This document shows, one piece after another, positions 1 to 64,000 of a stretch of 64,000 nt of DNA. The position numbers and the translations under genes were made by a program. Within the stretch, counting starts at the first letter, position 1; every line of letters begins with the position of its first letter. The stretch lies in contig OZ007569.1 of NCBI GenBank assembly GCA_963931925.1, positions 18,706,482-18,770,481 on the forward strand, read 5' to 3'. This DNA comes from Onchidella celtica. Lineage: Eukaryota > Mollusca > Gastropoda > Systellommatophora > Onchidiidae. A model generated the notes under the pieces. It had not been told where the DNA came from. It was given only the letters and a program-made list of their open reading frames with translations, and did not search any database.

Positions 1-1
1 T

Positions 2-1741
2 GAGCCATCTGAAAATTTCTCAACTTATGTGAATCGGCTGAAACATTACTTAGATCGCTGGATCGAGCTCGCGAACGTGACTACCGGAAATTATCTTCAA
101 CTTTATGATTTGGTCTTAAAAGACCAAATCTATACAGCATGTCATTCCGATTTGGTTGCCCACCTTAAAGAGAGGGCACCGACATCCTCTGAAGAAATCA
201 CATCGTGCGCGGAACGTTATGCGTCCGCCCACCCAAATCGTCCTTTGGCAAAGCCTTCAACTATAGCACCGTGTTATGCCAACGTGGGCAAAGGAGCGCC
301 AACCGGACACGATCGTTCAAGGCCGACTCGTCGTCAGGCCCCAAATCCGCGCTCTCAATCAGAGCCGCCTTTTTTTAGACAGAGAGATTTTCCGAATCGA
401 GGTAATGTATCCCCGCGTCGAGGATACCAGAGCTATTCTTTTTACGAGCCTCGCCCATATTATCGTGGCAACTATCCAGGCCAACAATATAACCGGCCTC
501 AGGGACCGCCGCGACGAGTGCATTTTGATAATAATCATGATTATGATAAGCCGCAGAGTCTTCCCTATCGTGGAAACGATCCTAATCGTACTATGTGTTT
601 TAGGTGTAATAGGGTAGGCCACATACAGAGATTTTGTAACGTGAAAATGGAATCAGCAAATGCCTGCTCGGTTAAATCTACACCTTATGAGACTGACGGT
701 CATAATAAATCTTCATCGCAATCAAAGACTATTCCAGTCATGTCCGCCCTACATGAACTGGGTGAATTAACATTTTACCAGGGCCGCGTGAACGCTATTC
801 GCGCTTCTGTTTTACGTGACTCCGGATGCACGACTATCGGCGTTCGACAGTCACTAGTCCGTCCAACACAATTTTTGGACAAAGATGTAACTTGTATTAC
901 TTTTGGCGGATCTGTAGAGCGATTCCGTCTTGCAGAAGTTTATATTGATACACCTTTTCTCACAGGTATTGTTACTGCATGTGTACTGCCTAATCCGGTA
1001 GCTGATATAATCATAGGGAATGTACCTCAAGTAAATAAGTTTCCTATCGGTAACTTGGAAATTTGGACTGAGGAGGAGAGTGTTGCTTGTGCGACAACAC
1101 GCCTACAATCGAGTCGACGAGCAGACAGTCCATTGACTAATCCTACTATTGAAGTGAACATAACGTCTAGTGCATTTCATGATGAGCAACATTCAGATCC
1201 CACATTAAAACATTTGTTTCCTAAGGTTGATCCTACCGCGCCGGATACCTCTAAGTTTCTTATTAAAGATGACTTATTATATCGTAATTTTCGGAGTAAG
1301 CGAGAGACCGTTATGCAGCTTGTAGTACCGAGATCTTTTCGTCGCGACATTATTCGTCTCGCGCATGACACTTCCTTGGCGGGTCACCAAGGAAAGGCCA
1401 GAACTAAGTCTCGAATACTATCGCAATTTTTTTGGCCCAGTATTTACGCAGATGTAAACCGGTTCGTATCAACATGTGACGTATGTCAGAGACGTACTCC
1501 TAAAGGAAGAGCATCCCGGGCTCCTCTGCAGGAGATGCCTATGGTCTCCAGACCATTTGAGCGCGTTGCCGTAGATATAGTTGGACCCCTACACAAGTCA
1601 GACAGGGGACATCGTTTTATACTTTCTGTCATTGACTACGCAACCCGTTGGCCAGAGGCCATTCCGCTAAAAGACATTTCAGCTGATCATGTCGCTGAGG
1701 CCCTTATTACTATTTTTTTCCCGTCTTGGGTTTCCGGTTGA
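2..1741 (+). pseudogene. Retrotransposon gag (partial), protease and integrase N-terminal part
   Basis: The frame is open from the window edge, so the true start is upstream. The N-terminal part is capsid-like and precedes an Arg/Pro/Tyr-rich stretch and a CX2CX4HX4C-type knuckle (CFRCNRVGHIQRFC). A protease-like segment follows with DSGC. Then comes the integrase zinc domain (H...H...CDVC, about 1363-1480) and the first catalytic Asp in VAVDIVGPL. The frame ends in a premature TGA at 1739-1741, just after a T7 run at about 1713-1719. The integrase continues in the next frame, so this is a broken or frameshifted polyprotein rather than a separate protein. Confidence 0.8.
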
Positions 1742-2813
1742 AATTTTATCGGACAGAGGTCCACAGTTTACCTCTGAGCTTTTTAAGAAAGTCTTGGAAT
1801 TGGTCGGGATTAAACAAAGATTGACATCTCCATACCACCCACAGTCTAATGGCTGCTGTGAACGGTGGAATGCTACCATGAAAAGTATGCTTGCGCGAGT
1901 TTCGGCCGACAAGCCGAGTGATTGGAATCGACAACTCCCCGCTATTCTTTTTGCATACCGAGAACTGCCGAACGCATCGACGGGTTTTTCCCCCTTCGAA
2001 TTATTGTATGGTCGTAAGCCGCGTGGTCCAATGGCCATACTCCATGATTTATTCGCCGGATCAGACACCGACGACAATGATACGCGGTCTGCATATCAAT
2101 ACGTTGTAGACTTGCGCCATCGAATTCTTAACGCATGTCAGCTCGCACAGAAATCTTCAGCTGCGCATGCTAGTCTTTATAAACTATATCGTGATCAAGG
2201 TAGCCGATTGCGAACCTTGGCCGTCGGAGACCAAACTCTTGTTCTCCTTCCGGAGACGAAAAATAAACTCCTTCTTACATGGAAGGGACCTTTTAAAGTT
2301 CTAAAGAGACTTTCTCGAGTAAATTATCTTATCAAGATTCGGGGACAGGACAAAGTCTTCCATATAAATATGTTAAAGCAGTACCTGTCCGACGATGATA
2401 ATCGACAGAATAATCGCCGAAATGTGGTTGCTCAGGCCAATGCGGCCTTGGTTTCAGTTGACGATGATGATCCTATTAAGATAGAGAATTCAATCCCCGC
2501 ACTTCGATCTTCTGAAAACACTTCGGATGTAAATATAAATCCAGATTTATCTGAATCGCAAAGACAAGATATAAGAGATTTGCTTAACGAGTTTACTACA
2601 GTCTTTACTGATCTACCAGGTAATACTTCTTTGGTACAGCATGTTATAAGATTAAAGACGGATATACCCGTCTTTGTTAAACCATACCGGCGTCCGCTGC
2701 ACGCACAGGAGACTATAATAACCGAGGTACGTAACATGTTTCACCTAGGAGTGATAGAGCGATCGACGAGCCCATATAACTCACCCATCGTCTTAGTGAA
2801 AAAAAAAAGATGA
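1690..2813 (+). pseudogene. Retrotransposon integrase C-terminal part and start of reverse transcriptase
   Basis: This continues the integrase in the +1 frame. It has the second catalytic Asp in SDRGPQFTS, the Glu in QSNGCCERWN, and a chromatin-side C-terminal module with WKGPFKVLKR. After an acidic linker it enters the RT N-terminus (VKPYRRPL ... GVIERSTSPYNSPIVLV). The frame ends at a TGA immediately after a run of ten A at 2799-2808, and the RT continues one frame over. Integrase and RT sit in one frame, with integrase first, which is direct evidence of the GMR1-like order. Confidence 0.8.
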
Positions 2814-3921
2814 TACCGTGCGTTTTTGTATTGACTATCGTAAACTTAATGAGGTTACGATATATGACGCTGAACCGATTCCCAACCAGGAGAATCTTTT
2901 TGCTCAGTTAGCGAGGGCAACGATTTTTTCGAAAATTGACCTTTCCAAAGGCTATTGGCAAATTCCGCTTGATGAGAATAGCAAGCAATATACCGCTTTT
3001 CAGACTCCGTTGGGTCTTATGCAGTGGCGCTATATGCCTTTCGGGTTAGTTACAGCCCCTGCCACTTTCGCCCGTATGATGACAATATTGCTCCAGGGTA
3101 TGAATTCCGTATTGTCGTATTTTGACGACATTTGTATTTATGAAACCAATTGGTCGGGCCACATCGCAGCCCTACGACAAGTTTTTATTGCTCTTCGTCG
3201 AGCTGGCCTTACGGCGAAACCCAGTAAGGTGTTTTTAGGATATAATAAAATTAATTTTCTGGGCCATACAATTGCTCACGGCGTTCAGACTCCTGATGAC
3301 AAGAAGATAACTACCATCTTAAAGCTCCAACCCCCTCGAACTAAGAAAGAAGTTCGTAGTTTATTGGGCTTTCTTAACTATTATAGGAAATTCATTCCAA
3401 ATTTTTCTTCGCTTACAGCTCCGTTGTCGGACCTCACAAGAAAGAATTTTCCTAATAAAGTGAAATGGACAACCGAATGTGCTGATACACTTCGTACCGT
3501 TCAACAACTGTTTTCCACTTCCCCCATTCTCATACTGCCAGATATAAACCAAATATTTATTGTCCGCACTGATGCGTCGGACAAGGGATTGGGAGCTGTG
3601 TTATTACAGGAACGAGACGATACCTTGCGGCCATGTCTATACGCCAGCCGCAAGTTGCTAGATAGGGAATGCCGCTATGCAATTATCGAGCGAGAGTGCC
3701 TCGCTATCATTTTTGCTATAAACGCATTTTCGCGATATCTACTCATGTCCGAGTTTATAATTGAAACGGACCATCGTCCGTTGTTATTCTTGAAGGCTAA
3801 CAGGGCTAAAAATGCTCGATTAACGAGGTGGAGTCTTGCACTCCAGGAATACCGGTTTGTTATCCGGGCTATCCCTGGCGGTGACAATTCCCAAGCTGAT
3901 ATTTTGTCACGTCTCATTTAA
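2809..3921 (+). pseudogene. Retrotransposon reverse transcriptase and RNase H
   Basis: The RT palm motifs are clear: RFCIDYRKLNEVT, FSKIDLSKGYWQI, YMPFGLVTAPATF and the catalytic YFDD (FDD in place of the more usual VDD). The thumb and connection follow (FLGHTI, GFLNYYRKFIPNFS). RNase H follows with TDASDKGLGAVL, RECLAI and TDHRPL. The stop is TAA at 3919-3921. No integrase or chromodomain follows the RNase H, which confirms that integrase is not in its usual Ty3 position. This third block is otherwise uninterrupted, so the element looks young. Confidence 0.85.
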
Positions 3922-5878
3922 TTTCCTATTAAAGAGTGTTGTGTCTTGTATTGGGGTTGGATAGTGCTTGTCCCCCTCAATTCTAGACGGTGGATGGATT
4001 CACATTTATCTTGTTCATTACTTTATGAACCAGTTTTACAATCCTTTTTTGTGAATATCCTCTTTCCACCAGCGTCATTCCTGACTGTGACCTGAACTTC
4101 TGGCAAACCTGACGCCCTTGTCAGCGGGTCAATGAGATGGAGACATGGCAAACCAAGCTACCAGAGCTACTGCTGCCATTGGATACCACAGTATTTTAAT
4201 TAACAATATATTGTGTGTGAATGTGTATATAAGCAGCAATTATGTGTGCTGACTAGATAATTATGAGCCTATTCCTTCAGTAAGGCTTCATTATTTGATA
4301 ATAGTTATACTTTAATCCAGCAGTATACAGTGATATACTCATTATTATTATAGATGTTCCTGAGAAGTTTAATTGTGTGCAGTAAGAATGTTTAGATAGA
4401 CTAGATTCTATAGAACGTGGCATCAATAATTGTATGCTTTTTGTCCATCCAATACGCACGTTCTTAGTTAGATTTTTCTTCTCAAGCTTAAAGCTCATTT
4501 TTCTACAGTACTACTTAAGCCCCTACCACAATAACTTTGGGATTTCTTGGATCCTATCGTGTAAATTTTATTTAAAATTTTCACTGGGGTGGGGGATATG
4601 TCAGGGTTAGGACTAGAATTGCCGTGCTGGGTCACGGTTTGTTTGTTTCAGGGTCGCGTTGATTTTAGCCAGTGCAAATGTCCTTGAACTGTTCCCGTGG
4701 ACAGTTTGTTTTTGTAACGCTTTTTCTTAGAGATGGAAAGAAAGTGGGGCAGTGACGGTGCAATTTTCGACCCCGTGATTTTGATAAACTTTAACAGGGG
4801 TGAGAAAAGGGAGGGAGTAAATTCGTACATAAAACGTAGAGGGTTTGGAGACTTTAGCAAGGGTTTTGATATGTTAAATCGACCTTGTCTGTTACTATTA
4901 ATAGAATCTATTAATACTACGAGCTGAGCTCGAAATGGATGCACCAATCAAATTTGGGCAGTTGGCTGGGGAATTGCATATGGCCGAGCGGTATATAACC
5001 AGAGCCATTACTATGTTTGATCACTCCATGCAGAATTATTATCCATCTGTGAAGGCAGTCGGCTGGATTCGGCCTGAGAGAATCAGAAGACTGTTAACGA
5101 CATGTCTATGTCCTTGATAGACATTGGAATGAGACCATACGCTATTACGGAAGTATCTACTGCTATTATCTCCAGCTCCCTGATCTCGTATCAGGGAACA
5201 ATCGTAAGTTTCTGCCTACGGATTCGACGATGAACGTGAATTTGACCTTAATTGTCCAGTAGAAGTGCTACCGAAGAATGCAAGACTACAATGTATTTTA
5301 CATGCAACTAGATCTAGCATGAGTGTCTGGTATACACATTTGTAAATTGAAATTGATGTGTCTGGATGAGGCTGGGGATTGCCAGCCCATCCTAGAGTAG
5401 ATCTAGATCTAATGTAACTACGTCAGTTGTGTTGACGAGTTATATCCTTGTTAAGCAGTAGGCACAAATAACTGAGTTAACATTGTCGTCTGAGACATTA
5501 AGATATTATTTATTAGATAGTAGGTAGGCTATATCTGCAAGATAGATAAGTAATAATTAAATTGTGAATGAGTCAGAATGATATAATCTTTTAAGAACCT
5601 AGAGGAGACTTCTAGTGATATATTATTGTGTTTTCATTTGATGCTGCTGATGTTGTCCTTTTAGAATGTAAAAGCTAGACGAAATTTGTTAGGGAATTTA
5701 AAGTAATAAATTTGTGGCCCTGCAAGGTCCTTGATAAAACTTACTCGAATTGTTATTAGTGTATGTGGCATGGTATGGAAGAGTAATTAATAAAAACCTC
5801 TCGATAGTTTAAAATGCAGTCGTAACCATAATTATATAATAACACATCCCCGTAACACTCGAGGGCACACCCGTAACA
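3922..5878 (+). repeat. 3' non-coding region and candidate 3' LTR of the gypsy element
   Basis: There is no coding signal here. Two LTR starts are possible: TGTTGTGTC at 3937 after a short purine run, or TGTCAGGG at 4599 right after a strong polypurine tract (GGGGTGGGGGATA). TATATAA lies at 4992-4998 and AATAAA at 5705-5710 and 5789-5794, which would fit U3-R-U5 for the 4599 start. The likely end is CCCGTAACA at 5870-5878. The 5' LTR is not in the window, so the boundaries cannot be confirmed here. The small ORF at 4935-5117 is not credible as a gene. Confidence 0.4.
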
Positions 5879-5899
5879 TGCAGTATCGTCTGTTCTTAC

Positions 5900-6017
5900 C
5901 TGCAATATTTTGTTCCATCTGTTCTTTTGTCGATCTCAGCAAATGGTGAGTTAAGGCACGTGAGTTTTTCAGCGCAGCTACCTCAGATCTCAAGTCTGAG
6001 ATATCTTTGCGCATGTT
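5900..6017 (-). CDS. Coiled-coil gene, exon 3
   Basis: Acceptor TTTTTATAG and donor GCAG|GTAAGA bound 118 nt. The frame is open in phase 0 and encodes a Leu/Arg/Glu-rich helix (DLRSEVAALKNSRALTHHLL). Exit is phase 1. Confidence 0.6.
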
Positions 6018-9000
6018 CTATAAAAAGAAAAAATAGTAACTTGTTTTTAAAAGAGGGACATGTAGTGCCTTTGGTTACGTCACATCAGTAAAGTCAGCAT
6101 CCTGGCGTCAATAAAAGTATCAATTCAAATAACGGAAGGATTCTTTTATGTGCTTACCCACTTTGAGATGTCCCCGTAGTGTAAACTACGAGAGGGATTT
6201 TTATGATTCATGTTTCCTGGATTAAAAGTTATTCACGAAATTGTGCGGGAACCTTTGAAGCATCGGTGAGGATTGATATGGTGATACAGACACCTGTTTT
6301 AACACTTCGTTCAAGGAAAAATTAATATATATAATATAAATATTTGTAAAGCAGAACAAAAACATCTGTAAACAAAATATCGCTTATGCAATTTTTTTTA
6401 ATAGTTTCCACAGTTTTGTGGCTGGAACTCTATCATGGCCTATATAAATTCATTCAAAACCGTAAAAATATACCTTTTACTGGTTGCGTGGCCAATGAAA
6501 GGAAGAAAGAAAGAAAGAGGATGGTCACTTGTCCATTGCTCACCTTTGTGTCGATGTTTCTTTGTTCCAGTGCAATGAGACGAGACTGGAGTTGTTCTAG
6601 CCAGGAAGACGCAGGTTTCTTCACTGGTGCAGGATCTAAATACCATTCTATTTATTTATTTATTTTTTGTTTATGAAACACTTAAGCCGTGTGGTACGTA
6701 GAAAAAAAAAACAGATGAGTGAAAAGCTGCAAATGCTGAAGACTGATGTGTTTCAAAACAAAAATGCTAGAGCATTATACGATGGTGAAAAACAAAATCA
6801 AACTATGCAGGTATTCCCTTAAGCAGTCCTCTCTGTAACAACGATTATAATATTTATTATCCCTAGTAACTGCATATACATGCATCTTCGTAAATGTATG
6901 TGTCCGCTGTTGTACGGTGCGTTGGTAAATGTTGTGTAAAGCTGGGTTTTCATGTGTACGGAAGTGGAAACGTCAAAAACCCTTCAAGTAGCGAAATGGA
7001 AAGAAAGTTTTCATATGCACGGACAGCTGCTTTTTGATGGATTTTTGACGTTTCACTTGCCATTTCCGTACACATGAAAATACAGCTTTAGTCAAATAAT
7101 TTCTGTGGCCTTTTGACACTGTCAGTTGTTTGTTTTGTTTTTGTTTTTTTTGTCAGTGTCAGGAATCTTTTATGTCAAACCGGACCATCTGGAACTATTT
7201 CTGTGGCTGTATGAGATAGTAAAGGGATGTTCAAGTACGGGAATTATGACCATTGTTTCATGGCACTAAACTCCCTAAATCTGGGATTTCGTGTGTACGA
7301 AAACGGAAACGTCAAATACCAAATACGGTTGTGAAATAGAACTAATATTTTCATTTGTATGAGAACGCCGTTTCCGTACACATGGAAACACTCTTTCTTT
7401 TTTACTACTTGGTGGATTTTTGCCCTTTTTCGTTTCCGTACACACGAGAATCCAGCTTTACTCACTTAATGAAGCCTTTAAACTGACGGCGAACAAATAT
7501 TTTCTTTCGTGATACCAGTGTTGAGGTCTTTGTTTTCGGGGGATCTCTGCTCATGGCATTTGTTCCTCTCCTTTTGTTGTTGTTTTCATTTTATTTTCCT
7601 TCTTTCCTTATACCACCTCCCCCTCCGCCCCCCCTTTTCCTTAAAAACATCCCTTCCCCTCCACCCCCTCTAAAACCAACACCCCAATTTTTTTGCGATT
7701 TTCAGCTTATTGGTTCCCTCTTCCATTCTCTTGCCCCCTCCCCCTTCCCACCCAAAACGCCGTTCTTTGATCTACACAAGACCCTGTTTCTGCTATTAAA
7801 TTTTCGGTACGAAACAATAGAGACTTAATTCCATCTGGTAAAACATCAATATAAGACATTATATCAAGCATCCTGGCCAGATTCAGAAAGCGTTGCTAGA
7901 CCTAGCAAGCTGCAAACTCTTCTCTATAGAATGTTGTTACAAGTACGTACCTCCCCTAAGTTTGTTTGTTTGATTGTTGTTTTTGCGCTAGCGTAAGTAT
8001 TTTAAAGCCGTTTATGACTCCACAGCCAGAGAGCTCTTCCCGAAATGCTCCTAACAACAGCCTTAATTAATTATGATTAATTATTCATCAGATTTTCTTT
8101 TTTGTTTTTCACCTATTTTTGGGGGGTCGAAAGGGTAGGGGACGGGGTTAGGGATCCGATAAGATTTAGGATTGAGGATAGGGACGGGGTTAGGGATAGT
8201 ACGTATGCGTACGCGCCCTTAGTGCAAAACTCTTGGGGTGCGTACGTATTTATAACAAAAGCCCTTCTCTATACGTGATACATCGGGCTCAGCAGCCTGC
8301 CAGACCTCGCAAACGCTATTTGTTTATTATGCGGCCCTTTTCTTGTTCCAAATATTACCGGGTTTTTCTGCTTTCCTCAGTCCATGTATGGTATCATCTT
8401 TTTCTGTTGCAAGCATACAGTTTTCCTTGGCACTGTTGTACTTGTAGTATCTGCAGAATTCGTCATTTCATGAGTGAAATAGTTATAGTATAAAGTGAAA
8501 TAGTTATAGTATAAAGTGAAATGTTATAGTATAAAGTGAAATAGTTATAGTATAAAGTGAAATAGTTAGGCCTATAGTATAAAGTGAAATAGTTAGGCCT
8601 ATAGTATAAAGTGAAATAGTTATAGTATAAAGTGAAATAGAACAGACTGGAATAGTTTGAGAACAGAGTGAAGCAGTGGCAGAAAGAAGTGAAATAATTT
8701 TGAGTATAGAGTGACATTGTTTGAGTAAATTATACTGAAACTAGAAAACCCGTAGGGATAGCTGTTCTTTTAGAAGCACTTCCTTAATTGGAACGCTTTC
8801 TAAGTTATGAACAACTACCTCTCTTGTGATTTCGCACCGAAGGGAGTAGACAGTTTCTAATGATGTCGCCCTTACCTGCAATCAGCTTCTCATGACATTG
8901 CAAATGTCGCATTTACCCGCCGTTTCTAATGGTGTCGCAAATGTCGCGCTTTCCTGCAATCAGCTTCTCATGATACTGCAAATGTCGCACTTACCTGAAA

Positions 9001-9513
9001 TCCGCACGAATGTCGCACATATCTTCAATCAGTTTTTAATGATGTCGCACTTCCTGCAATCAGTTTCTTATGCTATAGCAAATGTTGCACTTACCTGCAA
9101 TCTGTACGAATGTCGCACATTATTGCAATCAGTTTCTAATGGTGTTGCAAATGTTGCCCCTACCTGCAATCAATTTCTCTCTCTTGTAAACACAGCGCAG
9201 AGCAATCTTCATTTGAGGTGCCAGGTCTGGTGACCATGGTCATGCCCTGAACCGAATCTGGGGATCGGATGTTTGTGTATAGACAGAAGAAGAAGAAGAG
9301 TGGAGTACATTAAATGTACTATGTATTGTGTATTTTATAATTATATTATAACACCTGTCTCCACAAAGTAGACCCGTAGCCCTTTACAAGAATATAGTAT
9401 TATCTCTCTCTCTCTCTCACACACACATACACGCACACACGCACACGCACACACACACACACACTCTTCTTTCTCTCACTCTTTTCTCCCCCCCCCCCTC
9501 TCTCTCTCCCTCC

Positions 9514-9588
<75 letters not shown>

Positions 9589-9945
9589 ACACACACTCAC
9601 TCCCTCACTCTCTCACAAGGTACTTCTGGGAGACATTATAGGTCAGTCAATAGATTGTAGGTATTTCCGACACAGGAGTGGTTTTAAATTAGCTCTATTT
9701 TGAAAAGGAGAAATAATAATCTCTCAATCTTTCTGTTCTGAAGGTGCAATTCAGAAATACTTTCCCTGGGAGCCAAATGCCTCCCTTTTGAGGGTCACTG
9801 ATCTAAATGAACTTGGTTTGTGCTCAGCAATTCTGGGATGAGAATCTGAGAAAGGCATTAGCATTACGGTCAATGTACCTGGCATGTCAAGACTGATAAC
9901 GAAGAGGACCAGACAGGCACGTAAAGCTCGTGTTTCCCAATGCAT
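5900..9945 (-). CDS. Probable secreted coiled-coil protein gene, 5' three exons (partial)
   Basis: Three minus-strand exons join in phase: 9945-9879, 6635-6544 and 6017-5900. Exon 1 encodes a signal-peptide-like start (MHWETR then ALRACLVLFVISL) and ends in phase 1. Exon 2 encodes a hydrophilic helix with WLEQLQSRLIALEQRN. Exon 3 continues the heptad-like pattern with DISDLRSEVAALKN and ends in phase 1 at a GTAAGA donor. Signal peptide, coiled coil and phase-1 exit are typical of invertebrate secreted lectin-like proteins that end in a C1q or fibrinogen domain, but no such domain is in the window. The next exon must lie beyond the gypsy element, which starts 21 bp into the intron. I do not recognise the family. 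Confidence 0.5.
6544..6635 (-). CDS. Coiled-coil gene, exon 2
   Basis: Acceptor TATTTAG and donor AAG|GTGAGC bound 92 nt. In the phase-1 frame it reads PAPVKKPASSWLEQLQSRLI and onward, an amphipathic helix. It exits in phase 0. Confidence 0.55.
6937..7090. mobile_element. Short hairpin MITE, copy A
   Basis: The ends are inverted: TAAAGCTGGGTTTTCATGTG on the left and CACATGAAAATACAGCTTTA on the right. GTCAAAAA-type subterminal sequence is present on both sides. The 154 bp unit could fold almost end to end. It has no coding capacity. Confidence 0.7.
7276..7460. mobile_element. Short hairpin MITE, copy B
   Basis: A relative of copy A: left end TAAATCTGGGATTTCGTGTG, right end CACACGAGAATCCAGCTTTA. 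It carries an extra internal copy of the TTTCCGTACACATG motif. It lies 185 bp downstream of copy A in the same intron. Confidence 0.65.
7553..7800 (+). repeat. Pyrimidine-rich low-complexity tract
   Basis: A C/T-rich stretch whose translations are only Pro/Phe/Leu runs. Nothing else is seen in it. Confidence 0.6.
7934..8258. mobile_element. MITE with TACGTAC terminal inverted repeats, copy 1
   Basis: The left end TTGTTACAAGTACGTACC mirrors the right end, which contains GTACGTATTTATAACAA. The interior shares the GGGACGGGGTTAGGGAT-like stretch and the GAGCTCTTCCCGAAATGCTC-like stretch with a copy in SRF intron 4 at 46001-46296, which is in the opposite orientation. It has no ORF. Confidence 0.7.
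8474..8642. repeat. Minisatellite, about 21-27 bp unit
   Basis: About eight tandem units of GTGAAATAGTTATAGTATAAA. Two units carry a GGCCTA expansion to 27 bp. Degenerate GTGAAATA-like units trail off to about 8715. Confidence 0.9.
8851..9180. repeat. Degenerate tandem repeat built on GCAAATGTCGCAC
   Basis: Recurring blocks of ATGTCGCAC, TTACCTGCAATCAG and TTTCTAATGATGTCGC alternate at irregular spacing of roughly 35-60 bp. An apparent open frame on the + strand here follows the repeat and is not a gene. Confidence 0.75.
9402..9616. repeat. Compound CT/CA microsatellite
   Basis: Long (CT)n with (CA)n and C-run interruptions. The Arg-Glu repeat frame on the minus strand is an artefact of this tract. 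Confidence 0.95.
9879..9945 (-). CDS. Coiled-coil gene, candidate exon 1 (signal peptide)
   Basis: The ATG is at 9945-9943. It encodes 22 residues with a hydrophobic core and ends AG|GTACAT in phase 1, matching the phase needed by the exon at 6635. A longer acidic frame also crosses this stretch but cannot join that exon, so this exon is the least certain of the three. Confidence 0.35.
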
Positions 9946-10757
9946 TCGATCGTAGGTTCCAGGATTTCGTCATTTAATGTGTCCTGATTATCGTCATCCT
10001 GGCCGACGCTGTCGTCGGCGTTCTCTTCGTCCCCAAATTCACGACTGCTGTTTTTCCACAATCACGGGAAACAGTGAAACTAGAGGGAGAAGACATATTT
10101 TGATACCGTTGGCATTAATTGCTGTTGCTGTCTTATGGATAAAACACGACCTTAGTTCTTGCTTGTTCCAACTCCAGGGTTTGCACAAATGAGAAATTCG
10201 ACGTTAAACGTTTGTGGTTTTGGTTATTACGATGAGGAGTTAGAATAAATCTGAACTGTGGAACAGCTTGATAAGTGCCACAACTTAAACTAGTGGCAAG
10301 GTGTGCATTTGTTATACCGCTACTAAAAGATCTCCAGTTTTTATCTAGATCTAGAGGTCTACATCTGCATGTATCAAGAAAATTTGACCAAATAATATTG
10401 ACTTCTTCGTAACTTTCACAAGTTCTAAATAGTTCTAATTGAAAACTTGGAGTTTTTTTGTGTTGTTGTTGTGTTTTTTTTCAAACGATATACACAGCAC
10501 CTGTCCTTTAGCCTATATTATATAAAGGATTTTATCTTTGACTATAAACTTTGACATTCATACATAGCCTTAGACGAAAGAACAATAACAAGGAAAATGT
10601 TCTTGCGCCGTTGGAACACTGCGGATGCAGAACTTTCAGAAAGTTCGAAAAGAATAACTTTTCCTTATGTTCAGTTCCCATGAAAGTCCTTCTCATGTCT
10701 CATCGACAGTGGTAATCCCAGTGATTGCATGAAGAATTTACTTCGTGGTAATCTCAC

Positions 10758-10982
10758 CATGTATCTGAGGCAGTCAGCTAACAGGCCGCTCTTCCTCGAG
10801 TTGTACATGCACATCGTGGAGTTTGAGTTGCCGAAATGTTTCTTGACGCACTTCCGGGAGCAACAATTCTGTAATTCTCTCAGCAAATTTATTACTAATC
10901 GGTAATTCCCGAAACAGACCTTTGTCACTTTATGATGGTGTGCACGAAGTCTTGAAAACTCTTTTACAGCCTCATCAAAGAA
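10758..10982 (-). CDS. Unassigned candidate internal exon, Cys-rich
   Basis: A 225-nt stop-free frame runs from an acceptor-like TCGTCCAG to a clear donor ATG|GTGAGA, phase 0 at both ends. It begins FFDEAVKEFSRLRAHH and carries a CC, CVKK, TMCMY and DCLRYM cysteine pattern, suggesting a small secreted or extracellular fold. The polypyrimidine tract before the acceptor is weak, and no partner exon was found within a few kb. It could be an exon of the coiled-coil gene's neighbour, a dead exon, or chance. I do not recognise the family. Confidence 0.3.
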
Positions 10983-11599
10983 CTGGACGATTTAACTAAG
11001 CTGTTTGAGCCTCAGTGGCATCATTCACGGACAAAATCTTAATTGGGTGTGTCCCAAACATCTTACATCGAGGGGCCATAATACAAAAGCGTTGCTAAGC
11101 TTAGCAGCTGCTATCCCTGCTTCATGAGAGTTAACAGTCAAAATGTGGCAAAAAAGAAAAAGTTGTAGTAAAAAAGACTCGGGTAAGAAATAATATACAG
11201 AAGCGATACAATCAAACAAAAAAGATAAGGTAGCCAAATCAAGCTTTCGGTACAGTATCCATGTTCAGGAAAAAATAATGTAATAAGAAAGATATTAAAC
11301 AGATGAAAGAAAAAATATCAAACAAATAAAAATATCGTAGAATGTTTAACAAATGCTGGTACTTAACGTCTGGGAATCTCAAACTTGTATCCTCTGGAGC
11401 ATAGCTCGCCTGTCAATGTAAGGTTTTTGTGTTGTTGTTTTTTTTGTTTAATTAAAAAAAAAAATGTTTAAATATGGAGATGGGCAAGAGTTTTACAGTC
11501 TGCTGGACAATAGATTGTCCATAATTGTGCTTTATGTCTTTCTTTTAGGAGATCCGCTGCCCTTGGCATTTACACCTCCTTTTCTTGTTTTTATTTTTC

Positions 11600-11925
11600 T
11601 TGCTTTTGTTTCTGTGTGCTTTTGTGGCAGGGATTAGTTTTTTTAGAATTTTCACCAGGCAGCGGAGTTGTTCAGCCTGCTCTTCTCGATTTTTAACTGC
11701 CAAGATATCTTTAACTTGAGCAACGTGCACACGGGCCCTCCGAGTGTTTTGGTCTTATCCGAGAAGCCTAGGTGCTCGATCCTATCTACTATAGGATCAG
11801 AGATAGGAATTTTTCCCCTTAAAAAAAAAATTCCAACATGCCTGCACCGACCGAGGATCGAACCCGGTACCCTCGGCATGAGAGGCGAGCAACTTGCCTC
11901 TAGACCACTGTGCCCCTGTTGTTCA
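11600..11925 (-). mobile_element. tRNA-derived SINE
   Basis: The minus strand carries a tRNA-like head: box A TGGTCTAGAGG (plus-strand 11897-11907) matches TRGYNNARNNG exactly, and box B GTTCGATCC lies at about 11855-11863. The putative anticodon loop CTCTCAT would read Glu (CTC), but the arm has an extra base, so this is not a functional tRNA gene. A poly-A/T linker and a conserved-looking tail (GTGCACGTTGCTCAAGTTAA) follow to about 11600. Confidence 0.65.
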
Positions 11926-11999
11926 TAATTATAGTAGATTCCAGCATTTAAAGCTGTGTTTCTCAATTTGTTTATGCTTGGTGACCTCTTTCAAAGCTC

Positions 12000-12062
12000 T
12001 GTGACACCCCCCCCCCACTTCCCGACCCCCCCCCCAACTTCCCCGACCCCCACCCCCCAAAA
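12000..12062. repeat. C-rich low-complexity run
   Basis: Runs of C broken by ACTTCC and GACC. Low complexity only. Confidence 0.8.
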
Positions 12063-12379
12063 AAAACATCTTATATGCAAGGGAAACAGATAGATATAGA
12101 AAGAGACAGGAAGAGAGAGAGAGAGTGCTGATATTATTTTGCTATTTGTTGTTGCAGCTTTCAACCCATTGAAAATGTTTTGGCGAGACCCTCAGGTTGA
12201 AAACCCTTTATTTAAAGGGGTTTGAGGATCTTCCTGCACACTCTGTGGCGAATCGATTTATGGATTTCGGTATTCCCACATTCCACAAACTGATACTGTA
12301 TTGCGTTATTCCATTAGGCCTACATCTAAATACGAAAAAAAAACAAAAAACGAGGGCATGATGGAGTCAGAACATCATA

Positions 12380-13010
12380 ATGAAAAAAAATAGACCTTTC
12401 AGCCTGAAGCACAATGGAGGAAATACAAAACAAATTGATAAATTGGAGTATCTTGGAAGTATGATCACTTTGAAGGCAAGAGACATCACCACGATTAAAA
12501 AAAAAAACGCAAATAGCAAAGGCAAAAGCAACATTTGCCTACATGAAAAGTGTCCTAATGACCTCAAAAATGTCCATGAAAGCAAATTTATCTTTGATGA
12601 ACACCTTTGTCTGGTCCGTCGTCCTTAATGGCTGTGAGGTTTGGACATATTGTAAGAAGCAGAAGACAGACTAGAAGTAGTAACAATGTGGATATATCGA
12701 GGGGTGCCTGCGCAAAGACCGTATCGCCAGTTCTGTAAATTTTACAGGAGAGCGATTTCAAAGTTTGACATGAAATATCAAATGTCTGTTACGACCTTTA
12801 AATCCTCATCAATAATTAGGTCAATTAATTCGACAATAGAATTCGCATCGCGTCAAAACGTAGAGCTTACCAATAGGGGGGAAAATGCGAAAAGTTTCGA
12901 GTTACGGTGTTTGCGCAGGCACCCCTCGATATAGAACACTGCTCAAAATCCCAATTACTGCCAAAACATCAAATGAAGTAGTTCTCAAATGGTAGGCAAA
13001 GAGAGAAGCC
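12380..13010 (+). pseudogene. Decayed LINE reverse transcriptase 3' fragment
   Basis: The translated pieces IDKLEYLGSMIT, NGCEVWT and RTLLKIPITAKTSNEVV match the C-terminal region of non-LTR retrotransposon RTs (K-YLGS-I; LLYGCE-WT; RRMLRI). Stops and frame changes are scattered through it. A MITE at 12697-12929 splits it between the second and third pieces. It is much older than the intact LINE that follows. Confidence 0.6.
12697..12929. mobile_element. MITE with about 27-bp terminal inverted repeats, nested in the decayed LINE
   Basis: The left end TCGAGGGGTGCCTGCGCAAA is the exact inverse of the right end, and the match continues for about seven more bases with one mismatch. TATA flanks both sides as a likely target duplication (TA if the palindrome is part of the element). 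The host LINE reading picks up again immediately after it. There is no transposase ORF. Confidence 0.8.
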
Positions 13011-13049
13011 CCACGAAAAGGTAGTGACCTATTCACTTATTGGCGTTCT

Positions 13050-16000
13050 TTGAAATGATGTCTGAAATGACAGAACATTTAGAGAAGGGACATAACCCTT
13101 GAAAATGCTCGGAGACGATGGGCAAGCTCTGGCTCCAATTAGGCAACCTCCACGAGAATGTAAATCAGTCTTTTATCTTGGGAGAAGGGGGAGCATCTGC
13201 ACCTGTAGATTCAATGAAGGACAATGGACAAAGCCGAAAGGACGCCACTGGCCCGACTGCTCCTTCATCAAGCAAGTCACTCCGGATTGCGTCGTGGAAT
13301 GTCCGCTCCATGTATGAAGCAGGAAAGAGTGCCCAGGTTACAATGGAGATGAGGCGATACAGACTGCACATACTTGGAGTTAGCGAGACCCGCTGGATAC
13401 AGTCCGGACTGAAACAACTTAATACTGGGGAAAAGATTTTGTATTCTGGAAGGGAGGACAAAAAGCATACAGAAGGAGTAGCGATCATCTTGAGCCAGCA
13501 CGCCCAGAGGTCACTGAGGGGATGGGAACCCTATGGAAGGAGAATTATATTGGCATCATTTACTACTAAGAACAAGAACATCAACATGAACATTGTTCAG
13601 ATATACGCCCCAACAAATGAAGCAACCGATGAGGACAAGGACGACTTCTACAACCAGCTTCAGGAAATAGTTGACACATTGCCAAGAAAAGATGTGAACA
13701 TTATAATGGGAGACGCCAATGCCAAGATAGGACAGGACAATACAGGGTATGAGGACATTATGGGGTGCAATGGTTTAGGACAAATGAATGAGAATGGAGA
13801 GCGGTTTGCAAGTTTCTGCGCATTTAACAGCTATGTGATTGGAGGTTCAGTATTCCCACACAAGAGGATCCATAAGGCCACTTGGATTTCACCGGATGGA
13901 GTAACTGAAAATCAGATTGACCACTTTTGCATCACCCGACGATTCAGACGCTCACTAGAGGATGTCATAGTACAGAGAGGAGCAGATGTTGGATCTGACC
14001 ATCACATGCTGCTGGCAAGACTCAAACTCCGCCTCAAGAAACAAGGTACCAGAGCAGGAACAAAGAGGAGAAAGTTTCAAGTGAGCCTTCTGGATGGAGA
14101 CAAGAAGGAAGAGTTCCAGCTGACACTGAGGAATAGATTCAAACCCCTTGTTGACCTCGAAGAGACAGTAGATTTGGAGACTCACTGGGCTAAGGTAAAA
14201 GGAGTATTTACATCGACATGTCAGGATGTTATTGGGGAAAAGAAAGTGGAACACAAGGAATGGATCAGTCAAAAATCACTGGACTTGATAAGGATAAGAA
14301 GAGACCTAAAAGAACGGGTAAATGCAAGTCGTACAAGAAGCTCAAGAGTTGGTAACCAGGAAGAGTACCGAGCATCAGCTAAAGAGGTCAAAAAATCAAT
14401 TAAAAAAGACAAAGAGGTGTTCATAGGAATGTTAGCAGAGAAAGCAGAGAAGGCAGCAACAGGAGGACACATGAGGATCCTCTACCAGACTACAAAGACT
14501 CTTGCTGGAAAATATGGAAAACCTGAAGTTCCTGTCAAGGATTACAACAGGAAGGCTATTTTTGGAAAGGAAGCTCAGGCAAAAAGATGGATAGAACATT
14601 TTAACAGCCTCTTGAACAGACCTCCACCAAGCAACCCACCCGACATTCTACCCGCAAGAAATGATTTACCGATCAGTTGCGACCCTCCGACTAAAGCAGA
14701 GATTAATGATGCCATAAAGCAGTTAAATCGAGGCAAGGCAGCTGGACCAGACCAGATCCCACCAGAGGCGCTGAAGGCAGATGCTGCTGGGGCTGCAGAG
14801 GGTCTGCACTCACTATTCTCGAGGATTTGGATCGGAGGCAAGTTTCCAAAGGACTGGAAGGAAGGACACCTCGTGAAGCTCCCAAAAAAAGGGGACCTCA
14901 GCAATTGTAGTAACTACAGAGGAATCACACTTCTCTCCATCCCAGGAAAGGTTTTCAATCGGATTATTCTCAAGCGAATACAGAATGCAACAGACCAAAA
15001 ACTTCGCGAGGAGCAAGCTGGTTTCAGGAGTAATCGATCAACCACCGACCAGATCGCCACGCTGAGAATCATAGTAGAGCAGTCGCTAGAGTGGAACTCC
15101 CAACTGATAGTGAACTTCCTTGACTACGAGAAGGCCTTTGATAGCATCGATAGAGAAACACTGTGGAGAATATTGAGACATTATGGAATCCCAGAGAAGA
15201 TGGTGAATCTTATCAAGAGCATGTACGAGGGGACAAGTTGCAGAGTCGTACATGATGGTGAGCTTACTGACAGCTTTGATATCAAGACTGGTGTTAGGCA
15301 GGGTTGTTTGCTGTCCCCATTTCTGTTTATCCTGGTGATTGATTGGCTTATGAAAGAAACCACCAGTGGAGGAAGAAATGGCATACAATGGACCCCATGG
15401 ACACAGCTGGACGATCTAGATTTTGCAGATGACTTGGCACTATTGTCGCACACACACGACCAGATGCAAGCAAAGACTACAGCTCTAAACAAAATTTCAG
15501 AATCTATTGGATTGAGGATACATCCCGCGAAGTCGAAGGTCCTAAAAATTGTTGCACCCCTAAGCGAACAAGTCACAGTAGGAGATCAACCACTGGAAGA
15601 TGTAGAGTCCTTCTGCTATCTTGGTAGTATCATTGACAATAAGGGAGGAACAGAGGCAGAAGTCAAAGCACGAATTGGAAAGGCACAGGCAGCTTTCACA
15701 TCCTTAAGCAAGATTTGGAGAACCAAGGATATATCTCTAAAAACAAAGCTGAGGATATTCAACTCGAACGTGAAGTCAGTCCTGTTGTATGGATGTGAGA
15801 CTTGGAATGCGTCCCAGGCCTGCATAAAGAGAATCCAAGTTTTCATCAACAGATGTTTGAGGAAGCTACTTAAGATCAGATGGACAGACAAGGTCAGCAA
15901 TGAAATTGTATGGAAAAGAACAAGAGAGAACCCAGTCAGAGAGGAAATTGGTAGGAGGCGATGGAGATGGATCGGCCACACTCTCAGGAGGCCAGGAAAC

Positions 16001-16220
16001 AGCATCACGAAGAAGGTATTGGACTGGAATCCCCAGGGCAAGAGATCAAGAGGAAGGCCGCGCGGAACGTGGAGAAGAGCCAGAGAAAATGATGTGCAAC
16101 GAAGCGGAAAGACTTGGAATAATGTAAAGAGGCTGGCCCATGATAGAGAGGGATGGAAGGTGTTTGTTGGTGGCCTATACCCTGATCCAGGGTGAGAAAG
16201 GCAATGATGATGATGATGAC
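13050..16220 (+). mobile_element. RTE-like non-LTR retrotransposon, apparently full length
   Basis: A single uninterrupted endonuclease-RT ORF is followed within 30 bp by a short (GAT)n tail (about 16202-16219), typical of RTE-group 3' ends. The 5' boundary is not defined; about 70 bp upstream of the ATG is assumed to be 5' UTR. Confidence 0.7.
13118..16195 (+). CDS. LINE endonuclease-reverse transcriptase, RTE-like (1,025 aa)
   Basis: The protein nicks target DNA and copies its own RNA. An APE-type endonuclease comes first (ASWNVRSMYE, SETRW, QIYAPTNEA, GDANAKIG, SDHHMLLA, about residues 58-310). The RT follows with LNRGKAAGPDQIPPEAL, NYRGITLLSI, EEQAGFRSNRSTTDQ, LDYEKAFDSID, GVRQGCLLSP and catalytic FADD (residues 769-772). 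The C-terminal part has YLGSIID and RRRWRWIGHTLRRP. Such ORFs are often annotated 'craniofacial development protein 2-like', a name taken from a mis-named retrotransposon fragment. The frame has no stop, so the copy is young and possibly active. Confidence 0.85.
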   Translation: MGKLWLQLGNLHENVNQSFILGEGGASAPVDSMKDNGQSRKDATGPTAPSSSKSLRIASWNVRSMYEAGKSAQVTMEMRRYRLHILGVSETRWIQSGLKQLNTGEKILYSGREDKKHTEGVAIILSQHAQRSLRGWEPYGRRIILASFTTKNKNINMNIVQIYAPTNEATDEDKDDFYNQLQEIVDTLPRKDVNIIMGDANAKIGQDNTGYEDIMGCNGLGQMNENGERFASFCAFNSYVIGGSVFPHKRIHKATWISPDGVTENQIDHFCITRRFRRSLEDVIVQRGADVGSDHHMLLARLKLRLKKQGTRAGTKRRKFQVSLLDGDKKEEFQLTLRNRFKPLVDLEETVDLETHWAKVKGVFTSTCQDVIGEKKVEHKEWISQKSLDLIRIRRDLKERVNASRTRSSRVGNQEEYRASAKEVKKSIKKDKEVFIGMLAEKAEKAATGGHMRILYQTTKTLAGKYGKPEVPVKDYNRKAIFGKEAQAKRWIEHFNSLLNRPPPSNPPDILPARNDLPISCDPPTKAEINDAIKQLNRGKAAGPDQIPPEALKADAAGAAEGLHSLFSRIWIGGKFPKDWKEGHLVKLPKKGDLSNCSNYRGITLLSIPGKVFNRIILKRIQNATDQKLREEQAGFRSNRSTTDQIATLRIIVEQSLEWNSQLIVNFLDYEKAFDSIDRETLWRILRHYGIPEKMVNLIKSMYEGTSCRVVHDGELTDSFDIKTGVRQGCLLSPFLFILVIDWLMKETTSGGRNGIQWTPWTQLDDLDFADDLALLSHTHDQMQAKTTALNKISESIGLRIHPAKSKVLKIVAPLSEQVTVGDQPLEDVESFCYLGSIIDNKGGTEAEVKARIGKAQAAFTSLSKIWRTKDISLKTKLRIFNSNVKSVLLYGCETWNASQACIKRIQVFINRCLRKLLKIRWTDKVSNEIVWKRTRENPVREEIGRRRWRWIGHTLRRPGNSITKKVLDWNPQGKRSRGRPRGTWRRARENDVQRSGKTWNNVKRLAHDREGWKVFVGGLYPDPG

Positions 16221-17660
16221 GAGAATGTACGAATCAAGAGCAGGAAACGGGAAGGAAAAGGTGTACATTATATTTTTACAAGGCCTCCTGTAAGAATTAA
16301 TTCAGAAACGATACAATAAAACGTAAAGGAAAAGGACAGACAGGGCTTTCGAACAGCTGACCTCCACTTGGAAAAATATGTATAAAAACAGTATAAGAAT
16401 AAAGAAATCGTAAGATTATCACAAATGCTGATACTTACATCGTCTGTGGGTCTTTGACTTGGATTCTCGGGAAACAGTCCTTCCTTCAAGGCGTGGTGGC
16501 TCAAGTTCCTGTACCTTTTTGTTTTATCGTAGTGTCTGAATTATTTCTTACTAGATGAGCTACTGGTCATTGCCCGGAATAAACAATCATGTGATTCCCT
16601 CCCCCCTCCTCTCTCTAGTATAATAATAAAAGTAATAAACTACAGTCTTGCTTCAGAACTCATGCGCACCACAACATTACGCACCAAACTGAACGCTTGA
16701 TACGGTTACTTTTTATGACACTGCATGGTACTATATACTACGAAACAAACATGCAAAAATACAGATGTTACATAGAAATAAACATTGTTATTTTTTTTTT
16801 AAATATATGCTTGAAGTAAACAACTTTTAATTATAGCCATCATCTTCCTCATCTCAATTGCCACCTTCCTGCCAAATTTAAGCCCTGAAGAGTGTATAGT
16901 TTGGTCAGTTAGTCATGCCAAAGGTTGCAAAGTTACTGAAATATATAATAGATGTGAGGACTCGCAACATACAGCGTTTTTCATTTTACCCCTTTTGACA
17001 TTGCTCTAAGTTTTGCTGCGACCTCACAGATTTTCTGTAGCCTACTGTTGTTGTATTTTAGTCATATTTTGTCAAAGGGTTAACAATAGGCCTGCCAGCT
17101 AGACTGAAGCCCTCGAGAAACAAAGATTTCAAAGTCTTAGTTGGAATTGATATATGTTCGGTGTGGGGAGGGACTGGGGCGACAAGAAGAGAATGCCATT
17201 GCTTGCGTCGAAAGGGGCGACGTTGTGTTTCAATAAAAGGAGAAAGATGATGTACTGTGACAAGAGGAAGAAAGAATCTATAAGTACCGGTATACTAGGT
17301 CTACATTTATTGCAATGAGATTGTGTGCAAATGTGATGTGAAATGCAGTTCAGTCGTTTTGGTTACCTTCGTGTGGTTGAAGGGGGGGGGGGTGGACTTT
17401 TTGTAATGTTGCTGCAAATCATACTAACCTATGCTTACTGTGGCATGGTGCACTTACAATGATTAGGCCTATCTCTATTACATGTTGTTCGTCTTTTCAC
17501 TTCTGCGTCTACAAAACTATCCACGGACAGCTTATGACACACAAACAGATCTTTGTGAATACACTAACACAGATCTCCAGGTGATTTTATATAAATTTAA
17601 TTCAAAAATAAAATGGCTAAAGAAAACTTTTCCGCAACTAAGGGGAAATCACTATTGATT
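16221..17660. other. Intergenic region upstream of QPCT
   Basis: No gene supported. It holds AT-rich sequence, a CT tract near 16600, a G run near 17382 and AGGCCTA words. An inverted CCAAT (GATTGGT) at about 17664, just past this stretch, could belong to the QPCT promoter. Confidence 0.4.
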
Positions 17661-17805
17661 AATGATTGGTGACAACACAGCAGCAGGTAGCCTGGGCTAG
17701 CCTTCTGTGGAGGAAGTCAGAAAGTTTGTCTCAGCGAGGTCGTTGTGATGTGTGAAAGATCTGAAGGATAACTCTAACGAAAGACGTTGGCTGAATAAGA
17801 TTTTA

Positions 17806-28593
<10,788 letters not shown>

Positions 28594-28883
28594 GCATCCC
28601 CACACTGACACCCGCATGAAGATGTTGTTCTCTTGTTTGTTCTCCTTTTGTTGACTTTTCTGGTGCAAGAAATTTCATATTTGTAGATGTTTAATTTTGC
28701 GGATATGGAATCTGCTGATGCCTCGATATTGAAGAAGATGGAGCAATTTTTATGAGATACAGTGGACAAAGAGTGCTGATTTGGACCTTCTTTACTAGCC
28801 AAAAAAACAAAAACCTGAACTACTGCGCTACATGATATAAACTATTTTACCTGCTGAATCGGGGAATACACACATCTGATTTT

Positions 28884-29215
28884 TAAAGCTGCGTTTAGAT
28901 CACCAATGTGTAAATTGAGGTGCAGAATGAAATTTCCTTTCATAGTTTTTAATTTTACTTGAAAATGTTTCTTTTTGTTTCTGGCTCAAAATGTTGGAAC
29001 ACTTTCGTGTGTTCAACTTGGTTGTGGCTCAAAATCAACAAAAGTATTAAAAATATGGCCAACTTCAAGACCTTTTAAAATATGCCCGTGCTTAGATCTT
29101 TCTATGGATAATGTGATATTTTGTAGGATTTAAGTTCAGGGGTTAAAAAGCCTTTCATGATTACATTGGAGACCTTACTTCCTTTATAATATGATGTAGA
29201 GAAAAAGAAATTTTC
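28884..29215 (+). repeat. Interspersed repeat, about 330 bp, plus-strand copy
   Basis: Phrases such as CACCAATGTGTAAATTGAGG, GGCTCAAAATGTTGGAACAC and AAAAAGCCTTTCATGATTAC reappear in the same order on the minus strand at 47855-48200 in SRF intron 3. No TIR or ORF is seen. Confidence 0.75.
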
Positions 29216-29867
29216 TTCCTTTTTTAGAAAGGACCAAATGGTGGAAATTTAACACTTTTATGGAAATAAGTTTACTCACTTCCATATTCTGCATGTGAAA
29301 AAATTTTGCATGCCATTTCTTGCAACAGACATGTGAAACAAAACATCATGTGGGGATGTGCACATGATAAGTCTCAATTTAACACTGGGATCAACTGGCT
29401 TTGTTATTCGTTTCTTTCTATCCTACTGAATGAAATTCATGATGAAAAACAACTGAACATGAGGCTGCGGGAGAGCTGTCATGTGGTGACAGTAACTCAG
29501 TATATTTAATTCTGTGAAGGTTAAGAATTGTCTTGCTCCAGCTTAGTGCAATACACACTGATCTATGACGAAGCTGTATTTGCAGCTTCCTCATTGCTTT
29601 CATATTATTTACATCTCTTTTGCTAGTATTGGTCTTTAATAGTGCTCTCACAATAGAAATCTCACAATTTTATTTACAGCAGTGCTGCATTTGATGCTAT
29701 GTGATCCTGGCCACAATGCCCCTGATTTTGCTAAATGTTGTTTGTTGATACCCCACCTGTTGTTAACATGGTCAACTGCTTCTCACTGTGAATGTATTCC
29801 CAATGATTATGGAGCAGCTATAGAGAACCATTGAATTTCTGTCTCACAAAAAATACGTGAGATGGCG

Positions 29868-29935
29868 GCATTGAATTGATAATACATCACAGTCACCCAG
29901 TTTGAGAAAATCAATCAAAATGAAAGTTAATACAA
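29868..29935 (+). repeat. Short dispersed repeat (GAATTGATAATACA), copy 1
   Basis: GAATTGATAATACATCACAG and a following TGAGAAAATC block recur at 46486-46555. Confidence 0.6.
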
Positions 29936-29986
29936 ATATTTACAACAGGAGACATAATTATGTAAATTTCCAATAATAAAAGAAAT

Positions 29987-30085
29987 TCAGTATTTTGAGA
30001 ACCCACCATCACTTAGCATGACATTTTCAAATTGGTAGGTTCTGACATATTACAGCTGTTGCCTCAAGTATTTTTATTTTTTAAT
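29987..30085 (+). repeat. Dispersed duplicate, copy downstream of QPCT
   Basis: Partner of 27726-27829. The two shared blocks are flanked by unrelated sequence. Confidence 0.8.
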
Positions 30086-33000
30086 ACATTTTGATCAGGC
30101 AATACAAGTGCTTAAGAAATAGGCTGTGTGAAAAAAATTATTCATGTGCATTTTAAGGTTTTGTTTTCTTTTTTTATGTGTTATTTGTGCAAGGAGCAGT
30201 ATGGTCAAAAGATGGCTTGTGCAGAATCTATGTCGTGTTTTATAATAATTATTATTGGGGTCAAAAAATGAATGTCAATGGTTTTATAATGACAGTTTTT
30301 TCAATATCATTTTTAAAAGCCCACGAGAACCGGAATTTTGTCCCACCAGTTTACAAAAGCTAAAAGTGCTTAGAAACTTACATTGTCACACTGTCTCAGC
30401 ATTTATGTTGTTTCAGTTGTCTGGGACTTGAAAAGCCATAGACCACTGTACCTTATCAACTAAACAGTGTCTTTGTTTGAGGTGGAGTTTTGTCCATAAA
30501 CTAACCCATGTTTTCTCGTAGTGGATAATTGAAAGTACATTAAAATATTTTATCACAAGAAGTGGTGCAAATAGGCCATTGAGAAATTTCATCATATTTC
30601 ATTTTCAAATTTCACCCATATATATTCTGGTTTGGCTGTGTTATCAAATTTTTAACAGTGTGCATGTGAACATATTAGCATAAATTCCTGTCATTTGTTT
30701 TTGACAATTCTGTCACTTCTTTTTAGTTTGTTTGTTTGTTGTTTTTTTCTTTTACAACAAGAATTCTTCCAATTATGATGTGAGGGTATGTTTTTGTTTC
30801 TTGTAGCTAATAGGAAGTCATTTATTTGCTATCTAGAAATTCTTTTCTTGATGTGGCGGTATAATTAATCACACTGTCTGCATCTATTGAGTCTAGTTAC
30901 AGTTACGATATATGTGTTTAGTGAAACAGGGTCAGGAATCAAAGCAAGTAAATAGGTGGAAACTCTTACAGGAGATTTAGACCATTCAGATCCTCTCTCT
31001 TAAACAGTCAGCATCATCCTAAAGAGAGTTGTGGTGGCTCTATGTAAAGAGGTAGCCCTTTACTGAGTTTATCTGAAAGTAGAAGGCATATAGGGGACTC
31101 CCAAATCAAGACCACAGCCAACACCTAGATAATCACTCAAGTCAAAAGGTGCCAAATGCTCTATATGTATGTAGATTATTTTGTAAGTACTATTTATATC
31201 TTATATCTGTTATTATGTATCTTTTTCAACTTTTTTTAGCATGGAAAGATATGATATCAGACCATCATACCAAATGTTTAAATCCAAGAAAATGTTTCAT
31301 TATCTCTCTAAACAGACTTTTGTTTTAGAAATTTAAATATGTCATCCTTATAATAGACTATTGATAATGCACATTTCTTGGCATATATTAGCTTCATGGG
31401 TATGTATTGTTTAATACTTTTTATTCTTTCTTGTCTTTGTCCTTATTCATTTTGTTTCAAGCCAAATTACAAGTCTGCTAAAGAAAACAAGGATTCTTTC
31501 AATTGAGAAAGTTGCTTGGCAGTATATCTGTCATTTCCAACAGTTCATGACATATAGTGAAAATCATTTCTATAAATGGAAAATGTGGATGGATCACAAA
31601 TATGTTTTATCTAATATTATGGTGATGGGAACAGCCGTATTCTGTTATTATCTTTAGTTTAAGCACTTGTCACTGCTGTTCACTGATTGGACAAGACTCA
31701 TCCTGCCATTTACTGGTTCATTTGTTGTGTTTGTCTTTCATTATTTTTTGGCTGTTGTTTGGGGAGCGCAATTTACTTACAAAGCCGACTAGAGAAAATA
31801 CTAAGTTACATTCACCGTTCAGCTATAGCTTATAATGTCACACACTATGGTTCCCAAATAACAGCGTTAATTGTTTCAATTTAACAGGTTACTTCCACTT
31901 TGTTTTAAAAATTGAACTGTGAACTGCCTGTGTCCTTTATTGTTCAGCATTTTTTTTTTTTTTTTTCAAATTTTTGACATGACATGCCTTATGCTTTGTT
32001 TTAATGAGGTCTGAGATCATTCCCAGCATGTTCATTTTATGTTCTACTCCTGATGTTCTGTCTTCCTGAAACATGAATGCATGTTGATAAATGTTTAACC
32101 TTTTCACATCACATGGCCTATGCGTTTCACCCCCACCCCCACCCCCCCCCCCCCCCCCCTGAGTGCTGTTATTTCTTAGTAATAATTCCCTGTAGACCTG
32201 CAATTTTTGATTAAGTTTGAAAATCCGCAAAAACATGTTGTAATTTAAATTACAGTAAACACGCTCTCTACGCTAATGGCCTGGGTCATTTTTGATGCTT
32301 CTGAGATATTAAGAAAGAAAACTGTTTCTTTTCCTGTCATTTGGTGACTTATGCCATAATGATTCTATTGGATTATAATGTTTTTTCCTATTGGCACATT
32401 TCTTTTTCTGGAATACTATCTGATAGCCTTCATGCTCAGGAATGCAATGAAGCGTCAGTTGCCGTTGGCATAAGTCTGACATATGCCATTATCGTAGAGC
32501 AATAACAATATGGCAAGTAATATTAGTGTCTACCCTTTACGAGAATACAATAGGAACATCATATGTTTTGTGTTCAAATATACATACATGTAGTACTGTG
32601 TGTAATGCGAAACTTCACAAATTCAGGGTTTAATCATCACTGTGTGAAAGGTTTGGCAAAAAGCCACACTGAACTGTAGCGTGCAGTGTATTGACTGGCT
32701 GTAAAGTTGGGCGCTTAGGCATAGTGCGATGTGATGTGAAAAGATTAAGGGTGATATTCAAACATGAATTGGAATGGTGGCAATAAAATGTCAGCCATCT
32801 CTGTGAAAAATGGCACAGTTTTCATTGAAGGAAAGGTGCCTTCAGTAGTGATCTGTAAATATTGTAAAGGTCTGAGGTTCACTGCAGTTGGCTTACTGCA
32901 TCCATCAAGTGCATGATTCTGTGGATTGAGCATTGTGGTGAATGGTAGAAAATCAAAATTTATTCTGTTATTTAATTGCCAAGCTAGCATTTTACTGTGA

Positions 33001-36000
33001 TTTATCACAACTTCATTTTGATCTTAATTTCTCTAGAAAAATTTTTTTGTTTTTTTACCCTCCATTTGATGTGTAGGTTTTCTAAAATCATAAATTCACT
33101 TTTATCTTGAAGTTTTGAATTAAAAAAAAAAAGTCATTGTTGGGTTACATTGTGTGAAAAATTATTGTTCTGAATATTTATTTCTCCTGAAAATGGGCAG
33201 TTCTTAATAGTCACCAGGAATTGCACAATTTTTATTTATTTTTTTTTTACTAAGGAAGCAAGAATTTATTGATGAACCAATGTTTCTTCTGGAAAAAATA
33301 TTTGAAATGTATTAATATGCGAGTGACATTCTTTGCTAGTAAGATATTTACTCCACCTGTAAGCCAAGCATATTTAAGATTTTATTTCAGATTATCTCAT
33401 GTTGTTGTTTTTTGTGTAATTTGTTCTAGGCTAGACTTGAAGTTCATTACAGTTGTATGACTTCAAGTTATCAAAATCCATACTTCTATGCATCTTTTAT
33501 AGATGTTTGAGGTATTCAGAGTATACTACCTTCAGTTATTCAGTATAACACATTTATCATTTTTTACAGGGATGCATAGTTCTATACTGACAGATGGAAT
33601 AAGTGAATTAAATTCACAAGTCCTACAGAGACAGTGGAAAATTATGTTGATTCTCTTGTGTTGTATACGATTTTGATTGAAAAAAATATCAGTTGTGCTT
33701 GATTACCATTCTAGTTAACTTATATTGAGCATAGGCATTGCAGACATATCTCTGTAAATATTTCACATTTATTTCATCAAATAATTAAAAAAGAAGAGCA
33801 TCAGCCAGTTTAATCTTCTGTCACATCAAGATCACAATATTTGATTACTGATTTATAGTAATGATCTCATTTAAACAAATTCAATAACAGTTCAGTAATA
33901 TTTTGCCATATTTTGTAATTTCAGAATGTTTTCATTTGGGAAGATAATGATGTCCACATTTTATTATTTACTAATCAAACCACAGCTTTAAAATGACACA
34001 AATTGCAGCTTTAATATATTATTTTCTGTTTAGCCTGTCTTTATTAGCCTTACTGTATATATAGCCTTGGTCTATTTTCTTTGCCCTGTATTCTTCACCT
34101 GCATATGCAAGCACTTTTTCCTTTTTCTTTCCCGACAATGCCAGGATCCATGGTGAGCTCTGACCACAACTGTCCAGAGTTAGTTCGTCCAGAGAGGACT
34201 ACATCATAGTATCTCACCTTCAGGAGGGCAGCATTGTGAGTTTTCCCTGTCTAGGAGCATAGTTTCAACTGCTTAAATTTCCAGTTGTGGTTTATTTAGG
34301 GAAACTTGCAAAACTGATGAATTTGGGGTTTGTTTCTGCTTTTAGGATAAACGCATGTTCTACTCAGTGAGAAAGAATTTAATCTTTTGTTTATGTCCTC
34401 ATACCGTTTGTTTCTTTATTTGTTAGTTTTAGGTACAGAATGGAGGCATCTTATCTATACTGACTTTTGCTATGTAAATTGACATGTTCATCATCAAAGA
34501 TCGAACCTGTTCCGGCAGTGTCGGAATTCCGACATTTTTTGGTTAGGAGAAAAGGCATCATATTTTTTGTGTCATGTTTTAAAATGTAAGTTTAATCCTT
34601 CATTTATTTTGTTCAATTTTCAAACTTAGAATAATAATGCTTGAAATGACTGGATTTAATTTTTGAAACGTATAAGATCCACCACAGGTGGAGTGGGCTT
34701 TGCCCTTTAGTCTCCCTCCATGGCACTGTCCCTGGTCACTCCCAGGCGGCTGCCTGGACCAGTGGCTTTTATTCTGACCACCTTAAAAGTTTGAGATTTC
34801 TATTTTCTTGTCCCAAGTCCATCCCTGTTATTATACAGAATTGAAGAATGCTTTTTCACGGGGTAGAAATGTGTTTGGATGAATGAGGTTGTGAAGGGCT
34901 TTCTTGTGATGCAGGGGTTTATTATATCTCATTTTGCTTATGTAGTGGGAGTGTTATGTGTGTTAGTTACTAAACGAAAATGATGCTATATTTTTGGTCA
35001 CAATTGTCACATCATTTGATATGATTGTCATGCTAATGCACCGTTAAACCCAAAATCAAACTCAAACTCAAAATTTGACATGATCCGTACATTATTAAAT
35101 TTTCCATGAAATTCCGTAGACCATGCAAAGAATTGCTTACTTTATATTATATACAGAGCTACACTGTACATTATGGAACTGGGGTAAGACAGACATTTAA
35201 AATAGTAGAACCTTGGAGATCGGAACTCTGAGAATCTCCACATTTTCTGATACTCTGGTAAACTAGCAATGTCTGAAATTCCTGTAAGCAGGATTTTTGC
35301 TCTAGTCATTATCATACTGTAATTGGAGTAGGCCCATAAATGTCTTTAGCAAAAAGGCTCTGAAACTGCTCATAAAAAAGTGTGAAAATTTGTAGATGGG
35401 TGTAAGATAACTTGCCCTATAAAGATTTGAAAAGTAATTCTGATGAACAGTATTTTAAAGATACAATCATATTTTCTCAGTATTCTTTTTTTCATTAGTT
35501 ACGCCCCTGATTTGCTTTGAATGTTACAGTATACTACCACAAATTGAATCACAAGATGAACCATTTGGAGGTAACAGTACAATCATTGAAGTCGTCAAAT
35601 GAGATTTCCTATCTGTTCTACTGCACCCTGATTTTTAAGCCAGGCCGAAGTTAATTGAAAGGTGCATTGTTCATGAAATATAACTGAACAAAATACTTAG
35701 TAATACTGCATGTTGAACCCCAATGTGTTGCCATATAGAAAAAAATGGTGAAGTAAATCATGAAAGGGTTACATTAAAATTCAGCTAATGATTGGACTCA
35801 AGTGAAAAATGAACACTGATCAGTGTAAAAAAATTTAAAAGATTAAAAAAAGGAAAACCATCCAATAACAGCAGGATTGTCATGAATTTGATATTGTCAA
35901 ATGTGTTGGCTGAAAGATTTTAAAATTTTTTATTTATACGTATAATTTGCATTTGGCATAATACTTCCTACAGAATGGATATAAAGTACAAGAGGGCAAT

Positions 36001-37429
36001 AGAAAAGTGTCATATTTTAACCACTGCAAATTTGGAATGTGAGATACATGGAAAGTGCATTGTCATCAGTGTCTGGCTCAGAACGGCCATCAGCCTGAAC
36101 ACATTCGATTATTCAAATAATTTCGCAACTGTCCTCTTTAATTTGAATTATAAATCTTGGATTTATCTTAATTGACATTGTTTTGATAAATATATAATAT
36201 ACATATGTTTAGACATTTTGCTAAGACACCATTAATTTTTAGAAATGTCCCAGTGAGGAAAAGAAAATATTTTTATCACCCCTGAAGACTTATGCAAAAT
36301 TACATTTTTATGTTGTTGACAGCCTGTAGGATAGTGATAAGAAAATTATGCCCAAATCTGGCAGTGTGTCAAATTGTCAACTGTCTCTCAGAGCCAGGGG
36401 AAACATTACTGCCATTGTGTGCATAAAATAATAAAATGCAGAACCAGGTTCCAACTGATGTTGGTTGTGTTGCTCCTGCTTTATGTGATCCCTAACTGAA
36501 AATTGCCCATTCAGTGCAAGAAGTGATTATTTCTGTCTTTGTTGATATGGAGATAAATGTTTCTTGCAGTGAGTCAACAAAATGGAAAGTTGTAAAACCT
36601 AGTGGCTGATTTTTATAGTCTCCAAATGTTCATAGACCCCAACATACCATTCCATAGTAGTAGACTGTACCCAGATTTTCCATAGAATCCCAGTTTGTCA
36701 TATTTTTAGATGAGCATTACCACATGATTTTGCATTACATTCCACAAATATTTGTAACATTTCATTGTTAAAATGTCATTTATGAATTTTATTGAATTGG
36801 ATTGGTAGATATGTGGGTTTATCAATTGTTATGGGCAGGTTACTTTTTCTGGTTGATCACAGACTGAATCATTTATATGTATTTATGTCATGTCATTCTA
36901 TTTGCTAGTTGTCATTCAAGTATGTTTTATTGAATTGAATGCACATTATACAGTTTTTCATAAACGACATGTATTGGGCTGCCTTGTCTGGTATGGTTAC
37001 AGGTTATTTATGTTTTTCCCCTGTCTTTGCATATGTACTAGATGTCAATGCACATATGAAGATTAAGGCAGATTTAGAGTTTGAGAGTGCTATCTTCCCT
37101 TCATTTGGAAGAAGAAGACAATTATGTTGAGATGAAACTAATACAGTGTAGTACACTGTCAGCCTAAAGAAAAAAAAAAGTATTTCATGATGTATAAACT
37201 GGCGTAAGCACACAGTGTATAATATCCTGTTCTTCATTGATGCTAATGTTCTGTAAGTAAATGACAGTGTCTAGTGAAACTAGCATATTGTCATCCTGTA
37301 CTGTTGGGCTGCCTGTGGATAAATACATCTTGAGTGAAAACTTCACAATTCAAAGTGTGTCCCTGGGGAAATCATGCAATTAACCCTCACACTGTTTGGG
37401 CCATGACATCATGTTTTTCTTTCTCTCTG

Positions 37430-37600
37430 TCCACTATTGATAAGACCACGATATTATGGTCCCCTCTTCTGTGGGCCCCAGTTGCTAAGCTCACAATATC
37501 GTGGTCCCGTCTCCCTTGGCTGCCAGTGACAAGGCCAAGAATTTGTTACCTCCTCCTCGGGGCCAAGTTGATAAGCCCGTAGTATCGTGGTTCATGACAT
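37430..37600 (+). repeat. Degenerate tandem repeat, about 60-bp period
   Basis: Three units share a core like GATAAGACCACGATATTATGGTCCC, GCTAAGCTCACAATATCGTGGTCCC and GATAAGCCCGTAGTATCGTGGTTCA, each followed by diverged filler. Confidence 0.55.
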
Positions 37601-38346
37601 GGTCTTCCATTTTCAGAGCTTATGTTGCGGGGTTTTCCTGCAACTTGCACAGGCTTATCAACCCAGTGACATCCAGAGGCAGATTTCGGTATCACTGCGA
37701 AAAATACAACGTTACTGCATGTGTCTATTCACGTAACTCATACTGAATTTTTTACTGGAGGCACAAAAAAAGTAAGTAAAAGTTTGGCTTACAATAATTC
37801 CAGGAAATGGACTTTTTTTGTCCACGTGATTGAAAATGCAACACATCATATGTCTAATGTTATTGTTATGTAAACTTTCACATGACTATAGCAGTTTATA
37901 GGCTAAATGGTGATTTCCCAAGTTAGGTGGCTGGAAACATTCAGTAACAACATGAGTCTTACAAAGACAGTTCCACAGTAAGGAAAACAAACAAGCCTAT
38001 GCAAATTGCCACATATTGCACAAATAAAAATTTGATCTGAATTTATTCTGTGTATTCATTTCCATGTTGTGAAAAACTATTGTCAGATCAAAAGGATGTG
38101 CATGTATTTGATCATGGTTTCTGCCCATGTTAAAAGCAGCTGTTGTCCATTGTTATGTTTTCTTTCAGAATTTTTTCAATCTGGTGATAGAATAAAACAA
38201 ATATATATTATTTGTTGGAGTTTTGAAATTATTTGATTTAATTTGTTTTTTGTTCTTATTTTGTTCAGTGAGTGTGAAGCAAGAAAAGGTTTAGGGTGAA
38301 AGTACAGCTTTTATTGTTTTGGCTAGGCAGTCCATGCCCACATTAG

Positions 38347-38603
38347 GAATTCGTCCCCTTAAAATGACAACGTTCTAATTCCCTTCGGTTAACTTTTGAG
38401 AAATCGAGGATTGACATTTCATGTGATCATAGCTTTTACAGCGAAGAACTTTTTTTCTCTTCAGTAATACTTACAAACTACATGCCGAATCTGCTTGACA
38501 CTTGACACACAATGGAGAAGGCCCGTGAAAGTAGTGTGTAGTGTGTAACTCAGTTCAGCCAAAAAGCGGACGTAGAACTTTGTCATTCTAAGGGGATGAG
38601 TTG
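38347..38603. mobile_element. MITE-like inverted-repeat element
   Basis: Arm TCGTCCCCTTAAAATGACAA (38351-38370) mirrors TTGTCATTCTAAGGGGATGA near 38580-38599 with two mismatches. The interior is about 200 bp with no ORF. Confidence 0.6.
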
Positions 38604-40026
38604 GTGCATAATTTAATTACGTATGTAATATAATACACATCGAGGGCTGCATGGTAAACTCACTATTCAACTATTTTTGTCTTGAAATTGAGATATTTTG
38701 CATGCTTTTAGGTCTTGACAGGTTGTGTTATAGGTTTGGGCTCAAAATTCTGAAAATTGATGCGCTAAACCACATTTTATTTAAAGTAACCTAAGTATTA
38801 AGTCTGATCAAGAATGTTATGCAGTTTTTTGCTTCTGAAAAATTTATAAAAATGAAGTTACGACAGTTTAGCATATGGCCCTGAGTAAGGCATTTGTTTA
38901 CGGTTTGACGATAGGTTATTCACGGATGGTAATTCTCGGGAAATTTCGAGATACTCAGCTCCCCATCCTCACACACTTCTCCATTGATCCGGCAGACAAA
39001 AATAATAGATTTTTACAATGTTTATTTCAATTCACATGGAAATTTTTTTCATAGCACCATTTGAAATCATGTTTCCAAACTGTATAGCAATTTTTACATT
39101 CAATGCAAATACAAAAGTATTTAAACTTTGTAACAGATAATTTATGAACAATATAAAACAATCCATCTGTTTTCAATCATTCTGTTTCATAAAATTAAAA
39201 GAAATTTCAATTTTTTAATTTTTTTGTTCCATTTGCTTGGCTTGATAAAATTTTCATCTACAACAACATTCCAAGTAAAAGAAAAGACTATCATGCATTT
39301 CCAAGAAAGGCTCTATTAGTATTACATAACTAGTTTAACTTGAAATTAATAATCCCAGCTAGGCTAGAGATAGTTTCTTCTCCATCATGACTGACCATAA
39401 TCTTATGTTTTATTTACCAAAGGAATACTAGCACAACCAGTGTAGTTCAAGTGAAATCTGGTAGCACTGGTATTAAAATACTGAAGATCGCAAACTAAAA
39501 TACTGTTGCACCAAAAGCTTGGAATAAGGTTCAAGGAATATGAAAGTAATATAACAGTATACATCTTTTCCTGTAGCAGCACATCTTACTACATGAAGAG
39601 TAGAGATATTTACAAAGATATCTTGGTAAACAATTAAATAGAGAATAAAATTTTCCAATAATTTCACAAGGGTGGCTGGATTCATATCGATCTATCATAT
39701 CGATACAATATATAAGAAGGTCCACCTAACATTTGTTGTGTATAATAATACACAAGAAAATACATCCCAAATTAAGTCCAAGTATGTTAGATGTCACAAA
39801 TCTTATTTATATAGTACTGTCCTGCACTATGCAAATTTTTGTATAGTTTTTCACACAAAATTCAACAGATGAAATACTGAATTATCCCTGTTTTTTATAT
39901 GCACAAATCTGTAGTTTATGCATATTCCTGAATATTGTACATAATGCTCAAAGAAAGAAAAAAATCTTGTTTCTTCCTAAGTTCTATCTTTCATTGAGAG
40001 ATCCCTAAGCATATTTGCTGCTATTT

Positions 40027-40800
40027 TTAACCCTCACCCTGCGAGGGGCGGCAATTGTCGGTATTTACTCGCAAGCGCTCACGCCGCACGGGCGGCAAAA
40101 GTCGCCCAGGTCAAGCTGACCGCACCACGCGCAAGCCATATTTTCATGCATCAGGTCACTGACCTTTTTGAGACGTAACCACCGTGTTATTGTTCACTGT
40201 ATCTCTTCTTAAACGCATTGTGACATGGACATGTTAACCAGTGAACCACTGGTCGGAATCACAAAGACTAAGCTTTCAAAGGCTCTCCCCACACTTTCAA
40301 AAGATGTAACATCGACATGCGAACTGTTGCTCAACAAATTTGCAATATTATCTCATTTTTTCACAAGCTGACCACCATCTGGAGTTGTCTGTATCTAAGA
40401 ACCAATCAGAAACAAGCTCTGAAATAATCTTTGCCCCAAATGCCCACATTGGTTTATTAGTATGTGTCAATCAGGATGAAACCATTTATGTAGGGCTTGG
40501 GTGGGCGTGGCTAGTTATCATGCTTTGTTCTCACGAAAACTACAGCTGTCAGTTTGGAATCATGCTCAGATCATTGGTTAGAGACTGACAGACAAAGATT
40601 TTGCTGGTTAATTCATTATCAAGCGTGATAAGGCATAGCAGCGAATGTTTTCATACCAATCAATAAAAACCGAACCATGTGGACAGTGTTTGTGGTCATT
40701 GCATAGCAGCACGGGTCAGTGACCCCAGATAAGATTCTCCGTGAGTAAGGTCACTGACTGTGCAGCGGGCTTTACGGGTAGCACACAAGGTATGGGTTAA
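40027..40800. mobile_element. TTAA-flanked non-autonomous element (piggyBac-like)
   Basis: Bounded by TTAACCCTCACCCTGCGAGG and GTATGGGTTAA, so both ends read TTAACCC-ACC-TG inward. About 100 bp at its right end matches the reverse complement of 60461-60560 in TKFC intron 4 (shared phrases AGCGGGCTTTAC and GGTCACTG). It is GC-richer than its surroundings. Confidence 0.55.
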
Positions 40801-42669
40801 GATGATCTAATTGCCCATCTGCTCCAATCACAAGTCAAGCAAATGTTAATTTACAGACAGAAGACAAGCTAATTGAACCACCTGGTGTAGCAAAAAGGCA
40901 TGAAATTGGTGAACACAGTACTGTCCTGAATTATTTGTACGATAGCGTCTGGAAACTAATTTCTTTAGGACTGCATTCTCTTAAATCCAGCATACCAGAT
41001 GCCCCATGATTCATCATATGAAATGGGCATAAAGTGACTAAAGATGACAAAGCATTTAATTATGCAGCCAGTAGTATAAAAATGTCTTTAACCTACACAG
41101 CAATGAAAGATTTTAGTTCAGTGCTCCCAGGGGTAAGGCTGTGTACGCATCATCCATCTCAGGCCAGTGACATCTATGAGGGACCAGTTATTATATCATT
41201 GATCAGCCTTGCAATCAGAACTTGGTAGTCACTAACTAACTGACAGTGAAACTCATCAAATTTTTGTAGATCTTTATCAAAATGAGATTTAGGAAACGTC
41301 ACAACATTTGAGAGTCCAAGAATCAACTTTTAGCAAAACTGTATCAGTTTAAAATTGCTGTCATATCATGCAAGGCCTGATCACTGCCATACAGATTAAG
41401 CTTTCAATTGATCAAGCACAGAGTTGAGCTGTAGATCCATAAATACAATTAAACATCTGCACAATGTACACTGTCATTCTCTAATTTACCAGCCTGAACT
41501 GCTGACATGATATAAATGCAAGTCCAAATGGATACATGCTTTGACAAATTCAATTTTAGAGGGTTTATACGTATGTTACTGTATGTAAGAATCAAATATA
41601 TGAAAGGAAAAAACAAAGCTTCAGCTATCTGTCAAACCTGTGACAAATTTTTGGCAGTGTTACAGCCTTTCACTTAACAAAATAAAATATGTACTGTTTT
41701 GGCATTTTTTTAGTAAGTGTAATGTTTGTGTTACAAGTTGTGGCACAACTGCATTTCTGTTTTGTACAGTCAAACTTCAAACATCTTTGATGTACATCCC
41801 AATTACATAAAATACCTACATGGATCTCTGCTGGCTGCCGCCACACCAAGGAGAAAAAAAAAATTCAATTACAGTGGTAAAATAATCAATACCAGGGCAA
41901 GCCCTTAATCACAATAAAGGGAACACTATATACTTGATGATATGACAACATCAAAAATGTCAACAAGGTATGGAGAGCTGGAAATTAGGAAAGCCAGCAA
42001 AATGTGAACCGAATTTTATAATGAATTTATGTCTTTGTGTGCTTTGTCATGGTTGTTCATCATAGCTTTCTTAATTACAGCAAGTCATATCACACGTTTT
42101 ATTCCCTATACATTCAGTTACTGTATACAACAGGAGTGCACCCTATTAAACCATTCCAAAATTGCTGCCTATGCCAACAGAACATTTTTTTTTTGTTGCT
42201 TTTGTTAAATCTGTCATGGATTTTGCATGATGCATTAGATTTGATCTCACTCTTTACACATCATCGGTCCGCTGTTGAAACCATGTTAAAATTAACCCCA
42301 AAGACTGTTGATAGGGGACTACAGTATTTTACATATAGAGTTACAGCTGAGCAACAAACACAGTTCAGTATTTTCTCTATTTGGCTTTGTAAATTGACTG
42401 CCGTCCCCAAACAATAGTATCTGAGTTTAGTTCCAACAGCTGACCGACGACATGAATATTACAAGGCTTGGTGGGCACATTTCAGGTGATAAAAGATTTA
42501 CCGTATAGCCTCATACTTAGGCAAAGTAAGCCAGTTGACTGACCCTACAGCCTCATAATCCTTGTAATCTTTCTTAAGAAATGATGGAATACCAATATAA
42601 TATTAAAAATGATCACATCTTCTCCTAGGACAACAGATTTCAAAAATCAAACAAAGGAAACAAAAACAA

Positions 42670-42762
42670 TCATTTCTTTGCCTTTTTCAATGGAGGTTGT
42701 TGCACTTGTGTAGTTTCACTGGAGGAACTCTCTACACTTGGAGGAGGAGCAAGCTGTAACAA
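42670..42762 (-). CDS. SRF: SRF exon 8 (C-terminus)
   Basis: The acceptor TATTTTTCAG precedes LLQLAPPPSVESSSSETTQV and the basic tail LKKAKK. TGA is at 42672-42670. Confidence 0.85.
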   Translation of the reverse strand: MLQLAPPPSVESSSSETTQVQQPPLKKAKK

Positions 42763-45700
42763 CTGAAAAATAAACGAGAGTTTTAATAATAAACAAGGCT
42801 TTCTAACAGCTTGGTCGTGTGTTTCTAGCCAAAAGGATCAAACCTAAATCAGGCAGCAACTTATCTTGAAAACATCACAGTGTTCGAGCTATTGTTATTG
42901 AAAATGAAGAAATACATGATCAATTTCATGAAATAATACGAAGGAAGACAGCTGTCCCAGCTCTCTCTCCTAACTTCCTACTGAAAGAATAAAAATATTT
43001 TGAGACCTCTCGTGTGAAACTGCAAAGGGGTTCAAAAGAACAGTCGAAATGATGCACTGATAAAGTTTTTGGGCTTTTCACTTGTAAAGAGGCAGCCAAT
43101 GGGCTATCTTCAGAAATTTCTGAGATATTTTGAAATGTATTTGTGCCTTGAAAAAGCAAAAGACAAACTTATCTAGATCTCACTGAAATGCATGAAGTGG
43201 GACTCACTAGCCTAGATAATACTTACTGGAGTACCACTCAAGGACACTGGAACAGGAATTGTTATTATTTGCTGACCTGTAGATGAGAATACAAAATGAA
43301 AGAATAAACACTGTGTAAGTTCAGAATTTTACATCACCAGACAAAATTTATTCACACATGTCTATGTTTAATTATACACTTCTTGTCAACACTTACAAAA
43401 CAGCAATTCAACTTTAAAAAACAATGAGGTCAAACAACATTATAGAAAGAAAGAAGAGAACAAAACCAACAGGATGTCACCAATGTGCTTTGAAAGATAT
43501 GCAACAACCAAAACTAAATGTATACTTTAAGAGACACTTAAATGAAAGATCACTGCTTTTTTGTCAAGCAAACAACTTTTATTTTGCCATTTACAATTCA
43601 AACACTAAAATGGGACATTCGAGGATAGACAAAAGCCAGAATCACTTATTGGACAGGAATTTTCTTCCTCTGAAGATCTCTTGTAGTGTCCCTCCCCAAG
43701 AATTTGAATTTTTCTTTTCATTTATGAAACAGAGTCAACTTTTGTTGAAAGACAGTCACATTAATTTTGCCCTTAGCAAGCCAGCCATACACAGTTCCTG
43801 GCAGTCAGATTTTCACGTGCTCTTCAACATCAACAGTATTCCTCAAATTTCGGTGGTGGTTCTTATATTTCCTGTCGTCCTTTTTTTTTTTTTTACCTGC
43901 TCCATAACAAAAACATTAAGAAAAGTTAGCAAATTTTACAAAAACATTCTTCTTATGAGCTTTGGGTATCTCAGTATGAGTACTGATGCAAAAATATCCT
44001 GAACCTGAGACATAATTCGCCACTGCCAACTGCAATACACACATACAAGCTCGTACAAATTCAACAACACACAAAACACTATTCACTAATTATAATATTA
44101 ATGCTCTCCTTATTTAGAAAAATCCAGAACTGCAGGAAATTTCCAGAAAATTCACATCCCTGGAACCTTCTCAAACACTGATTCCACTTACCTGAAGATT
44201 GATCTGCTTGTGTCATGGATATTGCTGTTGCAGGCTGTTGAAAGTTGAAGATATTTTGATCATGGAGATTCTGAGTGGGTGTGGCATACACAATTCCTTG
44301 AGGTGTATGGTACATGACAATTCCAGGTGTCATCCCTGTTTGTGGAGTGAACAATAGTGAACATTAGTCTAGTCAGTTAACCCTTTCATATCACCCTGAA
44401 CCTTTTGGGTGCAGGCCGTTTTAAAACCAATCAATATACTGTTCGCCCATAAGTTGCTGCCACTCGTGCACCCTGCACCACTTGCAATAACACATAGTTT
44501 TGTAGCACATACTCTTTCCATTTTTTGTGTTTGTAAACATACAACTGTCATTATTCTTCTCTGAATAAGCTTGCCAATGATACCAAAAACCATATTATTG
44601 AATATGAATTTTCAAAAACACTCCAAAATAACGCTTACACAGGTAATAGCCACTACAAAGAAGAAATGTACAGTGGGCATGCAAGATCCATGATCCCTGC
44701 GATGTGCAAAGGTTAAACAAATCCTCATCCATCTCATGCACGAGCATACCAATAACTTTCCCACCATATAGGACAGCATTTCATGGTTTTGGTGAGATGA
44801 GATTTTTTTATGCTCAGACAAGCACATAGCAAAAGCATTTCTGCTTATAATTTCAAAACTATTAACTCCTGGCCTGCCACATATATTTCCATTCATATGC
44901 CAGGTGCAAAAGGGGGCAAAACAAGCAAACCTAAAATATTACACTCTAAATGCCACGCTTTCATAATGCACGCAAATGATGCAAGTACGCAGGGGAACTA
45001 ATAATCATAGTTCGGGAATTGTCTCCACTTAAGAAATGCATACATTTTAGGCCCAGAACAGTTCCGGACACATGACAGTAAAGTGAGATCAGACAGACCG
45101 GAACAGTTCCGGGCAAAGCAGGGAAAGATTGATAAGTCACTTTGGGAGAATACAAGTCTCACCATGAGCAATGATAGGGTGGCCAGAAATCAAAACCACC
45201 ATAATCATTGATAGGCCAGTATGTGAGATGGTCTACAAAATGCAATTACCAATGGTAGAAAACTTGCCTCAGAACTTAACTCATTGTGTGCCAATCACCA
45301 ATATATCAATTTTTCCACCGGTCATGTTTGTGTCAATCACCAATGTATCGGTGCACAAGAATGCTAGGCTATTTCGTTTTGGGATGAAAGAAAGTCAACT
45401 TTCTATTAATAAATGTTGCTGTAGTTAATCTTCATTCATCCTCCCCACTATTTTCTTACTGTATCGGCAAACGTGGAAAAATTCTTGGCACACAAAGAGT
45501 TAATAAGTTTCATCAAGTCCATCTTCTTCAAAATCAGATATAATATGTTTCTTTTGATTCGATCCAAATTAAAAGTCCAGAAATATTCTTCTTCGTAAAT
45601 ACAAAGCCTTATTTATGGGTAAAAGAAACGGGTATATAATCTAAACGATGGTTTATCTGCAACTTCAGCACCTGGTTACGTTGAGAGTTCCAGTTTATAA

Positions 45701-48700
45701 TTTACACATGGCCTGACAATATTACATTGGTTACTACATCCTCGGCATATTTATGAATGATACGTCAGCTATTACTGTATTAGTACCAAAATATTATGAA
45801 CACATATTAAAAAGCTTCACACTAGCGATCCATGACAACTTTTTCTCCGGGTATTTCTCTCACCTTGCATTATATTGATGGCTGATGGAGTGCTGGCTGG
45901 TAAAGGTGTGTTCAATTCTCCTGTTTGATTGTTCTGACTACTTGAAATTGTTTGGCCTGCTGGAGGAAAACAAATGAACAAATAAATATAAGAATGGCTG
46001 TTGTTATAAGTATGTATGCATCCCAAGCATTCTGCGCTAGGGGTGCGTACATATATGTACCTATTCCTTACCCCATCCTTATCTTCAACCCTAGATCTTA
46101 TCGAATCCCTAATCCTGTCCCCTACCCTTTCAATCAAAAAACAGGAAGAAAACAAAAAGATAATCTGAAAGAATAATTTATTAAGGCTGCTGTTAGGAGT
46201 ATTTCCGGAGGAGCTTTCTAGCTCTGGAGTCAAAATAGGCGTTAAAATACATACCCCTCGCGCAAAATACTTGGGTGGCATGCATGCTTGTCACAACATT
46301 CTATGAGAATATCTGAATGTCAAGAATAATTTGATACCAAAAAAGATCTTTTTGTTAGTCATGCAGCTTATCTGTTGTAGTTCAAGAAAATTACATCAAA
46401 GCTTTCCATTTTACACCTTCATCTTGTGCTATAAGGTAAAGGCTTCCAGATTCTTAAATTTCATACTGATATGTGAGGGGATGGCACAGAATTGATAATA
46501 CACCACAGCCGACCAAGCTGAGAAAATCGACCAAACTGATAGATGGGATAAAAATCTATCATTCTGTTATGATAGCAGACATGACATCTAATTTGGCAAA
46601 AACCAAAGCTGTATTTCAGTCCCAATCATCGTTTTACTCAATTTCCTCAACTTTGGTGGTTACGACATGTTGCCAAATCTGGGTCGTCACCACACATATT
46701 GAATGTGGATAGAGCAAAGTAGACAGAAGTAAATATGGTGATCAGTTCATCTGTGCAAATCTCAAATCTTTCAACTGGGCATGTTACTCATTATAAGCAC
46801 GATGACAAGATATAAGATGAACCATAAGCTACAACAAAGAAAGGAAATAAAAATATGAGTAATAAATTACCGTACGTAAAATATAAATATTATACTGAAG
46901 AATTTTAGTGGGCACTGAATTCAACTATGATGCCACTACTCAAGAAATGAGCACTAATAAAGAAAAATACAAATGGCATTATAATAAATCATGGAATCAT
47001 CTACCACTCACTGTTCAGAGCTGATACAACTTGACTTAAAGATGCAGGTTTCAGTACATTTTGAGACTGAGATGACTGAGCCACTGTGAGTGCTTGACTG
47101 TTCGGTTGTAACATAGAGATTGCTGCACCTGTAACACAAGATCGATAACATAGTGACAGAACAGTCTTGTAATAAAAGTTCCTCTGTTTTTTGTTGTTGT
47201 TTTTTAGGTCAGAAAAGATATAAAAAATTGTAAATCCAATCCTGAAGTCCTTATCCTTAACATTGGTGGAGAATTTGTTCAATGTTAACTCAAGACTACT
47301 TTTTGGAGAAATCATAGCAAACATTTTTGGTCTGTTTCAAAATACTAAATTATCATGAGACTGTGCCAGATGCAACATATTTTCCCAAGAAGTTTTATTT
47401 ATTTCCAAGGTCAGTGACAGATATTCAACTAGCAAATTAACCTTCCCCTAACTACAGTCAGTGAAGCTAAAAATCAAATCAAATATCCAATTCCTATCAA
47501 CAAAATAATCAGTGACAAAAAGACATAAAACACTTGTTTTCTAAGGCTTCCTTTTGTTGCTATTCTTTACACATAATTAGTTAATTAGTTCCATTTTCCA
47601 CTTTGCCAGACAAATCAAAGTAAGCAAGCTAAATTTTCATATTTTTCAAGATTTTATAATAAGCCAGTTTTACTTAATATTAGTCGATATGTTGATAACA
47701 AATAAAGCATTTATTTTCTTTGTGTGATGAATTATTAAATTTAAAATTAGTAAAATCACTAATTTTCAGTTGAAGAAAATGTGGCTTTTGAGTATGAAGA
47801 AGTTTCCCACTGGTGCTGTATAGTCTAAACTGAGACATATTTCTTAATGTCTATTCAAAAGGAAAACGCTCTAAAATATATACCATGTTATAAAGGAAGT
47901 AAGGTCTCTAATGTAATCATGAAAGGCTTTTTAACCGCTGAGCCTTAAATTCTACAAAATATCATATTGCGCATAGAACGATGTAAATGTGTACGTACAC
48001 ATTATAAATGGTCTTGAAATTTGCTATATACTTTTGTTGTTTTTAACCCACAACTGAGTTGAATGGCGGGAAGTGTTTTGACATTTTGAGCCGGAGAAAA
48101 AAAAACGCATTTTCTTCCGGCAGACTTAAAAGTATTACAGGAAATTTCGTTCTGCCCCTCAGTTTACACATTGGTGAGCAAAACTCTTTAAAAATTACAT
48201 CTGTGCATTCCCCGAGTCAGTGGGCCAACTTGTATGTGTAAAAACTAAATCTTTCAAATATGTCACTGTTTATTCTTTTTTAAAATGATATAATGTCTTC
48301 ATAAATTTGTATACCTTGCTGAAATATAAGTGGAATCTGCATTGTCTGAATATTGCTGGCTGTGGTACTGCTGGGAGTACTGTTGGCACTGATAGTAACA
48401 GTTTTACTGGTTACTGGGACAGTGGAAGGGTCTTTTGTGACAGTAGCTGCTGGGGCGGTTTGGAAGGAGAATGATGGCACTTGACTGACAACTTGTGTGA
48501 CAGCAGGGGCTGGGGCAACTTCCCTGGCGGGCTGAACTCCAGTTGGCTGCTCTGGTGTAGAAGTGGAGTTGACAGGTGTTGGCATGGGGAAAACTGGCTT
48601 CATGTTGGAGTTTATAAGCTGAAATAGAAACAAAAAATAAATATATATTTACAAGTTAACATTGCAGTCTCTACAGAAGGCTGCGTTTTCTGGGGTGTGT

Positions 48701-51700
48701 GTTGAAGATTCTTATTTACAGACGACCACAACCATGGGCTTTTGTGCATCTTTTCATAAACAAAAAGTCCGGTTATAACAGTCCAGGTCGGGTAGCAGGG
48801 CAGACTTGTCCCAACTGGCACAGGGCTCGTCCTCCTCTCTGTGGCATCACCTCCGCTGACGGCCAACGGCTTCCCAGCATGGCATAGCCAAACATGCTCC
48901 CGAACATCTGGTCTGGTCAACCCTAAGGGACCTGACATCTTGGCCTGTTTTAGTGAATCTTCGGGCAAAAATATACGTTCTCTGGAAGGTCTGCCATTCC
49001 GCCACTGCTTGAAGCACCAGTTTAAGCTTAGCCTTAAGCAATAGGTTTCCAATAACTATGTGATAGGTTTGAAATACACGGTCAATTCATTTTAAATACC
49101 AGTATTCAGAAATGCTATACATATGCAGACATGGCCACATCGGAACGTTACATCCTGCCAAATGATAACGTGGCTATGCCTCTGAAAATATTGACCAATC
49201 ATAACTTCCAACTTGTGTGCATATGTCTAGGAAAAAGAAAAAAACAATGTATGTCTGTAAAATTTTGTGGGGGAGGGGGGGGGGGGGATGTCAACCGGTG
49301 GAAGACATGGGCAAAATACACTTGCAGGACAGGGTAACGATGTTAGGGCGTGAACCAAAGCAACTGAAAATTTCGCGAAGACTGATAAATTGTCCTGCTT
49401 CAGCTTCGTTAAAATTTGCACCTAGTACCTTAAATTCTTTTTTTATATTAGGAAATGGTATGGCTATATTGTCATGACGGCCACCGGTAATAGCGAGCCT
49501 ACAAATCAGCTGAAGGTATTATCATGATATACGTTGTATATGGGATCTAAAACGCAGAAACAGTTTGGACATATGGATAATACATATTAGGATTCTCCCG
49601 AATTTCGGTAACACCTGCTGCTACAAGTTCGGACAATGTTATAATTTGTATAGATCTATATACATGTATATAATTATGTATGCAATCGATTCACTCCTTA
49701 AGTTAATGCAGCAATTTCTCTGCATCACAGGACAACTTGGAAATAGTCGGCTTGCTAATGTTATTTTTATCAGTTACCTCGGGTCACTTGATCTTCCCGA
49801 ATAGATAATACCAGAGGCTATTATGTTGGATAAGAAGAAAGAGGCACGTACAGTAAGTACTTCGTAATTCCCAGTACATGCGCTGGTATTATGTCTCTCA
49901 TACATTACGTTTTATTCATTAACTTACATTTTCCGCGATAGTGCTGCCTACATAGTTGAACTACTATTGTTCTAAGCTGCCTGCCAAATAAATTATTGTT
50001 ATACTTTCAACAAAAAAAAAACTATTATGTAAAGTGCCAGAACCAAAGGCGCTTAAAACGTCCCTATGCGCTGCCAAGGAGTTTTTACATTTACTATGTG
50101 GCTTTTCTCCTTTCTAAAGCGGTAAAGCTAAAACATGTACAGTTCAACATGTGGTCTCCAAGTTGAACGCTCGTTGGCGAATATACGGTACGTATTACTA
50201 TGCTTGTATGGCCGACTTCATTTCCTTCATCTTATGGGGCAGATGTGGGAGGGCTTGGAAAAACCTACACAAGCCATTATGCCAGTAGCGTGCGAGCGCG
50301 AGAGCATCCCACACGCGCCTTACCTGTGCTATGGTATTCTTTAGGAACACGGTTCTTCAGATGCGCTTAAACGGGGTGGGAAAGGTGCCATAGCCAAGGA
50401 GGGGAGGGGACCAGAATTCAGTTGGAAAGAGGTTTATTCTGGGCCTACATTTTTGGCGCACACAGGTAAATTATGGTAGAAATCTGTGAAAATGGGAACT
50501 GTAAGTAGGGCGAACGTAAAGTTGGAAAGGCTAAAGAAGTTGAGTATCATTCCATGGATAAGGTGGCCCCCTCCCCAGGTCAATCCCAGGAAATATATAT
50601 TACATATATGACATGTATTATATTTCCAGACGTAGGCCACTATCCTTGTTCCCACTATGCACGCTATGATTTTAATTATTATGTTGAGGGAAAACAAAAG
50701 ACGAAGGAAAAGTCTATGCATACAAGTCAATGGCATCCTACTAGGATTTCAACTGTCCTCACGTATTATGCAGTGTGCAACCACATGCTAAGTATACAAT
50801 AATGTAGATGGGTGTGCACAGTGGTGTACCATCCACGTGGAGCTGTGTAAAAGTTACATAGGTTAATTTCCATAAGCCAACGGAGGCAAATATGCTAATG
50901 GTGGAAATATCGATAATGTTGATTACGAACGTAGATCCATTTTACTGTAAAAAAAATAAATGAATGCACTGAGAGAGAGAGACAGAAAGAGACAGAGAGA
51001 AGAGAGAGATGGGGCCTGCAGTATGTCATGTGCACAGAAAGAAAAGACATTCTGCCTACAAATTAAATCCACTGCCTGTTTACGATTAACAGCTCTGTGT
51101 TGTGCGTGGGCCAATCTAATTCAAATTTACTTTTATTTTACGTGCTATTTACACCGCACATAATTTTGTTTTGTTTTGTTGGCAATGTAGTCAGATAGAG
51201 ATGCAGATGTGCTTAGCTCCCGACCTACACACGACTTTTCCTTTCTCGTAAGGCAAGGAGCCAAATAGAGCGAGTGGCTTTGTATGCACGGTCCTTGCCT
51301 TTAGCAATGGCAGGAATATTTGTCTAAATATAGCACAAACTGCGCCCCCCGCTGCCTTCCCAAGCATACGCACAGTGTTTGGTGCTTAGTACGCAAACAA
51401 TTTAAGCTATATACCATCTTTGATATCTCGAGCCTAGATTTGAGAGTGAGCGGGATTACAGATTCTCGGTGAATATTACCAATACGGTAAATTGGTATTT
51501 CATTTAAACGCCAGAACCAACCAAAGTGCATAGTATGCAGTAAAATTCTGATATTATATAAACATGAAACTTGGTGATCACGTTCCAGCAAAGTTAAACA
51601 AACTGATTAAAAATTTAAAAGAATGACTCTAACAATGAAAGATCACCTAGCTCTACTACAGATGTATGTTGAACAAGCATATGCTGGTTCGCACGTACGC

Positions 51701-54700
51701 CATAATCAATTAAAGGCCGATGAAAGCACACCCATACATGTATACAAAATACGCCTGAACAACTGAACATTTAGATAGACCTGCTCTAGTAGTGTGATTG
51801 TTGAATCTAGATTAAGCTTGTTCTTGGCCCCAAGTTCGATTTTATTTTTTTTTTTACATTTTATAATCCATTTCTTCTTTCTTCGAACAGCTGCAACACT
51901 CTGTTCACCTGAGAAGTTATCTGGTATCTTGACTCATATTAAGTCGAACAGCAGCCTCACAAAAACGTACAGCGTCTCGCCCCACCCATTTCTCCCTTTA
52001 ATTTGGCTTAAATGGTGATGGGAACTTAAAAACTACGATTTTCTCAGCATCATTATGGTAGTTACTTCACACTTTTCATTTCTTACTTTTTAAAATTTGT
52101 GTAAATTACGGTCGGATCACCATTATTGGTTTCACTGTAAAGCATGAATGAGAATTAAGTAAGTGTGGTCAATGAATTAAAACACTGAAAGTGGGCATTT
52201 GTTTGTTTTTCCTAATTAGGCATGTAAAGTTGCAAAATGTGAAAAAAAAAAAAAAAAACTGCTTTGTAGAAAGGATTACTACCTTAAGATTGATATCTTC
52301 CCTCAACTGTAAATTGGTACATGGGTTTTTGTGTCAAGACCGGACTCCCTGAATTCAGATTTGACAATAAGAAAACCACAAGAGACACTATAAAACATGA
52401 CTGATACAATGTTTATACTGCAGTAAACTGTTGCCTGGGTAACAAAGTGGCAAGATCTGGCCTTACAAGTTTCCAAGGTTGATAATTTTTCAGTACTGAT
52501 CTATTATTTATAATTAAAATAAAAAAACAAAGCGCAGGTCTTCCAGATCAGCCCTTCATAGCCATCTCTGAAGTAATACAGACCAAACTTTTTGTGCAGG
52601 TTCATTTTAGCCAAAAATGGTACCTTTTCAACATTTCATCAATATATTATAATTGGTCGGGAAGTGTTTTTTTCAAACTTTGTTTGATGCACAGATTTCG
52701 GGCACAACAATCACTTTGCATCCGCTCTTGACTTTTCCTAATATCTAACATGCCTTTTTTATTAGTAAAATATTGAAATATCTCAGTATTTCAAGGCTAA
52801 ACTTGCCCTTTTCAAATTTATTGTTATTGGGTTATTCTTAGTCCCATTATTGGTCAAATTATGATGTGAAAGGAGGCCATCCATAAAATATATATTTGGT
52901 GCTTTTAGACCATCCCACCCCTTCCTCCATGCACATTTTTCAATGTGAATGTCCATGATCCACTGGTCCAATGAGATTTGATCACATTATGCATGGACTA
53001 TTCTACTGTTGTTCCAGAATATAAGATTTTATTTAGCCTCCCCCTTTATTTTCTTATATATTCTACCTCTTTGCTATGCACTCCTCTTTTTCTTTTTTTT
53101 TTGTATTTTTTGTTTCTTCAATCACTCGCCTTTCCCATGCATTCAAAGGGTTTCAATTTCAAAGATCAAGTTTTACCTTTCAACAAGCTGACAGGTTAAA
53201 ATGAGTTACAAATCCCCGTTGATAAAAATTGAACAGATGACCAACCAAGCACTTTTGAAAATCTCGAAAAGCAAACAAGCAAAAGACCTGACATTGTATA
53301 ACTGAGAATAAAACAACAGGATGTGTGGTTAACACATAAGAAGATGTGCAGCGTTCTTACACTGCCAGGCCATTCATTCTCACATTTTGGACAAACAATC
53401 AAATTGTAAGCAAGTACCTGCTTTGGCTGCTCATCTTCTCCAACAGCACATGACAAATCTGTTTCTTCAAACCCTGATGGGTTCATCCTCTGTTCTAAGG
53501 CATTTCCTGGGGGTGCACCAGGTTGAGGATCAGGAGAGTTTAGGCAAGTCTGAATAAGGGCTTTCCCACTGTCACTGGTGATCATGGGCTGTAGTTTTCG
53601 AGTGGCAAATGTGTACACATGTCCAGTTTCACTGGCAACAAGTAACATGACCTGTGTGCCTGTAAGTGTTGACAATTCATAGGCCTGGGGATAGGAAAGG
53701 CAAGAAGTTGAAACATTCAAAATTACTATATGACAATTCCTGTGCCATTTTTCTTTAATAAAATAGTACATAGTAATTCATTATTCATAAATTGTTTATT
53801 AAGCTGGGCACAGTACTAAATAAATACTTGTAATCAAACATATAGTACAGATAAATGAGGAGTCACGGTGTTTGCATTTTTTTTAAAAAGGGCTATAATT
53901 GACGCCAGTTCATCCCATGGATGTCTTTGTGACATCAAAACCCTTGCATTCACACACATACATTTGTCTGTTGTTGTTTTTGTAACACTAACAGTGGAAC
54001 AAAAATTAATGGTTGCATGAAGGTAGTATAAAATTTCTTAGAAGTCCCTCACATATGGACCACAAATGAGTGCATGCTTTCCATTGATTATTCGACGGTG
54101 TAAAGTGTACGGCGCGGTGTCTTCTGAACTATTATTTTAGCAAATACGGTAGATGGTATACAAAACGTGAGTAGCCTACTGCTGTCCCAAACGAATTCGA
54201 GTAATTTCTTTAAACTTGAAGTTTGTCTCGATTAATTCGTGAGAAATAAAACACAATATCCAATTTACACTGATAATACATTTGTAACTTATGAGTACAA
54301 TTACGTGCGAAGACCTTTTTTTTTTTTTTAACCATTTTATTATCAGTTGCAAAATATCATGAAGTCACGTTAGTTGAAAAGACTTACCTTTTTCATGATA
54401 CCCGTCTTTCGCTTACTGAATGTTGTGTAGCGTCGCAATTTATTTTCAATAAATTCCATTTTAATCTTAACTCGTCCTTTTGTCTTTTTCCCTGGCTTAA
54501 GTCCAGAATTGGAAGCGTTTTGCTGAAATCCATGTCCTTGATTAACTTGACCAAACCCAGCTGCATCCGTATCAGAATCACAATCATCATCGTCAAGACT
54601 CGGATCAACTTGTTCGAATATAAAGTTTTCTGGCATTGGCTGACTGTTTCCGTATATGTTACTGTTGCCTCCTCCGTTTATACTCGGTACCCCCCCACTG

Positions 54701-54825
54701 CTGATTTTGCTCAAACTAGTTTGGGTAAGGTTTTGCATCATGTCGAGAAAGGAAACGGCTCGTTTACTATCCACTACCTTATTCCGTAGCCTTCTCCATA
54801 ACGGGAATAGTGCCCATGTAAGCAT
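42670..54825 (-). CDS. SRF: Serum response factor (MADS-box), 8 coding exons, complete (502 aa)
   Basis: A nuclear MADS-box factor that binds CC(A/T)6GG as a dimer and works with ternary complex factors and MRTFs. Coding exons (minus): 54825-54388, 53684-53418, 48618-48315, 47128-47012, 45959-45864, 44335-44192, 43276-43227, 42762-42670; 1,509 nt, all phases agree. The MADS box starts at residue 117 (GRVKIKMEF, RRYTTFSKRKTGIMKK) and is cut by intron 1 before AYELSTLTGTQ. The SAM extension (LLVASETGHVYTFATRKLQP, GFEETDL) is near-identical to vertebrate SRF. The C-terminal half is Ser/Thr/Pro/Gln-rich, as in the SRF activation domain, and ends in a basic KKAKK. An in-frame TGA lies 9 nt before M1; M29/M30 are alternative starts. 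Length is close to human SRF (508 aa). Confidence 0.96.
43227..43276 (-). CDS. SRF: SRF exon 7 (50 nt)
   Basis: Acceptor CATCTACAG, donor CCA|GTAAGT. GQQIITIPVPVSLSGTP corresponds to the vertebrate SGTVQIPVSAVQ block. It is too short to stand out as an ORF; phase and homology support it. Confidence 0.85.
44192..44335 (-). CDS. SRF: SRF exon 6
   Basis: Acceptor CCACAAACAG, donor TTCAG|GTAAGT. The GIVMYHTPQGIVYATPTQ segment corresponds to the conserved HMMYPSPHAVMYAPT block of vertebrate SRF. Confidence 0.9.
44377..44716. mobile_element. TTAA-flanked MITE in SRF intron 5 (diverged ends)
   Basis: The left end TTAACCCTTTCATATCACCC and the inverse of the right end TTAACCTTTGCACATCGCAG are similar but not identical. 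Length is 340 bp. Confidence 0.45.
45276..45503. mobile_element. TTAA-flanked MITE in SRF intron 5
   Basis: The left end TTAACTCATTGTGTGCCAA matches the inverse of the right end TTAACTCTTTGTGTGCCAA with one mismatch over 19 bp. It holds an internal tandem of TGTGTCAATCACCAATRTATC. Length is 228 bp. Confidence 0.7.
45864..45959 (-). CDS. SRF: SRF exon 5
   Basis: Acceptor TTCCTCCAG, donor CAAG|GTGAGA. It encodes GQTISSSQNNQTGELNTPLP. Phase 1 at both ends. Confidence 0.8.
46001..46296. mobile_element. MITE with TACGTAC-type ends, copy 2, in SRF intron 4
   Basis: The left end TTGTTATAAGTATGTATGCA mirrors the right end GCATGCATGCTTGTCACAA. The interior is related to the element at 7934-8258 in reverse orientation. 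Confidence 0.7.
46486..46555 (+). repeat. Short dispersed repeat (GAATTGATAATACA), copy 2
   Basis: Partner of 29868-29935, inside SRF intron 4. Confidence 0.6.
47012..47128 (-). CDS. SRF: SRF exon 4
   Basis: Acceptor GTGTTACAG, donor AACA|GTGAGT. It encodes ISMLQPNSQALTVAQSSQSQ and is Gln/Ser-rich. Phase 1 at both ends. Confidence 0.8.
47855..48200 (-). repeat. Interspersed repeat, about 330 bp, copy in SRF intron 3
   Basis: Reverse-complement partner of 28884-29215, sharing long phrases in order with moderate divergence. Confidence 0.75.
48315..48618 (-). CDS. SRF: SRF exon 3 (start of transactivation region)
   Basis: Acceptor CTATTTCAG, donor CAAG|GTATAC. It is Pro/Thr/Val/Ser-rich with few charged residues. 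It follows a 4.8-kb intron and is in phase. Confidence 0.85.
48700..49050 (-). other. GC-richer island with open frame in SRF intron 2, unassigned
   Basis: A 146-codon minus frame runs from 49052, with a second overlapping open frame. It is GC-richer than the flanking intron and shows no recognised domain. The frame runs straight into SRF exon 3 without a stop, but a good acceptor at 48620-48619 separates them. It could be an old transposon piece. Confidence 0.25.
53418..53684 (-). CDS. SRF: SRF exon 2 (rest of MADS/SAM)
   Basis: Acceptor ATCCCCAG, donor CAG|GTACTT. It encodes residues 147-235: AYELSTLTGTQVMLLVASET through the GFEETDL motif. Confidence 0.96.
54388..54825 (-). CDS. SRF: SRF exon 1 (N-terminus and first half of MADS box)
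   Basis: It encodes residues 1-146. The acidic DDDDCDSDTD stretch and the PGKKTKGRVK basic arm precede the DNA-binding helix. The donor is AAG|GTAAGT, phase 0. The start at 54825 is the first Met after an in-frame stop. Confidence 0.93.
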
Positions 54826-54997
54826 ATGAATTCATCCGCGACAAGAAACACCAAACAGTTTCTTCTCCTCTTGTGATTAGCATTCTGTTATTTTTTGTTC
54901 ATTTATTGTTTGCAAAACATATTCATGTTTATTATTTATATTTTAATGAATGAGACTAGTTTTCGTCCAACAGCTAGCATCAAAGTTTATGCGGATG

Positions 54998-55006
54998 AAT
55001 ATTTAA
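54998..55006 (-). promoter_or_regulatory. TATA-like element of SRF
   Basis: Minus TTAAATATT lies between the CArG cluster and the start codon. It would place transcription start near 54970 and leave a 5' UTR of about 150 nt. Inference only. Confidence 0.3.
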
Positions 55007-55009
55007 GTG

Positions 55010-55018
55010 CACTTCCTA
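55010..55018 (-). promoter_or_regulatory. ETS core next to the CArG cluster
   Basis: CACTTCCTA (minus TAGGAAGTG) has a GGAA core 15 bp from the nearest CArG box. It is compatible with a ternary-complex-factor site. Short motifs like this also occur by chance. Confidence 0.4.
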
Positions 55019-55031
55019 TACATGGCAAAGG

Positions 55032-55083
55032 CCATTTTTGGTATTGCACCGGTTCCATATAAGGGGTTGGCAGCCAAATATGG
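55032..55083. promoter_or_regulatory. Three perfect CArG boxes (SRF binding sites) upstream of SRF
   Basis: CCATTTTTGG at 55032-55041, CCATATAAGG at 55055-55064 and CCAAATATGG at 55074-55083 all match CC(A/T)6GG. They lie 207-258 bp upstream of the SRF start codon. Centre-to-centre spacing is 23 and 19 bp, close to two helical turns each. Vertebrate SRF promoters also carry CArG boxes and are autoregulated. Confidence 0.85.
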
Positions 55084-56998
55084 CCACCATGCACAAATAG
55101 GGAAGAATGAATTTCCAGTCTAAATACACACTGTGTTCAATTCACGTTCAAGAAGAGCGGGACAGCTTATCGATTCTCTGAAAATTGTCAACCATCCATG
55201 TATGGACTGTTTAAGTGACTAATACGCTATTTGCAATCACTTTTAAAAAAAAACAACAAAAAAACAGCTGCGTCTGAATTACGCAATATAAATCGATAAC
55301 GCAGAAGGAAAAGAATAGGCGAGAGGCAGCTAGCAGGTCGAAACTAAATCCTGGCGAGGATTTACTTTAATAACCTTATTTGTTGTTTCTTTTTCTTTCC
55401 TCACTTTCACCTCCATTCTCCCCCTTTCTCTAATGGGGAAACAATCACGGTGATACAAGTGTATATATCCTGAGCCATCTATTTCTTCAACACTAAATTA
55501 GGTTCGTTTGTCTGACAACTCAAATTGCTTTGACAGGGTACGTAAGAGTTTTAGTTCTGGAAGTACTACATTTACAGGACTATAGGCTTTTTTTTTTCAA
55601 CATTATCACAAAGGTGTTCATTTTCTTACCCCACCCCTTGCTCTCTTTTCATATATTCATTCCATATAGACGTCAATGACACAATAAATGTTTTGTTCAC
55701 ATATGCCTGTATAGTTGCTGTCGGCTAGTTTTAATAAAAGATGTCTGTGGTATCTCTTATTTGATAATATCTAAATTGTATGAGATTAAAGTATACAATT
55801 TGAATTATCATGTTAGCTGACATTATGACTTAATTTTTTGCTTTTGCGGTCAAAGCCTTATGAAACAGTAGCACGTGAGAAATAGGGGTGGTAGCATTAC
55901 GACATAATCATTGAAAAATATAGGACCTGTGTTGTACGTAGTACGATATAGGCCTACTGTAATTCTAAATAAGATAATATTTTCCCCCAGGAACTTAAAA
56001 TATGCCTTATGCGTTTACTGAACTCTTTCTTGCTTTTAATTGGGCTGCATCCATCTTATCATGGATCTGCTCTTACTATTTATAAATATAGCACTATAAT
56101 TTTGTCATCATTTGCCTCAGCCTAGCATAACTAGCCCAATAATGGTTGATGCTGTCTACTGTCTGGATCTCTTCCTGGGATCACACTTTTCATAAATTAG
56201 GGCTAGAGCTGGTATATTTTATTATGTCATTCCTTGGCCTGCTCAGATCTCGTTATACACATTGCAATCACTCAAATCATTTCACTTTTAACCCTAAACA
56301 AGATATAAATTATTCATGCCGAGGTGTTTGTAATCTTTTGTAAGTAATTCCATATTACTTCTTTTAACCAACTAAATTCTAATTTAGCTTTGTATACATA
56401 ATAATTGCCATGTTAATATTGTGAAACTATATGTTAAATTATTATTATGCAAGATAATAATTTTGCTGGCTTTATTTTATATTTATTTTGGCAACAAAAT
56501 ACTGTACGCTGTAACTTATTTGAGTTATCACTTTTAATCACTTATTGAAAAGAGTCATGGGCGACATAGCAATTTATTTGGTGTTGATGGTGATGTCGAG
56601 AGTAAATAAAAAGAATTGAAAAGTGTTTATTATTATGTAATATATCCTTTGTCTGTATATAAATAGCCAATATAACAGTGTAAACGAGTCCATTCGTGTG
56701 TGAATTAAAATTTGAATGTTGTTTAGAATGTATAAAGACCTGTGAAACCGAATAATCATTCCCATTCATTCTTTTGTCTTGAAAACCACATAAGAATACC
56801 CAAAATAGAAAGTAGCTTTGAGTCCGAGGGGCGTCTTTCTAGTGGCGAGTGGCCGAAAAGGTCAGATATTGTAACGAAAGACATGCATGTGTACGCAGAC
56901 GATCTGCAAGTGGCAAGCCAACTTTAGCCCAGATAGGAGAAGCATTGGGCTATCTAATTGGGTCAAGGTTTTAATATCGGAGTAATAAGCTGTATATC
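55084..56998. other. Divergent intergenic region between SRF and TKFC
   Basis: AT-rich, no gene supported. No further CArG box noticed. The interval is too long to be an obvious shared core promoter. Confidence 0.5.
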
Positions 56999-57040
56999 AT
57001 GGCGACCAATCCCGGCGGTAACAAAAAGCTCATAAATAAG
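56999..57040 (+). CDS. TKFC: TKFC exon 1
   Basis: ATG at 56999 gives [14 protein letters not shown], aligning with the human SKKLVN start. The donor is AAG|GTAGGC, phase 0. Confidence 0.8.
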
Positions 57041-60000
57041 GTAGGCTACACGTACTTTATTACACAGGTCGAAAACGATCCACTCTATGAACGTGATGAA
57101 TTACTAACGTTCTCGAAGACATGTCTGGACTTCATTTACCATCACCATCAAAGCCCAACGCAGATTCCCTCCTAAAATCCAGAGCAAATAAATTGACTCT
57201 TTTATTTGGATCTCTACCTACTCAACACCTGTGGATGTCAGGGAGTTGCCAGCTTTTTAACTTTTTCTGGACTTGACAATGCATACCTCGTTGCTGCATT
57301 ATGATTATCATCACTCCCTGAGTTCTTCATCATGCTATAAGGCATGTTTTTGCATGTCACCAGCAATGCAATACTCCACGTCCAGAATTTGATCACATGC
57401 ACATTTTAAGTCGTCAAAGCATTAATTTCATTCAAGTGCTGCAACTCAAACTGTGCTTTATGCATTGTTCCTTTTTTTTTTTTTTAAATGTAAGTTTACA
57501 CTGTCTGTGGGCTATGCAAAATGTTTCCTGGTAAGCTAGGTCACTGTTGGCTGTGGTTTTTGAAATTAATATTATAAATATAAATAGCCACCCACTTCCA
57601 TTCCAATGATCGATCTGATTAACATCAATTATACCCATAAAGTGAACATCTCAGCCATGTAGAAATCAGCCATCATGGGTGATTAAGATCAGTCCCAGTG
57701 ATCAGAAAAAGCCTTTATATCTAATTCTGATTGCTGGCATAATTGCCTGATTGTGTATAAGTGGCAATAACAAAACATGGGAGCCCTTGGTCCTGATTTC
57801 TCGAGCTACAAACCTAATGTACAGTAAGAAAGAAAGAGAAATATAAAGTTTGCGAGCTTCTTATTATCATGCATTGCGATTTAACAAATCCAGGTCATGC
57901 TGCATTTGTAATTCCTAGAATTTCTTATTCCATCCTGTTTAAAACGGACAAATTTACTATTTGTTCATAGTATGTTAATTTTATACCTTTACAAAGGAAA
58001 AGGAAACATTTAAATTATTTTTTGTCAAATAAATGTTTAGAAACATGAAGATTTACAGATGTTACAGTAAAGCCTTTCATGTATGTAATAAAACTGACAA
58101 AACAAAATTAAAGAAATGAATTTAATATTTTTACGCCAGCAGCTCAAATCTGTTCTACTACAGAGGATGAAGCAGTTGTGTACTGTTAATAGGTGAAGTC
58201 TTTGTTAATAACTCTTTCGGGACAATCTCCGATTTATCGCCGCCAGTGAAAAACGTGTTTGGACACATCGCTGATTTGTATTCTGCATTCAATTCTCTTT
58301 TGTTTGATGTATACATGTCTAACATTTTACTTTACTTTCAATATTTTTTTTTCTGTAAGCGTTTTTCTGAACCATGCTGTTTTTTTCCAAAGTGGGAAAA
58401 AATTAACTACGCCCAGACTTGACGGAAGCCATCCTGACAGAGTTAAAGGGCTTTCAGCTGCTGATGTTGGCCCCCAAAATAGTGTCCAGAATTACGATAC
58501 AACTCTTAAAATCCCAGTATCACATCATTGTGTGTGGTATGTGTTAGTTCCTTTTATGTATCACTTTCTCGGGACAACTTAGAAGGTAGAGGAGAGACAG
58601 ATGTTCAAATTTAAACAAGGAGGAAAATGTTTGATTTTATAAAAGATTTGTTAAATAGTGTCTGTTTACAGGTGCATGACTGTGAACGAGAATGCAACGA
58701 AGGTCTTGTTGCAGTGAACCCAGGTTTGAGTTTGGTAGATGGTCACACTGTTGTCGTCCGCACTGATGCCAAGGATGTTGTGGCAAGTGGGAAAGTGGTA
58801 CTTATCAGTGGCGGTGGCTCAGGTCATGAGCCAGGACATGCAGGTAGTGACAGGAAAAGTCTAACTCTAATTCCACAAATTAAGAATAATTAGAATCTAA
58901 CATTTGCATGATGTCAACTGAAGATCAAATTTGCCCATATACAGAGTGTCTCAAAAAAATGTATGTTATACTAAACACTTTGATAAGATTTATAATCCAA
59001 ATTAAAAAGGACAGATTTGCAATTATTTGAATTAACACATGTGTTCATACTGATGGCCATTCTCGGCCAGATTCTGATGACAACACAGTTCAGTAGAGTT
59101 GCAAATGATTTTAAACAGTTCATTTGCATGTTTGTGTGCACCCCATACACATATCGATGGTGTTGTGCTCTAACCGTGTAACTGGAAAAAATTGACCACT
59201 CATTTTTTTAGCTAAAAAAAATAGTCACCATGCTTTTCCGGGGATTCCCTATTCAAATGGGAAGTCTACACGCACTATAAAAAGCAAAATTGAGCTTCAA
59301 AGCCTTCAATAGAACAATTCTAACCGTGTATGTGGCTGTTCTAATCGTGTGACTAGTTTCTGTAGCGGAATTTTGTCGTGCTCTAGTCGTAAGTGCCCGA
59401 CAATACTTTGTTTGATAACCGCGTAACAGAATTAGCCGGCTTTAAGACCTGCATTTTAAAAAAAGAATATATTATTATGACAGAAAGACACGTTTTGTTT
59501 GATTAATTATTAATTAATACGACCAAAAAGATATAGTCCTGTATAAAAAAACTTGCAAAAAGATATTTTTTTCGTCTTCTGGAAAACAATCCTGAAACCA
59601 GTTACACAGTTAGAGTACAACACCATCAATATGTTTTCTTGTAAGCTCATTTTGTCAGTTTATAGCCTTGTGGGACATTTAAACGTTATGTGCCAAATTT
59701 CAGCACCAAAGTATGTGTATTGTTCCTTGGTATAGTAATACTAATCCAGAGTTTCACATGAATTTTTTTCTATATTTAGGTTATGTTGGGAAAGGATGCT
59801 TAACAGCATGTGCGTGTGGATCTGTCTTCACATCTCCTCCACCAGGCTGTATCATGGCAGCTGTCAATGCAGCTTGTCAGGAACAAACAGGTTTGTTGTT
59901 TTACTAATGTTTTGATGTTTCTGGTGGATATGATAAATAGTGGATCAGAGCTGTTCAAGACTAAACTTTTACACCACTGCTAGTGAAAAAGGTTAACAAA

Positions 60001-63000
60001 TATCAAGGCCTCTGTTTGGCAACCTGCCCCTTTCAGACTAGATATTTGGTTTCTTTAGTGAGACCATGACATGAGTAAAGGCTCCATGAGCTTAGAAATG
60101 TTAAATTTTACAATTTTTTTATTACCTCACATATTACTAATGACTCCTACATTGAGGTAAAGCCAATATTAAACATTCTTCAAATGTATTTCTTCATTCC
60201 TTTATTTATGGTTCAAAATAATTTCGTCATTCCTTTATTTTATAATTGTTATGATCAGGATGTCAGGTGCTGATGATTGTGACCAATTATACTGGAGACC
60301 GTCTCAACTTTGGCATTGCATGTGAGAGGGCAAGAGTCAAAGGCCACAAGACGGAGATGGTGGTGGTTGGGGAAGACTGTGCCTTAGATTCTGTTGACCA
60401 TTCAGCAGGCAGACGTGGGCTTGCAGGAACTATGCTTATTCATAAGGTAATTTTCAATTGTTAACCCCCCCAGGCTGCATGCAATGGGTAAAGCCCGCTG
60501 ACCAGGGCAGTGACCTAATTCGTGGGGAATCTCATCTGGGTCAGTGACCCTTGCCGAGCTACGCAGCACAACCAGAATCGCAAAGCCACCAAGTGAAAAT
60601 AAAAAGATTTTATAAATCAATGCACAGTTCATTGTTTTGGGCATTTAGAAACATTACGATTAACAAATTGTGCATAGCTTAGATCAGAAAGAGTTAAAGT
60701 GATAACATGTAAACAGCAAAGTTCTTGTTTAATTCTCAGATTGCAGGGGCCATGGCAGAACAAGGGAAAACATTGGAGAACATGGTGTCAGCTCTCAATT
60801 CAATCAAAACAAAAATGGGTAATCCATTGATTATTTTTGTATTGATACTTACATCATCTGTGAAACAGACCAGGGGTCAAACAGTCCTTTCCCCAAATGT
60901 TCAAATAAGTATGTGAAGTGGCAACACAGAATCAGGTCAAAAAAATCAAGCAAAATGATGGTTGGGACCCAAAAGTTACCTTTTTGTGAATTGATAGTAG
61001 ACATAATGATATCTTTAAATTTAGAAAAAAAAAGGAAGAATATTATTTTGAACTCCAACCACCATTTCGTTTGTTTTCTCAACTTGACTGTCTGTGACAC
61101 ATTCCCTAATCCTGTGCTGTCACCTCACATATTTATTTGGACATTAGAAGATAGGATTGTTTCACCCCTAGTCTGTTTATTAAACATTTTCTAAACATAC
61201 TGAAATTTGCAAAATTGAGATCCCAAAAAAAATTATGGACAAAATAGGTGATATGCTGCTTAACTCTTTCCATGCCAAGGCCATTTCCACGTTTGTGCCA
61301 CGGACTTTTTGCTCGCGAAAAATCAAAGCAAGGGTGAATCAGAAAATTGAGAATTTTACCACCTGAAATCATTGAAACCTAAGCATGTTATATATCAAAT
61401 TGAAGGAAAATGGATGAAGAAGCTGAAAAACAAATAAAGAAGTGTATGATAGACAGGAATGTGAAGTACAAGCCAAGTTAAGAGCAGAGTCATGCCAAAC
61501 GAAACAAACCCCAAAATTGATATCGACGATAAATCGTGGGTTGGTTCAAATGCGGTCGGGCATATCGACGATATATTGGAGATTGGCATGGAAAGAGTTA
61601 ATATGTAAGTTGGCGTAGTCTGAAACATTGCATGTGAATGTAGATAATGCATGCAATGAATTATAAATTACTTTTTATTTTGTTTGCTGCATATCAAATT
61701 AGTCATTAGTATGGTACATCTGTTGTCTACATTTTAATCTTAAGCTGAAATTTGAATATGTATGAGCTATACCAAATGACTCACAATGTGCACTTATGCA
61801 TTGTTTCTGTTGTTTTCCATCATAGGCACCATAGGCCTCTCATTATCTCCATGTTCAGTGCCTGGATCAGGGCCCTCATTTACTCTCCAGTCCAATGAGA
61901 TGGAGCTTGGACTTGGTGAGATTTCTTCATATAGTAAATTTAGTAAATCTAGGAATTGTTGGAATGTAAGGAATATTGACAGAGTTGGTGTTACGCACTA
62001 AGTAAACTAGGTGATTGCCGACGAGGGCACTAATTGCTAAATTTGCAAATGATTTATAAAACAGCATCTTCACTGGACATTCAGCATCCATCCATGATAC
62101 TTTGTTAGAGCTTTTTCTATATATATATATATATTGCATAATGTAGGAAAAGGGTGAAATTTCCATAAGAATTTGTGAAGACTATTTTAAGTGAAACAAA
62201 AAAGTCATTATCTCTGATCTCCAACCACAGTTGTGTCACACTAATATAGTGAACTAATGTTTTGGTTTTTTCCTGCTTTTATTTATTTTTTTCTCCCGCT
62301 TTAAATTATTTTAGGTGTACATGGTGAGGCTGGTGTGAAGAGGATGAAGGTAAGTGTCTTGTAATATCTTTCAGTTCTTCTCATGTTTTACCATTTCATT
62401 TGTACATTGTGACACTAGTGATTAAGGCTTGGCTTTGTTGTAATTTTCTTTTATGCAGCAGTCCCACAGTTTTGTCAATTTTGTTTGGACATAATTTATA
62501 ACATTAGTGAAGGCATGACTTTTTATAATTTAGTTACAAGTATCAGTTCCATTGAATTTGTCAATTTTGTTTCTACATTATAACATTAGTGAGGGCATGA
62601 CTTTGCAGTAATTTTGTCAGTCTGTACAGTTCAGTTCCACTGAGTTTTGTCAACGTTGATTGTTTATGAAAATAACTTCAATGAAGGCATGACTTTTACA
62701 GTAATTCAGGTTTTTCTTCTTTTTTTTTTCACCTACGGGTAATGTAGAGTAAGTTGTATTTCCAGAAACTTTGTTTGTTGTATTTCCAAGTGTGAGTTTT
62801 CTGACTGTGTTTTGATTTGGGAACTGAGAGCTTTTGTTATATCGTTTGTATCTGTAGGAAGTAAGGTGGACTATTAAAAAAATACACTTAAAAGTGTGGG
62901 ACGAAAACTTTTCTCATGCAGTTACCAGCTCAGTCTATCTGTGCAGTTTGAAATAATGTTCTTATTTTGAATTTGATAGGTTCAGTCAGCCAAAGAGACA

Positions 63001-63797
63001 GTCAAGATCATGATGGATCACATGACCAATCCACAAACTTCCACACATATTGATATCAAGTCAGGTAGATCTAGCCGTGCCTTGCAGCTTGCATCACATT
63101 TTTTCTTTGAATAGGGCAACAGTTAGTCAGTGCAGCCTGTTTTTTTTTTTTTGTTGCTTTTGTTGTCTATGTCACTGCATATAGCCAGAGACAGAAAGTT
63201 TCATTTTATAACGTACCCATTAGGTGGTTGGTGGGCACTGCTAGCAGTGTCATTGTCTGTCCTGTCAAGCTGTTACATTCTGTCTGTCGTCTTGCTTTTC
63301 CCTAACATAATGTGACCACTTTCGAGTTGGCATGTTTTCTCCAAATGCAAACTCAAAGTCATTTTATAACCAATTGCTTTTTAATGTAATCCTCACATAA
63401 ATGTATTTTGTTGTAATAAAGATGTTTTCAAGACAATCGGAATGAATCTTGTCGAACTGTCATTTTGACCTTCAAATATGGATCTCATCAGTATTTTCAT
63501 AGCAACTCCTTTCGTTTGTGTGTGGGAAATAGTTTGATTTGAAATTCATAATAGAAATTGATCAATAATCTAAAAATTAGATCTTACAGCAACATTGTTT
63601 CGTTAGATTAATTACCTCTACAGTTGATGGATATTGGCAGAGAGAACCTGGGAAGACCCCAAAAAGATCATGTTCATAAATTGAATGTGTCTCCAATTTC
63701 TGGACAGGTGATCGAGTTGCCTTAATGGTGAACAATCTTGGTGGGACCTCAGTGCTGGAGCTCAACCTTGTTGCTAAGGAAGCCATTTCATATCTAG
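56999..63797 (+). CDS. TKFC: Triokinase/FMN cyclase (dihydroxyacetone kinase), first 9 coding exons, partial
   Basis: A cytosolic enzyme that phosphorylates dihydroxyacetone and glyceraldehyde with ATP and cyclises FAD to cyclic FMN. Exons: 56999-57040, 58672-58843, 59780-59890, 60259-60446, 60740-60818, 61826-61915, 62315-62349, 62980-63064, 63708-63797; all junctions are GT-AG and in phase. They encode about 297 residues, most of the N-terminal DhaK domain. GGGSGHEP is at 61-68, D122 is in [10 protein letters not shown], and H230 in GVHGEAG is the histidine that binds dihydroxyacetone covalently. [10 protein letters not shown] and MVNNLGG follow. The rest of DhaK and the ATP-binding DhaL domain lie beyond the window. 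Confidence 0.95.
58207..58245 (+). repeat. Fragment of a TTAA-type MITE end in TKFC intron 1
   Basis: TAACTCTTTC..ACAATCTCC.ATTTATCGCCG resembles the inverted right end of the element at 61260-61601. The other end was not found. Confidence 0.35.
58672..58843 (+). CDS. TKFC: TKFC exon 2 (GGGSGHEP)
   Basis: Acceptor GTTTACAG, donor GCAG|GTAGTG. It encodes [17 protein letters not shown] of the dihydroxyacetone pocket. Confidence 0.95.
59156..59627. mobile_element. MITE with 30-bp terminal inverted repeats, TKFC intron 2
   Basis: The left terminus GATGGTGTTGTGCTCTAACC (59156 on) and the right terminus ending GAGTACAACACCATC are inverted copies over 30 bp with two mismatches. Diverged TAACCGTGT motifs repeat inside. 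No ORF. Confidence 0.75.
59780..59890 (+). CDS. TKFC: TKFC exon 3
   Basis: Acceptor TATATTTAG, donor ACAG|GTTTGT. It encodes [20 protein letters not shown]. Confidence 0.94.
60259..60446 (+). CDS. TKFC: TKFC exon 4 (YTGDRLNFG)
   Basis: Acceptor ATGATCAG, donor AAG|GTAATT. It encodes [24 protein letters not shown] and [14 protein letters not shown]. Confidence 0.95.
60461..60697. mobile_element. TTAA-flanked element in TKFC intron 4
   Basis: It starts TTAACCCCCCCAGGCTGC and ends AGAAAGAGTTAA. Its left 100 bp is the reverse complement of the right end of 40027-40800. The right part differs, so it is a deletion derivative or a chimera. Confidence 0.5.
60740..60818 (+). CDS. TKFC: TKFC exon 5
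   Basis: Acceptor AATTCTCAG, donor ATGG|GTAATC. It encodes [20 protein letters not shown]. Confidence 0.92.
61260..61601. mobile_element. TTAA-flanked MITE with perfect 19-bp ends, TKFC intron 5
   Basis: TTAACTCTTTCCATGCCAA and its exact inverse bound 342 bp. TTAA duplications are the hallmark of piggyBac-type integration. The interior has repeated ATCGACGATA words and no transposase. Confidence 0.8.
61826..61915 (+). CDS. TKFC: TKFC exon 6
   Basis: Acceptor CCATCATAG, donor CTTG|GTGAGA. It encodes [20 protein letters not shown] and NEMELGLG. Confidence 0.94.
62315..62349 (+). CDS. TKFC: TKFC exon 7 (catalytic His, 35 nt)
   Basis: Acceptor ATTATTTTAG, donor AAG|GTAAGT. It encodes [12 protein letters not shown], with H230 equivalent to the substrate-binding His of DhaK. 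Confidence 0.92.
62420..62720 (+). repeat. Degenerate tandem repeat in TKFC intron 7
   Basis: Four diverged units start near 62420, 62506, 62588 and 62682, each with a core like GTGAAGGCATGACTTT then TAATTT. The period is about 83-94 bp. Confidence 0.65.
62980..63064 (+). CDS. TKFC: TKFC exon 8
   Basis: Acceptor TTTGATAG, donor TCAG|GTAGAT. It encodes [12 protein letters not shown]. Confidence 0.92.
63708..63797 (+). CDS. TKFC: TKFC exon 9 (last in window)
   Basis: Acceptor CTGGACAG, donor CTAG|GTAAGG. It encodes [20 protein letters not shown]. Confidence 0.93.
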
Positions 63798-64000
63798 GTA
63801 AGGCGGTTGTGAGGAGAATCTTTTAAGTGGTAACTACAAAGTCACAGATCTGGAATTGTGTGGGTTTAACTACAAACTTTCATTTTCCAGTGTGGTTTTT
63901 CTTCAATGTTAATGTGGCATCTCCTCACTTATATTATAATGTACTGTGACCATTTTCCTCTGCAACATGTGTATAGCCCTTTGATCCCTGGCCTGATTTT

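Follow-up and report, generated by a model that had tools for sequence, protein, structure and literature searches.

The 64-kb window, that is, the whole stretch of DNA analysed here, carries a gene whose predicted protein marks it as a genuine SRF, with a DNA-binding core nearly that of vertebrate SRF. On the minus strand, the coding part of exon 1 (54388..54825) is read from the first in-frame ATG to a GTAAGT donor inside the MADS box. Its frame opens at 54831, just 5′ of the ATG at 54825, and an in-frame ATG pair further on (MMQN) could be an alternative true start. Exon 2 (53418..53684, minus strand), bounded by a CCCCAG acceptor and a GTACTT donor, supplies the rest of the SRF core, and the splice between the two exons is clean and in frame, joining KK to AYEL. 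More candidate SRF exons, read by eye, follow down to ~42.7 kb.

Compared with the PDB, the joined protein matched SRF chains at 3.6e-53 (1k6o) and 6.9e-52 (1hbx, 1srs). The next matches were yeast-type MCM1 (9.7e-32) and MEF2 chains, and the values of the latter (8.6e-9 to 6e-8), set against the 3.6e-53 of the SRF chains, led us to reject a MEF2 identity of the gene. Within the SRF core, 86 of 92 residues agree with the SRF chain in 1hbx/1srs, which in 1hbx is the human protein, and the Pfam family SRF-TF (PF00319) was matched at 5.4e-22. With both an SRF-type MADS box and the adjoining SRF-specific core, the gene is indeed what the sequence-only reading had called it. Pattern scans of bacterial and viral collections for SRF relatives present as contaminants, using part of exon 1 and exon 2, gave 73, 5, 30 and 4 matches, none of them confirmed; the exon 1 scans were insensitive, with most of the peptides used not being conserved and one running past the splice donor.

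On the other side of the SRF start, a dihydroxyacetone/triose kinase (Dak1) gene probably begins with a coding exon at 56999..57040 (plus strand), which encodes 14 residues and ends at a GTAGGC donor. A Dak1 domain was found in frame 58627-58890 (5e-10), and we infer that this frame and the short exon belong to one gene. SRF and the kinase gene are thus apparently arranged head to head, with their start codons 2,173 bp apart. The remainder of the window includes mobile-element sequence. Two long open frames of the non-LTR retrotransposon type, 13103-16195 and 21861-24992 (1030 and 1043 aa between stops), contain endonuclease and reverse transcriptase domains. Pieces of an LTR-retrotransposon-like element occupy 2-3921, in three frames that are offset from each other, with an integrase zinc-binding domain (PF17921) in 2-1741 and reverse transcriptase and RNase H motifs recognized by eye in 2800-3921. 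Also by eye, frame 8850-9233 contains repeated CNQLLM-LQMSHLP-like units. A search for RNA families gave no hit above threshold.

A scan of the window for the consensus CC(A/T)6GG revealed three exact CArG boxes 5′ of SRF, together spanning 52 bp. The box closest to the gene (55032..55041) reads CCATTTTTGG on the plus strand and CCAAAAATGG on the gene strand, which is the minus strand; the middle box (55055..55064) reads CCATATAAGG and CCTTATATGG, and the farthest (55074..55083) CCAAATATGG and CCATATTTGG, respectively. Each is an exact match to CCWWWWWWGG. Counted from the A of the ATG at 54825 to the near end of each box, they lie 207, 230 and 249 bp upstream, so that the triplet as a whole occupies the interval 207-258 bp 5′ of the first ATG in the SRF frame. 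The sequence-only reading, which had placed three perfect boxes within 52 bp at about 210-260 bp before the SRF start, was therefore accurate on both counts. It had also given an approximately two-turn spacing: centre to centre, neighbouring boxes are separated by 23 and 19 bp, which puts the outer pair 42 bp apart, or 4.0 turns at 10.5 bp, and leaves the middle box ~70 degrees off.

The triplet is not the only cluster in the gene. Four more exact boxes (52120..52853), starting at 52120, 52211, 52611 and 52844, lie in SRF intron 2; all four conform to CC(A/T)6GG, as do all three boxes of the triplet. This second cluster is looser than the promoter triplet, and from its sequence it is possibly an intronic SRF-responsive enhancer. 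Outside both clusters, the window holds exact boxes only at 8782, 26456 and 56136.

Could such an arrangement be a mere product of A+T-rich sequence? Two observations speak for this: the G+C content of 55001-56000 is 36%, and the total of ten exact boxes in the window lies within the range of shuffled sequence, where the mean is 5.93 and 8 of 100 shuffles reach ten. The total is hence unremarkable, mildly above expectation. The clustering, however, is not chance, going far beyond what Markov models and shuffles predict. Under a Poisson model, triplets of such span are expected 2.8e-5 to 5.6e-5 times per 64 kb, and four Markov simulations of 4 Mb each produced none, not even within 200 bp. When the proximal 1 kb before the ATG was shuffled, 0 of 5000 sequences contained at least three boxes, and for the region between the SRF and kinase start codons 0 of 5000 contained four. 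When the intronic boxes are considered, at least four boxes in 51800-53400, a region picked post hoc, were seen in 1 of 5000 shuffles, and seven in 51800-55825 in 0 of 3000. Seven of the ten boxes in the window fall within 3.1 kb where SRF begins, for which a binomial test gives 6.6e-8, the region again being picked post hoc. All of these regions were picked after the boxes had been seen.

Control patterns of like composition point the same way. If six A/T letters are flanked by any other combination of two G/C letters on each side, nine distinct patterns result; one of these has two matches only, and the tightest triple that they form in the window spans 1,081 bp, as opposed to 42 bp for CArG. 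Close pairs can nevertheless arise, since one of the nine, CGW6GC, has two matches separated by 36 bp. Boxes with one mismatch, of which there are 87 in the window, show no enrichment near SRF. Given the Markov simulations, the Poisson estimate, the shuffles and the nine control patterns, we reject chance clustering and regard a chance origin of the CArG cluster as extremely improbable, in agreement with the earlier judgement that a triple match of this kind would hardly arise by accident.

A repeat origin of the boxes was rejected as well. Neither 54826-55500 nor 52000-53000 has a second copy in the window by blastn, the two tandem arrays in 44000-64000 both lie away from the boxes, and the repeats in 51800-55400 are short and mostly poly-T only.

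Since the two genes are apparently divergent, the boxes might not act in an SRF promoter and might instead serve the dihydroxyacetone kinase gene, or form an element that is distal or works in both directions. The head-to-head layout, with its 2,173 bp between start codons, is compatible with such a role, as is the additional exact CArG box at 56136. Distance, by contrast, argues for SRF, whose ATG is 207-258 bp away from the triplet, that of the kinase being ~1.9 kb away; moreover, kinases of the dihydroxyacetone type are not known to be SRF targets, which we count against this explanation. Overall, we consider it very unlikely.

The triplet is accompanied by several shorter elements, which are weak and, as read from the sequence, no more than suggestive in the case of the ETS and TATA-like motifs. 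An ETS-type site, AGGAAGTG (55010..55017, on the gene strand, minus), has its GGAA core 15 bp from the first CArG box and is a weak candidate for a site of SRF's ETS partner. With 20 matches to [AC]GGAAGT in the window, the chance that one falls no more than 25 bp from the triplet is ~3%. The TCF consensus, quoted as (C/A)(C/A)GGA(A/T) in PMC516031, has no match on either strand of 54800-55300, and for this reason we did not file the element as a TCF-type SRE. The GGAA core pointed out by the sequence-only reading is consequently present at the proposed 15 bp, while its assignment as an ETS partner site is weakened by the chance estimate and the unmatched TCF consensus.

Abutting the ETS site is a candidate Nkx-type element, TTAAGTG (55003..55009, plus strand), which resembles an Nkx element and occurs 11 times in the window on both strands combined. 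Together, the two make up TTAAGTGCACTTCCT at 55003-55017, and a palindrome of 10 bp, AAGTGCACTT, is common to both. A TATA-like element beyond the ETS core had also been predicted, and two candidates were found there. The first, TTAAATA (55000..55006, minus strand), read from the sequence, overlaps TTAAGTG. The second, TATAAATA (54933..54940, minus strand), is the best TATA-box candidate and would place a start site near 54905-54915; per 207 bp on one strand, TATAAAT[AG] is expected 0.04 times and TATAAA 0.2 times. With simple patterns, 54826-55500 yielded a CAGCTG E-box at 55265 and a single AP-1-like site, located at 55216, and neither a MEF2 site nor GGGCGG or CCAAT.

Another factor might also use some of the boxes, YY1 being an example, and would then counter SRF. 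A simple YY1 pattern, of the GCCATNTT type, matches at 55031 on the plus strand, where it overlaps the first CArG box, and at 55077 on the minus strand, where it overlaps the third. The idea gains from a report that YY1 represses transcription driven by myocardin, SRF and CArG (PMC7732823). It loses from the nature of the pattern, which is short and has letters in common with the CArG consensus, and we think such shared use unlikely.

Taken together, the triplet is real, non-random and most likely functional. Because it sits just upstream of SRF, with its boxes closer together than chance allows, self-control of SRF is suggested, as in vertebrates. Specifically, we consider it probable, judging by the sequence, that the triplet is a promoter-proximal SRF-binding module through which SRF regulates transcription of its own gene. 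SRF dimers would bind one or more of the three boxes, and a co-activator would set the output, MRTF, which answers to actin signalling, being a likelier choice than the Elk-type ETS factors of ERK signalling. The module would be read by a local start near 54905-54915, or at ~54975 if TTAAATA is used, in other words roughly 60-170 bp downstream of the triplet, while the intron 2 boxes may act as a second SRF-responsive element. Were there an upstream non-coding exon, the true promoter could sit elsewhere.

Work on other animals gives this mechanism its context. The SRF feedback loop has been verified in mouse and was described as conserved in all species compared, which were mammals and fish (PMC555765). 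The mouse gene has two CArG boxes in the 60 nt that precede its start (PMC7203814). As for the co-activator, dominant-negative MKL1 blocks serum induction of SRF in mouse cells, and TCF was reported on egr-1 and not on the mouse srf promoter (both PMC516031). With regard to sign, a positive effect upon induction is probable and a brake when SRF is abundant possible; one reporter study saw the SRF promoter repressed by overexpressed SRF (PMC7203814), which implies that the sign may depend on context. SRF homologs bind CArG boxes across distant phyla, and the fly Act88F promoter is described as being without a classical CArG box (both PMC6467476). In a sponge, ISX, used to activate MRTF, raised SRF mRNA (logFC 1.18; PMC9287330). 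This response would fit an old loop, with no CArG sites being shown there.

How old might self-control of SRF be? We hypothesize that the loop is older than the protostome-deuterostome split. In its full form, which we advance tentatively and as one possibility only, SRF self-control through clustered CArG boxes would be an ancestral animal circuit predating that split, made up of two modules (promoter and intron 2) in which the sequence has turned over and the site grammar has been kept. MRTF input, perhaps with an ETS partner, would then set a self-sustaining SRF level in muscle and growth responses, in invertebrates as in vertebrates.

It is quite conceivable, on the other hand, that the boxes are bound by SRF and that their arrangement was gained independently in this lineage, making the likeness to vertebrates a case of convergence. 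This explanation leaves the mechanism untouched and opposes its evolutionary reading only. Being short, CArG boxes form readily, with ~6 expected per 64 kb, and they are said to occur generally in pairs or small clusters (PMC6467476). Moreover, a survey of conserved bilaterian DNA contains, in the portion available, one CArG box, located in the Nr2f promoter; its main text, to the same extent, names SRF once, as the factor that binds (PMC10735318). From that single box, we would expect any conservation at SRF to be one of site grammar rather than of alignable sequence. What tells against independent gain is that the rise in sponge SRF mRNA (PMC9287330) and the conservation among vertebrates (PMC555765), as given in the cited portions, both fit an old circuit, with neither showing homologous sites. 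Among the matches listed in our literature search, outside of which most subscription journals fall, and within the parts of the sources seen, there was no report of CArG boxes in an invertebrate SRF promoter.

A self-regulated SRF promoter is already known in vertebrates and the mechanism is an ordinary one; what is added here is the intronic cluster. The triplet itself offers a clue to how old the SRF self-control loop is. If the circuit does go back to early animals, few self-regulating loops in which both the protein and its sites can be read would be older, and it would make a testable prediction, namely, that all sequenced animals have CArG boxes no more than a few hundred bases from SRF.

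Three known systems invite comparison. The closest is the vertebrate SRF gene, whose own proximal promoter likewise contains CArG boxes. There are two boxes in the mouse and three here, and vertebrate boxes are placed from the transcription start, whereas the 207-258 bp of the present triplet are counted from the ATG. Unlike the vertebrate promoter, 54826-55500 has no GGGCGG and no CCAAT. The present gene also carries its second cluster in intron 2. The likeness is drawn from published descriptions of the vertebrate promoter. The sequence-only reading had held that vertebrate SRF genes use CArG and ETS sites in the same place. In the portions of the papers cited, this is borne out for CArG (PMC555765, PMC7203814) and not confirmed for ETS, a TCF having been reported on egr-1 and not on the srf promoter (PMC516031).

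The second is the c-fos-type serum response element, which shares with our locus a perfect CArG box and an ETS core. In c-fos, the ETS core stands directly beside the CArG box; at our locus 15 bp separate the two, and the flank of the core departs from (C/A)(C/A)GGA(A/T). Both the orientation and the position of ETS sites relative to CArG are said to be flexible (PMC516031).

The third comparison is with the CArG clusters of muscle actin, which resemble the triplet in having multiple boxes in a proximal promoter. Muscle actin genes carry several perfect or near-perfect boxes there. Those clusters control cytoskeletal targets of SRF, whereas the gene under control here would be SRF itself.
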